The notes beneath the pieces are model-generated. The model made no database searches. It was not told the origin of the DNA and worked only from the letters and a program-made list of their open reading frames with translations. A program made the position numbers and the translations under genes. A DNA stretch of 64,000 nt, taken from contig CM042085.1 of NCBI GenBank assembly GCA_023512835.1, positions 35,728,324-35,792,323 on the forward strand, written 5' to 3'. Shown piece by piece: positions 1 to 64,000 of the stretch. Source of the stretch: Taxillus chinensis. Its lineage: Eukaryota > Streptophyta > Magnoliopsida > Santalales > Loranthaceae. Numbering within the stretch: position 1 is the stretch's first letter; the number at the start of each line of letters is the position of its first letter.

Positions 1-700
1 CCGCAGAGGCTAGGGTCTGCCTAGCCACACACTTTTTTGTAAGTGGGTCCTACAAGCGGTGGGAAGCTATGAAGCAGGTTCACCGAAGCCAGATAGCATG
101 GGAGAACTTCATGGAGCTCTTCTGCATGGAGTATTTACCTTGTTCTGTACAAAAGAAATGGCGACGAGAATACTATACACTGGAACAGGGCAGTCAGACT
201 ATGACCAAGTATGCCACCGCCTTCACTGAGCTAGGGAGATTTACCCCAAATGCATCGAAGGCTGAGGTTTATAAGACCCAAGATTTCATTGATGGGATGA
301 GACCGACACTTAGGAGGGGATTGAACATGCTGGAGTTGACCACATATAGTGATGCGGCCAATAAGGCACTTATTGTAGAATGAGACTTAAACCAAATCAG
401 GATTCAGAGACCAGGGAGCTTGTCAGGGCCTAGCCAAAAAGGCCAAGGGAGGAGCAGTCTGAGGGTCAAGGGGACAAGAGGCCGGTGCCCGCATTTTCAC
501 ATTCGAGGACCTCAAACAGCAGTTTTACCCCATGGTTTATAGGGACGAGTCGATCCTGCGAGTTTCAGGGACATAAGGCAGTGGATTGTAGGCGGAAGAG
601 TGGTAACCCACTCAATTGCTTTCGATATGGGGGAGTAGGACACAAGATAAGGGAGTATTCTTCGCGATTCGGCTAGTGTTGCGGGACCACAACGACCTCA
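1..700 (+). pseudogene. A gag remnant with degenerate zinc knuckle
   Basis: Gag is the nucleocapsid precursor of the retrotransposon. The best frame (69-383) holds the retrotransposon gag signature region, with YYTLEQGS near its middle and the GMRPTLRRGL and ANKALIVE stretches typical of chromovirus gag. A second frame (485-676) holds two weak CCHC-like pieces (CEFQGHKAVDC and CFRYGGVGHKIREY). In the second piece the second and last zinc ligands are Tyr, so zinc binding would be lost. The left part of the gene is outside the window. It is a relic, about half identical by eye to the gag of element F at 63650-63900. Confidence 0.82.
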
Positions 701-884
701 TGACCAGGGCCAGAAGAGTGGGGCTCCATACTAGAGACCAGCTCAGTCAGGGCAGATAGTGCAGGGATGACCTATTACACAGTAGCCTCAGCGGAGGACC
801 CAGGCTCAGAGGGGTCAAGATGATCGGGCTACGACGAGTCAAGGCAATGGCGGTGTTCGGAGGGGGGAGGACTTATGCCGTCAC

Positions 885-1231
885 CGGCAGGAAGCGAAAT
901 TTCCACTAGTTGATGAGGCGAGTCAGGGACTATTAGTGGTGAGAGGTAAGATTTTGGTTTCACATACTATTTGTACGGTATTGATTGATACTGGTGCTAC
1001 TCACTTGCTCATCGCACACTCCACTGTAGAGGGATTAGAGTTGGATTGTATGACTGTTGGTCAGCCCCTTGTGGTTGATACACCCGTGGGGGCCTGGTGG
1101 TGATTAATAAAGTCTGTCTAGAATGTGAGCTTACTCTAGGAGGTGTCGACCTCCGGTGTAACTTATTTGTGATGCACTTTGATGTCTTTGATGTGATATT
1201 GGGTATGGACTGGTTGACCCATGTGTAGGCC
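885..1231 (+). pseudogene. A aspartic protease remnant
   Basis: The retropepsin catalytic motif DTGATH is readable at 987-1004, preceded by hydrophobic residues (TVLI), and the closing motif LGMDWLTH is readable at about 1200-1223. Stops and a frame change separate the two. The order gag, protease, RT fits Ty3/gypsy. The enzyme would cleave the Gag-Pol polyprotein in an intact element; here it is broken. Confidence 0.8.
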
Positions 1232-2860
1232 ATGATCGAGTGTTATAGGCATAGAGTGACTTTCCTCACACCAGAGGGCACTCGAGGTACCTTTGTGGGT
1301 GAGTGGTCTGATGATGCATGCAGGCTGGGGCCTTTGAGGCAAGGATGGGGTGATGTAACCCATCAGTTAGCCAGTCTAACTCTAGTTGATCCACAAAGGG
1401 AGGGTAAGGCTGTGTTACCCAAGGTAGTGGATCAGTTTCCTGATGTGTTTCCCAAGGACTTGGTTGACTTACCACCAGCGAGAGAGGTAGACTTTTCGAT
1501 AGAGTTGCAACCCGGGACAACACCTATCAGATTGGCAGCTTATAGGATGGCACCAGTTGAGCTTAGAGAGCTCAAAACATACATAGGCGATCTTTTGCTA
1601 CGTGGTTTTATTAGGTGGAGTAGTTCGCCTTGGAGTGCTCTGGTGCTATTCGCCAAAAAGGTGGATGGTTTGTGTCGGTTATATATTGGATATCGGCAGT
1701 TGAACCAGGTTATGGTGAAGAACAGATACCCTCTACCGATGATTGATGATTTGTTCGACCAGTTCAAGGGTGCCCGATGATTTTCTAAGATTGATTTGAG
1801 GTCGGGATACCATCAGCTATGTGTGCGGGAGGCTGACATTCCGAAGGCAGCCTTTAGTTGTAGATATGGCCATTATGAGTGGCTAGTGATGCCCTTCGGG
1901 CTCTTGCCCCAGCGGTGTTCATGGGATTGATGAATCAGATCTTTACATCCTATCTCGATTAGTTTGTGGTAGTCTTTATAGATGGTATCCTGATTTATTC
2001 TCAGACAGAGCGAGCATGAGGAGCATTTACGGGTGGTGTTACAGACATTGAGGGACTATAGACTCTACGCAAAGTTTACGAAGTGTGATTTTTGGCTGCA
2101 GCGGTTGAGATTTTTTGGGCATGTGGTCATATCGGAGGGTATCACAATGGATCCCGGCAAGATTGAGGTAGTGATGTCATGGAAGCAGCCAACAAATGTT
2201 TTTGAAATTCCGTGTTTTCTGGGGTTGCTAGGTTACTACAAGAGGTTTGTCAGGGACTTCTCCCAATTAGATGCACCGATGACTGGTTTGACCAGAAAGG
2301 GGCTACGGTTTGATTGGTCAGACGCTTGTGAGGAGGCTTTCAGTTAGTTGAAGGCTAAATTGACTCTAACACCTATGAGGTCTATTGTGATGCCTCTAAG
2401 GTTGGATTGGGTTGTGTGCTCATGCAGGAGGGGTAGGTAATTGCTTATGGTTCCCGTCAGCTGAGGTCCCATGAGAAGAATTACCCCACGCACGATTTGG
2501 AGCTGGCTATAGTGATCTTTGCATTAAAAAGCTGGTAGCACTATCTCATTGTGGAGAAGTTTGTGGTATATACAAACCACAAGAGCTTGTAGTACATCTT
2601 TTCTCAGTGGGATCTAAATCTCAGACAGAGGTGTTGGGTGGAGTATATGCAACAGTTCCAGTTTGACCTACAATATACCCCCGTGAAGGGAAATGTAGTA
2701 GTTGATGCTTTGAACTGGAAGAGCCATGCCATGGTGGCTCTATGTGTCATAAAAGAGTGGGAGATCATGGGGCACCTAGCAAAAATGAGGCTACAACTAG
2801 TGCATGGTGTAGTACGAGGTATGTTGAGTGCGATTATAGTAGTGCCAGAGCTGTGACATC
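1232..2860 (+). pseudogene. A reverse transcriptase and RNase H remnant
   Basis: The 1232-1780 frame carries the linker and the RT fingers ([20 protein letters not shown]). After a stop at 1778 the palm continues ([21 protein letters not shown]). The catalytic box reads FIDGILIYS at about 1975-2001, so the second catalytic Asp of the usual FIDD is Gly, which would inactivate the polymerase. A frame at 2033-2347 covers the thumb and connection (LRFFGHVV, FLGLLGYYKRF). RNase H remains run to about 2720 ([14 protein letters not shown] followed by a stop; YTPVKGNVVVDAL). Several indels are real gaps; for example the segment after MPFGL is shortened. Confidence 0.88.
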
Positions 2861-2883
2861 AGGTTATTGAGGGTCCGTTGGGG

Positions 2884-3847
2884 GATGTTAAGTGTGAGGT
2901 CCTCTAAGATCAGATTCAAACTGCCGCACTTTCCACAGATTGGATGGAGGATTCTAACCATGTGTTCTGCTATCGAGGTCGGTTGATAGTTCCATCTTCT
3001 CTCAGGGAGGCAGTTTTATGGGAATTCTATCACTCTCATTTGGCTATTCATCCTTGGCAAACAAAGATGTATCATGTTATACGGCAACAATTCTGGTGGT
3101 CGGGCCTTAAGAGGGCTATTGCAGAGTTTGTTCGACGGTGCTTGACATGCCAGCAGGTCAAGGCCGAGAATTTGCGGTCTGTCGGTGAGTTACAGTCGTT
3201 GCCTGTGCCGGATTGGAAGTGAGATCATGTGACTATGGACTTTGTCACAGGGCTCCCTCATTCCAGAGGTCATGATACTATTTGGGTCATTGTGGACCAC
3301 TTGACAAAATCTACCCACTTTATTCCTATTCGTGAGCCCGATCCAGTCCAGACCTTGGGGCAGCGATATGTCGACATGGTGGTGCGGTTGCATGGTGTGT
3401 CATTATTGATTGTCTCATATAGGGATGCTCAGTTCACTTCACAGTTCTGGCGGCAGATACAACGTGCATTGGGCACCCGAGTGAACTTGAGTACAACTTA
3501 CCACCCTCAGACAGATGGCTAGTCCGAGCGCACTATCCAAATCCTTGAGGATATGCTTCATGCTTGTGTGTTGGATTTTGGTGGTTGTTGGGAGGCTCAC
3601 CTTCCCTTGGTGAAGTTTTCCAACAACAACAGCTATTAGGACACAATAGGGATGGCGCCATAAGAGGCATTGTATGGGCGACCTTATCGCTCGCCTTTAT
3701 GTTGGGCCCAGGCAGGGGAGGCCAGTTGTTTTAGGTCCCAATATGATTTAGGAGACTACCAAGTTGGTTCAGTTAATCCGGCTGTGGATGTTGATAGCTC
3801 AGAGTCGACAGAAATCTTATGTTGATAGGCAGCGGTGACCGCTACAG
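2884..3847 (+). pseudogene. A integrase remnant, interrupted by element B
   Basis: The HHCC zinc-binding domain is visible at 2944-3170 (YHSHLAIH; CLTCQQVKAE). The catalytic core follows: first Asp in MDFVTGLP (3235 on), second Asp in SYRDAQFTSQFW (about 3415-3450), and Glu in the SERTIQ stretch just after a stop at 3521-3523. The reading then degenerates and stops at 3847, exactly where element B begins. The C-terminal part is found at 21148 onward. Confidence 0.88.
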
Positions 3848-3913
3848 TGTAATGACCCGTGTTTTGGGTAGAACAAGCTGGAACGAAGATGAACAATACC
3901 CTGGGCGAACGCT

Positions 3914-4025
3914 TGGGTCGAAAGGTGGAAGACCCGAAGATTTGGGTCATAGGGTCGAAGACCGAGGGTCGAAGTTCGAAGGTTTGAGGGTCGAAAGTTA
4001 GATCTTCGAGACAGATCTTCGAGGC
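3914..4025 (+). repeat. GGGTCGAA motif array in B U3
   Basis: At least four copies of GGGTCGAA lie at about 3914, 3951, 3965 and 3988, followed by two ATCTTCGAG copies. The same array is in the 3' LTR at about 19433-19540. The reverse complement, TTCGACCC, is the repeated motif in the U3 of the unrelated Tat-type element D (22390-22660). Its role is unknown; position in U3 suggests a regulatory array. Confidence 0.8.
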
Positions 4026-4200
4026 CGCATTTCCAGCTAATCTTCGAAGGAGTGTTTCTACGAGTCTTCGTGGCTTGGTTGTTAGAGAGTGTAATGAGCT
4101 CAAGTGGGAGCGTGTAGAGGCTGCGTGTGACAATGACCATGTTCGGATTGTGGGTATTTTGTCCTGTGTGGAAGCGGAGTGGTTAGTTCATGTTTTATTT

Positions 4201-4348
4201 ATCAAAACTACGTCGTTTTGATGGTGTGTTTTATTTATCAAAACTACGTCGTTTTGATGGTGTGTTTCATTTATCAAAACTACGTCGTTTTGATGGTGGG
4301 ATTTCATTTATCAAAACTACGTCGTTTTGATAAGTGAGGTCTATATAA
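4201..4348 (+). promoter_or_regulatory. B promoter: four ACGT-core palindromes plus TATA box
   Basis: Four near-palindromes with arms ATCAAAAC and GTTTTGAT around TACGTC start at 4201, 4237, 4273 and 4310, a spacing of 36-37 bp. The TATA box TATATAA is at 4342-4348, 11 bp after the last copy. ACGT is the core bound by plant bZIP factors. The 3' LTR repeats this arrangement at 19720-19867, with ACATCG in its first copy. Regular spacing next to the TATA box suggests an enhancer of the LTR promoter. Confidence 0.82.
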
Positions 4349-5553
4349 AGAGGAGCTCTCTTTATTTTAGGTTTAGGGTTTTTGTTGTCGGCCGCCGCGG
4401 CCGTCACAGAGAGAGAGAGAGGGAGATTGAGAGAGAGAGCTCCGGTTCGTGGGTCTGTCGTTGTCATTCCCGTGGTTGGACGGCATTAAGCGTGGAGGCA
4501 AGAGCGTGGAGGATCTTTGAGGTAGGGGTTCTGTCTTTCCTGGCTGTTCTTCGGGGTTAGGCCCTGTGGATATTTTGTAAAGTTTCCATTGTTATTGCTA
4601 TAATACTTATATGTAAATTCATATAGGTGTGATCTCCTATATGAATGTTGGCTTTCAATGGCATTTTGGTGTGATTCGATGTTGGGTGGGCGGTGCATGT
4701 TAAATGTTTGATAAAATGCCTATGTGAATATGTTTGTATGAATATGCCCAAGTATGTGTTTGATAATATGCCAGGTATGGCTAGAATTGTGAGTTGGTAA
4801 AGGTGTGCATGCCAAGTGTTTGTTTTTATGCCTGAGTGGTTGGGTTTGTACATTTGTGAATGTGTGCCTACTAAGTGTTTGGTTTTATGCCTGAGTGGTT
4901 ATGTATACTGTGTTTTGTGAAACCCGGTGGCTGTGGAAGCCCGGGACTATTTTGTGAAACCCGGTGGCTGTGGAAGCCCGGGACTATTGTAATGACCCGT
5001 GTGTAACCCGTGTGTAAGGAGTTAACCACAAACACCTTGGATGTTGGTACACAAGTTTAAGGTAAGAGATGAGCCCAAGAGGGGACTTTTGAGAGGTGCA
5101 TGTGTCAAGCGATAGCGTACATTTATGCCCTAGGAAGATGCTTATGCGTTTACTGAGCGGTTTAGGCAGTTTTGGGCTGATCTTGGAGCTCACTTTTGAC
5201 CTAGTAGATGGCCTCAAACAATTGGCGTGCAAGAACAAAAGTTTCTTAGAATGAGGTCCTCTATCTACCACAGAAATTTCAGAGCATTTGGAGCTGCACG
5301 TGAATTCACCCATTTCACGTGCAAGCATATTTTTGCTTCTCAGGCCTCTACAAGATGCAAGGAGACTTGGGGTAAAGTTTGGGTGCATTTGGAGCTGCAC
5401 GCCAATTGGGGAATTGGCGTGCAAATTGGCGTGCAGGCATAGTTTTGCATGGTTCCCTTGGTTTTGACATTCTAAGGAACTTTCTCCAAAGGACCATGTT
5501 GAAATTCTAAGTATTTTGGCCTATATGGGTGCGGAAAGGTGGTGACTTGTGTG

Positions 5554-5630
5554 ATCAAAACTACGTCGTTTTGATCCTGGGATTCACTTAATCAAAACTA
5601 CGTCGTTTTGATGTTGTGTTGTCTATATAA
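5554..5630 (+). promoter_or_regulatory. C promoter: two ACGT-core palindromes plus TATA box
   Basis: Two copies of the ATCAAAAC / TACGTC / GTTTTGAT near-palindrome begin at 5554 and 5591 (37 bp apart). TATATAA follows at 5624-5630. The 3' LTR has the same arrangement at 12860-12936. B has four copies in the same place, so copy number differs between the two families while position and spacing are kept. Confidence 0.82.
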
Positions 5631-5817
5631 GGAGGAGAAGCCCCTCTGTTTTAGGTTTAGGGTTTGTTGCTTCACCAGCCGTCGCAGAGAGAGAGAGAGA
5701 GGGAAGGAGAGCTCCTGGTTGCTGCCGGGCGTCTTGCGTGGGTGGTCGGTGCTTCGTGGGTGGACGGCGTTCGGCTTGGGATCGGACCGTTCTTTGTGTT
5801 GTTGCGTTTTCCTTGAG

Positions 5818-6486
5818 GTAGGGGTTCTGTTCTTCCTAAATCCTCCTCTGTCCTAGGGTCCTAGGGCAGAATATTATATTATTTATATGTAAATTCATAT
5901 AGGTGTGACCTCCTATATGAATGTTGGCCTTCAGTGGCATGTTGGTGTGATTCTGTGGATTACATGCTATGTGTTCGATGAAATGCCTGTGTGAATATAG
6001 CTGTATGTATATGCCCATTACATGTTTGGTAATATGCCTGTGTGGCTGGATTTGTGGTTTAGTGTATGTATGTATGCTGTGTGTTTGCTCTATTTTCCTG
6101 AATGGTTGGGTTTGTGCGCTTGTGAATGGGTGCACACCAAGTGTTTGGTGGTATGCTTGAGTGACCATGTGTGTTGTGTGCTTGATCGTGGTATCCGGCC
6201 TGAAGAGGCGGTTAAAGAACTTTGCCTGAGAGGCGGTTAAATCACTTGGCCTGAAGAGGCGGTTAAATAACTTGGCCTGAAGAGGCGGTTAAATCACTTG
6301 TGTTTTGTGTGGTGGATAATTGTGACGACTGATGTGGTTTGTTATTGTTTGATGAGATTGTTGTAACACGTCACTGCACCTGTGCACATGCATGTAGCCG
6401 CTAGGAGCATGGGAAGGGTTGGGGAGACTTGATCCCTACTGAGCTGTGGTTGCTCACCCCTCCTACTGTGTTTGCTTGTTTTCCAG
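5818..6486 (+). other. Putative intron inside the C LTR
   Basis: TTGAG/GTAGGGG at 5818 resembles a 5' splice site, and the T-rich TGCTTGTTTTCCAG ending at 6486 resembles a 3' splice site. The enclosed 669 bp is T-rich and without coding signal, as plant introns are. The same pair occurs at equivalent places in the B LTRs (20040-20816 in the 3' copy), and the donor in the A LTR (47446) and in the region before F (60891) is a stronger CCAG/GTAGGT. Splicing is inferred only. Confidence 0.5.
6189..6301 (+). repeat. Four tandem 26-bp repeats in C LTR
   Basis: The unit CCTGAAGAGGCGGTTAAAT plus a short variable spacer is repeated four times, the second copy shortened. The 3' LTR has the same set at about 13503-13604. 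B carries a different unit (AAACCCGGTGGCTGTGGAAG) at the equivalent place, so this part of the LTR seems prone to new tandem arrays. Confidence 0.85.
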
Positions 6487-6782
6487 GGACTTACAGGCGT
6501 TAGGTGGATACACCAAGGTGGAAGACCTTGTCCATTTTATTCTTCCATTTATGTTGTTTTCTTTTATGGGAACTGATGTAACCCCGATGGGGATGGGATT
6601 GGAAAGAATTCCGTTGTAATAAACTGGTTTGGAATATTTTTATGAATATTACATTCTTGAATGTGTTGTGGATGTTTGAAATGTAAAATTCTTGGTTTGT
6701 ATCCTAACCCCTTTGCCCTCCGTGTGGGTAAAGGGAGTCACGTGCCGGTTTCCTCGGGTTGGAAATCCGGGGCGTGACAATA

Positions 6783-6822
6783 TGGTATCAGAGCATGGTC
6801 TAGTTGGCCTAGGGTAGTGGGC
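6783..6822 (+). promoter_or_regulatory. C primer-binding site and conserved leader
   Basis: TGGTATCAGAGC at 6783-6794, three bases after the LTR, matches the plant initiator Met tRNA 3' end. The following GGTCTAGTTGGCCTAGG and GTAGTG are shared with B (14751 on) and, with changes, with F (62614 on: GGTCTAGCGGACCTAGG), which suggests a constrained leader, perhaps for packaging or priming. Confidence 0.9.
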
Positions 6823-7194
6823 GGACTTGGTTATCTTGAGTCCTTTGGAGGAGCCTGGAGGGACATGCCTGATCAACATGGTCCTCTTTGAGCCTCCAAG
6901 GTGTACTTAGGGTAGTCCAGTCTTGTGATAGGATTTGCATGCATTGGCATTAGGGCACTAGTTGCATTTGTTGTGAATGTATGCTAAAGCGTGGATAAGA
7001 TCACATGATTAAGTGAAATGTGCAACTCGATTTGTTTGGCAATGTGTACTGGACTGTGAACTGTGAAATGTGATTGGTGCAATGTATGTGTGTAATGTCA
7101 TGTGTTAGTGAAATTGATAATGGGGTAGAGGTAGTCAACTTGTTAGTAGTCAAACGCGTTCTGACGTTTGTGCATCTTACTTCATGTAGTAAGA

Positions 7195-8350
7195 ATGCCA
7201 CCGAGGAGAGTGACACGTGCGTCCGGGGCGATGGGCGATGAGTCATCTGCCCATGAGGGTCCGGGTGCGGGACCATCCGTTGGAGGGCATGCGTTGTTCC
7301 TGGCACGGCTACAAGAAGGCATCCGGGCTGAGGTACGAGAGCTACGGGAGGGACTCCGGCAAGACGTTCGGGAGGAGGTGCGCCGTGAGATGGCAGGCAC
7401 GCAGGGTGGTGCCACCACCACCACCACCGATGGGCGAGCTGCCTCGTGAGCGTGAGAGTTCGCTGGGTGGTGTACCGACCCGTGCGAGAGGATGACGTGG
7501 TGACACGATTCCGAAAGGAACAACCTCCGCGATTTAAGGGGGGGGAAGATCCTGTGGTAGGCGAGCGATGGTTGAGGCAGATTGAGCATGTGTTCTCCTT
7601 TCTCCTGCCCCGGGAGGAGGATAAAGTGCGGCCTGGCAATTCGGCGGCTAGAGGGGGACGCTTTGGAGTGGTGGACGAGTGTTGCGGGGAGCCGTGCGGT
7701 GCAACTCATGTTTTGGGAGGAGTTCTTGCAACTCTTCCAAGATGAGTTCTTCCCAGGAATCGGTGAGATGGCGAAGAGGGAAGAATTTGGCAGCTTGAAG
7801 CAGGGATCCAAGACGGTACCTGAGTATGAGCGGGAGTTCCAGGAGATTGAGTAGGTTTGCTCCTGAGACCGTGGTAAGGGGAGGACCTGAAGGCCCACAA
7901 GTTCACCTTGGGTCTCAGGCCAGCCCTTAGGGAGAGGGTGGCGATTCTACGCTTGAGGACCTATCCTGAGGCCGTGGAGACGGCCCGAATAGGCGAGAGA
8001 GAGCTGGATGATGGGAGGCAGGCCCATCAGGGGCGCCGATTGCGGTGTGGGCCTGATCGAGATGCAAGGGTCCAAGAGGCTCAAGACGGAGGAGAGGGAT
8101 AGCGGTTCTTATCGCAATCGGGGTCGGACATCCGTGAACCCCGGGAGGTTCACCTTTGGCGGCGGAAGACAGGGTGGTCCACTGGGAGTCTACCGAGCGG
8201 ATGCCACTTCTTGTGGAGAGAGCGGGTCACTTCAAAGGGGAGTGCCCCAAGAAGGATCGGCGATGCAACAACCGTGGGCGAGAGGGTCATTTGCGCCGGG
8301 TTTGCGGGAGTGGCAACGGGGGAACAGGGGGCGGCATCCGGCGTGAGGAG
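7195..8350 (+). pseudogene. C gag, frameshifted
   Basis: The start is ATG at 7195 (MPPRRVTRASG). The N-terminal part to 7449 is charged and probably coiled (LREGLRQDVREEVRREM). After a frame change, 7500-7625 reads the gag core (PPRFKGGEDPVVGERWLRQIE), then 7626-7855 in another frame (RRLEGDALEWW, WEEFLQLFQDEFFP) and 7908-8000 in a third (GLRPALRERVAILRL). Two zinc-knuckle pieces follow at about 8200-8310 (GHFKGECPKK, CNNRGREGHLRRVC); the second lacks its second Cys. At least four single-base frame changes occur. Some fall at CTG sites (for example GGCCTGG at 7631), so the break may be partly a sequence artefact. Confidence 0.85.
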
Positions 8351-8559
8351 TGATGCTAGCTTCCGTGCACCAGTGAGAGACCGGCTCGTCGGTGGCGGCC
8401 CGACCAGCGCGGATCCAGTCAGACCCGACCCCAGGGGAGGCCGGAGCGGCAGCAGACCGAGGCTGGAGGCAACCTTAGCGGGAAGCGTCCAGTGAGTGAG
8501 CCAACCAGTGGCACAGGCCAAGGAAGGGTGTTTGCGCTAGAGGCGACATACCAGGAGGA

Positions 8560-9000
8560 GGCTGAGTTACCACCCCCACCAGCTGAGGGTGGAGCAGGAC
8601 CATCGGTGGTTAGAGGTACCCTCTTGATCTCCCGTACATTAGCTTCGTTCTTTTCGATACGGGTGCATCATGTTCGTTTGTTCTTGAGCTTGTAATAGAC
8701 GGCTTGGGGTTAGCCTGTGTGGAGGCCGCGAGGCCCCTAGTTGTGGAGTCTCCAGGTGGGAGGCATGATTGAGGTACGACGAGTGTGTCGTGACTGTGTG
8801 TTAACCATAGGAGAGGTGGAGCTGCGTTTTGACTTGCATGTGATGCCTTTGAGGGCGTTTGACCTGATCTTGGGTATGGATTGGCTTATGGCTTTCCAGG
8901 CCAAGATAGATTGTTATCGGCGGCGTGTGACCTTCGTGACACCTGCGGGGACCTCTTGCACCCCGGCAGGGGGAGTGGGATTGTGAGGCGAGTCGGGCCG
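8560..9000 (+). pseudogene. C aspartic protease
   Basis: The catalytic motif LFDTGASCSF is readable with DTGAS at 8656-8670. After a stop and a frame change, 8741-8986 reads the rest of the fold, closing with FDLILGMDWL and the linker CYRRRVTF that leads into RT in this lineage. The catalytic Asp is present. The reading is interrupted just after the active site, so this copy would not give a protease as written. Confidence 0.84.
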
Positions 9001-9087
9001 GGCCAGGTGTTGGACCAGGTGGGGTGCCATTACCCACAGGTTAGCAGCCCTGACCTTTCTGGAGGAGGGTAAGGTGGAAAAGAGGGT

Positions 9088-10040
9088 GTGGCCCGTGTTG
9101 TGGACCAATTTCAGGATGTTTTTCCTGAGCGGTTGAGGAGTTTGCCACCTAAGAGGAGTGTGGAGTTCACCATTGAGTTGGTACCGGGGACGGGTCCGAT
9201 TTCCCAAGTAGCGTATCGTATGGGGCCAGCTGAGTTGAGGGAGCTTCGAGAGGCAAATCGAGGAGTTGGTGGGCCAGGGGTATATCGGACCAAGTACCTC
9301 ACCTTGGGGTGCTCCGGTGCTCTTTGCTAAGAAGGCCGATGGCACGCTTCGTCTCCGCATCGACTACAAGGAAGGCGAATTCGGTGGATCGTGAAGAACA
9401 AGTACCCGTTGCCTCGGATAGATGACCTGTTTGACCAATTGAGTGGGGCCCAGTGGTTTTCCAAGATAGATTTACGGTCGGGGTATCACCGGCTCGGGGT
9501 TAGGGAGGAGGACATCCCTAAGACGGCTTTCCGGTGTAGGTATGGGCATTATGAGTGGGTAGTGATGCCTTTCGGGCTCACTAATGCGCCAGCGGTGTTC
9601 ATGCATTTGATGAACCAAGTCTTTGCCCCATACTTAGACTCGTTCGTGGTGGTGTTTATCGACGATATCTTGGTGTATTCCAAGACCGAGAAGGAACATG
9701 TGGAGCACTTGGCAACAATGTTGCAAACCTTGAGGGACCAGCACTGTTTGCTAAGTTTAGCAAGTGTGAGTTTTGGCTGCAGGAGGTTCACTTTCTTGGC
9801 CATGTGGTGTCAGTGAGGGAGTTAGGGTGGACCCGGCCAAGATTGAGGCCGTGGCATCGTGGGCAAGGCCAACCAACGTTTTTGAGATCCGTAGTTTTCT
9901 TGGCTTGGCGGGGTACTATCGTCGTTTTGTAGAGGGGTTCTCCCGTTTGGCGGCTCCTATGACAGCGTTGACTCGAAAGGGCGTGAAGTTTGATTGGGTG
10001 ACAAGTGCCGGCGGGCGTTTGAGACTCTCAAAACCCGTTT
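9088..10040 (+). pseudogene. C reverse transcriptase
   Basis: The frames 9088-9330, 9391-9816 and 9773-10042 together cover the RT. They include VVDQFQDVFPE at the entry, [24 protein letters not shown], the catalytic FIDDILVYS (both Asp present, 9661-9666) and [11 protein letters not shown] in the connection. Breaks lie near 9250, 9380 (where a conserved CAG-CTG pair would be expected), 9750 and 10000. The palm and catalytic box are unbroken over about 140 codons. Confidence 0.92.
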
Positions 10041-10513
10041 GACCACCGCACCTGTGTTGAGGTTGCCTAGGGAGGATATTCCATATGAGGTGTATTGTGA
10101 TGCGTCCAGGGTTGGTTTGGGGTGTGTGCTTATGCAGGAGCACACGGTGTGGTAGCTTATGGGTCGAGGCAGTGAAGCCTCATGAGCAGAATTATCCTAC
10201 TCATGACCTTGAGTTAGCGGCTGTCATCTTCGCTCCGAAGAGTTGGCAGCACTACCTCTTGGGGGAAAAGTTTGTGGTGTTCTCGGATCACAAGAGCCTT
10301 CGATACATCTTTACTCGAAAGGACTTGAATTTGAGGCAAAGGAGATGGGTGGAGTATTTGCGGACCTTTGATTTTACTCTTGCCTATACCCCGGGCAAGG
10401 GTAATGTTGTGGCTGATGCATTGAGCGAGAAAAGGGAAAGCCGAGGTGGCCGTGAGAGAGTGGAAGGCGATGGAGCGATTGGCAATGTTGCGGTGCGGCC
10501 TCGTTGTTCGTGA
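10041..10513 (+). pseudogene. C RNase H
   Basis: This domain degrades the RNA of the RNA-DNA hybrid. The frame opens with YEVYCDASRVGLG before a break near 10140. It resumes at 10170 ([17 protein letters not shown]) and continues through SDHKSLRYIFTRKDLNLRQ to the closing YTPGKGNVVADAL. The catalytic acidic residues of the DAS, ELAA, SDHKSL and ADAL stretches are present. Two small frame changes split it from RT. Confidence 0.88.
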
Positions 10514-10689
10514 TGGTGGGACAGTCCCGAGTCCTTTGGTGGTAGTGCCTGAGTTGTACCGGCGCGTCCGGGAGGGACAGTTGGGTGACATTGAGTGTGA
10601 GGTTCTCCGTGCCCGTATTGAGGCCGGGGAGCTATCCTGGAGACCGGACGAGAGGGTCCCGAGCATGAGTTGTCATTTCAGGGGCGGTT

Positions 10690-11270
10690 GGTAGTAGCTT
10701 CTTCCCTCAGGGATGAGGTGATGAGGGAGTTTCACCGGTCTAGAGTTGCTTGTGCATCCAGGGGGGTACGAAGATGTATCATGCGCTTCGGGCACATTTT
10801 TGGTGGCCTGGGATGAAACGCGATGTGGCTGCCTTTGTTTCGCGGTGCCTCACGTGTCGCCAGGTGAAGGCCGAGCATCGGCGGCCGGCGGGCATGTTAC
10901 GGCCCTTGCCCATAGCGGAGTGGAAGTGGGACCATATAGCGATGGATTTTGTGACCGGTCTTCCACCCACCACTGGGAGGAAGGATATGATTTGGGTAAT
11001 TGTGGATCGACTCACAAAGTCGGCCCATTTCCTGGCTGTTCGCGAGCGGGACTCCATTGGGACCTTGAGTCACTGTACATGAACGAGATTGTGAGACCGC
11101 ATGGCGTACCCTCATCGGTTGTCTCGGACCGGGATTCGAGGTTCACTTCCCGTTTCCGGGCAGGTTTGCAGGAGGCTATGGGGACCAAGCTTCATCCGAG
11201 TACAGCCTTTCACCCTGAGACCGACGGTCGACCGAGCGGACGAATCGGACCATGGAGGACATGTTGAGGG
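10690..11270 (+). pseudogene. C integrase, zinc-binding and catalytic core
   Basis: The main frame 10750-11082 carries [18 protein letters not shown], then [11 protein letters not shown] (the two Cys of HHCC), then the first catalytic Asp in MDFVTGLP and [10 protein letters not shown]. The second Asp is in [11 protein letters not shown] (about 11125) after a frame change near 11070. The catalytic Glu lies near 11235, where the sequence GGTCGACCGAGCGG suggests a disturbed CAG. The integrase inserts the cDNA into chromatin. Confidence 0.88.
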
Positions 11271-11992
11271 CTTGTGTGCTAGATTTCGGGGGTTCGTGGG
11301 CAACTCACCTTCCTTTGGTGGAGTTTGCCTACAACAACGATTATCAAGCATCCATTGGGATGGCTCCTTTTGAGGCGTTGTATGGACGGCCGTGTCGATC
11401 CCCTTTGTGTTGGACCGAGGTGGGGGAGACAGCCCTCTTGGGGCCACGGTTGGTTCAAGAGGCTACCGAGAAGGTCAAGTTGATTCGTCGGCGTTTGTTG
11501 TCGGCTCGAGTCGGCGAGAAATCTTATGCGGATCAGCGGCGGCGACCTTTGGAGTTTTCTGTTGGTGATCATGTGTTCCTTCGTGTCTCTCCACGACGTG
11601 GACATCGACGGTTTGGGCGAGGTTCCAAGCTATCTCCGCGATTTATTGGTCCTTTTGAGATTCTGGATCGTGTAGGGCCTGTGGCCTACCGGTTAGCGTT
11701 ACCACCGCGGCTGAGTCGAGTGCACAACGTGTTTCACGTGTCCCGGTTGCGGAAGTATCACCCTGACCCCACTCACGTGATTGATTGGGGGACGTTGGAC
11801 ATTGAGGATGACATGTCCGTCATTGAGGCCCCTATTCGTATCCTCGATCGGCGAGAGAAGCTTTTGCGTGGTCGTCTTATTCCTTTGGTTCGCGTGCTGT
11901 GGCAGCACCGTGGCATGGAGGAGGAGACATGGGAACGTGAGTCCGTGATGCGTGAGCAGTACCCAGAGTTGTTCGAGGACGAACAATCTTAA
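11252..11992 (+). CDS. C integrase C-terminal region with chromodomain (open 246 codons)
   Basis: This is the longest unbroken frame of C. It starts inside the integrase core ([19 protein letters not shown]), continues through the [11 protein letters not shown] stretch, and then the SH3-like C-terminal part ([40 protein letters not shown]). A chromodomain of about 55 residues closes it ([34 protein letters not shown]) and ends FEDEQS. In chromoviruses this module directs integration to heterochromatin with modified histone H3. The upstream frame is broken, so this is a 3' fragment of the pol frame and not a gene with its own start. Confidence 0.93.
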
Positions 11993-12298
11993 GGGTGGAG
12001 GGGTGGCTGTTGGCTGGTGTATTTGTATTTCCTTTCGACTTTTGACTTTAATTTATATTGAATGTGTTAATGAAATGTGCTTGTGATGGATATTTGTGAC
12101 ATGTGGATGTGTTTCCATAGATTGTGATGCATGTGGTTATGGACTGTGGTGGCACTATGTTATGTGCTATTGTGTACAATGTGCGGTGTATGACCCATTT
12201 GGGTGTTGTAGCTCGCCGTGTGGCAAATGGGTAGCTTGTGTTTGTTTTCCTCGTATGTCATTTCTTTTCGAGGACGAAAAGTCTTAAGGGGGAGAGGA
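11993..12298 (+). other. C 3' untranslated region with duplicated tail and polypurine tract
   Basis: The polypurine tract AAGGGGGAGAGGA (12286-12298) directly precedes the 3' LTR and primes plus-strand synthesis. It lies in a block TTTTCGAGGACGAAAAG...CTTAAGGGGG that repeats the end of the coding region (TTGTTCGAGGACGAACAA...CTTAAGGG, about 11968-11998). So the pol tail and its purine tract are present twice, 290 bp apart. B and A show comparable pairs. Confidence 0.85.
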
Positions 12299-14085
12299 TG
12301 TAATGACCCGTGTGTAACCCGTGTGTAAGGAGTTAACCACAAACACCTTGGATGTTGGTACACAAGTTTAAGGTAAGAGATGAGCCCAAGAGGGGACTTT
12401 TGAGAGGTGCATGTGTCAAGCGATAGCGTACATTTATGCCCTAGGAAGATGCTATGCGTTCTAGGCGGTTTAAGTCATTTTGGCTGATCTTGGAGCTCAC
12501 TTTTGACCTAGTAGATGGCCTCAAACAATTGGCGTGCAAGAACAAAAGTTTCTTAGAATGAGGTCCTCTATCTACCACGAAATTTCAGAGCATTTGGAGC
12601 TGCACGTGAATTCACCCATTTCACGTGCAAGCATATTTTTGCTTCTCAGGCCTCTACAAGATGCAAGGAGACTTGGGGTAAAGTTTGGGTGCATTTGGAG
12701 CTGCACGCCAATTGGGGAATTGGCGTGCAAATTGGCGTGCGAGCATAGTTTTGCATGGTTCCCTTGGTTTTGACATTCTAAGGAACTTTCTCCAAAGGAC
12801 CATGTTGAAATTCTAAGTATTTTGGCCTATATGGGTGCGGAAAGGTGGTGACTTGTGTGATCAAAACTACGTCGTTTTGATCCTGGGATTCACTTAATCA
12901 AAACTACGTCGTTTTGATGTTGTGTTGTCTATATAAGGAGGAGAAGCCCCTCTGTTTTAGGTTTAGGGTTTGTTGCTTCACCACCGTCGCAGAGAGAGAG
13001 AGAGAGAGGGAAGGAGAGCTCCTGGTTGCTGCCGGGCGTCTTGCGTGGGTGGTCGGTGCTTCGTGGGTGGACGGCGTTCGGCTTGGGATCGGACCGTTCT
13101 TTGTGTTGTTGCGTTTTCCTTGAGGTAGGGGTTCCGTTCTTCCTAAATCCTCCTCTGTCCTAGGGTCCTAGGGCAGAATATTATATTATTTATATGTAAA
13201 TTCATATAGGTGTGACCTCCTATATGAATGTTGGCCTCAATGGCATGTTGGTGTGATTCCGTGGATTACATGCTATGTGTTCGATGAAATGCCTGTGTGA
13301 ATATAGTTGTATGTATATGCCCATTACATGTTTGGTAATATGCCTGTGTGGCTGGATTTGTGGTTTAGTGTATGTATGTATGTTGTGTGTTTGCTCTATT
13401 TTCCTGAATGGTTGGGTTTGTGCGCTTGTGAATGGGTGCACACCAAGTGTTTGGTGGTATGCTTGAGTGACCATGTGTGTTGTGTGCTTGATCGTGGTAT
13501 CCGGCCTGAAGAGGCGGTTAAAGAACTTTGCCTGAGAGGCGGTTAAATCACTTGGCCTGAAGAGGCGGTTAAATAACTTGGCCTGAAGAGGCGGTTAAAT
13601 CACTTGTGTTTTGTGTGGTGGATAATTGTGACGACCGATGTGGTTTGTTATTGTTTGATGAGATTGTTGTAACACGTCACCGCACTGTGCACATGCATGT
13701 AGCCGCTAGGAGCATGGGAAGGGTTGGGGGAGACTTGATCCCTACCGAGCCGTGGTTGCTCACCCCTCCTACCGTGTTTGCTTGTTTTCCAGGGACTTAC
13801 AGGCGTTAGGTGGATACACCAAGGTGGAAGACCTTGTCCATTTTATTCTTCCATTTATGTTGTTTTCTTTTATGGGAATGATGTAACCCCAGGTGGGGAT
13901 GGGATTGGAAAGAATTCATTTGTAATAAACTGGTTTGGAATATTTTTATGAATATTACATTCTTGAATGTGTTGTGGATGTTTGAAATGTAAAATTCTTG
14001 GTTTGTATCCTAACCCCTTTGCCCTCCGTGTGGGTAAAGGGAGTCACGTGCCGGTTTCCTCGGGTTGGAAATCCGGGGCGTGACA
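12299..14085 (+). repeat. C 3' LTR
   Basis: This 1787-bp copy of 4988-6779 begins TGTAATGACC and ends GCGTGACA, followed by the target duplication ACTAT (14086-14090). TATA box at 12930-12936; donor-like and acceptor-like sites as in the 5' copy. Most differences from the 5' LTR are at CTG or CAG (for example CTGAG versus CCGAG near 13745), with few ordinary substitutions, so the insertion is probably young. Confidence 0.97.
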
Positions 14086-14090
14086 ACTAT

Positions 14091-14731
14091 TGTGAAACTC
14101 GGTGGCTGTGGAAGCCCGGGACTGTTTTGTGAAACCCGGTGGTCGTGGGAAGCCCGGGATCGCTCTTGGAAACCCGGTGGGCCGTGGAAGCCCGGGACTG
14201 TTCATGTCTTGCTTTGTGTGGCCGTGGAAATAATTGTATTTGCTGATATAGCTTGCCATTATATTTGTTGAAATAATTGTATCACGACACTGCACTTGTA
14301 CACATGGCATGTAGATGCTAGGAGCATGCGATGGGTTGGGGAGACATGATCCCTACTGAGCTGTGGTTGCTCACCCCTCCTACTGTGTTTGATTTTTCTA
14401 CAGGGACCTACAGGCGTTAGGCGGGAACACCCAAGTTGGAGGCGCTGTTTTGTGGCTTTGTTTATTATTATTTGAGTTTCGCTGTTTTTGTGTGAGCTTT
14501 GTAACCCCAGTGGGAGGATATTGTAATGAGGAGTTTTATGTAATGAAAGCATGTTTGGGCACTCTTGTATGTTTGGACTTATTTAAAATATGGTTTTTGT
14601 TTCTCTAAATATAAAATGTGAAGTGTATGGTATCCTGTGTGAGCATGTTGTATTCTATCCCCTTTATCCAAACTCGGGTAAAGGGAAGGTCACGTTCCGG
14701 TCTCCTCGGGTTGGAAATCCGGGGCGTGACA
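14091..14731 (+). repeat. B 5' LTR, second part
   Basis: This continues B's 5' LTR after element C. It opens in the AAACCCGG repeat array, contains the acceptor-like TTTTTCTACAG (ending 14403) and ends CCGGGGCGTGACA at 14731. It matches 20507-21147. Together with 3848-4987 it makes 1781 bp, equal to the 3' LTR. Confidence 0.96.
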
Positions 14732-14734
14732 ATA

Positions 14735-14775
14735 TGGTATCAGAGCATGGTCTAGTTGGCCTAGGGTAGTGGGCG
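14735..14775 (+). promoter_or_regulatory. B primer-binding site and leader
   Basis: TGGTATCAGAGC at 14735-14746, three bases after the LTR, is the initiator Met tRNA type site. The next 200 bases (GGTCTAGTTGGCCTAGG onward) are almost the same as in C, showing that B and C are members of related families. Confidence 0.9.
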
Positions 14776-15744
14776 GACTTGATTATCTTGAGTCCTTTGG
14801 AGGGGCCTGGAGGGACGTGCCTGATTAACATGGTCCTCTTGGAGCCTCTAAGGTGTACTTGGGGTAGTCCAGTCTTGTGGTAGGATTTGCATACATTGGC
14901 ATTAGGGCACTAGTTGCATTTGTTGTTTATGCATGAATGTATGGATAACTGTGGGAATGTTTTAAATGAAAAAAAAAATTTTAATTGTGCAACTCTGATA
15001 TATTGTGACAACTTAAGCATGACTACAAAAAAAAAAATATGTGGTATGGAATTTGTGTACTAGTGGACTTGTGCAATGTGAACGAACTACATAGAGATAA
15101 TACTGTTGATATTATGAAAATGACTAGGTGAGATATGTGAATGCTTAAGTGTGTGCCTTTGTATGGTATTGTGTGGAATAAGCAATGTGGTGTTCAAAAC
15201 GATGAGATAATCACTTGAGTATAAATGATATGTGCAATGTGAAGGTGTGAACTTGTATAGTCTGTGAAATGTGAATCTGCGAATATGTGTGGCGATAATG
15301 TGTTTTGAGATTAGTTATAGCTCCAAACGCCTAGTCGGTAATGGTATTAAGAGCGTTGAGTGTTAACCTGGAGTGCTACCTCCTCGTGTACCTAGCCTCC
15401 TGAAAAATTATGACCCGTACGACGGAAGAGCCCGCCACCCAGCCGGGCAAGTGGCGAGAGTAGTAGGCGTAAGTAATGATCTTCACAGGGCGAGATTGGC
15501 ATTTTAACCCTGATTATTCCAGAATTGAGGGATGAGATTCGATAACGATTAAGAGCGAGGCACGCCGAGGGCGGTTAACCCACATCATTTGGAGGAGCTC
15601 GGATGAAGATCAATGAAGCATTGTTGTCCTAATCAGCGAAAAGGACCCCAAGAGGCAGACGAGGGCAATCGAGAAGATGGCCACAAGTTTCGAGATGGGG
15701 GTCAATCCCCCAACAAATCAATTTGAGACCGGTTGCTTAAAGGG

Positions 15745-15842
15745 TTGTTCTTACTGTGGACAATCGGGACATTGGAAAAGAGTGTAGCAAGAAGCGATAT
15801 CGGTGTTGCATCCGTGGAAAAGTAGGACATCTCCAGGAAGAT
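15745..15842 (+). pseudogene. B gag zinc-knuckle remnant
   Basis: One frame reads SYCGQSGHWKR followed by a stop where the last Cys is due, then KKRYRCCIRGKVGHLQED. This matches the double CCHC pattern of chromovirus gag. The upstream 100 bases are basic and polar, as in a gag linker. It is the only gag trace I can support in B. Confidence 0.65.
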
Positions 15843-18800
15843 AGTGATTGGTTGAGTCTTGTCCTGACTTAGGTGAGGATGGGTGGACCTTTGATTGTTG
15901 AGTTTCTAGCAATTAAATTAAGACACTTGTAATAGAGGGGTATTCTCGTTGGTAGGGCTCTTGAGCCACAGTTTGCCGTTTGGTGAAGCTTAGGAGATCG
16001 TTTGAGTTAGCATTATTAATAGACGTGGTTGGTGACTTGTAACAAAATATATATATATATATATAATAAGAATATAATAAGAAAAATGAACATTTATATT
16101 TGTGACACTAGAAGGATAATAAGTAACTGATAGATATGTGAGTGTTGGTTTTATATGGGAGTGGTATTCAATTTTGACAACCGTGGATAATTAAAGTAAT
16201 CAAACCTTGTAGGCTACCTTTTTGCTAGCTAGTAGAGCTTGAGGCGTGAGGTGATGGCTTGTGGGTAACGTGTGACCCCTCCTTGGCAACCTTGAATAAT
16301 AGAGATATGTTCTTATGTGGATAAAGGTATGTGTGGAGTACTACTTGAAAGGGATATTCCTATAGTTACCTTTCCAAGCGTTATGGTTGAGGGTGGAAAA
16401 TGCAGCTAGTATAGCCTGCTCTTAGAGTCCTTGAAGTGTTATCTTGTTGGCTAGAGTGGTCGTTGCAAGTTTTGGTTAGTAACTATATAGGTGTTCTGGG
16501 TTCTCAGATGGTCAAGCAAGGTAGCCATTTGTTATGTTTGTGGTGTGTGAAAGACCTTGAGTAATGTTCCTAGAATATGTTGTGAAATGGGTATGCACAT
16601 GTATAAAATGTGAATTATTCGGGAGCTCGGTATCGGCTGTGAGTGGGTTTCAAGGGTCGTGCCCGGTGCATCCAATTGGTAACAAGAGGTAAGCAAGTGA
16701 GATTTGGCAGGCCTCATTCGGGCTTTTTACCCACATCCTGGAAAACATTTCTCTAGGGACTAAGGGTGTGCTTTTGCATGGTAGGGCCATTCCTTTGGTC
16801 TCGTATCTTGTGGGAAGTGGGTTTAAAGGAGAGGAGAAGGTTTAAAACCTGGTACGTTCTACTCGTCAGGTGTCTTGTGTTTCGTTGCATGTGTTGAGAA
16901 TGTGCAGAAAATGTAGCATTGTCTTGTTGTATGTGTTGCATAAGTGGTAAAGGTATATAGCGGAGTTGCTACGTGTGGGTGTTGCGACACATATGCGTAG
17001 AGAAGGATGAGGCATGACGTATTAGTATAGTAACTGTGGTGTGAGGATGAGGAAGAGTGTTAGAGGTGATGTTGTTTATGTTATTCCTTGTCTGGTGTTA
17101 CTAAAATGTTGGTAAGTTGGGAAAGAAAAAGAGTTGTTTGATTTCCCGAGTTGAGTCGATTGTGACAGTTTGCTAGGACGGGGTATTAGTGCTACTCCTT
17201 GGGGAGAGTTTTATGTCGGGCGGATATCAAAAGGTGTATGCATTAGAGTGGTGGTGGTAGGCGAATGACCTACATATGTCCTCCTTGAAAACTTTTCATG
17301 TACAGTATCACGCGATAAGGGAGATGGTTCACGATATCAAGGTGTTGGTGTGTTTGGGTGCTACATGAAAGTCCTGAATTAGGCGTTTGCATGTCTTGTT
17401 TCCTGTGCCTACCTGGAGGAATAGCAGTGATCACATTTAGCTAAGGCTAGAGCCTGAGTATTTCTTGGTCAGTTTGAGTGTTTTATTGGTGTGTTGAGAT
17501 AGAACGTGACGGTTGGTATAGCGGGGTTAGTGGGCCATGAGGTGGAGTATGTCCTGGAGGCTAAGGATTCCCTTGTGACCTGTGAGTGGTGACATCGCGG
17601 ATTCCGTTATTGTCATGTTGCAGGTAGGAGAGTTTTCCAGGGTGGAGAGAACTACGTTGTTGGCAACTACCCAGCGTCAAAAGGATTCTTATCGCATGGA
17701 ATGTCTGCCGACTGAGTAAGGCGTTATCACTTGGGTTGTAACATAAGCCTCAGTTAGTGAAGGTTGTGTGGGACCTTGGTGGATCCCTATTTGACCGTAG
17801 TCAAAGAGGTGTTATTTGTGTGACGTTCTGGTTCATGGGATTCTTTAGTAGATTCTCAACGTTGGTGACTGGTGTTAGCCCAATAGTAGTTTTTTTTGGT
17901 CTTGCCGTGATTGAGTATGGTACTACGTTTGTTGTTTTGAGTTACTCCTTGGACACCGTTGGGCGTCTTGTTGACTATGACCGAATTGGTGAAGGGCAAA
18001 CTTCATCCTGATGTAGTTGTGTCCTGGATTGTAAGTCATCTTGAGTTCCCTTTGGCATTGGTTGGGTTCCGTTGTTGCGTGTATCGCTATAGAGTGAGGT
18101 GGTTTTAGCGGTGATGATGGTGTCTTTGGGGTGATCTCCATGTGTGGGAATGCGATTGTGGTTTGCATAATGTTTTTCTCTTGTTTGTTTGTGTTTCCTT
18201 GTGACCTCTTTGTGTTTGCTGTCAGGGTAAGGTCTACATATGGAGTGTGGCTGCGTTGTAAATTGGTTGTGTCCGTTGACATCAAATCTCAGTGGTGTCA
18301 TTGTTGGGTATTCTACATTGTGGCGTGTTGGTCTTATTGTGACACGAGTAGGCGTCTAATGCCGAGTACCTGCTATGTCGATGCGGTGACTTCTCGTTCA
18401 ATCATATGAATTCTAGCGAATGGATGCTTCACACATAGGCTTATGAATCTGTGGGAGGTTTCTCAACCTCACTGTTGTCGACTTGCTCACATGAGTTGTT
18501 GTCGGCACGCTAATTGGCCAAGCTCTAGTCCTGGTTGTGCTCCTGGGTGTTATGTGTTGCTTTGATCTTCTCGTGATGTTTACTACTTGCTTTCTCTTTT
18601 CGGGGATGAAAAGTCCAAAGGTGGGAAGGTTGTGAGGACACTCCCTGCGGATGAGTTTATAATGTTGGTGAATGGGCAGTGGAATGTTCAACGTGTAGTA
18701 GTGTTTTGTTTGTGAGTTGTTCCTTGTGGTGGTGTTTATGATGTGAGTTGCTCTGTGACCTATGTGATCTGTTAAACGTGTTAGTGATGGGCGTATATGT

Positions 18801-19029
18801 CTTATACTGTCGTGACATGTGAATACTTGTGACATGTGTTAGGTGAGGAGAACAAGGGTTGTTTGTGAGATTAGAATATGTGTTTCCCTATCATGCTGTG
18901 TTGTATTGGGTCATGTGGGTATGTGCCTTCATGTGTGTTATTGTGTGATATCTTCAGTCGCGGGTATGTGAATGGTTGTGGGCGATGTGCATCAGCATGT
19001 GCATTATGGAAAGTGTATTGTCTTTTTGA

Positions 19030-19120
19030 GGATGACACGTCCTATGGAGGAAATATGGGAACTCGAATCCATGATGCGTGAGCAACACCCAAAGTTGTTC
19101 GAGGACGAAAAATCTTAAGG
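19030..19120 (+). pseudogene. B chromodomain tail remnant
   Basis: The frame ending at a TAA near 19118 reads WELESMMREQHPKLFEDEKS, which is the end of the chromodomain seen complete in C ([10 protein letters not shown]...LFEDEQS). Upstream of it no integrase is recognisable, so a large internal deletion or replacement removed the rest of pol. Confidence 0.75.
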
Positions 19121-19330
19121 GGGGGAGGTGGCTGTAGTGATGTGTTTTTTTTGTGGTTCATGCTTTGGTGTATTTGTATTTCTACTTGTAAATTGGTATT
19201 TTTATTGAGATGTGTTTTGAGATTGCAAAATGTGTTTGAGATGTCCTATTATGTTGTGTGATCCATCTGGGCGTTGTGGCTCGCTGTCTTGCAAATGGGC
19301 CGCATGTGTTTGTTTTCCTTGCATGTTGTT

Positions 19331-19366
19331 TCTTTTCGAGGACGAAAAGTCTTAAGGGGGAGAGGA
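19331..19366 (+). promoter_or_regulatory. B polypurine tract block
   Basis: TTTTCGAGGACGAAAAG is followed by CTTAAGGGGGAGAGGA directly before the 3' LTR. Similar blocks lie at about 19097-19127 (ending AAGGGGGGGAGG), 19020-19038 and 18596-18628, so B holds up to four copies of the tail and purine-tract unit. Confidence 0.85.
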
Positions 19367-21147
19367 TGTAATGACCCGTGTTTTGGGTAGAACAAGTCGG
19401 GAACGAAGATGAACAATACCTGGGCGAACGTTTGGGTCGAAAGGTGGAAGACCCGAAGATTTGGGTCGTAGGGTCGAAGACCGAGGGTCGAAGTTCGAAG
19501 GTTTGAGGGTCGAAAGTTAGATCTTCGAGACAGATCTTCGAGGCCGCGTTTCCAGCTAATCTTCGAAGGAGTGTTTCTACGAGTCTTCATGGCTTGGTTG
19601 TTAGAGAGTGTAATGAGCTCAAGTGGGAGCGTGTAAAGGCTGCGTGTGACAATGACCATGTTCGGATTGTGGGTATTTTGTCCTGTGTGGAAGCGGAGTG
19701 GTTAGTTCATGTTTTATTTATCAAAACTACATCGTTTTGATGGTGTGTTTTATTTATCAAAACTACGTCGTTTTGATGGTGTGTTTCATTTATCAAAACT
19801 ACGTCGTTTTGATGGTGGGATTTCATTTATCAAAACTACGTCGTTTTGATAAGTGAGGTCTATATAAAGAGGAGCTCTCTTTATTTTAGGTTTAGGGTTT
19901 TTGTTGTCAGCCGCCGCAGCCGTCACAGAGAGAGAGAGAGGGAGATTGAGAGAGAGAGCTCCGGTTCGTGGGTCGTCGTTGTCATTCCCGTGGTTGGACG
20001 GCATTAAGCGTGGAGGCAAGAGCGTGGAGGATCTTTGAGGTAGGGGTTCTGTCTTTCCTGGTCCGTTCGGGGTTAGGCCCTGTGGATATTTTGTAAAGTT
20101 TCCATTGTTATTGCTATAATACTTATATGTAAATTCATATAGGTGTGATCTCCTATATGAATGTTGGCTTTCAATGGCATTTTGGTGTGATTCCGATGTT
20201 GGGTGGGCGGTGCATGTTAAATGTTTGATAAAATGCCTATGTGAATATGTTTGTATGAATATGCCCAGGTATGTGTTTGATAATATGCCGGTATGGCTAG
20301 AATTGTGAGTTGGTAAAGGTGTGCATGCCAAGTGTTTGTTTTTATGCCTGAGTGGTTGGGTTTGTACATTTGTGAATGTGTGCCTACTAAGTGTTTGGTT
20401 TTATGCCTGAGTGGTTATGTATACTGTGTTTTGTTAAACCCGATGGTTGTGGAAGCCCGGGACTATTTTGTGAAACCCGGTGGCTGTGGAAGCCCGGGAC
20501 TATTGTGAAACCCGGTGGCTGTGGAAGCCCGGGACTGTTTTGTGAAACCCGGTGGCTGTGGAAGCCCGGGACTGCTCTTGGAAACCTGGTGGCTGTGGAA
20601 GCCCGGGATGTTCATGTGCTAGCTTTGTGTGTGGTCGTGGAAATAATTGTATTTGCTGATATAGCTTGCCATTATATTTGTTGAAATAATTGTATCACGA
20701 CACTGCACTTGTACACATGGCATGTAGATGCTAGGAGCATAGGATGGGTTGGGGAAACATGATCCCTACTGAGCTGTGGTTGCTCACCCCTCCTACTGTG
20801 TTTGATTTTTCTACAGGGACCTACAGGCGTTAGGCGGGAACACCCAAGTTGGAGGCAGTTCTGTTTTGTGGCTTTGTTTATTATTATTTGAGTTTCGCTG
20901 TTTTTGTGTGAGCTTTGTAACCCCAGTGGGAGGATATTGTAATGAGGAGTTTTATGTAATAAAAGCATGTTTGGGCACTCTTGTATGTTTGGACTTAATT
21001 AAAATATGGTTTTTGTCTCTCTAAATATAAAATGTGAAGTGTATGGTATCCTGTGTGAGCATGTTGTATTCTATCCCCTTTATCCAAACTCGGGTAAAGG
21101 GAAGGTCACGTTCCGGTCTCCTCGGGTTGGAAATCCGGGGCGTGACA
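19367..21147 (+). repeat. B 3' LTR
   Basis: 1781 bp from TGTAATGACC to GGGCGTGACA, followed by target duplication TACAG. It holds the GGGTCGAA array (19433-19540), four palindromes (19720-19850), a TATA box (19861-19867), GA repeats (about 19927-19960), donor-like site (GT at 20040), five AAACCCGGTGGC repeats (about 20437-20608; four clean and one altered) and acceptor-like site (20816). Confidence 0.96.
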
Positions 21148-21605
21148 TACAGTTTGTCGTAGGGGATCGTATCTTCTTGCGAGTCTTGCCACGATGGGGG
21201 CACAGGTGGTTTGGGTGAGGGTCCAAACTCTCACCTCGATTTGTAGGTCCTTTTCCTATCATTGTTGTCATGGGACCTATTGCCTATTGATTGGAATTAC
21301 CATCCAAGCTGGCTCGTGTTCATGATGTTTTCCATGTCTTCCAGTTGTGGAAATATTAGCCGGATCCTTCTCATGTGCTTGATTGGCGTGAGATAGAGTT
21401 AGCAAATGTTGGTTCCGTTGTGGACGCACCAGTTCAGATTTTAGACCACCGGGAGCAGGTCTTGCAGGGCAAGACGATCCCGTTGGTCAGAGCTTTGTGG
21501 CACCACTGCAGTATAGAGGAGCAGACCTGGGAGAGGGAGAGTCAGATGCGTGCTCTTCACCCCGAGTTGTTCGAGGACGAGCAATCCTGTGGTGGGGAGG
21601 GTGTC
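21148..21605 (+). pseudogene. A integrase C-terminus and chromodomain remnant
   Basis: The reading that broke at 3847 resumes here after one copy of TACAG. It shows FVVGDRIFLRVLPRWGH, a stop, SKLSPRFVGPFP, LARVHDVFHVFQLWKY and then the chromodomain (VQILDHREQVLQGKTIPL, IEEQTWERESQMR) ending FEDEQS near 21587. Three stops interrupt it. The match of the order and the duplicated TACAG prove that A was one element before B inserted. Confidence 0.92.
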
Positions 21606-21845
21606 AAGATCCTTACCATGCGTAGAGGTAGTTAACCTTGTTGTTTTTGTTGATTGTGCTTATGGTTGTTGATATTCTTGGTTGCGTGTGATTTGACGAG
21701 TTGTTGGTTATTTTGTCAGTGGGTGTTATTTTGTTTATCATGCTAGTTGTAGTTAGGTTGTGTATAATTATTTTAGCCTAGGAAGTGTTATTTCTTTGAG
21801 AATGACTTGCCTTTTCAGGGTCGAAAAATTCTAAGGTAGGGGGGA
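21606..21845 (+). other. A 3' untranslated region and polypurine tract
   Basis: This 240-bp stretch has no coding signal. It ends with CTTTTCAGGGTCGAAAAATTC and the purine-rich AAGGTAGGGGGGA (21833-21845) just before the LTR. The block is a worn copy of the one in B and C, and again echoes the end of the chromodomain frame (TTCGAGGACGAGCAATC at about 21569). Confidence 0.75.
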
Positions 21846-22019
21846 TGTAAAGACCCGTACCTGTGTGAGATTGAAGTTAGCCCCTAAATAAAGTGTGGAA
21901 TATCTATTCAGCAACATAGCCTTAACGTGAGCGTTTTGAGTTATTATTATTATTTTAATATTTTAAGTTTATTACTATGTTATTATTATTATAATTAGTT
22001 TAATATTCAGAGTTACTAT
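21846..22019 (+). repeat. A 3' LTR, first piece
   Basis: It begins TGTAAAGACCCGTAC directly after the purine tract and is rich in TAT/ATT triplets. It is cut at 22019 by element D; the target bases ACTAT (22015-22019) recur at 47130-47134, where the same AT-rich sequence continues. Confidence 0.88.
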
Positions 22020-24582
22020 TGTTGGACCCCATTTTGTCCGGGTTAGACATACTAACCCCATGTTTTACTATATACCATTATGCCCATGCCCTATACTTTG
22101 TTGAACAGGTCTATAAATGGATACACTTACTCGAACAGGGAAGCTCAAAATTGATAGCCGTTGTTGCAAGCCCCTAAAGTGTCCCAAGATTAATGCCAGG
22201 TGATAGAAGATGAAATTTGGAGACTAACGCACTTGATCAAGCTCAATTCCGATGAAAAACGAAGAAGTTATGGCCAAAACAACTTTCGTGTAAAAGGGTA
22301 ATTGAAAAAAAAAACTTGACTCGTAGCCTCGAAGACTCGAAGCCTCGAAGCCACGCAGCCTCGAAGCCTCGAAGACTCGAAGCTTCGAAGCCGGTAAGCC
22401 TTCGACCCTCTGACATGCCAACACTTCGACCCATGAACCTTCGACCCTTCGCCCCTTTGATCTTCGACCCTTGACCTTCGAGGAGCGACTCTTTGACCCT
22501 GTCGACACTTCGACCCGTTGACCATTGACCTTCGACCCTTAGCCCTTCGACCCGTTGACCGTTAACCTTCGACCTTTCGACACTTCGACCCATTGACCGT
22601 TGACCTTCGACCCACCGACACTTCGACCCTGCTGACACTCCGACCCTTTGACTTCTGACCTTCGCTGTCTGGCCTCTCTCGCTGGCTCTCTTGCTAATTG
22701 CTCACAGGACACGTTTGTTATGAGCTGGTCATCTAACAAAGCCGTTTTTCAACGCCTGTCGGTCACATGTGCTAATAAAAACTTAGAAAAGGACAATCAC
22801 GAGTTGCACACGTCGCTATTCCTTCCGACAAAAGGCAGGATCTGAAAATAAAAAATACTGCATCAATAATACAGCATTAAATGTTGCAATCAATGCAATA
22901 CAGCCAAGGCCTTTAAATCAAGTCTTTTGTCCATGGGAAGACCCAGAGAAGACCCAGAGATTACGCCTAAAAAAAAACCCTTTCTGATTTGCTGCCATTC
23001 TCTCTCAAATTCACCCAACTGCTGCATTCAAAAGAAAACAACAACTTTCTGCTATTCTGCAATCAAAAATCACCCATTCTTTCTAAATCCCTTTTCCCTA
23101 ATACCTCGTTACAGCTATCTTTTTCCCAGCAAAGAAAAAAAAACAACTCTAGTTTAAGCCCTCTCTTTCTACGTTTTCATCACAAAAAATGCCAATTTGT
23201 TTTCATTCCCTATTCCTTACACCCACTCTCCTCAATTCCAGCCATAAAAAAATCTTAATCCCAAAAAATATACATCATCCTCCTTTCCCACGTTTTCTAC
23301 CCAAAACCCAGAATTTTTTTTTTTTGCTTTTCATCTTCTCTCATCTCCACACATCACTGCAATCTACAAATCAAAATCCCAACTGATTTTTGCCATTTGC
23401 ACTATTGGAACTTAGTGATTTGGTAATTCGAGCAGGTGACTATCGGCGTGGACAGGATTCACACAGGAGTCTGGTGTTCGAAGCTCTAAAGTCAGTTCTA
23501 TAATCCTAGCTGATTTCTGTCATTTATTATTTCTTAGCTTATTTATCTTTATATTTGATGTAATTCTTAATCTTTTCCTGAATATGTTTTTTTTCTTTTT
23601 TCAGTTGTTGTTATGTGTTGTATTTTCCTTGTGTTTTCCTTTTTATGTTGTTAACATCTTTTGTATTTTCCATGTATTTCTTTTTTTTCTGTATATATTG
23701 TATGTTGTAATATGTAAAGAATAGTAAGAAAAAAAGAGAGAGCAAAGAGAGGAATGAAAACGAAAAGGTGAAAAAAGAAAAAAGAAAAAAGAAGAAAAAA
23801 GAGAGAGGGTGGTCTTGTTTTTTATGTTATTTTTGTATGTCACAATCACACAATTCATGTTTTATTTTGATATGCATGTATTTTGATATGGTCAATTCTT
23901 AAAAAGAAAAAAAAACAAACAAAAAAAACAAAACGTTTTCCACAAAATGTTTTCCAAAACGTTTTCAATAAAAGGTTTTCAAAAATGTCTCCTTGAAAAA
24001 ACAAACAAACAAAAAAAAAACAAAAAAAACAAAAACATTTTGCAATAAAATGTTTTCAAAATGTTTTCAATAAAATGTTTTGAAAATGTTTTAATAAAAT
24101 GTCTTCCAAACAAACAAAAAACAAAAAAAACAAAAAAACAAAACAAAACAAAAACAAAACCGTAGGATTTCATTTTCCACCTCAAATAAAAAAGCAAAAA
24201 ATAAGATTTTTAGGATTTCCTTTAGAGATTTAGGGTAAATCAATTCTAACCATAACTTTGACAAATAACTTAGTTAAATAAAAAGCATAGACTTTCTAGG
24301 AAAACAATAGGGCCTCAACTGAATCGTGGCAGGTCAAATAAATAGAAAACCTCCTCCTCCGAAAATAGATACCGAAAGGGCGCTGTAGGAGTGCTAATCC
24401 TTCCCTACACATAACCAACTCCCAAACCCTTCTATGATAACGCAAACCACACCTTTAAACTACTCAAAGTAGAGGCTATCCAACTGTACCCCAAAAACAG
24501 TTGGTGGTGACTCTAAATTTTCTCACCATTGGTTTAGTTTGAGCTCACCCCAAATGGGCCCGGACGAAAACCAGTGATGACA
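22020..24582 (+). repeat. D 5' LTR
   Basis: 2563 bp, matching 44523-47129. The first 300 bp are followed by a CTCGAAG/TTCGACCC array (22320-22660). A pyrimidine-rich stretch (22970-23400), poly-A/CAAA-rich stretches (23900-24160) and the closing ATGGGCCCGGACGAAAACC...GTGATGACA follow. Differences between the two LTRs are mostly single transitions plus A-run length changes. Confidence 0.96.
22320..22665 (+). repeat. CTCGAAG and TTCGACCC arrays in D U3
   Basis: First comes a short array of CCTCGAAG and ACTCGAAG units (22325-22392), then at least ten TTCGACCC copies separated by 8-25 bp, often as ACCTTCGACCC or ACACTTCGACCC (22396-22630). The 3' LTR has the same (44825-45215). TTCGACCC is the reverse complement of the GGGTCGAA motif in the U3 of B. 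Confidence 0.85.
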
Positions 24583-24584
24583 GC

Positions 24585-24602
24585 TGGCGACTCTGCTGGG
24601 GA
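24585..24602 (+). promoter_or_regulatory. D primer-binding site (tRNA-Arg type)
   Basis: TGGCGACTCTGCTGGGGA begins two bases after the LTR. It starts with TGG, the complement of the tRNA CCA end. From memory this resembles the tRNA-Arg site used by Ogre/Tat elements; the exact tRNA cannot be checked here. Confidence 0.82.
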
Positions 24603-25850
24603 CTTACACACTTTAGAGAGTTAGGTCTAGAACTACGATTAGGAGGTTATTTTAATTGTATTGTTGTCTATATTTAACCGTCGTGATAGTTAGTTGTAAT
24701 TGTGATTTACTTGTTTAACTGCCATTATAATTGTTGTTTATTTTTTACTGCGATTTATTTATACGCTTTAACTACCATGATAGTTATGATTTACTGCTTT
24801 CCCTACTTGTTGCATCCATCCATAACCCTATACCCGGGTTTAGCACAATCTAGGTTAGCAAGGTTTAGTACGGTCCCCAGCACGTTGATCATTATCCGCA
24901 ATGGGGCCTCGGACTCCTCACTCAAGCTTGAGGTTCTTTTAAGGCATGTCCTTTTAAGACCCCCCTCCGATAAATCCCATGGTGTACGGAGCCCTCTATT
25001 GAGGAAGTTTGGGAACCAACAAATAAGATAGGTGTAACAATAGAAGCCCATCAGGAGCATTCCATGCCATGCTAACCTTTGTTTTGTAGGGTAGTCCGTA
25101 AGTCATCCCCTGCACATATTATTTGCCTTACTATTGGTTTATTCTTTATCCTGTCTATTAGCCTTGATTTGTTTTAGCTGCCATCCTAACCTGTCATCAT
25201 GCATAATACGACATTCATAAAAGCATGGCAACTTTCAGTCATCTCCTAAAAAGCCTTCACGATAAAGAGGCTGTCGTAGTGGTGGCCCAAGCATCTGGGG
25301 ACATCCAACTTCGTCTTGGAGATTTTCCATTCGGAGAAGCCCACAAAGCAGAACATGTTATCATAGAAGATCAGTTGGACTATACTAAGGAGGAGCTTTC
25401 CCCCCTTACATGATACTTTTCAGAGTGGGGGGTTTATCCACAAAAGCCAAGCCGAAACTAAAACTAGGACTGTGGCTGCACTGGACACAGACAAGCATGC
25501 ACCAAGCTAGATGGTTCAGTTGGTGCGAGAGGATCCCAACTAGCCATTGAACAATTGGACCAGCCTGGACCTCCCCATAATGTAATGCTTATGGGGTCAC
25601 TGGGATTTAATGTATTCTATTTTAATGTCTTTTGAAGCGGTGAACATTTGTTTTTATTAAAAACTTTCCAATAAAATGTACCTTTTTTCAAATGTTTCAT
25701 GGTGCATTCTATTCATGACATATGCATATCATATTTGGTTACCAACTTGTCATTCTCTTATAAGCAGGTATCACAATTTCAATGAAAACATAGTATGCAA
25801 AATCAAAACGAGATGCCTAAGGTTTGACCAAAGTCCAAACTGGAGCAGCC
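24603..25850 (+). other. D leader region without gag
   Basis: 1.25 kb between the primer site and the RT linker. The only frame worth noting is 25225-25413 (MATFSHLLKSLHDKE, 62 codons), which shows no family I recognise; it could be a relic of an extra 5' ORF known in some Tat elements. No zinc knuckle, no gag core and no DTG protease motif can be read in any frame. Confidence 0.6.
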
Positions 25851-25851
25851 A

Positions 25852-27480
25852 GTGTTTGAAGCTGATGAGAATGAGGTAGAGGAGACACCCGAGCTACCGG
25901 AAGAGATCATACGCCTATTGGAAAAGGACGATCGCTTATCCATTCCAAGTGAGGACCCAATAGAAACAGTGAATTTGGGGACGGTTGCCGAACCAAGAGA
26001 ATTGAGGGTAAGGACTTTAATAGCTACCGACATCAAAAAGTAATTAATCGAGCTATTATCGATGCTTTTGCATGGTCGTACCAAGATATGCCAGGATTAG
26101 ACACAGACATAGTACAACATCACATACCAGTGAAGCCAAAGTGCAAGCCAAGATCACTGAATTGCGAAGAATGAGACCGGAGATGCTGCTGAAGATTAAA
26201 GAAGAAGTCAAAAAGCAATGGGACGCAGGGTTTCTAAGTGTCTCCCATTATCCAGAATGGGTGGCCAATGTTGTACTAGTACCGAAGAAAGGAGGCAAAG
26301 TACACATGTGTGTCGATTATAGAGATCTGAACTGGGCCAGCTCGAAAGACAACTTCCCGCTTCCTCATATTGATACCCTAGTGGATAACACAGTAAAGCA
26401 TGCTCTATTCCCATTCATGGATGGCTTCTCGGCCTACAACCAGATTCGTATGGCCCCCGAACACAAGAAGAGGATCACTTTCACGACACTTTTGGGCACA
26501 TTCTGTTATAATGTGATGTCGTTTGGACTGAAGAATGTGGGGGCAACCTATCGGCGAGCCATGGTGACCCTATTCCATGACATGATGCATAAAGAAGTCG
26601 AGGTCTATGTGGATGATATGATAGCTAAATCGCGGAGCACTGAAGATCACATCGAAGTACTCCGTAAGCTTTTTAATAGACTACGGAAATATCAACTCAA
26701 ATTGAACCCGGAAAAATGCACTTTTGGAGCCATGTCGGGAAAACTGTTAGGTTTCATTGTGAGCCAAAAAGGAGTGGAAATTGATCCAGACAAGGTTCGA
26801 GCTATCCAGGAGATGCCCCCACCACAAACTATCAAGGAGGTCAGAGGATTCCTCGGACGGTTGAATTACATTGCCCGATTCATTTCACAATTAACGGCCA
26901 TATGCAAACCCATTTTTAAGACATTACGGAAGGATAACCCCGAAGTCTGGAATGACAAATGTCAAGAAGCTTTTGATAGGATCAAGCAATATCTGTCCAA
27001 TCCACCTGTTTTGGTCCCCCCAGTACCAGACAGACCCTTGATCTTATACTTGACTATTCAGGAGTCCTCAATGGGTTGTGTCTTGGGGCAACATGATTCT
27101 ATAGGCAAGAAGGAGCAGGCCATTTATTATTTTAGCAAGAAGTTCACCATCAATGAAGAGAACTATACACCGTTAGAAAAGACATGTTGTGCCCTTGTAT
27201 AGATAACAAGATTATTAAGGCAGTATACTCTTTATCATACCACATGGCTGATTTTGAGGCATGATCCACTCAAATATCTCTTGGAAAAGCCATCTATCTC
27301 TGAAAGAATTGCCAAATGGCAATTGGTCCTATCGGAATATTATATCATCTACGTGCCTCAAAAAGCTATAAAAGGAAGTGCAATAGCTGATTACTTGGCA
27401 GACAGAGTGCTAAAAGACTATGACCCCATGACTATCGCCTTTCCAAATGAGCATATCAACATTCTTATAGCCGAGGTATC
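25852..27480 (+). pseudogene. D reverse transcriptase and RNase H
   Basis: A linker frame (25852-26043, VNLGTVAEPRELRV) leads into the RT after a frame change near 26040. The main frame, 26072-27202, contains LRRMRPEMLLKIKEEVKKQW, MCVDYRDLNWASSKDNFPLP, the catalytic YVDDMIAKS (26606-26617 for YVDD), FLGRLNYIARFI and the first RNase H (IQESSMGCVLGQHD, KFTINEENYTPLEK). It stops at TAG 27200-27202, and the same frame continues through RHDPLKYLLEKP and AIADYLADR. All catalytic Asp of RT are present; the stop fits a TGG to TAG change. Confidence 0.93.
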
Positions 27481-28048
27481 AAACATGTGGACTATGTGGT
27501 TTGATGGAGCCTCTAGTCTCTTGGGGCACGGCATTGGGGCCATCTTGATATCTCCAAAGGGCGAACATTTCCCAATGGCAGCAAAGTTAACCTTCCCTTG
27601 CACCAACAATGTAGCAGAATATGAGGCCTGTGTGATGGGACTTCAAGAAGCAAGTAGCAGAGGAATCAAAAAATTACGAGTGATTGGCGATTTGGCAGTC
27701 ATCATTTTTCAAGTAAGGGGTGAATGGGAGACTCGAAACCACAAACTAATCCCCTATCGGGAGTATGTTACAGAGTTAGCCGAGCAATTCGAAGACATCA
27801 CGTTTGAGTATATGCCCAGGGAATACAACCAGATTCCTGATGCGCTGGCCACGTTAGCCTCCCTACTTTGGCTAGACACAAAGTTAGAAGTCCAATCTTT
27901 CAATATCCGTATACAAGATACTCCTGCACATTGCATGGTCATTGAAGGAAATACTGAAGAAAAGCCTTGGTTTGATGACATCAAACAGTATTTGCTCAAG
28001 CAAGAATACCCAGTAGAGGCCTCTGAGGCTGATAAAAGAAATATTTGA
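27481..28048 (+). pseudogene. D second (archaeal-type) RNase H domain
   Basis: In the same frame as RT, residues MWFDGASSLLGHGIGAIL open a second RNase H fold, followed by CTNNVAEYEACVMGL, RVIGDLAVIIFQVRG and PDALATLAS. The acidic positions in DGAS, EYEA, GD and PDAL are visible. A duplicated RNase H after the first is known as a hallmark of the plant Tat lineage. The frame ends at TGA 28046-28048, again of the CGA to TGA type, and goes on in frame. Confidence 0.9.
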
Positions 28049-28933
28049 AGGTCGGCATCCAATTATTACCTTGATGGTCCCATTCTATATAAGCGAAATC
28101 ATGACATGGTGTTACTGCGGTGTGTGGTAAAAGAAGAGTCGAAATAGATAATGAAAGAAGTGCACGAAGGAGAATGCAGTTCACATGAAAATGGACATCC
28201 ATTAACAAGGCAAATTATGCGAATGGGCTATTATTGGGCCACCATAGAAAAGGATTGCATTGAATATGTGCGCAAATGCCTCAAGTGTCAAATTTATGGC
28301 GATAAAATCCAAGTACCGCCATCCAGACTGCATATGATGGTTTCCCCGTGGCCGTTTTCACTTTGGGGCATCGATGTGATCGGACCGATATCTACGAAAG
28401 CATCCAATGGTCATCGTTTCATTTTGGTGGCCATCGATTACTTTACCAAGTGGGTAGAAGCAGCGTCATATGCTAATGTCACGCAAGCTGTGGTGCTCAA
28501 ATTTCTGCGGAGCAACATTATATGTCGATATGGGCTTCCTGAGCAGATCATAACAGACAATGCCGCCAATCTAAACAGTCAGATGATGGGTAAGTTGTGC
28601 GAAACATACAAAATCCAACACCGCAACTCGACTCCTTATCGCCCCAAAATGAATGGAGCAGTTGAAGTGGCCAATAAGAACATCAAGAACATTCTCAAAA
28701 AGATGACTGAGACATACAAAGATTGGCATGAGAAGCTATCATATGCTTTGCATGCTTATTGTACCTCAGTGCGAACATCAACTGGGGCAACTCCGTTTTC
28801 TTTGGTCTATGGCATGGAAGCAGTTCTACCTATCGAAGTGGAGATACCTTCCCTCCGAGTACTCAAGGATACTTAGCTAGAAGAAGCAAAATGGGCCCAA
28901 AGTCGTTATGAGAAGTTGAACTTAATCGAAGGC
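28049..28933 (+). pseudogene. D integrase, interrupted by element G
   Basis: The frame continues with a TAG at 28145-28147 and then MKEVHEGECSSHENGH and CLKCQIYGD (zinc-binding HHCC). The core has Asp in GIDVIGPI (about 28367), Asp in ITDNAANLNSQ (about 28550) and Glu in EVANKNIKNI (about 28665), so the three acidic residues are kept. A TAG lies at 28874-28876, and the reading (KLNLIEG) breaks at 28933 where G inserts. The C-terminal part is at 41981-42262. Confidence 0.93.
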
Positions 28934-29329
28934 TGTTGGATCAAGCCCAGAATTTGGATAATGCTGATAAAGCCCTATGTAATTTGATTTGAGACCTTTG
29001 TTGTTTTATCGTAAGTCAGTACAGAAGATATGACCTTCATCCAGATTTACACTCGTGTGAGCAAAGCTAAGGACAGGATACATAATCCTGATCTAGGTGA
29101 GAATGAGTGTCGTCAAAAACTTGGTATATAACCAAGTCTTTGTCTCATACGGATCAAGGATCATTCGTGCGGATTAAGAACCTAAAAGCTACGGACTAAG
29201 AAATCCGCACTTAATACTTCAGTGGACTAAGTCTAAAAGATGCGGAGTAAGAATCTTAGCTTACAAAGTCGCACAGAGTAAGAGAGTCAACACGAGTTAA
29301 AAAGATAAGTCTTCCACTCAACCGGACTA

Positions 29330-29720
29330 AAGCACAGAAGACACGGAGTAAGGAATCCGAGTCTTCCATACATGCGGAGTAAGGAAGTACTTCTACGGAA
29401 TAAGGACTTGAGTCTTTATTAGATGCGGAGTAAGGAAGTTAGATGCGGAATAAAGAAGCTAGATGCGGAGTAAGGAATCCGAACCACTCACTCATGCGGA
29501 GTACGGATGTGCTGATACGGAGTAAGCCATCCATTCCTTTAACTCATGCGGAATAAGGAAACTAGTTGCAGAGTAAGCACTCCGACCTTCTCTTCATACG
29601 GAGTAAGGAAACGCTTACTCGGAATAAGGATTCCAGCACCAAATTGATACGGAGTAAGCAATCAGTATTACGAAGTAAGGATCCGAGCTTAATTTAAGCA
29701 CGGTGTACGGAACCTTACAC
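29330..29720 (+). repeat. CGGAGTAAGG motif array in G U3
   Basis: A 10-bp core, CGGAGTAAGG or close variants (CGGAATAAGG, CGGAGTACGG), recurs roughly 15 times at irregular 15-40 bp spacing, usually after ATG or ATA. The 3' LTR has fewer copies (41040-41335). As a U3 array upstream of the TATA box it may hold factor-binding sites. Confidence 0.85.
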
Positions 29721-30016
29721 CGGATTCAAGAAGACGTTACTTCAACTTATCTCTTCGTGATCAAAGTCATCAGCTCGCTGTTTCCCGATGTAAGACAAAC
29801 TTGTTGTGAACCTAAAGCATCTTACACGTGGATCATCTGCATATGTGGACACAACTTTAACTACACTTGGGAACTTACTAAGACTCTTATGCGTTGTAAA
29901 CCCAAGATCTTGAAGACCACATCCACGACAATTAATGCAGAGAGATTTCCGAGAGACAGTAAATGGGCACAATATCCAGAACAATAAGTTCCGAGGTTGT
30001 CTTTTGAGGATGTCAC

Positions 30017-30024
30017 TATAAATA
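30017..30024 (+). promoter_or_regulatory. TATA box of G 5' LTR
   Basis: TATAAATA lies at 30017-30024, after the U3 array and about 340 bp before the end of the LTR. The same octamer is in the 3' LTR at about 41639-41646. Confidence 0.75.
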
Positions 30025-30355
30025 GCAACACTTGTATATTTATAAATGTGTACTTTTGTGAAAACAGATAGGAGCGTGCATGTACTAAAGCTCATAGAGA
30101 TCTAAGAGGCTAGTGTATGTGTACTTGTAAACAAAGCATTAAGAGTTGTTAAGTAGGTCTAAAAGCTTTCAAGCTTTAGACTGCTTTCATTTTGTTGTAC
30201 TTATCATACTGATAATAAAATAAAATACTTCCACTATCTGGTTATCTTCTGTATTGTTTCTATCTCTTAACCAGATAAGTGTTGTGCTAAAGAGTTAGAA
30301 AAGAGCTTCGATAAGAGCCTATTAACCCCCCTCTAGGCTCCAAGGGACCAACAAG

Positions 30356-30373
30356 TGGTATCAGAGCAAGTTC
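30356..30373 (+). promoter_or_regulatory. G primer-binding site
   Basis: TGGTATCAGAGCAAG starts two bases after the LTR and matches the initiator Met tRNA end used by most plant Ty1/copia elements. Confidence 0.92.
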
Positions 30374-30414
30374 TATTTGTTCTAAGTAGAGATCCCACTC
30401 TTTCACTCTTACCA

Positions 30415-32715
30415 ATGGCCGAAGAAAGCAGCATGCTATTCAACACTCGCCTTAACTCCGGAGGTGCACAAGAGCCCCTTCCAAATCGAAGCAGCAGTGA
30501 AAATGTCGATCCACCTTAACCTGCTACTGCCGTTGCTTCACAACCACGGAGTTCTGGCTTCTCTCTGACAAAGCCACCCAAATTCACACTTGAGCTTTTC
30601 TCCCAGTGGAAAGCTCGTATGAGAATGTTCATGGTCTGCCATGATCGTCTCATGTGGCCATGTCTTCATCAGGAGATACCCACTCCGATGACTATCGGAG
30701 AACATGGAGTCAGAAGACCAAAGACTGATGCTGAACTCACCAATGATGAAAGAGCCTGGCAGTGTGCTAACGAAAAGGCTCTGGCATATGTTACATCGTC
30801 TTTGGATTTCGAAGCTTTCACGGACGTCCATGGCTGCACGATAGCGAAAGCTGTCTGGGATAAACTGACAATCCTCTATGAGGGAAGTTAGTCCCAAATG
30901 CAGAACGTTATCTGTACTCTCAGGCAGAACTTTGAGAGTTTCAATCACAAACCAGGCGAATCACTCGAGAGCATCTATCGGAGATTCGGCAAGCTCATCC
31001 TTGAGCTGAAAACTGTCAAGGAACATTATTCTCAATCTCAGATCAATGACAAGTTCTTTCGCTCCTTGCCGGATCGCTACTACTCCAAACAACTCCAGAT
31101 GCAATCCGACAAGAACTGGTAGTATGTTCCCCTTGAAGAACTATATGGAGAGCTACGGACTCACGAGGTCAGGTTTAAATACTATGACTAGGACGAGAAA
31201 ATAGCTCGGAAAGAAAAGGAGGTAGCTCTCAAAGCTACAAAATGTCTTAGCATACTAAGGAATGATGATACGGACGAGTCCGAGAATTCTGACTCTGACG
31301 AGGAGGAGGAAATAGCTCTCCTCGTCAAATCCTTTGAGCGATTCCTACGGAAAAGTAGAAAAGGATTCAGGAGAGGCTCTTCATCATCTTTCCGAAGGAA
31401 GGAGCGACCGGAGTCCAGTTCCCAGGAATGCTACAACTGTGGGAAAACTGGTCACTGGGCCAAGGACTGCAAATCCAAATCTAAAATGGCCGAGAAAAGT
31501 GACAAGGTAACTCCTCGCCGCTCCACCTCAGACAACAGCAAGAACAAGAGGAAGGCATTCGTCACAAAATACGTCAATGGCTCGGAAGAAGAGGAGGAAT
31601 CCTCGGATGATGAGCCAACTCCCAAGCCGAATGTCTGCCTCATAGCAAATTCTGAGGAACCTTCGATCTCTGAGCTCATGAGTCAATTAGAGTCTCTTAT
31701 TATTGAACATGATCATGAAAAGAATGAGAGACTACTAATTATATAAATGTACAAAGATATGGAAAGTCAGAATAAACGTCTTGAGATTACTGTTGCTAGA
31801 TTAGAAAAGGATATAACTGACTTCAGGAGTAAAGAGGCTTGGTATCATGATCTAAGAGCTAAAAATCACCTACTAAATACCAACCTAACTGGCCTAAAAG
31901 TTATTGTGAAGCGACTCGAAAATGAACTGGAACAGGAAAAGGAAATAAATCGTAAGTCGCTAAAATCCGGAGAAATAGCCTCTACCTTTAGGACTAATCC
32001 TGACAACATCCGACTCAAACCTGGCCTAGGTTCCGAACCATCGACCTCCACACAGACTACTGAGTGTCCTCCGGATTTCATTCCGAAACTAACCAACCTT
32101 TATCCTGTTAGTACGTCTAAACTGTTGGATGGTTTCATTTCAGGTGGCACCATAGTCTATGACTGTGGAACTGAGGCTGTTACTGCAGTTCTCGAAGCAG
32201 TAGCACCCGTAACTATTAATGAAGGGAAGGCTACTGCAGTTCAAGCCAAAACTGTAGCACCCAAAAAGAAAGGAAAGGCTAAGGCTGACGTATCTAGGGT
32301 TAAGAGCGCATCACCCAAATGCAATGGACTAGGCCATAGAGAACAGAGTAGAACGTCTGTAAAATCTAAGAGACTTGTATCCCCTGTTTGTACTCTGCAT
32401 TATAGTGTCTGTTCCATCTGTAGGGAAATAGGTCATTATCACTATGAATGTTGGAGTTTATCTGATAATTGGCTTTGTAATCAAGTACGTATTAATAAAG
32501 ATCAGTTCATAAAAAAGGCTTCTTCGAGCAAAACAAAATCTAAATCTCAGAGGAGTGTCTCTCCCAAGAAAACCCAAGTAAAAGAAGCAGCTGAAACTAA
32601 CAAATTAAAGTCAACTTGGAAAGCTAAAATTCCTAGCAAAGTTAAATCCGGAAATGATGACACTACTGTTGTTCTTTCTAACCGCCCGAAACAAGTTAGG
32701 GCACCAAAAGTGTAA
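30415..32715 (+). pseudogene. G gag
   Basis: Start ATG at 30415 (MAEESSMLFNTRL). The frame runs without shift to 32715, through stops at 30517, 30889, 31120, 31189 and 31744. It has the copia gag core (PPKFTLELFSQWKARM, WQCANEKALAYV, LESIYRRFGKLI), an acidic stretch (DESENSDSDEEEE) and the zinc knuckle CYNCGKTGHWAKDC (31429-31470). After it follow a coiled-coil-like part (31747-31950) and a basic, Lys/Ser-rich tail with a second Cys/His cluster (CTLHYSVCSICREIGHYHYEC, about 32390-32452). The long tail after the knuckle fits SIRE-type gag. Each stop can be explained by one C-to-T change on either strand. Confidence 0.9.
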
Positions 32716-34560
32716 ACTGTTGTCTTTTAGGAGCATCTCTGGAATGCATTGCCGGATCACTTGAAGTTAAAGATCAATCAAAGCAAGTGGATCCTTGATA
32801 GTGGATGCTCCGGACATATGATGGGTGATCAGACTCTACTTGTTGAAGTTAATGACAAACGAGGTCCATCCGTTTCATATGGTGACAACAGCAAAGGTAA
32901 GACTCTCGGGTATGGCACTTTAACCAACGGCTGTGTATCAATCACTAGAGTTGCACTAGTCGAAGGTTTGAAGCATAATTTGCTAAGTGTCAGTAATTTA
33001 TGTGACAAAGGATTTACTATTTCCTTTATGTCCAACACCTGCACAGTAAGGAAAAACTTATCCGGAGATGTTAAGTTATCCGAATCAAGAGATGAGGACA
33101 TATACTCTGTGGTCTTAAGAAATAATTCTTCTGACCCTGTATGCTTCCTCACTACAGCATCAGATGAAGATAGTTGGCTATGGCACAAGCGATGCGCACA
33201 TTTAAACTTTAAGACCTTGTCTAAGTTAGCGTCGCTTGATCTGGTCACTGGTCTACCTAAACACAAATACTCCAGAGACACTCTCTGTCGAGAATGCCAA
33301 CTTGGCAAACAGACCAAACATAGCTTTAAGAGCAAATCAGTCAATTCAATAACTGCTCCTCTACAACTTCTTCACATGGACCTCTGTGGTCCCATTTCTG
33401 TTTCTTCCCTAGCTGATGCGACATATACCCTTGTGGTTATCGATGATTTCACCAGGTACACATGGGTGATGTTTCTGAAAGCTAAGGATCAAACTTTTGA
33501 GCATCTTGTAGATCTTTTCAACTGGATAAGCAACTCACAAGGACTGAGCATTAAGTTTATCAGGAGTGATCATGGTACAGAATTTGATTTTTCAGATATG
33601 AGATCATATTGTTCTGAACAGGGCATTCAACATGACTTCTCTGTGCCCAGAACTCCACAGCAAAATGGAGTAGCTGAGTGCAAAAATCGCACTTTAGTCG
33701 AGGCTGGCAAATCCATGTTAGCAGGGGCAATGCTTCCTCTCAGTCTATGGGCTAAAGCTGTGTCCACTGCCTGCTATGTTTAGAACAGAACTCTAATAAA
33801 TAAACTTACCATGAAAACACCCTATGAGATGTGGAGAGGATGAAAGCCCTCAATTTCACATTTCAGAGCTTTTGGGTGTACTTGCTATATATTGAACAAC
33901 GGCAAAGAACCCCAGAATAAATTTGAACCAAAATCTGATGATGGGATTTTTGTCGGGTACTCATTACATAGCAAGGCTTATCGAGTCTTCAATAGAAAAC
34001 TTTTTAAAGTTGAAGAATCTATCCATGTGACCTTTGATGAAGCTAACCTAGATTGGTCAAAAGTTGCTTCTTCAAGTTCTAATGCACAGGTTCAGGACAA
34101 CAACATCGATTATTCAAAGTTTATGAATGTTCCTATTACACATAGTGATTTACCACGCGGCACCAGTGAAGGACGAAGCAATGATGTTGATGATGCTACG
34201 GATGATTCAGACTCGGGACTACCATTAAACTCTGGACATATTCTTACGGATATCCAACATTCCGGAGTACCTTCAAGTCCGTCTGGACCAGTTAACACTG
34301 AAAGCAACAGTGTCGAAGAACCACTTAGTTCTTCCGAACCTGCTAATACGGAAACATCTAGTCCGGAAGAAGCTCAACCAGCAGATATATCTGAACCACC
34401 TAATCTGGCAGAGCTTCAAATTATACAAGATCAACCATCACATGCACAGAATTACAGGTGGACTCGAAACTACCCTTCAGAACAAGTGATTGGTGATCTT
34501 ACTGTTGGTGTAAAAACAAGAGCGGCCACCTCCAACATCTGTCTTTACACATGTTTTCTA
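32716..34560 (+). pseudogene. G protease and integrase
   Basis: In the same frame as gag, the protease shows WILDSGCSGHMMGD (catalytic Asp 32797-32799). The GAG-pre-integrase zinc region follows (WLWHKRCAHLNF, CRECQLGKQTKHSF). The integrase core has Asp in HMDLCGPIS, Asp in RSDHGTEF and Glu in the ECKNRTLVEAG stretch. Stops at 32728, 33781 and 33841 interrupt it. The C-terminal part (FGCTCYILNNGKEP, FVGYSLHSKAYRVFN) and the acidic Ser/Pro-rich linker (34080-34420) are open. Confidence 0.92.
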
Positions 34561-36099
34561 TCACAGGTAGAACCAAAAGTGGTAGATGATGCTCTTCAAG
34601 ATTCAAACTGGATAGAAGCCATGCAAGAAGAGCTGAATCAATTTAAAAGAAATGATGTGTGGACACTAGTACCAAGGCCTAACTCTCAACAAGTCATTGG
34701 TATTAGATGGGTGTTTCGGAACAAACTTGATACGGATGGAACAGTAATCCGGAACAAAGCCAGACCGGTAGCCAAAGGATATCGTGAAGAAGAAGGAATA
34801 GACTATGACGAGACCTTTGCTCCAGTAGCAAGACTTGAGGCAATCAGAATGTTGTTGGCATATGCTTCTTATGAAAACTTCGTAGTTTATCAAATGGACG
34901 TCGAAAGCGCATTTCTAAATAGAGATCTTCAAGAGGAGGTGTACGTTGAACAACCTCCCGACTTCATAGAACCCAAGGCTGGACATCTAGTCTACAAGCT
35001 ATGGAAAGCCTTGTATGGGTTGAAGCAAGTTCCAAGAGCCTAGTACGACACACTGTCAGAATTCCTACTTTCTCACAACTTCCAAAAAGGGAAGATAGAC
35101 ACCACTTTATTTCTACGAAAAGAGAAAGGACATACTCTGATCGTACAGATATATGTGGATGATATCATTTTTGGATCATCAAATCCGAAGCTTTGTGAAG
35201 AGTTTGCAAAGTTGATGACTGGCAAGTTTGAGATGAGTATGATGGGAGAACTGTCCTACTTCCTTGGAATAGAAGTCAAATAATTAAAGGAAGGGATCTT
35301 CATTAACCAAGCTAAATATACACGTGATCTTATTAAGAAATTTGGTATGGAAGGTTCATCTCCCGTCAAGACTCCCATGCCAGTCAGTGCCAAGTTAGAT
35401 CCTGATGTGGATGGCAAATCAGTAAATGTGACTGAATACAGAGGGATGATAGGATCCTTGCTGTATCTTACAGCAAGTCACCCGGACATTATGTTTGCAA
35501 CCTGCATCTGTGCATGATATCAGGCAAATCCCAAGGAGTCATATATGCTTCATGTCAAATGGATATTAAGGTATCTCAAAGGGACTGTGAATTTGGGGCT
35601 CTGGTACCCAAAGGAGTCCAACTTCACCTTATCCGGATATTCTGATGCTGACTTTGCTGGGTGTCGCATCGACAGGAAAAGCACAAGTGGTACGTGTCAG
35701 TTTCTTGGAAATAGATTAATTTCATGGTTCAGTAAGAAGCAGAATTCTGTATCAACCTCTACTACTGAGGCAGAATATATAGCAACTGGAAGTTGCTGTG
35801 CACAGCTACTTTGGATGCAGAGTCAACTTACTGACTACAGTTTCAATATGACATCTATTCCACTCTACTGCGACAACACTAGTGCAATTGCTATAAGCAA
35901 CAATCCTGTCATGTACCCAAAGACCAAGCACATTGAGGTAAGGTATCACTTCATTCGTGACCATGCTCTCAGAAAGCACATATCACTGGAACATGTTGCT
36001 ACTGAAGATCAACTGGCAGACATACTTACAAAGCCCCTACCTGATGCAAGATTCTCTGAACTACTCTTCCGATTAGGTATGATCGACTTCTCTGCATAG
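34561..36099 (+). pseudogene. G reverse transcriptase and RNase H
   Basis: The frame continues with DSNWIEAMQEELNQF, WVFRNKLDTDG, the catalytic YVDDIIFGS (35152-35163 for YVDD), and the copia RNase H (YSDADFAGCRIDRKSTSG, STTEAEYIATG, YCDNTSAIAIS, HIEVRYHFIRDHAL). It ends at a TAG before position 36100 (IDFSA). Stops at 35041, 35281 and 35515 are of the TGG to TAG, CAA to TAA and CGA to TGA type. Catalytic acidic residues are all present. Confidence 0.94.
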
Positions 36100-37784
36100 C
36101 TTCACATTTAAACTATCCATCAGTATATTTTCTTTCAGAACTTGCATTGTGCTCTTATTGAAAGTAGAAAACACATACTAAACTTAGTGTTGATCATACT
36201 TACTGCCTAACATGCTTTATGCTCTGATATAAATGTCTAACTTCATAATTGGAGGATGCTTGCGTTTCCCGACTAAAGTCGTTTAAGCTAACATAATTAA
36301 AACGGATATAAATAACTTCTTTGGGATTTCATGATTCTAATCTCCACTCATCACCACATGACGAATGCTGTTTCATTTTGATTGCTCTATTAACTTGTAT
36401 GGTTGAAGAAATGAAATGGGTTAGCTCGGAATGCTTGGTGATGGTACTCACAATCGCAGTCTACCTAGCTCGTGAAGTGTAGTTTCCTAATGGATAGACA
36501 GTGTTGTTTTAAGATCTAAATTTTTTTAAACAGGTAATGCCATCGAGAGGATCGCATGATCTACGGGGGAGAAAATGCTTTATTCATTATCCAAGTAATA
36601 CCCCCTATATATGTCTCGTGACCTCTTTCCTGGCTGTTTATCTAAGGGGGAGTCTATCACTGAGAGGATCGCATGATCTAAGGGGGAGCAAGTAATAATC
36701 CCCTAATATGTCTCGGATGCTCCTTCCTCTAAACTATCACTTCCGGCTCTACCTGGACATGCATTGTTGAATCAGATTTGTGGCATGCAAGGATGTTTTT
36801 CTTCCTTCAACCGTGCATTTTAATTGGTTAATCATTTGCTTGCTTTCGACATGTGTTCATTTATTCCGTTTCACTCATGAATCCTAAGTTGGACAAATCA
36901 TATGATTTTTAATTATCTTAGCTACGTTATTCAGCAGGACGGTTTCGCTATGTTGACCAATATGAACTTGTGTGTTTCTTATCTGACATATGCCTTGATT
37001 CAGTAACTATGATCATTCTCTTATTTGTATGTGTCTTTTACATTTCCTTTCAATGCATTAAGTTCTGTTTCTCATTAGTTCGGATTCAGTTCCTCTACAA
37101 TAGACTATATCCTCATATCCGTACTAATTCCTACCTGTTAAGCTTGTGTTCTTTTAGTTTATTTTTGTGAAGCTACAGGTACAGATTCTCTTTGCACCTC
37201 TATCGATATATCTTGTCTGTAGTCTCGAATTTGAAGTGTTGTGGAACTTCTCTTCTCCTCGACTTCAAGACAGCAAAAGAATCTACTTTTCTCTTCAAAC
37301 ACTCTGTTTCTCCAAACACGATCTACTTTTCATCCGGATGATCTTATCTCGGATATCATTTACTCCGGATGATTGTCGATTCATTCCTCCGGACTCTTGG
37401 AACTCTCAAATCACGACGAATCTTGTCTTATTATATATCGCATGCTTTTGAGGAGGAATAATGATGGATCATTAAATGCATGTCTCGGGATGCACACACT
37501 TCCCAAAGAAGGCAAACAGCTGTTATCATTCCCTGGTCATGCTGTCTCCACGTCATCTCTATATCCGGAGGCGTGCCACTCTCAAGACTCATGACATCAG
37601 CATGTCAAGCGGTTCACTACTCCACTCGCTTAATCCCTAGATCCGGTGACATTTACGGACTCGGTCTTATATATCCTGGATATTCCTGCGCAGCGCGAGT
37701 TTTACATCTTCCAAATCCCTAAAACCCTCGTCGCGCCTTCAATCCCCAAGACCTCACCTCCTTCTCCTCTCAATCTTTCCCTCA
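36100..37784 (+). other. G spacer after pol, with three purine tracts and a possible internal promoter
   Basis: No coding signal in 1.7 kb. GAGAGGATCGCATGATCTA occurs at 36544-36562 and again at 36660-36678, each followed by a purine tract (CGGGGGAGAAAA; AGGGGGAGCAAG). A third tract, CTAAGGGGGAG, is at about 36642-36652. These resemble polypurine tracts. Near the right end CTTATATATCC (37667-37677) is TATA-like and TCCCTAAAACCCTCG (37717-37731) resembles a plant leader with a telo-box. These lie about 110 and 60 bp before the extra gene. Confidence 0.65.
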
Positions 37785-40507
37785 ATAGCACCCAAAACTT
37801 CCCTTTTCGGCATTAACCCCGGCCATCTGGTTGATTGGCGTGTTATCTCCGATCCTCCAGCTTGGTTTCTGGAACTTCACCCACTTCGGAAGCCTCTCAC
37901 ATCCTAAACCTGGTCTCCAATCCTGTTGACCTTCTTATTGAAGACATCCGTTCTATCAACGGATCCGCTGCACCACCGACTCCATTATCTCCTACGTCTG
38001 CGGTGAATCCATCTTGATCACCCCTGACGTTCTCCGTGCCGCTCTCAACCTCCCTCCTCATGATCTTCAGCGCCCGGATGCTAAGACAATGGCTATTTCC
38101 ATGGGTTGCTCCTATAAGGGGAAGGAGTACAAAATAGTCATTTCAAGGTTGCTACTGGTGTATAACGACCATATTGAGTTGCTGCCTCCTAGCTCATACC
38201 ACTGCTCTGGATTCTATCCCGTACGACCTTCTATTGGCTATGTACGACATCTTTGAGCATCTCCCGATGGACTGGGGGACTTTCTTGTTCCAACTGCTGA
38301 AGAACGGTCCAAAGAACCACTCTTTTGGGCAGATACTCAGCACTGTCTTCAGGCATCTACATCCGGACCATTTTGCCCGATATGATGCCATTCCTTTCCC
38401 TCAGGCTTATTATCTTCGCCATCTTTCGCCTGATGGAAACATGACAGCTCGCCGTCCCTCGGCTGCTCTCCATTTTCTTCCTGCCTCGGAACAACAAGGC
38501 AGCTCTGTTGGTGACCCCTCCGATAGTCGTGCCCCCGAAGTTAGCTCTGCTCACCAGTCCTCCCGGATTCGGTCCGTTGCTGCTCCCTCCATCTCTCGAG
38601 GCTCCCAGCACAACATCCGTGCCAACCCTTCTGAGGTTACGGGACCATCTCAGCCCAGTTTACCTACGGTTGTTTCCCCAACACCATCTGCTGCGGATGT
38701 CCCCACTCCCTCCACTTCCGCTGTTGCTGCCGCCGTTGATACTGCCGTTGCCACTGCCATCGCTGATGTCCCGGAATCTCTTCCGGAAGTTCCCTTGCCT
38801 CCTCTCCCTCAACCCCAAGCCTACCTAGACCATCTCTCCGCTGACACACTAACGGACCTATGGTTCCGTTTTAGCCTCGCCTGCACAGCCTCCATCCCCG
38901 ACGACGACCTCAAGGTGTTTTATGGCAAACACACCCGCACCCCGGAGGATATGATCATCTAGAATCTGGATCATGGCTTTCTTACGCTTGCCCACATTCC
39001 AGAGGTTCCCTTTGCTGTCTCCTCCGGACAAGCCCATGACGCACGGGTTCACTCCCCTGCTAAGGCTCGGTCCGCCTCTCCTGCAGCCGCCATCCCAGTT
39101 GTTGACCTGTCTGGTCATAGTGGCTTTGCTGCTCTGGAAGCCTCTAATGCTCCGGATGCCCCCTCTGCTGCTGCTGCTGACGACCACTCCACTCCTGCCG
39201 ACTCCTCTGCCCAGCGCACACCTACACCTATTCCTACCGGGGAGTCCTCCAAAGCTCTAGAGTTGGTGCTTGGACGTGCGTCATTTGGCACGGTTCACTC
39301 CAATGTTATACTGTTTGCTCAACTCGACCGTCACGCCCAAGCTCAAATCGCCCAAATCTTTGCCATCGCCGCTAAGGTTGATGCTCTTGGTGCCCAACTC
39401 CCCTTCACCTTAACCGACTCTTCCACCTCCATCGAGCAAAAGATGGACCTTGTTACCTCGTCCGTCCATTTATTGTCCACTTCTTTTGCTGACTTGGCTC
39501 ACACGATGGCTCGTCCTCCTCCCGTCCCTCGCCGATCTGCCCAACCGGGGGAGAAAGTGTCATCTGATCCTTCTGCACCTTCCTCCTCTCGTGCTGAAAA
39601 GAAACGGACTGCATCCTCACTGCTTCCGGGAGTTACCATCCCCAAACGCAGCCGCTTCTCTCAGCCCAGCTCCTCTAGTGCAGCTCCTCCTTCGACCACT
39701 CCATCTTCCGCGGGTGACACCTTCCTCCCATTATACGCGGATCTTGATCCCCTTGATGAGGATGGAAGTGTTTTTAATGCTATGACCAGGTATGCCGCGT
39801 CAAATGCTGAGAGAAGATGTCTACTTGAGTTGTACCCCTTCTCTCCCCAAGACATAAGCACTATTCACTCTAAGACGGGTTTGCTCACCACAAAAGATAT
39901 AGACAACTTCTCTCGAGCAGTTAAGATGGAGATGAGGCTGTTTTCGTCCCTATACAAGGATAGACACATGTTTGACATATTGCCGTGTTGGAATGAAGGG
40001 TATCTTCCAGACTTAGCCGATATTCAGACCTTCATAAACGGAACTGCTGAGGATAGCACTCCCTAGAAGACTCTACAATCCGTCCTCATTCCATACCAGG
40101 TCATGACACCGCACTTCATGCTGGTTGTCTTTATGATTTCGTCCAAGCAGTTGATTCTAATTGATTCCCATCAAATTGTGGAGCAAAATGTTAGAAAGAA
40201 TCAATTTGAGCCTCTGCGTATTCATCTGACGGAAGCCATAAAGCAATCGGGCCTTTATGAAGAAAGAGGCCTACCTCCGTTGGGTCCAACTAAAAAGCTG
40301 AAGGCGACGGTCCGGGGTAAGAAGTTAGTGCCACAACAGCCTGATGGAGATAGCTGTGGAGCTTTTGTCTGTCTCTTTATCAAATCTATTGTCAAGGTGG
40401 ATAAAAACTAGAACAGCATCCAAGCCTACACCATGGAGCAGACAATAGAGCTTAGAGAGAAGGTTGCAATGATGATCTTCAAGTATAGTAAGCCTTATGT
40501 ACCTTAA
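37785..40507 (+). pseudogene. G extra gene: plant transposon-protein-like N-terminus, linker, Ulp1-like protease
   Basis: The gene lies where env-like ORFs sit in SIRE elements, but I see no signal peptide or membrane segment. The probable start context is ATA-GCA at 37785, perhaps a lost ATG. The first part (LVDWRVISDPPAWFLEL, ITPDVLRAALNLP, SRLLLVYNDHIELLP, DLLLAMYDIFEHLPMDWG) changes frame near 37890, 38015 and 38200; it resembles the 'putative plant transposon protein' family from memory. From 38174 to 40507 one frame is kept: a Pro/Ala/Ser-rich linker (about 38450-39250), a region with basic clusters, and a protease-like end. In-frame TAG stops are at 38960, 40064 and 40409. Gene E (55925-57091) has the same layout. 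Confidence 0.75.
40067..40507 (+). other. Ulp1/SUMO-protease-like (C48) domain of the G extra gene
   Basis: Visible residues are His in TPHFMLVVF (40112-40114), Asp in LILIDSHQ (40163-40165), Gln in PQQPDGDSCG (40337-40339) and Cys in DSCGAFVC (40355-40357). The His to Asp distance is 17 residues and Gln to Cys is 6, the same as I recall for yeast Ulp1 (514, 531, 574, 580). The Asp to Cys distance is 64, longer than in Ulp1. Such enzymes remove SUMO or related tags in the nucleus. The domain is split from the linker by the stop at 40064 and ended early by the stop at 40409, after which REKVAMMIFKYSKPYVP closes it. Confidence 0.78.
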
Positions 40508-40636
40508 TGCAAATTTTGTATAAAGGATATATTGTACTGTGTACTGATCAATGAAAATGGAGTGATTTCTTTTTTGTATGTTATCTCCTTGCATTGCTTA
40601 CCAAATCAGATTACAAAGGGTTTGGGCATATCCATA

Positions 40637-40648
40637 ATTGGGGGAGAT
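40637..40648 (+). promoter_or_regulatory. G polypurine tract
   Basis: AATTGGGGGAGA ends one base before the 3' LTR (TGTTGGATC). It is the plus-strand primer position expected for a copia element. Confidence 0.88.
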
Positions 40649-41975
40649 TGTTGGATCAAGCCCAGAATTTGGATAATGCTGATAAAGCCCTATGTAATTT
40701 GATCTGAGACCTTTGTTGTTTTATCTTAAGTCAGTACAGAAGATATGACCTTCATCCGGATTTACACTCGTGTGAGCAAAGCTAAGGACAGGATACATAA
40801 TCCTGATCTAGGTAAGAATGAGTGTCGTCAAACACTTGGTATATAACCAAGTCTTTGTCTCATACGGATCAAGAATCATTCGTACGGATTTAGAACCTAA
40901 AAGCTACGGACTAAGAAATCCACACTTAATACTTCAATGGACTAAGTCTAAAAGATGCGAAGTAAGAATCTTAGCCTATAAAGTTGCACGGAGTTAAAAA
41001 GATAAGTCTTCCACTCAACCAGACTAAAACACAGAAGACACGGAGTAAGGAATCCGAGTCTTCCATACATGCGGAGTAAGGAAGCTAGATGCGAAGTAAG
41101 GAATCCGAACCACTCATGCGGAGTAAGGATGTGCTCATACGGAGTAAGCCATCCGTTCCTTTAAGTCATGCGGAATAAGGAAACTAGTTACGGAGTAAGC
41201 ACTCCGACCTTCTCTTCATACGGAGTAAGGAAGCGCTTACTCGGAACAAGGATTCCAGCACCAAATTGATACGGAGTAAACAATCAATACTACGGAGTAA
41301 GGATGCGAGCTTAATTTAAGCACGGAGTAAGGAACCTTACACCGGATTCAAGAATACACTACTTCAACTTATCTCTTCGTGATCAAAGTCATTAGCTCGC
41401 TGTTTCCCGATGTAAGACAAACTTGTTGAGAACCTAAAGCATCTTACACGTGGATCATCCGGATATGTAGACACAACTTTAACTACACTTGGGAACTTAC
41501 TAAGACTCTCATGCGTTGCAAACCCAAGATCTTGAAGACCACATCCGCAGCAATTAATGCAGAGAGATTTCCGAGAGACAGTAAATGGGCACAATATCCG
41601 GAACAACAAGTTCCGAGGTTGTCTCTTGAGGATGTCACTATAAATAGCAACACTTGTATATTTATAAATGTGTACTTTTGTGAAAACAAATAGGAGCGTG
41701 CATGTACTAAAGCTCATAGAGATCTAAGAGGCTAGTGTATGTGTACTTGTAAACAGAGTGTTAAGAGTTGTTAAGTAGGTCTAAAAGCTTTCAAGCTTTA
41801 GACTGCTTTCATTTTGTTGTACTTATGATACTGATAATAAAACAAAATATTTCCACTATCTGGTTATCTTCCATATTGTTTCTATCTCTTAACCAGATAA
41901 GTGTTGTGCTAAAGAGTTAGAAAAGAGCTTCGATAAGAGCCTATTCACCCCCCTCTAGGCTCCAAGGGACTAACA
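40649..41975 (+). repeat. G 3' LTR
   Basis: 1327-bp copy of 28934-30353, ending GGGACTAACA, followed by the target duplication AAGGC. The CGGAGTAAGG array is about 90 bp shorter than in the 5' copy. Confidence 0.97.
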
Positions 41976-41980
41976 AAGGC

Positions 41981-42262
41981 AAACGCCTGGCAGCTGTTTG
42001 CAGAGGACCACTATATCAACAGAGAATGATGAACAACTACAATAAAAAGGTGATGCCCAGAAGCTTTCAAGCGGGTGACCTTGTCCTCATGAAGATTTTA
42101 CCAATTCAACATGACCATAGAGGCAAGTGGACTCCCAATTATGAAGGCCCATATGTGGTGAAGAAAGCATTCTCAGGAGGTGCCTTAATCCTTGCCAGAA
42201 TGGATAGGGATGAGCTCCCTAACTCAGTGAATAGCGATGCGGTGAAAAAGTTCTATGCTTAA
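41981..42262 (+). pseudogene. D integrase C-terminal end
   Basis: After element G the integrase of D resumes (KRLAAVCRGPLYQQRMMNNY) and runs open to a TAA at 42260-42262. It shows FQAGDLVLMKILP, KWTPNYEGPYVV and the closing VNSDAVKKFYA typical of Tat integrase ends. AAGGC is present once on each side of G, so the two integrase parts were contiguous before the insertion. Confidence 0.93.
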
Positions 42263-43430
42263 CTCTCATACCTCTCAACAAGATTCTCGTCCTTGTGATG
42301 AGCGAACTTGGTGAAAACCTGAAAGGGCATCAAGGGTAAAATACAAAGCTCTAACAATAGACAAAGAAGCAAACAAAGGCGAACTTGGTGAAAACCCAAA
42401 AGGGCACCAAGGGTAAAATACAAAGCCGACGACAAATCCTAAAAGGTGAAAGCAGTTAGAATCCATAAGGATCAGGACCACCTAAAACAGGGTCCATTGC
42501 AAATAGTGGAAACAGCATCACCTAAAGACAACAACTGTAAATGGCGGAAGACTTGGTCAAACATAAGGCACACTCGAATCAAATTTGTATATTGTGCTTT
42601 TTAAAGACTTGTAATTCTGTTTATCAGATTATAACAATAGGGCATTTTTTATGATATAAATATGTTTTGTGGAATCAAACCAGCAAAATCCCGTTTTATA
42701 TCCCTAATCATATTCTATCATCTTCATTTAACATTTAAGTAGAATATCTTAAATCCCCAGTAGGCTCCTGTGGTATTGCCTTATGGACAGGGTCAAGCTC
42801 AAAATCCCCAAAAAAATTAAGTCCCCCAACTCAGAGTACCCATATCTCCACAGAATATCACTATCCCCAGCGAAGTCGTCAAGTCAAGCTCCTCAACGCG
42901 GTGAAGCTAACTCAAATAGGCCCTTCATCCACAAAGAAGGAAATTCCTCAGCTAGGATAAAAAAGCTCTCCCCAGACCAGGGAGACAAAAAGTTCCCTAA
43001 AGAAGTTGGATGGCATCCAAACTCTTCAACAGCATGGAGATAAACCCCCAGCCCATATTGAGTCATTCATTTCACTATGCATCCCCGCATACACCACATT
43101 GCATTCCATGCATTATTTGCTTTCCATGCGTTATTTGCATTCCACATTTCAGGAACGTCATTGCCTCTAGAAGATCCCAAGAGCTCATTCTCAGAAAGCT
43201 TCTCATCATGCCCTCCAAGCTTCTTTTGTTTAACCCTAAATCTTTCTTTGCCACTTCCATAAAGCATCCTTTTGACATGTGAACAAATTTTTTCCCTTTT
43301 TGGGTCACCTCGTAGAGTGATCTCCTTGAGTGAACTCGTATAGGGAGCCCAGATTGGGTTACTTCCCAAGCTCAGCAATTCCCCAAAGCATTTCCCTCAA
43401 ATACCAATTGATGTCTCCAATAAGTCTTGA
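42263..43430 (+). other. D 3' spacer
   Basis: No gene is visible. A direct repeat of about 47 bp (GCGAACTTGGTGAAAACC...GGGTAAAATACAAAG) occurs at 42302-42349 and 42380-42426. Short C-rich runs such as AAAATCCCCAAAAA and AAGTCCCCCAAC recur between 42750 and 43010. An open frame at 42783-43043 has no recognisable motif. Confidence 0.65.
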
Positions 43431-44297
43431 CAGTTTAAGCCTATCGTTCTGTGGGCTTTTCATTTTCAATTCAAGCCTACCGTTGCTGTGAGCTTTTCAT
43501 TTTTCAGTTCTAGCCTATCATTGTTGTGGGCTTTCCATCTTCAGTTCAAGCCTATCGTTGCTGTGGGCTTTCCATTTTTCAGTTCAAGCATATCGTTGTT
43601 GTAGGCTTTTCATTTTTTAGTTCTACCCTATCATTGCTGTGGGCTTTTCATTTTCAGTTCAAGCCTATCGTTGTTGTGGGCTTTCCATTTTTCAGTTCAT
43701 GCTTATCGTTGCTGTGGGCTTTTCATTTTCATTCCAAGTCTATCGTTGCTGTGGCCTTTTCATCTTCAGTTCAAGCCTATCGTTGTTGTGGGCTTTCCAT
43801 TTTTCAGTTCAAGCCTATCGTCGTTGTGGGCTTTTCATTTTTCAGTTCAAGCCTATCGTTGTGTGGGCTTTTCATTTTTCAGTTCAAGCCTATCATTGTT
43901 GTGGGCTTTTCATTTTCAATCCAAGTTTATCGCTGCTGTAGGCTTTCTTTTTCATCTTCAGTTCAAGCCTATCGTTGCTGTGGGCTTTCCATTTTTCAGT
44001 TCAAGCCTATCGTTGTTGTGGCCTTTTCATTTTCAGTTCAAGCCTATCATTGCTGTGGACTTTTCATTTTTCAGTTCAAGCCTATCGTTACTGTGGGCTT
44101 TCCATTTTTCAGTTCAAGCCTATCGTTGTTGTGGGCTTTCCATTTTTCAGTTCAAGCCTATCGTTGCTAGTGGGCTTTCCCTTTTCAGTTCAAGCCTATC
44201 GTTGTTGTGGGCTTTCCATTTTTCAGTTCAAGCCTATCGTTGCTGTGGGCTTTCCCTTTTCAGTTCAAGCCTATTACATTGTTGTAGGCTTTCAATC
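43431..44297 (+). repeat. Tandem repeat of 37-38 bp, about 23 copies, in D
   Basis: The unit is CAGTTCAAGCCTATCGTTG then TTGTGGGCTTTCCATTTTT. I count 23 occurrences of the GGCTTT core from 43450 to 44290. Copies vary at a few positions (GTTGCTG/GTTGTTG, TTTTCA/TTTCCA) and there are a few length changes. It lies just before the polypurine tract of D. Ogre/Tat elements are known to carry tandem arrays at this place that can seed satellite DNA. The long frames over it in all three phases are only a product of the repeat. Confidence 0.95.
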
Positions 44298-44507
44298 TCC
44301 AGTATCTTTACATCGTAGGCGGCCCTAGATGCCTCATCAAATTATTATCCAAGTCCACCGGCCTACGAAGCCCCGTTTCCCTCTTGGTGGACAGACCCAA
44401 CCGTCGCATTCTACTCTTCCTCTATGCTAGGTAAGTCAGGTAAGTGCTCCAACCCATCCAAAATGTCTCCTTTCTATCTTTGTACACTGTTTGTATACAA
44501 ACAATGC

Positions 44508-44522
44508 ACAAAGAGGGGCAGC
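44508..44522 (+). promoter_or_regulatory. D polypurine tract
   Basis: ACAAAGAGGGGCAGC lies directly before the 3' LTR start TGTTGGACC. It is purine-rich and in the position of the plus-strand primer. Confidence 0.8.
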
Positions 44523-47129
44523 TGTTGGACCCCATTTTGTCCGAGTTGGACATACTAACCCCATGTTTTTCTATATACCATTATGTCCATGCCCTATACC
44601 TTGTTGAACAGGTCCATAAATGGATACACTTACACGAACAGGGAAGCCCAAAATTGATAGCCTCTGTTGCAAGCCCCTAAAGTGTCCCAAGATCAATGCC
44701 AGGTGATAAAGGATGAAATTTAGAGACTAACGTACTTGACCGAGCTCAATTCCGATGAAAAACAAAGAAGTTATGGCCAAAACAACTTTCGTGTAAAAGG
44801 GTAATTAAAAAAAAACCTTGACTCGTAGACTCAAAGCCTCGAAGACTCGAAGCCTCGAAGCCCTGAAGCCTCGAAGACTCGCAGCCTCGAAGCCTCAAAG
44901 ACTCGAAGCTTCGAAGTCGGTAAGCCTTCGACCCTCCGACCAGCCGACACTTCGACCCATGGATCTTCGACCCTTCGCCCCTTTGATCTTCGACCCTTGA
45001 CCTTCGAGGAACGATTCTTTGACCCTGCCGACACTACGACCTGCTGACACTTCGACCCATTAACCATTGACCTTCGACCCTTAGCCCTTCGACCCGTTGA
45101 CTGTTAACCTTCGACCTGCCGACACTTCGACCCATTGACTGTTGACCTTCGACCCGTTGACTGTTGACCTTCGACCCATTGACCGTTGACCTTCGACCCA
45201 CCGAAACTTAGACCCTGCCGACACTCCGACCCTTTGACTTCTGACCTTCGCTGTATGGCCTCTCTCGCTGGCTCTCTCGCTAATTGCTCACAGGACACGT
45301 TTGTTATGAGCTGGCCATCTGACAAAGCCGTTTTTCAACGCCTGTCGGTCACATGTCCTAATAAAAACTTAAAAAGGACAATCACGAGCTGCATACGTTG
45401 CTATTCCTTCCGACAAAAGGTAGAATCTGAAAATCAAAAATACTGCATCAATAATACAGCATTAAATGCTGCAATCAATGCAATACAGCCATGGCCTTTA
45501 AATCAAGTCTTTTGTCCACGGGAAGACCCAGGAAAAGACCCAGAGATTACGCCCAAAAAAAAACCCCTTTCTGATTTGCTGCCATTCTCTCTCAAATTCA
45601 CCCAACTACTGCATTAAAAAAAACAACTTTCTGCTATCCTGCAATCAAAAATCGCCCATTCTTTCTAAATCCCTTTTCCCCAATATCTCGTTACAGCTAT
45701 CTTTTTCCCAGCAAAGAAAAAAAAACAACTCCAGTTTCAGCCCTCTCTTTCTATGTTTTCATCACAAAAAACACCAATTCGTTTTCATTCCCTATTCCTT
45801 ACACCCACTCTCCTCAATTCCAGCCACAAAAAAATCTTAATCCCAAAAAATATACATCATCCTCGTTTCCCACGTTTTCTACCCAAAACCCAGAAATTTT
45901 TTTTGCTTTTCATCTTCTCTCATCTCCACACACCACTGCAATCTCCAAATCAAAATCCCAACTGATTTTTGCCATTTGCGCTATTGGAACTCGGTGATTT
46001 GGTAATTCGAGTAGGCGACTATCGGCGTGGACAGGATTCACACAGCAGTCCGGTGTTCGAAGCTCTAAAGTCGGTTCTATAATCCTAGCTGATTTCTGTC
46101 ATTTATTATTTCTTAGCTTATTTATCTTTATATTTGATGTAATTCTTAGTCTTTTCCTATATATGTTTTTTCTTTTTTCAGCTGTCGTTATGTGTTGTAT
46201 TTTCCTTGTGTTTTCCTTTTTATGTTGTTGACATCTGTTGTATTTTTCTTGTATTTCTTTTTTTTTTCTGTATATATAGTATGTTGTAATATGTAAAGAA
46301 TAGTAAGAAAAAAGAGAGAGCAAAGAGAGGAATGAAAACGAAAAGGAGAAAAAAAGAAGAAAAAGAGAGTGGGTGGTCTTGTTTTATATGTTATTTTTGT
46401 ATGCCACAATCACACAATTCACGTTTTGTTTTGATATGCATGTATTTTGATATGGTTAATTCTTAAAAAAAAAAAGATCAAACAAAAAAAACAAAACATT
46501 TTCCACAAAATGTTTTCCAAAACATTTTCAATAATAGGTTTTCAAAAATGTCTCCTTAAAAAAACAAACAAACAAAAAAAAAAAAAAACGTTTTGCAATA
46601 AAATGTTTTCAAAATGTTTTCAATAAAATGTTTTAATAAAATGTTTTCCAAAATGTCTTCCAAACAAACAAAAGACAAAACAAAGCAAAACAAAACAAAA
46701 CAAAACCGTAGGATTTCATTTTCCACCTCAAATAAAAAAGCAAAAAAACAAAATTTTTAGGATTCCCTTTAGAGATTTAGGGTAAATCAATTTTAACCAT
46801 AACTTTGACAAATAACTTAGTTAAATAAAAAGCATAGACTTTTTAGGAAAACAATAGTGCCTCAACTAGATCGTGGTAGTGCAAATAAATAGAAAATCTC
46901 CTCCTCCGAAAATAGATACCAAAAGGGCGCTGTAGGGGTGCTAATCCTTCCATACACGTAACCAACTCCCGAACCCTTCTCTGATAACGCAGACCACACC
47001 TTTAAACTACTCAAAGTATAGGGTATCCAACTGTACCCCAAAAACAGTTGGTGGAGACTCTAAATTTTCTCACCATTGGTTTAGTTTGAGCTCAGCCCAA
47101 ACGGGCCCGGACGAAAACCAGTGATGACA
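44523..47129 (+). repeat. D 3' LTR
   Basis: 2607 bp from TGTTGGACCCC to GTGATGACA, followed by the target duplication ACTAT (47130-47134). It has the CTCGAAG/TTCGACCC array at 44825-45215 and A-rich stretches at 46460-46720. Confidence 0.96.
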
Positions 47130-47134
47130 ACTAT

Positions 47135-47670
47135 TATTATGATGTTAATATTATTAATATAATTGTTTGAGTATTTGAGTTATTATTATAATAATTAATG
47201 TTATGACTATTATTATTATTGTGGGATTATTATCAATGTTAGTATTTTAATATTCAGACTGTATTATTATAATGTTATTATTATTATTATTATTATTATT
47301 AAATCTAATAAGAGAATAGTATAAAAGGAGAGACCTAGAGTAAAACTCTACGCTCCATCTATTGTGTGATTTGCATAAAGTTTAGTGAGGGAGGAACAGT
47401 GGATTTGAAGCTGTCCTGTTCTACATCTCTCAAGTTTGAATCCAGGTAGGTGATCCTACCCTTCGTTATTCTATTTCATGATCACTATTAGAGATAACGT
47501 AAACATATATCCTCTTCGTGTTTGTCATTATAGGTTTACCTACTTACCCTCTTCGTGTTTGCCTACCCGCTCCTTGTTCGAGACTATGACTATTGTATAC
47601 CATTATCGTGTTAATTCTTTTAAGTATCATCCAATTATTATTATTATTAGACGTTATCAGTGCCGTTCGT
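47135..47670 (+). repeat. A 3' LTR, second piece
   Basis: The AT-rich LTR of A continues after D with long ATT/TAT triplet runs (47205-47300). TATAAAA at 47320-47326 is a good TATA box, and TCCAGGTAGGT (donor GT at 47446) matches the donor-like site of the other Tekay-like LTRs. The piece is cut at 47670 by element E, whose target bases are TTCGT (47666-47670). Confidence 0.82.
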
Positions 47671-49504
47671 TGATAGTGATCATCTGGACCACTATTTTAG
47701 GGCCATTTTGGGTGTGTATTGACATGAATTATACATCTTTGTCACTCGAAAATGTTTATATTTTCTATCTGACACCCTAACCACCAATTGAAGTTTCCCC
47801 TTGGAGTTTTTGGCTTGTTCTTTGTATTATTTATATTAAACTCAGGGATTCCTCCATGGAAGCAAGAAATTGAGGTTAACAGCAGTTACACAACAAAAGG
47901 CGGCCAGGAATGGATTAAAATAGAATTTCACCCGACCAATATGATTGGTGCACATTCGGATGACACATACCACAAATGAAGCTGATCGGGTGAAGAATTC
48001 TCCTGGTCGGGTGAAGAATATTCACCCGACCACTTGATATGAAGATGTAATCCGTCGATTTAAACCTTTTCCAACAACTTTTCCTTCTGGTCGGGTGAGA
48101 ATTGAAGATGGTCGGGTGAAGCTTCTCTTCACCCGACCAAGTGTGATAAAGCTATAAACCATCGATTCAAGTCGTATTGGACATGTTCGTCTTTTGGTCG
48201 GGTTAACTTTGAAGCTGGTCGGGTGAAGGTTTCATTCACCCGACCAAACTGATTCGGTCACATGCAACTGATTCAAGTATTTGGAGACTACTTTGACTTC
48301 TGGACGGGTGAGTTTTGAAGATGATCGGGTGAAGTTTTCGTTCACCTGACCAAACTGTTTCTGTGCCAGATTTGCATTGATCCCTAGCTTAAATGCACTA
48401 TTTCCAAGTCTGCAGCACGGCATCCCACACCCAACATTTTTAATGAGACAGTTGCACAAGTTGCAGTGTTTTACACCTGTAGGGCTGTGATTAAATTTAG
48501 CTATGAGGATGCATTTTCATTTTTACTGTTGCCCTAATTTCGGGAGGCTATATAAGCTGAGTTTTTGGAAGAGATGGGGTTGCAAAATTGAGAGAAAAAT
48601 ACAAAAAAATCATAATTACCATTTGAGGGCAGATTTCAGGGAGTTTTTGGATGATTGGAGCATCTGCAGCATTCTGGAACACTACTAGCTGGAGCAAGTC
48701 ATCAGGGAGGTCATTTTCTACCTCCAAGCAGCCACAATTACCCTCCTTTCCTTTCCTTCATGTCGTACTTCTTTGTTGTATCTTTTAAAACCAGTATGTT
48801 AGCTTAGAGCCTCTTGATTGGGGTTAGGATGAAATTTGATATAATGTGTTAATTGGAATAATCTGCAAATTCGTATTCTCTATTTTCTACTTATTGAAAG
48901 TCTTGATTACTTGTATGGAATGATATTGGCCATGTTGTTCTGTATTTTAGGTAATTATATGATGGATTATAAGATAAAATATAATTACCAGAAACTCAAG
49001 ATGATCATACTAGAAATTACATAATATGTGAAAACCAGTGTAAACCTAGGTTACTAAATCAAGAGTGGGTGTGATGCTAGCTCTAGATTAAACAATCCAG
49101 TACTTAATGGGTCACCTGCCTCCATGTTTGGGTGTACACAGAGCTATTGTACTTGAAAGAGACTAGTTCTTGCATTATGATTAAGTAATAATTGGAAAAT
49201 AGAAAGAAATATGAACTCTATAGATTATGTTACTATTGGGAGAAAATACATCAAATGAAGTCCTAACCCGAGTCTACTTTCCAATAAACAGAAACTCCAC
49301 ATCAGATCACTTTCTTTACAATTTGAATAATGTAATTTATTTATTTATTTTTAAGCTGAAACTAAAATAAAAACCAAAATTAATTTAAGTTATCTGAGAA
49401 AAAAATAAGATTTTTATCCCATCACCTTCCCTAGGGTTCGATAACCGGACTTAATTGTCCACTGTATTACTTGCACGATTTTGTACACTTGCAAATCAAT
49501 AACA
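47671..49504 (+). repeat. E 5' LTR
   Basis: 1834 bp, nearly the same length as the 3' LTR (1835). In the first 330 bp I count about eight substitutions, mostly transitions. U3 carries the TGGTCGGGTGAA palindromes; TATATAA at 48549-48555 is a TATA box. No indel larger than a few bases separates the two LTRs. Confidence 0.96.
47927..48352 (+). promoter_or_regulatory. TGGTCGGGTGAA / TTCACCCGACCA palindrome array in E U3
   Basis: Inverted pairs with arms TGGTCGGGTGAA and TTCACCCGACCA and loops of 5-7 bases lie at 48004-48032, 48109-48139 and 48216-48246, with a worn pair near 48321-48352 and single arms at 47927, 48088 and 48195. Spacing of the pairs is near 105 bp. The 3' LTR keeps the same set at about 58735-59085. 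The arrangement 200 bp or more upstream of the TATA box suggests protein-binding or hairpin elements. Confidence 0.88.
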
Positions 49505-49510
49505 AGTTTT

Positions 49511-49527
49511 TGGCGCCGTTGCTGGGA
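49511..49527 (+). promoter_or_regulatory. E primer-binding site (tRNA-Asp type)
   Basis: TGGCGCCGTTGCTGGGA begins six bases after the LTR. This is the Asp tRNA type primer site well known from Athila elements. Confidence 0.92.
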
Positions 49528-49662
49528 AGGCATCGATAGGATTGAAATTCTAGAATATATCATATTCTTTTTACCTTTTCTGTCACTTGTTTATATTATT
49601 GTGTTGTATATATATTGTGTTGTTTTGGTGGATGGTTCGTTAGCCTGTGTAGGAACAGGTGA

Positions 49663-51058
49663 ATGAACAGTCCATCCGAAGAAGAATTTCTATGCTTTGA
49701 TCCAGAACCAGACTGTACCTTCAGAACACATCTTCGTGAGCTAAGAAGAACATTTGAGCCAGGAGAACAAGAAGCACTTAGACCAAACATGGCCACCAGA
49801 CCTGACATGGAACAGGGAGATGAGGCACACCGACCGGTCAGAGATTATGTCACTCCTGATGCCAAACACATCAGAAATCTCATACAACAACCAGAAATTA
49901 GAGCCAACTTTGATTTTCCACCACAGGTGATACATTTGGTGGTACAGAACAGCTTTGGTGGACTTCCATTTGAAAATCCTTATCAGCACCTATCAAGGTT
50001 CAACCAAATATGCAGAACTATAAGAAGACAAGGAGTGCTTGAAGAAGCCATCAAGCTGGAATTATTCCCTTGGTCTCTTAAGGATAATGCTCTGTCATGG
50101 TTTACCTCCTTACCTAATCAACATTTTGCCAATTGGGGTGACTATGCACAAGAGTTCCTGGGTCAATACTTTCCTCTTGGAAAGATTTCTAAACTGAGAA
50201 ATGATATTACTGCATTCTGCCCAATTTTTCGGGAGAAACCATTGGATAAGCTTGAGAGAGATACAAGGGATTGCAGAGGAAGTGTCCAAATCATGGACTA
50301 CACAACTGGCTACTAATTGAATTATTCTTTGGAGCTCTGAACCAAGAGGATCAGACCCTGCTCAATGCTGCTGCAGGGGGAGCCCTAATCTAGAAGAGCC
50401 CATCTGAGGCAGCAGTCATCATAGAGGACATGGCCAAGAGCTACTCGCAATGGCCTAGCAGAAGATGTAACACCGAAAAAGCAGCAGGGATACATAAGGT
50501 TGATGAAACAACCCGCCTACATGCTAAAATTGAAGCCCTAACCAAACAAGTGGAGAAGTTGACAACCAAACCCATAGCTAAAGCCCACACAACTTGCTAA
50601 GAGTGTGGGGGAGAACATGCACCTTCAAACTGCCCATTGAGCACATATGAAGAGGGTACATTGAGTGTTTCCAATGATGCTGAAGAACAGACCAATTATG
50701 TAGGCGGCAATCAAAATAAGCAGGCCTACAACCCTTATTCGAACACCTACAACCCAGGATGGAGAGATCATTCGAATTTCAGATATGGACAGCAAGGTCA
50801 AAACAGCAATAACGATCAGCAGAGACCGGTCCAATATCAGACAGCTCAATACCAGAACAATAACCAACAGTACAACAAAAGAGCTCAGTTTCCAAACAGA
50901 AATACAGATTTCAGACCATCGGGTAGTCGACACCAAGAGCAGAAAGCCAGTTGGCAGACTGCAATTGAGAAACTCGCTAATGCAACAAATGGGAAAATTC
51001 AGGAATATCTACTAAGATCGATGAGCGACTTGATCGAGTTGAGAATCAGAATAAACGA
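49663..51058 (+). pseudogene. E gag
   Basis: The frame 49663-50316 (MNSPSEEEFLCFDPE) has the Athila gag core: IKLELFPWSLKDNALSWF, FLGQYFPLGKISKLRND. A frame change near 50270 and stops follow. The zinc-binding box ECGGEHAPSNC is readable at 50601-50633, preceded by a stop. Downstream, 50637-51000 is Asn/Gln/Tyr-rich (NPYSNTYNPGW, QNNNQQYNKRAQFPN), as usual between the knuckle and the protease in this lineage. Confidence 0.85.
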
Positions 51059-52312
51059 TTGGAAACTCAGATTGCTCAAATTGCTGATGCTCTGACTCAA
51101 CGAGCACCTGGAGAGTTACCCAGCAAACTTGAAACAAATCCCAGGGAATATTGCAAAGCTGTTACATTGAGAAATAAAAGAGAACTACAAGAACAGCCAC
51201 CAACTGAGAGGAAAATTGCTGAACCATTCAAGGAAGCTGAAGTTACACCAAAGCTAGAGAGTCACGTTAAGGACCAGCAGCAAGAGAAGAAAGAACTCAG
51301 AAAATACACTCCACCTCTTCCATTTCCTCAGAGGCTCATCAAACAGAAGAAGGAGGAGCAGTACAGAAAATTTATGGACATAATCAACCAATTGAAGGTG
51401 ACTATTCCATTTGTTCAAGCACTAGCTCAGATGCCCTCCTACACTAAATTTTTAAAGGATTTCATAACTAACAAAAAGATGCTAGAGGAATATGCAACTG
51501 TGGCCCTCACTGAAATTTGTAGTGCCATTATTCAAAAGAAACTGCCTCCTAAGCTTGGAGACCTAGGCAATTTTTCCATTCCCTGCACGATTGGCCAATT
51601 GTCCTTTGACAATGCACTATGTGATTTGGGTGCTAGTGTGAGCTTAATTCCATTCTCCATGTGCAAATGACTTGGGCTCGGAGATGTGCAGCCCACCTCC
51701 ATCACCTTGCAGTTGGCTGATAAGTCCATTAAGCATCCAGTGGGCATATTGGAGAATGCCCCTTTGCAAGTACAGAATATGATTATTCCAATTGACTTGA
51801 TTGCATTGGATATGGATGAGGCAGGTGCCATGCCATTAATTTTGGGGAGACCATTTTTAGCCACAACTGGTGCACTTATTGATGTCAAAGAGGGTAAATT
51901 GACTCTCAACATAGGGGATGAAAAGATTGAATTCAATGTCTTCAAGAGCTTGAAGCATCCCCAGCAAATAAAGGAGAGTTATAGGATTGATGCAATCAAT
52001 CCTGTGGTGACTGAGCAGACATTACAGTTTCAGGATCCTTTAGCTATGTGTCTCGCAGTGGCTACTTCCACTGACTATGAAATTGAAGAAGTGGTTACAG
52101 AGGCTAAGGCCTTAGCAGCAGCACCTGTGGCCCCATTCACCCAAAAAAGACTTCAATTTGAAGAGCTTGGCCCTAGGAAGCCACTGCCTCTACCATCCGT
52201 TGAACAAGCACCAAAGTTAGAGCTAAAGACATTGCCAGCTCACTTAAAATATGCATATCTAGGTGCAGGATCAGACTTACTAGTAATTGTAGTAGTTGAA
52301 CTTGAAGGGTAA
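51059..52312 (+). pseudogene. E aspartic protease and linker
   Basis: The frame carries PPLPFPQRLIKQKKEEQYRK and then the protease with IPCTIGQLSFDNALCDLGAS (catalytic Asp 51623-51625). A TGA at 51668-51670 stops it, of the CGA type. The same frame goes on with VQNMIIPIDLIALDMDE, PLILGRPFLATTGALIDV and a linker ending near 52312. DLGAS in place of DTGAS is usual for Athila. Confidence 0.88.
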
Positions 52313-52464
52313 CAGCTTGAACAACTATTAGCAGTGTTGAGACATCATAAGACAGCAATTGGATAGACCATTGCTGATATAAAGGGTCTCAGTCCCACAC
52401 TCTGCATGCATAGAATTCTTATGGAAAACAAAGACAAGACAATATTGAGCATCAACGAAGATTG

Positions 52465-53722
52465 AGTCCTAATATGAAGGAAGTTGTTAGAGCAGAGGTA
52501 ATGAAGCTTCTGGATGCATGGATTATTTATCCTATTTCTGACAGTCAATGAGTCAGTCCAGTTCAGATTGTTCGAAAGAAGGGTGGTATGACAGTAATCA
52601 AGAATAACAACAATGAGCTGATCTCTACCCGGACAGTAATTGGATGGAGAGTCTGTATAAATTACAGGAAGTTAAATGACAATACCCGAAAGGATCACTT
52701 TCCATTGCCCCATATTGATCAGATGCTGGAACGATTGGAAGGTCATGCCTACTACTGTTTCTTAGACGGATATTCAGGATATAACCAGATTCCTATAGCA
52801 CCCGAAGACCAGGAGAAGACTACCTTTACATGTCCTTACGGCACATTCGCTTATAGAAGAATGCCATTTGGACTGTTCAATGCCCTAGCAACATTTAAAC
52901 GTTGCATGATGGCCCTATTTTCTGAATTTGTGGAGAAAACAATAGATATATTCATGGATGATTTCTCTATGTTCGGGCCATCCTATGAGAACTGCCTCCA
53001 GAATTTGGCAGTCATCTTACAGCGCTGAGGAAACTAATTTGATTCTTAACTGGGAAAAATGCCACTTCATGGTATAAGAAGGAATTGTACTTGGTCATAA
53101 GATTTCTAAGGCGGGTATTGAGGTGGACAGGGCAAAGATATCAGTGATAGAGAATCTGCCTCCCCCTACTACTGTTAAGGGTGTGAGGAGTTTTCTTCGA
53201 CATGTTGGGTTTTACCGGCGATTCATACGAGATTTCCCTAAAATCTCCAAACCCTTATGTTTGTTGCTAGTTAAGGATGCAGAGTTCTTATTTTCAAAAG
53301 ACTGCAAGAAAGCTTTTTCACAACTCAAGACAGCATTAGTTACTGCCCCGATTATCACATCACCTGATTGGACAATTCCTTTCGAATTAATGTGTGATGC
53401 CAGTGACTCGGTTGTGGGAGCAGTATTGGGACAGAGGAAAGATAAGCAGCTACATGTCATAGCCTATGCAAGCAAGCTCCTGAATTATGCCACCACGGAG
53501 ATAGAGCTACTGGCTATAGTCTATACTTTTGACAAATTCAGAAGTTACCAGTTGGGTTCACATACTATTGTGTATACAAATCATGCTGCAATCAAGTATC
53601 TTATATCAAAAAAAGATTCCAAGCCTAGACTCATCAGATGGGTACTACTCTTACAGGAATTTGATTTTACAATCAAAGACAAAGAAGGCACTCAGAATGT
53701 GGTAGCCGACCATTTATCTAGA
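52465..53722 (+). pseudogene. E reverse transcriptase and RNase H
   Basis: The frame 52588-53028 contains WRVCINYRKLNDNTRKDHFP, LDGYSGYNQIPIAPEDQEKT, MPFGLFNALATF and the catalytic FMDDFSMFG (both Asp, 52957-52962). After a frame change near 53030 the next frame starts at 53123 with [19 protein letters not shown] and the RNase H ([54 protein letters not shown]). All catalytic positions that I can place are kept. Confidence 0.92.
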
Positions 53723-55032
53723 CTGGAGAATCCTTCTACTCTAGGTGAAGATAAGCAAACCATTATGGAAGAATTTCCAGATGAACAACTCTTTGTGGTG
53801 CAGGATACAGCACCATGGTTTGCAGACTATGTCAACTACCTGGTTGGAGGAGTTCTCCCATATCAGTCTAGCTACCAACAAAAGAAGCGATTTCTGGCGG
53901 ATGTTAAGCATTACATATGGGAAGATCCATTGCTATTCAAGGCCTGCAGCGATGGACTTATCAGAAGATGTGTCCCTGAAGAAGAAATGACCGATGTTCT
54001 GAACCACTTCCATAGTAGAGAATGTGGTGGCCACATGGGTGCCACCAAGACAGCTGGAAAAGTACTTCAATCTGGTCTTTTCTAGCCTACCGTATTTAAG
54101 GATGCAAGGGCTTATGTTATGCAATGTGACAATTGTCAGAGGACAGGAAATATCAACTGCTGGAATGAGCAACCATTGACAAACATCTTGGAGGTTGAAC
54201 TCTTTGATGTCTGGGGTATAGATTTTATGGGACCATTCCCATCTTCTTTCAAAAATTTATATATTTTACTGGCTGTGGACTACGTGTCCAAATGGGTTGA
54301 AACAATTGCTACACCAGTAAACGATTCCAAGGTTGTTCAGATATTTTTGAAGAAACAAATTTTTACCAGGTTTGGGGTACCAAGAGCTCTCATCAGTGAT
54401 GGTGGTTCTCATTTCTGCAACCAGCATCTTGACATACTATTACAAAAATATGGCGTGCGCCACGAATCACTACCCCATATCACCCTCAGGCTAATGGGCA
54501 GACAGAGGTGTCCAATCGGGAAATAAAAAAATTTTTGGAACACACTGTAAATGCTTCTCGCAAGGATTGGGCTTTTAAGCTAGATGATGCTCTTTGGGCA
54601 TATCGGACGGCATTCAAGACACCACTTGGAACATCTCCTTTCCATCTCGTTTATGGCAAAGCCTGTTACCTTCTAGTGGAATTAGAGCATAAGGCTTATT
54701 GGGCCACCAGATTCCTTAATATGGATGCCACTAAGGCCGGTGAAACAAGACTACTACAGCTCAATCAGCTTGAAGAATTCAGACGCACGACCTATGAGAA
54801 TGCTAAACTATATAAGGAAAAGACTAAACACTGGCATGACAAGCACCTTATCCCGAAGACTTTTGAAGTTGGTCAGATGGTGCTCTTATATAATTCCAGA
54901 CTGAGATTATTCCCAGGAAAGCTTAAATCCAAGTGGTCCGGTCCATATTATGTCCGAGAAATACTGAAGAATGGTGCTGTTCAAATACAAAGGGCACCGA
55001 CACACCATTTCTTGTTAATGGGCACAGATTGA
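53723..55032 (+). pseudogene. E integrase
   Basis: In frame with RNase [16 protein letters not shown] and CDNCQRTGN form the zinc-binding HHCC, with a TAG at 54083-54085 between (TGG type). The core has Asp in WGIDFMGPFPSS, Asp in LISDGGSHFC and, after a single frame change near 54490, Glu in [15 protein letters not shown]. The frame 54508-55032 continues with [38 protein letters not shown] and [16 protein letters not shown], the usual Athila integrase end. There is no chromodomain. Confidence 0.93.
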
Positions 55033-55924
55033 AGGCTTATGTTCAGGGGCAGTCACAAGAGCGAACTGTGACTTACCTCGATGCCGCTCCACAGTGATAT
55101 CACCCACTAAGGTTTAGTTGGGACCCTAAACAAGCGCTTCCGAGAGGCAACCCAGCATTCTGTTTACTCATTTTCTCTTTGTTATTTTAAGCACTCTGGC
55201 AAGGGATTGGTAACTACTAGTAATGGATGCACTGTTAGTGCAGTATCACTTGGTGGAAAATTTGTTAGTCGTCTCTCCAAATGACATTCCACCAATCTCC
55301 AATCAGTTCACATGATTCCCGCTGTTTACTATGCCGAAATGGGTGAAAACAGGATCTAGTCGGGTGAACGAAAATTCACCCGACCACATTTATGACGATG
55401 TTATTCGGCTATATCAGACATCAGGGATATTTTAGTAAATTTTCAAGACATCCTATGCTTGGTCGGGTGAACGATCTTCACCCGACCATATTCCAAATTC
55501 ACCCGTTTCTCTTTTATTAGCCGATTTATATCTTTGAAGACCCACGACAAGCTTCGGACAAGTGGTCAGGTCAAGTGGAGTCACCCGACCAGAATTTTAT
55601 TTTACCCATAATGGTTATTTCAGTCAATTCATATGCACAGAAGCCTAGAAGTCACGAGAAACATGTGGTCGGGTGCGATCACCCGACCTTCAACCGACCA
55701 CGTCCACGTGGGGTGTATCTGCCGATTCTAGAGTCTTCTATCTACATGGCAGCATTTTATTAGACCGACCACGTCATTTGACCTACCCTCTTCACCCGAC
55801 CAGATCTATTTAAAGGGTAGGCGTGGGCATGCCTTTTCACTCCATTTCCTCATCTGAGAGTCATCTACTCTGAAGCAAAATCGGCCTCCTTTATTTTCTG
55901 CTATTTCAGCCTATTATCTGTCCT
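55033..55924 (+). promoter_or_regulatory. E spacer with LTR-like palindromes and TATA-like box
   Basis: This 0.9-kb stretch between pol and the extra gene repeats the U3 motif: arms TAGTCGGGTGAA/TTCACCCGACCA at 55357-55386, TGGTCGGGTGAA/TTCACCCGACCA at 55460-55489, TGGTCAGGT/TCACCCGACCA at 55563-55592, TGGTCGGGTG/CACCCGACC at 55665-55689 and a last TTCACCCGACCA near 55791-55802. CTATTTAAAGG (55806-55816) is TATA-like and lies 109 bp before the ATG at 55925. Together this looks like an internal promoter built from the same elements as the LTR. Confidence 0.72.
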
Positions 55925-57091
55925 ATGGCCGCTTTTGCTGGGTTTGTGCTTGATTGGGACTCTCTGGTGCACAGTCCAGTCTCATGGTGGCAGGAGATGA
56001 TGACACTGCTACAGAGCAGCGGCTTGCGGCAGTTATGTTCAGACTCATGTCTATTGCTGCCCGAGGCGACTAAGGAATTCTATGACACTGTGTATCAGGA
56101 TGACAGGACGGGCGAGACATGCTTGGTGGGTCATATTTAGGGCTTTGAAGTTGTGGTGTCTGCTCGCATCATTCATGCTGTTTTTGCTCTTCTTGAGGCA
56201 AGCACTCCCATTCCCCCTCTTTCTAAAGATGAATTAAGTGCTGCTTTAAATTATCAAGATCCTGGTGGGGCTGTGCGTCGATACTGTAAGAAAACTGGTT
56301 TTGATCAACAGTTTAGATTCTTGGCTATTTTAATTGGGAAATGTCTATTTTGCCAGCTTCCTAAGCAAGAACCAGTCCTTCAAGAGCACATGATGGTTAT
56401 GTACAGTGTCACTAGAAATTTACGTATTCCACTGGCTGATTTTCTCTTTACATTCTGGGTGCATTTACAACACAAAAGGCTGTTTCGGAGGCTGCTCACA
56501 AAAATTATTCTCCGTCAATATCCTTCTTTGGAGCGGTTACTTCCACCCACCCCTTATCCCCCTGCATTGGTTCTGCACAGTATTTCTGAGGATGGTACTC
56601 TTGCTGTTCGATTGGTGGGCCGTGTGTATCAACGTGTGCGACAATACAGCCAGACTTATGAGAACATGCCCCCTCGGGCCCCACCACATCAGGCCCCTCA
56701 TCGCCAATCATTTCATTTTTTGGCTCATTCCTCTGTTCCAATGGATGACTCCTCTGATGAGGACTATGCTGGGATACCTCCTGCACCTGAGGTGCCACCT
56801 GCTTCTGATGATCAGTTCATGGAAACTCTCCATCAGGCCCTTCAGGAATTCGGCTTTTATGCCCAACGTGGATGCTATCCTACTCAATCCTTTCTCCCAT
56901 TATTCATCTGGCGTCACATTCCTCAGCAGCTCAATTCCGACAGTTGTGGAGCTTTTGTTTTCTATTATCTCCTGGCCTGTATCCAGTCCCATGCTGGTCG
57001 TTGGACCGCCTACAAAGACGAAACTTTTCCTCCTGAGGCTCTTCGTGCGATGGTGGCCCAATTCATCTTTCATTTCAGCTATCCGGTGTGA
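55925..57091 (+). pseudogene. E extra gene: plant transposon-protein-like N-terminus and Ulp1-like end
   Basis: ATG at 55925 opens 388 codons in one frame with a single TAG at 56138-56140. The N-terminus reads GFVLDWDSLVHSPVSWWQEM and ATKEFYDTVYQDDRTGETCL, and later HMMVMYSVTRNLRIPLADFL, which resembles the plant transposon-protein family as in G. A Pro-rich, acidic linker follows (MPPRAPPHQAPHRQ, DDSSDEDYAG). The end has PQQLNSDSCGAFVFYYL with Cys at 56945-56947 and Gln six residues before. The His and Asp expected upstream in a Ulp1 fold are not found, so an internal part of the domain seems lost and activity is unlikely. No membrane segment supports an env role. Confidence 0.75.
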
Positions 57092-58388
57092 CTTTGGTAT
57101 GTCCTCTGCTCCTTTCTGTTCTACTTTTGCATGGGGACCATGCTTTCTTCTAAGTTTGGGGGAGGGGCCGCCTTGCTTTCACTTGCCTTGCGTCCTGTGT
57201 TTATATGTGTGACTGCCTGTTTCTATTGTTTTGTGTATATTCATGTAATTGTCTCTCTTCAACAAAGAAAAACAAAAAAACATTGCATGTATGTTGTGGA
57301 CTCGCTGGCTGATAATCGATGAGTATGCTAGTCTCTTATTGTGACTTGAGATGTGAAATTGGTGTTAGTGATAATGTTTTTGGCCTTTACATAACGTTCT
57401 TGTTGCTTGGAATGAAATCATCACATGTATGAGTTAATAACTTGGGCTCTTAGCTACGGTCGTAAATTCTTAAAGTCATTACCTTCAGTCCCCTAGAATT
57501 GTGTGTTATTGAGAGAAACAGTTTGTCACCATCATTCTTCTTTTGTGTGATTATATCCCTTGGTTGATGAGCTTAGACGAATACAGTGATTAGTGGGTTG
57601 TGTTGATTGGGTTGGCGTTTGTTGGCTGAACTGAAGCCATAGGTTGCATTGATGTGAAACATTCAAGTTTTTGTTTATTTTCGGAGTTCAAAAAAAAAGC
57701 AAAAAAAAAAAAGAGAGAGAGAGGCAATTGTTTTCAAGCTTTGGGCAGTAAATGTTTAGCCCCTTTTTGTAATTTTCTTTTAAGTGACAATCATGTAAAT
57801 GGGGTTCTGATTTTAAGTCGTGTGGCATTCAATTCAGCCCGAATTCTATCTTTATTTTACCCCATGTTATTTCAATTTAGTAGGCCACTCATGAAGTAGA
57901 ATAAGGAGTTTTTTGTGTAGTGCATCACTTGGGTAATTCACCTCTCAATGCAACTATGGTGGAAGTTAAGGAATGTGGTAAGACTTGATGAATCATCACA
58001 GTATAAACTGCTTATATTTTTCTACGATCTGAAAACCCTTGGGGATAAGGAGTGCGAGTGATGGGAGATCAATCATTTGAGTGAGGTTGCTTTGTTTCCA
58101 CCGTGAGAACTCCAAGGGATTGTTGTTATTGCTTTAATTTTTACCGATTTAGATGTTTCTTAGTAATTAACTAGGAATGCATGTGATTGTTGGACCATGA
58201 AACAAGTTGGTAATGCAAAGTCGTTAAAGCTGCATCATTGACTCCGTTACTCCATTACATGTCCACTACGGTGACTGTATGTCTATCAGACATTATTATC
58301 TGCATTGTGTTTTTCTTTTTCTTATTTTGCATCCTTTTTGTTTTATGAGTGTGTTTCTAATCTTGCTCGGGACAAGCAAGGTTCAAGT
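57092..58388 (+). other. E 3' non-coding region with an internal purine tract
   Basis: AAGTTTGGGGGAGGGG at 57152-57167 is a polypurine-like tract right after the extra gene; the true tract at 58385-58396 has the same AAGTTTGGGGGA core. The 1.2 kb between them has no coding signal; it includes an A-rich run and GA repeats at 57688-57722. Confidence 0.7.
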
Positions 58389-58399
58389 TTGGGGGATTT
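58385..58399 (+). promoter_or_regulatory. E polypurine tract
   Basis: AAGTTTGGGGGATTT directly precedes the 3' LTR (TGATAGTGATC at 58400). TTTGGGGGA is the usual plus-strand primer core of Athila elements. Confidence 0.88.
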
Positions 58400-60234
58400 T
58401 GATAGTGATCATCTGGACCACTATTTTAGGGCCATTTTGGGTGTGTATTGACATGAATTATACATCTTTGTCACTTGAAAATGTTTATATTTTTTATCTG
58501 ACACCCTAACCACCAATTGAAGTTTCCCCTTGGAGTTTTTGGCTTGTTCTTTGTATTATTTATATTAAACTCAGGAATTCCTCCATGGAAGCAAGAAATT
58601 GAGGTTAACAGCAGTTACACAACAAAAGGCGGCCAGGAATGGATTAAAATAGAATTTCACCCGACCAATATGATTGGTGCACATTTGGATGACACAGACC
58701 ACAAATGAAGCTAATTAGGTGAAGAATTGTCCTGGTCGGGTGAAGAATATTCACCCGACCACTTGATATGAAGATGTAATCCGTCGATTTAAAACTTTTC
58801 CAACAACTTTTCTTTCTGGTCGGGTGAGCATCGAAGATGGTCGGGTGAAGCTTCTCTTCACCCGACCAAGTGTGATAAAGCTATAAACCATCGATTCAAG
58901 TCGTATTGGACATGTTCATCTTCTGGTCGGGTTAACTTTGAAGCTGGTCGGGTGAAGGTTTCATTCACCCGACCAAACTGATTCGGTCACATGCAACTGA
59001 TTCAAGTATTTGGAGACTACTTTGAGTTCTGGACGGGTGACTTTTAAAGATGATCAGGTGAATTTTCGTTCACCCGACCAAACTGTTTCTGTGCCAGATT
59101 TGCATTGATCCCAAGTTTAAATGCACTATTTCCAAGTCTGCAGCACGACATCCCACACCCAACATTTTTAATGAGACTGTTGCACAAGTTGCAGTGTTTT
59201 ACACCTGTAGGGCTGTGATTAAATTTAGCTGTGAGGATGCATTTTCGTTTTTACTATTGCCCTAATTTCTGGAGGCTATATAAGCTAGTTTTTGGAAGCG
59301 ATGGGGTTGGAAAATTGAGAGAAAAATACAGAAACTTCATAATTACCATTTGAGGGCAGATTTCAGGGAATTTTTGGAGGATTGGAGCATCTGCAGCATT
59401 CTGGAACACTACTAGCTGGGAGCAAGTCATCAGGGAGGTCATTTTCTACCTCCAAGTAGCCATAGTTACCCTCCTTTCCTTTCCTTCATGTCTTACTTCT
59501 TTGTTGTATCTTTTAAAACCAGTATGTTAGCTTAGAGCCTCTTGATTGGGGTTAGGATGGAATTTGATGTAATGTGTTAATTGGAATAATCCGCAAATTT
59601 GTATTCTCTATTTTCTACTTATTGAAAGTCTTGATTACTTGTATGGAATGATATTGGTCATGTTGTTCTGTATTTTAGGTAATTATATGATGGATTGTAA
59701 GATGAAATATAATTACCAGAAACTCAAGATGATCATACTAGGAATTACATAATATGTGAAAACCAGTGTAAACCTAGGTTACTAAATCAAGAGTGGGTGT
59801 GATGCTAGCTCTAGATTAAACAATCCAGTACTTAATGGGTCACCTGCCTCCATGTTTGGGTGTACACAGAGCTATTGTGCTTGAAGGAGACTAGTTCTTG
59901 CATTGTGATTAAGTAATAATTGGAAAATAGAAAGAAATATGAACTCTGCAGATTATGTTACTATTGGGAGAAAATACATCAAATGAAGTCCTAACTCCAG
60001 TCTACTTTCCAATAAACAGAAACTCCACATCAGATCACTTTCTTTACAATTTGAATACTGCAATTTATTTATTTATTTTTAAGTTGAAACTAAAAGAAAA
60101 ACCAAAATCAATTTAAGTCATCTGAGAAAAAAATAGGATTTTTATCCCATCACCTTCCCTAGGGTTCGATAACCAGGGACTTAATTGTCCACTGTATTAC
60201 TTGCACGATTTTGTATACTTGCAAATCAATAACA
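58400..60234 (+). repeat. E 3' LTR
   Basis: 1835-bp copy of 47671-49504, ending AATCAATAACA and followed by TTCGT (60235-60239). TATA box at 59277-59283. The palindrome array is retained at about 58735-59085 with a few substitutions. Confidence 0.96.
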
Positions 60235-60239
60235 TTCGT

Positions 60240-60801
60240 CTGGTCTCCCATCTGCGCTACAGGGGTGTCTTCCGCGCAGCAGGAGGTGTCTTCCGCACAG
60301 CAGGGGGGTCTTCAGCCTGTCTTTTGTCAGTGCTACTGGGGCGTCTTCCGCGCAGCAATAGGAGTCTTTGGAAGCACCAGGCTGTGTTCACAGCCTGGCA
60401 GCAGCAGGGTATCAGCTATTAATTCTAAAGAATCGTCTTTGGGTAGGATTGACAGATAGCCATCCAATGAGAATGCAACTATCTGGACGGTAGCGAAGCC
60501 ATCGATGTAAGCATTTTGACAATACTTGGGCCTGAATCCAAGTCGAGGCCCTGAGTGACCCGATTATTGACTTTCTCATGGTTTATGGGCTGACTTTGTA
60601 TTTGCACGGTCATTTGAGGGTAATAATATCTGTCTAGTATTATGCTCGTCATTTCGAGCGTTTTGATAGTAATTTGACTCAATTTGGAGTTTGTAACCTT
60701 GGAGGTCAATTATTGACAAAGTCAATTATTGGTCAATGATTGACAGAAATACAAATAGAATGAAAAGAAAGAGCTTCCATTTTATGCTATCACGTTGGTG
60801 C

Positions 60802-60837
<36 letters not shown>

Positions 60838-62595
60838 ATGGAAGCTTGAAGCCTTGGCGATTTGGGTTCGTGGAGCTCTTAGCACTCCAGGTAGGTGTCC
60901 TTGAACCTCTTATCTCGATCCTGTCTTTGAATATGCACGACTTTGTCACAATTTATGAAATTGATTATGAACCATAGGTTTTTGTGAAACCCAATTTTGG
61001 GTTAAATCTAATGGTTTAGCATAAGATCTGTGGTTAAGAACTGATTTATATCAGTTTGGATATATAATTTTGTAGCCTATTGAGTAAAAAGTGTGTTTAT
61101 GAGTGCCTGAGGGTCGCTGGGTTGATTCCAGAAAAAGAACAGACAAAAATGACAACAAATAGTACCCTAGGCGAACTTTAGAGTTGAAATGCGTAGTCAG
61201 TAGCTTCACAGTCAACAGCTTCGTAGTCAGCAACTTCGCGGTTAGCAGCTTTCAGCAGCTTTACAGTCAGCAACTTCGTAGTCAGCAACTTCAGTCAGCA
61301 CCTTCGCAGTCAGCACCTTCATAGTCAGCGGCATCGCTCCGCAGCTTCGCTCCGCAACAGTTCTGCAGCTTCGAGCCAGTGCAACTGCACTGGACTGGAC
61401 CACTGGACCATTTACATTGTAACCTTAAAGTCAAGTATTATACTTAAGTTACAATATAAATAGCAAAATACCCTCCTTTCGGATTCAAAGAAAAATCTAG
61501 AAAATTAAATTCTCACTCCTTCAAAATGTGAAAATTGGAATTTAGTACAAAATCTCGGAAAAATCCAGTTTTTCGTAGAGGTGACTTTTTGGAAAGTGGG
61601 GTTAGACATCTCAGAAAAATCACCAAAAATCAGATTATCTTAGTTATGATATGGGGACCCAATGCCGGGACTTTGTATTGCAAGAAAACAACTTCTACGA
61701 GCATCTTCTTCCATAGTCAAGGCATAAGGATCGATTTGTAAAGAATGGCCTCAATTGTAAAGGGAGTTATAAAGGGAGTGTTGTGAACCATAATGCCATA
61801 CTGGTGTTGGTATGTTGGTTTGAGGATTTGGGGCTTGGAGTCCATGACTTGTTTGTGTTCTCACCGTAAGGCATAGGTGATACTATGTGGCTGACGTGAC
61901 AGGCTAAGGCCTGGGTTGAGCTGTTGAGCTCATGGAGCTAGGGCTGAGTGCCCTGAGTTGAGATCCTGTTTAGGATCGTGTTGAGCCGTTGAGCTCGTGG
62001 AGCTAGGGTTGGGTGCCCTAAGCTGGGATCCCATGGAAGATCGTGAACAAGCTGTCTTGTGTGGGCAGGCTGGGTCTTGATGTTTATTTGTGGGCTGAGT
62101 CCTAATGATTATGCACACTACACGGTGCACGAGTACACTGAGCATATAGTATAGACTTGTATGTTTGCATGATATGGAGCATTATGGTCGCCTACTGAGC
62201 TTGTCGCTCACCCTACTTGTTATTTACCCTTTTCAGGTGTGGCCCGAGACTAGTGGAGGACTTTCTTCCAGAAGGACGTGCCCACTACTCTGATGTATGG
62301 TAGTTGTATTCTATGGCTTCTGTATTGTATCTCGGACATGGGTCCGTGGATAGTTGTATTACATACTGTTTGTCATATGATGTATGTATGACTGTTTGAC
62401 ATATTGTATGCATGTTGATCTATGGGAAAGTACAGGATTACACTTAATGTATGACTGTACAGGGTTGCATATTTGAGACAACACCCGTAGTGTAGTCTCT
62501 ATTGGTGCTAGTCACCTACCCCTTGACCTTTCGGGTGTAGGCAAGGGGAAGTCATGTTCCTAGTTCCGTGTACCCTGGAATTCGGGGGCGTGACA
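60240..62595 (+). repeat. LTR-derived sequence: rest of A's LTR and 5' LTR of element F, border not resolved
   Basis: The left side must continue A's LTR because TTCGT flanks E. The right end GGGGGCGTGACA (62595) is a Tekay-type LTR end followed by a primer site. Inside are repeated CTTCCGCGCAGCA units (60265-60365), a GA run (60807-60837), a donor-like CCAGGTAGGT (GT at 60891), a GTCAGCAACTTCG array (about 61195-61330), TATAAATAG near 61454, two copies of a 65-bp unit (TTGAGCTCATGGAGCTAGGG type, 61916-62045) and an acceptor-like CTTTTCAG ending at 62236. Two promoters suggest two different LTRs, but I cannot place the start of F's LTR. Confidence 0.6.
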
Positions 62596-62598
62596 AGT

Positions 62599-62640
62599 TG
62601 GTATCAGAGCCTGGTCTAGCGGACCTAGGTTAGTGAGGGG
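62599..62640 (+). promoter_or_regulatory. F primer-binding site and leader
   Basis: TGGTATCAGAGCCTGG starts three bases after the LTR end. The next bases, TCTAGCGGACCTAGG and TAGTG, match the leader of B and C with a few changes, which marks F as a further Tekay-like element. Confidence 0.88.
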
Positions 62641-63028
62641 TGGTTAATTGATTCCCCGTGACTTAGGAAACTATAAGGAGGGTGCTTGATCAATGTAGTC
62701 CTTACATGTATTCTAGGTTATGTTGGTGTCAGTTAGATCATCCTAGGAGCATATGTGGGGATGTATTTCTAGTGGTATGATTGTGTGCATATAGGACACT
62801 AGATTGTCTTTGTGTGTGATGTGATTGCATTTGGTGCCTAAACAGCACGTGGCCATGAGATCCAGGACATGATTTTGTGTGCCCTGAGGGGTGACACGAT
62901 GCTATATGTGTGGTTGTGGACCTACAGGTCGTGTAGTGAGAACCACGAGTTGGTTTGTGCCTTTGATGGTTGTTTGTTCTAGCAGTGCTAGTGTTGATCA
63001 TTTTTTGTTTGTTGTTGTAGCCAGTGTG

Positions 63029-64000
63029 ATGGCACCACCAAGGAGAGCTGTCCAAGGCAGGGGCCCAGCAGAGGAGCCCACGATAGAGTCGGGGCACCAG
63101 GAGCAGCAGAGTTCGCCGGCTCCCATTGTGGGACCTAACTTGGCTCAGGTGTTGCTTCAGTTACAGGATGCCATGCAAGGTATGCAGGGCTCGATGAGGG
63201 AGATGACTAGGGAGGTGGATGAGTTGACGAGGCAGCAGCAGTCTCAGCAGCCACTACAGCCTTAGCAACAGGAGGCGAGGGTGGTGCAGGATATGCACCA
63301 GCAGGAGGTCGTGACAAAGCCAGCACGGCGAGGAGTGGACTGGGACGCACAGTTAGGTGGACAAAGGACATCTTTGAGATAATTGGGGTGCCAGATGTCT
63401 TCTGTTGCCAGATGATTGGGGTGGACATAGGCAACCGAGGACTGGATTAGGTGGACAGAGGACATCTTTGAGATGATTGGGTGCCAGATGAGGAGCGGGT
63501 GCGAGTGGCAACGCACTGTCTATTGGGTATCCCACGTAGGTGGTGGGAGTCCACTAGAGCTATCCATGGCAGTTAGATGAGCTAGAGAGAGTTTATGGAG
63601 CGCTTCTTTGGGGAGTGTTTTCCGAGCTCGTTGCAATATGCTGGACGCAGAGAGTATTATGAGCTTGTGTAAGGTAGCAAGACTGTGGGTGAGTATGTGC
63701 AAGCCTTTATAGATTTAAGGCAGTTTACTCTTGAGGCTTGGGAAAAGGAAGCCCGTAAGACGTAGTACTTCATTCAGGGCTTGAGGCCATCTTTGAAAAA
63801 TAAGTTAGAGGTGATGTAGTTAACCAACTACAAGGAGGTGGTTGACAAGGCACTTATTATTGAGCGAGGTCAGGATCAGGCGAGAGCCCAGAGACCGGGA
63901 GGTTCGGTAGGTCCGAGCAAGAAGAGGCAGAGTGGGGAGAGCACTGCCGTCAGCCTGAGAGGAGGCAGGTGCAGAGGGTTTCCAGCCAGGCGGTAGGACC
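63029..64000 (+). pseudogene. F gag, cut by the window end
   Basis: ATG at 63029 opens MAPPRRAVQGRGPAEEP, comparable to MPPRRVTRASG in C. A Gln/Met-rich, coiled part follows (LLQLQDAMQGMQGSMREM) up to a TAG at 63263-63265, which fits a CAG change. Further on, in other frames, are the gag core pieces RREYYELV, GSKTVGEYVQAF, FIQGLRPSLKNKLEVM and VDKALIIERGQDQARAQ (63640-63880), with stops. It is related to, but clearly diverged from, the gag of A at 150-383, so F and A are different subfamilies. The gene leaves the window. Confidence 0.85.
63353..63491 (+). repeat. Direct repeat of about 95 bp spacing in F gag
   Basis: TTAGGTGGACAAAGGACATC at 63353 and TTAGGTGGACAGAGGACATC at 63448 open two copies of about 45 bp (through GGGTGCCAGATG), 95 bp apart. 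A local duplication within gag is the simplest reading; it contributes to the frame loss. Confidence 0.85.

What the first reader, a model, noticed from the sequence alone, without database searches (positions are those of the whole stretch)
37785..40507. A SIRE-type copia element carries a Ulp1-like cysteine protease gene where env-like ORFs usually sit
Seen: His (40112), Asp (40163), Gln (40337) and Cys (40355) in the contexts TPHF, LIDS and PQQPDGDSCGAFVC, all in one frame. Known: yeast Ulp1 has a His-Asp distance of 17 and Gln-Cys of 6, and both are met here. Ulp1-like genes are known in plant Mutator-like DNA transposons; I do not recall them in SIRE elements. Inferred: the element may once have edited SUMO-type tags on host or Gag proteins. 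Three TAG stops mean this copy is not functional.
Basis: partly seen in the sequence, partly recalled or inferred. Interest (0 to 1): 0.88.

Follow-up and report, generated by a model that had tools for sequence, protein, structure and literature searches.

The report
SUMO-protease-like gene in plant retrotransposons
A family of plant jumping genes carries, in the place where virus-envelope-like genes are usually expected, a gene for a protein-cutting enzyme of the kind that removes SUMO tags, and a quite different family of jumping genes in the same plant carries a distant relative of that gene in the same place.

Summary
A SIRE-type copia element (28934-41975, TSD AAGGC) carries a Ulp1-type (Peptidase_C48) gene between pol and the 3' LTR; piece 40067-40408 alone passes Pfam's cut-off. 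The genome search listed 150 matches, its cap; 44 of 50 loci read have an LTR downstream, and 8 of 20 longer ones the whole order pol-gene-LTR. All four catalytic residues stand in 55 of 70 copies; inner branches show purifying selection (omega about 0.3).

The parts
28929..28933 (.). target-site duplication AAGGC (5' side; 3' copy at 41976-41980)
28934..30353 (+). 5' LTR of the SIRE-type element
   Evidence: TG...CA; LTRs differ at 59 of 1328 compared sites (K2P 0.046)
30354..30367 (+). Sirevirus 5'LTR/PBS junction AGTGG-TATCAGAGC (tRNA-Met)
   Evidence: sequence; motif as described in PMC2829016 (passages)
30520..32712 (+). gag pieces (Retrotran_gag_2, CCHC zinc knuckle), interrupted
32731..36099 (+). 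pol pieces (pre-integrase, rve integrase, RVT_2 reverse transcriptase; RNase H end named by position and recalled motif, its piece 35518-36096 has no Pfam match), interrupted
36565..36688 (+). three upstream GGGGGAG polypurine-tract-like copies before the gene
   Evidence: at least two in 8 of 8 aligned copies, window included
37333..37673 (+). TCCGGA/CGG boxes followed by a TATATA (37668) just upstream of the gene: promoter-like
   Evidence: TATATA at this place in 8 of 8 aligned copies, window included; boxes at the env 5' side are described for Sireviruses (PMC2829016, passages)
37785..38962 (+). N-terminal part of the env-position gene; in more than one frame in this copy, internal TAG at 38960
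   Evidence: piece 38138-38959 similar to the Athila ORF 56141-57088, E 3e-6 for that single comparison
38963..40066 (+). Ser/Pro/Ala-rich linker, possible coiled coil (by eye), and first part of the protease domain (about 39752 on); ends in TAG
40067..40411 (+). catalytic part of the Peptidase_C48 domain: His 40112, Asp 40163, Gln 40337, Cys 40355; ends in TAG
40412..40507 (+). C-terminal tail of the gene, ending in TAA
40640..40648 (+). terminal polypurine tract GGGGGAGAT next to the 3' LTR
40649..41975 (+). 3' LTR
47671..60234 (+). Athila-type gypsy element (TSD TTCGT, PBS TGGCGCCG at 49511) that carries the homologous gene
55925..57091 (+). homologous env-position gene of the Athila element; in-frame stop at 56138; lacks about 1 kb with His and Asp; Gln and Cys motif at 56921

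Best explanation
The env-position gene of this Sirevirus family encodes a long protein: an N-terminal part of unknown function, a low-complexity linker with a possible coiled coil, and a C-terminal Ulp1/SENP-type cysteine protease domain whose His-Asp-Cys triad and oxyanion Gln are complete in 55 of 70 copies examined. Shown: the gene is a regular part of the element, its protease fold and catalytic residues have been kept by selection while the element multiplied, and a homologous gene with the same layout sits in the env position of Athila gypsy elements of the same genome. Inferred: the protein is made from its own promoter-like region (CGG boxes plus TATA), enters the nucleus, is brought by its N-terminal part to the element's chromatin or proteins, and removes SUMO from silencing or transcription factors, so that the element escapes SUMO-dependent repression. 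This would be an anti-silencing role like that described for VANC genes of VANDAL transposons, some of which (KIU) carry a Ulp1 domain. The window copy can no longer do this.
Confidence: 0.5

Rival explanations
1. The protease processes the element's own proteins (Gag or the long env-position protein) or strips SUMO or ubiquitin from them, as CE-clan proteases of adenovirus and African swine fever virus mature their own capsids (recalled); chromatin is not the target.
Against: The element already has a retroviral-type aspartic protease motif in pol (LDSGCSGHM in the 32731-33783 piece; motif recalled). SUMO proteases score above ASFV pS273R.
Confidence: 0.2
2. The domain has kept the fold but works without catalysis, for example as a SUMO- or partner-binding module of an envelope-like or movement protein.
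For: Similar constraint along most of the gene. 15 of 70 SIRE copies lack at least one of the four residues; Ser for Cys in L084.
Against: His, Asp and Gln are among 23 invariant columns of nine rows whose families are 22-26% identical, and Cys is kept in all but L084; His has 0 replacing against 4 silent changes. Losses of this kind are expected in dead copies.
Confidence: 0.2
3. A Mutator-like transposon with a Ulp1 gene (KIU) or a host Ulp1 gene inserted in or was picked up by one element, and the gene is a passenger.
For: Ulp1 genes are known in plant MULEs (PMC13317346 and PMC2836005, passages). Those MULEs are of the non-TIR kind, so the lack of terminal inverted repeats here (longest 17 bp in 36050-40700) does not count against it.
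Against: The gene runs with the element in pol-gene-LTR order in other copies (8 of 20 complete). No transposase family matches the env-region pieces. The gene shows purifying selection and has an Athila homologue in the same slot.
Confidence: 0.04
4. A classic envelope-like protein; the C48 match is incidental.
For: [quoted passage not shown] A sunflower Athila with a transmembrane env-like ORF is reported (PMC11728184, passages).
Against: In a 758-residue open SIRE copy the only stretch above 1.6 on a 19-residue hydropathy scan is the protease core strand next to the catalytic His (no dedicated program used). Fold and triad are those of a protease.
Confidence: 0.04

Closest known systems
Ulp1/SENP SUMO proteases (Pfam PF02902; yeast Ulp1, human SENP1 and SENP2)
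   Different: About 11-17% identity in the structural alignments; Phe or Tyr after the His where SENP1 has Trp; sits behind a retroelement N-terminal part
KIU Ulp1 genes of non-TIR Mutator-like transposons (VANDAL) in Arabidopsis, with similar ones in melon, rice and grapevine
   Same: Ulp1 domain inside a plant transposon, as part of an extra gene; anti-silencing described for VANC (PMC13317346, passages)
   Different: DNA transposon, not an LTR retrotransposon; no KIU sequence was compared here
Env-like ORFs (eORF-3'F) of SIRE elements and of Athila/Calypso/Cyclops
   Same: Position, orientation, element lineages
   Different: Described as envelope-like (PMC4093653, passages) or as 19 groups with little or no mutual similarity and doubtful function (PMC6317226, passages); no protease mentioned in the passages seen
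Ginger1 DNA transposons with C-terminal Ulp1 domains
   Same: Ulp1 domain in a mobile element whose transposase is related to gypsy integrases (PMC2836005, passages)
   Different: Animal DNA transposons; domain fused to the transposase

Membership tests
Peptidase C48 (Ulp1/SENP) | Pfam PF02902 match above the curated cut-off | tested here: met
   Window piece 22.0 over 20.7 bits; natural copies L006 24.1 and L002 25.9. All 14 and all 9 rows match at E<=1; for the other rows the bit score is not shown. The shortened window Athila ORF scores 11.9, below the cut-off
Peptidase C48 (Ulp1/SENP) | His-Asp-Cys triad plus oxyanion Gln in the right order and spacing | tested here: met
   Window; 55 of 70 SIRE copies all four; Athila families
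Peptidase C48 (Ulp1/SENP) | papain-like CE-clan fold | tested here: met
Peptidase C48 (Ulp1/SENP) | cleavage of a ubiquitin-like protein | not testable with these tools
   needs a bench assay
Sirevirus (SIRE lineage of Ty1/copia) | 5'LTR/PBS junction CA-A(T/G)TGG-TATCAGAGC | tested here: met
   CA-AGTGG-TATCAGAGC at the junction (motif from PMC2829016, passages)
Sirevirus (SIRE lineage of Ty1/copia) | AT/TG attachment site, C-rich stretch near the LTR end, CGG boxes in the LTR | tested here: met
   seen by eye and by simple counts (features from PMC2829016, passages)
Sirevirus (SIRE lineage of Ty1/copia) | several identical polypurine tracts, mostly after ENV | tested here: inconclusive
   GGGGGAG at 36565, 36646, 36682, 39547 and the terminal 40640: several copies, but none extra after the gene; the exact octamer was not seen in the text
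Sirevirus (SIRE lineage of Ty1/copia) | RT/INT phylogeny with SIRE elements | not tested
   no named reference sequences at hand; copia-type domains confirmed
Athila (Ty3/gypsy) | gypsy gag and pol domains, tRNA-Asp-type PBS, env-position ORF | tested here: inconclusive
   gag, RNase H and a sub-cut-off integrase zinc-binding match, PBS TGGCGCCG (Athila PBS and gag look recalled); no phylogeny was made
KIU-type MULE | the Ulp1 gene lies in a Mutator-like transposon beside its transposase | tested here: not met
   flanks are pol and 3' LTR in 8 of 20 longer loci; no transposase match in the env-region pieces
Retroviral envelope protein | signal peptide and transmembrane segments | tested here: inconclusive
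   simple hydropathy scan only: one window over 1.6, inside the protease core; no signal-peptide or transmembrane program used

The most novel reading that the evidence does not exclude
The 'envelope-like' genes of two plant retrotransposon lineages long suspected to be endogenous retroviruses, SIRE (copia) and Athila (gypsy), are in this plant one and the same gene family: a SUMO-type protease gene that has been exchanged between, or independently recruited into, unrelated LTR retrotransposons and kept to counter SUMO-dependent silencing.
Probability: 0.45. Interest if true: 0.88.

Novelty: new variant of a known kind. Interest (0 to 1): 0.78.

Why it matters
What the extra genes behind pol in SIRE and Athila elements do has stayed open since they were called envelope-like; a large survey found 19 groups of SIRE eORFs with little or no mutual similarity and questioned whether they have any function (PMC6317226, passages). 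Here the function class can be read off: a conserved cysteine protease of the SUMO-protease fold, under selection, in two superfamilies. That makes the question testable with a single purified domain. It also suggests why sequence comparison may have missed it (about 25% identity between families, recognisable by triad and fold), hints that some transmembrane-based env calls may have picked a protease core strand (inference), and points to SUMO as a possible front line between plant LTR retrotransposons and their hosts.

Tried and rejected
Tried without result: protein searches with piece 40067-40408 and with piece 38963-40063, region 252-367, found no relative; the Athila ORF found one 223-residue protein, P0001, without a Pfam match. 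Scans of viral contigs with the SIRE protease piece, P0001 and a SIRE pol piece found none. A structure from 14 near-identical SIRE rows was useless (pLDDT 41); adding divergent rows (18-30% identical to the first) gave the good model. The first profile search against PDB ranked chance viral nucleoproteins (E 0.06) above C48 proteases (E 0.11); the mixed profile gave SENP1 at 8.9e-10. With the window piece alone the best PDB hits were Chlamydia Dub1 at E 0.013-0.017. A tree of 12 protease domains does not settle whether SIRE's nearest relatives are Athila; the forks joining the groups are weak or open and long branches meet, so the direction of transfer is open. A tally of how many pol copies carry the gene was asked for and never answered. 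Rejected: nested MULE, chance motif, plain envelope. One search read minus-strand loci the wrong way round and was replaced. An earlier count said 11 of 20 loci have the RNase H end; the recount gives 8.

Literature, limited to the open-access library: SIRE+copia+Ulp1 (1 paper, not opened), Ulp1+SIRE+retrotransposon as whole words (0), at least 2 of Sirevirus/envelope-like/Ulp1 (8; three opened by passages), Ulp1+retrotransposon+plant+'peptidase C48' (0), Athila+Ulp1 (3; one opened by passages), Ulp1+copia+LTR (14, 13 listed; three opened), SUMO protease+LTR retrotransposon+captured (3, none opened), and broader lists (a few opened, the rest seen as listings). The review of additional ORFs PMC7264820 (abstract; term search) has no occurrence of Ulp1, C48, protease or SIRE; PMC11963269 (abstract, term search) none of Ulp1 or protease; PMC11728184 (passages) none of SUMO or protease. 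No paper seen reports this gene in SIRE or Athila; subscription papers and genome annotations could.

Rows dropped: one search used 35 of 50 loci (15 left out as rearranged or otherwise unsuited upstream); one search used the 34 of 50 loci where an exact LTR start was found; one search used all 70, five of which have frame gaps; ranks 51-70, and three of every four below, were not fetched.

Full report
1. The element. A Ty1/copia element runs from 28934 to 41975 with LTRs of about 1.4 and 1.3 kb, TSD AAGGC, and 59 differences in 1328 compared LTR sites (K2P 0.046); with substitution rates recalled for plants (0.65-1.3e-8 per site per year) this is about 1.8-3.5 million years. It sits inside another gypsy element (pol pieces up to 28873) whose LTR copies are at 22020-24585 and 44523-47132. 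Pfam finds copia gag, zinc knuckle, pre-integrase, integrase and RVT_2 pieces. Marks described for Sireviruses are present: CA-AGTGG-TATCAGAGC at the 5'LTR/PBS junction, an AT/TG site after the terminal polypurine tract, a C-rich stretch about 20 bases from the LTR end, and CGG-type repeats in the LTR (against PMC2829016, passages). Extra GGGGGAG copies exist too, but before and inside the gene, whereas in the published ENV-containing elements most lie after it. Phylogenetic placement was not made.

2. The observation. Searches confirm the four residues and spacings. The piece 40067-40408 alone matches PF02902 above the curated cut-off. The first PDB comparison with this piece was weak: Chlamydia Dub1 E 0.013-0.017, SENP1 E about 1.

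3. It is a regular part of the element. A six-frame search of the genome gave 150 scored matches, the window's own included (150 of 6769 candidates were scored), all with E at or below 7.6e-58 and 80-100% identity. I read 50 loci: the first 30 with 1.5 kb on each side and the next 20 with 4.7 kb upstream. The longest LTR match lies downstream of the protease piece in 28 of 30 and 16 of 20. The complete order RNase H end, post-pol region, N-terminal part, linker, protease piece, 3' LTR is seen in 8 of 20; in the other 12 part of the upstream sequence is missing, rearranged or outside the stretch, or the LTR match lies elsewhere. The nested-transposon reading is therefore rejected for the family.

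4. Selection. In 70 copies (ranks 1-50 plus 20 taken at every fourth place from rank 71 on) the counts are His 70, Asp 67, Gln 63, Cys 64, and all four in 55; 16 have a stop in the piece. On a tree the inner branches carry 85 silent, 49 replacing and 0 stop changes, the outer ones 287, 345 and 18. With the mutation spectrum measured in LTR starts the neutral ratio is 1.98, giving omega 0.29 inside and 0.61 outside; a binomial test that treats changes as independent gives 1.7e-12. By region, on 35 of 50 loci, inner omega is 0.28 for the end of the N-terminal part, 0.27 and 0.56 for two halves of the linker, 0.27 for the part just before the protease piece (with two stops on inner branches there), 0.29 for the protease piece and 0.37 for the short tail. 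So the whole gene was under selection, not the catalytic part alone. Ranking by protein similarity biases omega downward; inner branches are probably less exposed to this than outer ones.

5. A second superfamily. In the same window the gypsy element 47671-60234 (TSD TTCGT, PBS TGGCGCCG) has an env-position ORF, 56141-57088. It is similar to the SIRE gene at both ends (E-values for single comparisons): N-terminal part 3e-6, C-terminal part 5e-8, and with a natural SIRE copy 3e-5 and 1e-8, in the same order. This window copy has only the Gln-Cys half and scores below the Pfam cut-off (11.9 bits). Several close relatives in the genome match residues 1-236 (or most of them) and then, about 1 kb further on, 228-316, so the window copy has lost about 1 kb. 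In the six relatives printed the missing part contains His, Phe, 15 residues, Asp, that is His-17-Asp; some of them have stops, or a changed residue at or next to the Cys. Further families, 34-50% identical to the query, also have the domain: of six more stretches fetched, five show both the His-Asp and the Gln-Cys/Ser region in the expected frame (L083-L087; in L086 a stop lies between the two), and L088 shows the first half up to a stop at the Gln motif. L084 has Ser instead of Cys. Upstream of three of four checked members lies RNase H/integrase with 68-80% identity to the window element's pol; the fourth, L085, showed no pol in the 1.4 kb read.

6. Fold. A profile of 4 SIRE and 5 other domains (4 Athila-type, 1 unplaced; 22-26% identical to the first SIRE row) finds human SENP1 at E 8.9e-10 over positions 13-222 of 256, with His, Asp, Gln and Cys aligned; yeast Ulp1 is reached only at E 0.54. 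AlphaFold2 on a natural SIRE copy with 13 rows gave pLDDT 83.7, pTM 0.84. Foldseek's best matches are SENP2, SENP1 and Ulp1 (E 3.6e-9 and following). VIA-align gives, for the best chain of each, SENP3 17.9, SENP2 17.7, SENP5 17.7, SENP1 17.6, Ulp1 17.2, the NEDD8 protease 17.2 (a tie), bacterial effectors of the clan about 12-15.5 and ASFV pS273R 13.7. The domain is a complete CE-clan protease fold; the substrate within the ubiquitin-like group cannot be named from it.

7. Mechanism. Shown: fold, triad, selection, place, shared use by two superfamilies. Suggested by sequence: an own promoter, since a TATATA at 37668 is kept in 8 of 8 aligned copies behind CGG boxes. Inferred: SUMO removal that relieves silencing. 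[quoted passage not shown] a primary paper on VANC searched for the terms Ulp1, SUMO and KIU has none). I give about 0.97 to the protease identity, 0.8 to catalytic competence of the ancestor, and about 0.5 to the anti-silencing role.

8. What is new. Ulp1 domains in plant MULEs, in Ginger and other DNA elements are known. SIRE eORFs are known as envelope-like or as largely unrelated groups of doubtful function. I found no report of this gene in SIRE or Athila in the searches listed under Tried and rejected. The finding rests on one genome; a sunflower Athila with a transmembrane env-like ORF is reported (PMC11728184, passages), so the reading need not hold for every plant.

Noticed in passing
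47671-60234: Athila-type element (LTR copies differ at 62 of 1833 compared sites, K2P 0.035) whose env-position gene is a shortened homologue of the SIRE gene.
   Followed up: yes
L085 (C1:30465513-30467513) with L090 upstream: A protease-domain gene in an 802-residue open frame without any pol in the 1.4 kb read about 1 kb upstream; its element class is unknown.
   Followed up: partly
L094, L095: A further class of Peptidase_C48 genes in the genome, in L095 with a part before the protease reminiscent (by eye) of the SIRE/Athila one; element class not determined.
   Followed up: partly
L093 (contig C191): A 1092-residue frame with the genome search's best C48 score on a small contig, very divergent from the rest; possibly a contaminant.
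   Followed up: no
43431-44296: Minisatellite of about 38-base units inside the outer gypsy element, open in several frames (218 and 237 residues).
   Followed up: no
44929-45268: Short tandem array of TTCGACC-like units.
   Followed up: no
3848-21147: Several nested copies of stretches 96-98% identical to each other (4988-6780/12299-14086, 3848-4990/19367-20506, 14086-14731/20499-21147), with tRNA-Met-type binding sites at 6783 and 14735.
   Followed up: no
1619-3840 and 9293-11547: Two regions with gypsy-like pol ORFs (by eye), 66% identical to each other, in one window.
   Followed up: no
whole genome: All 150 scored places (of 4308 candidates) are over the C48 cut-off, so C48 genes look like abundant repeats in this genome.
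   Followed up: partly
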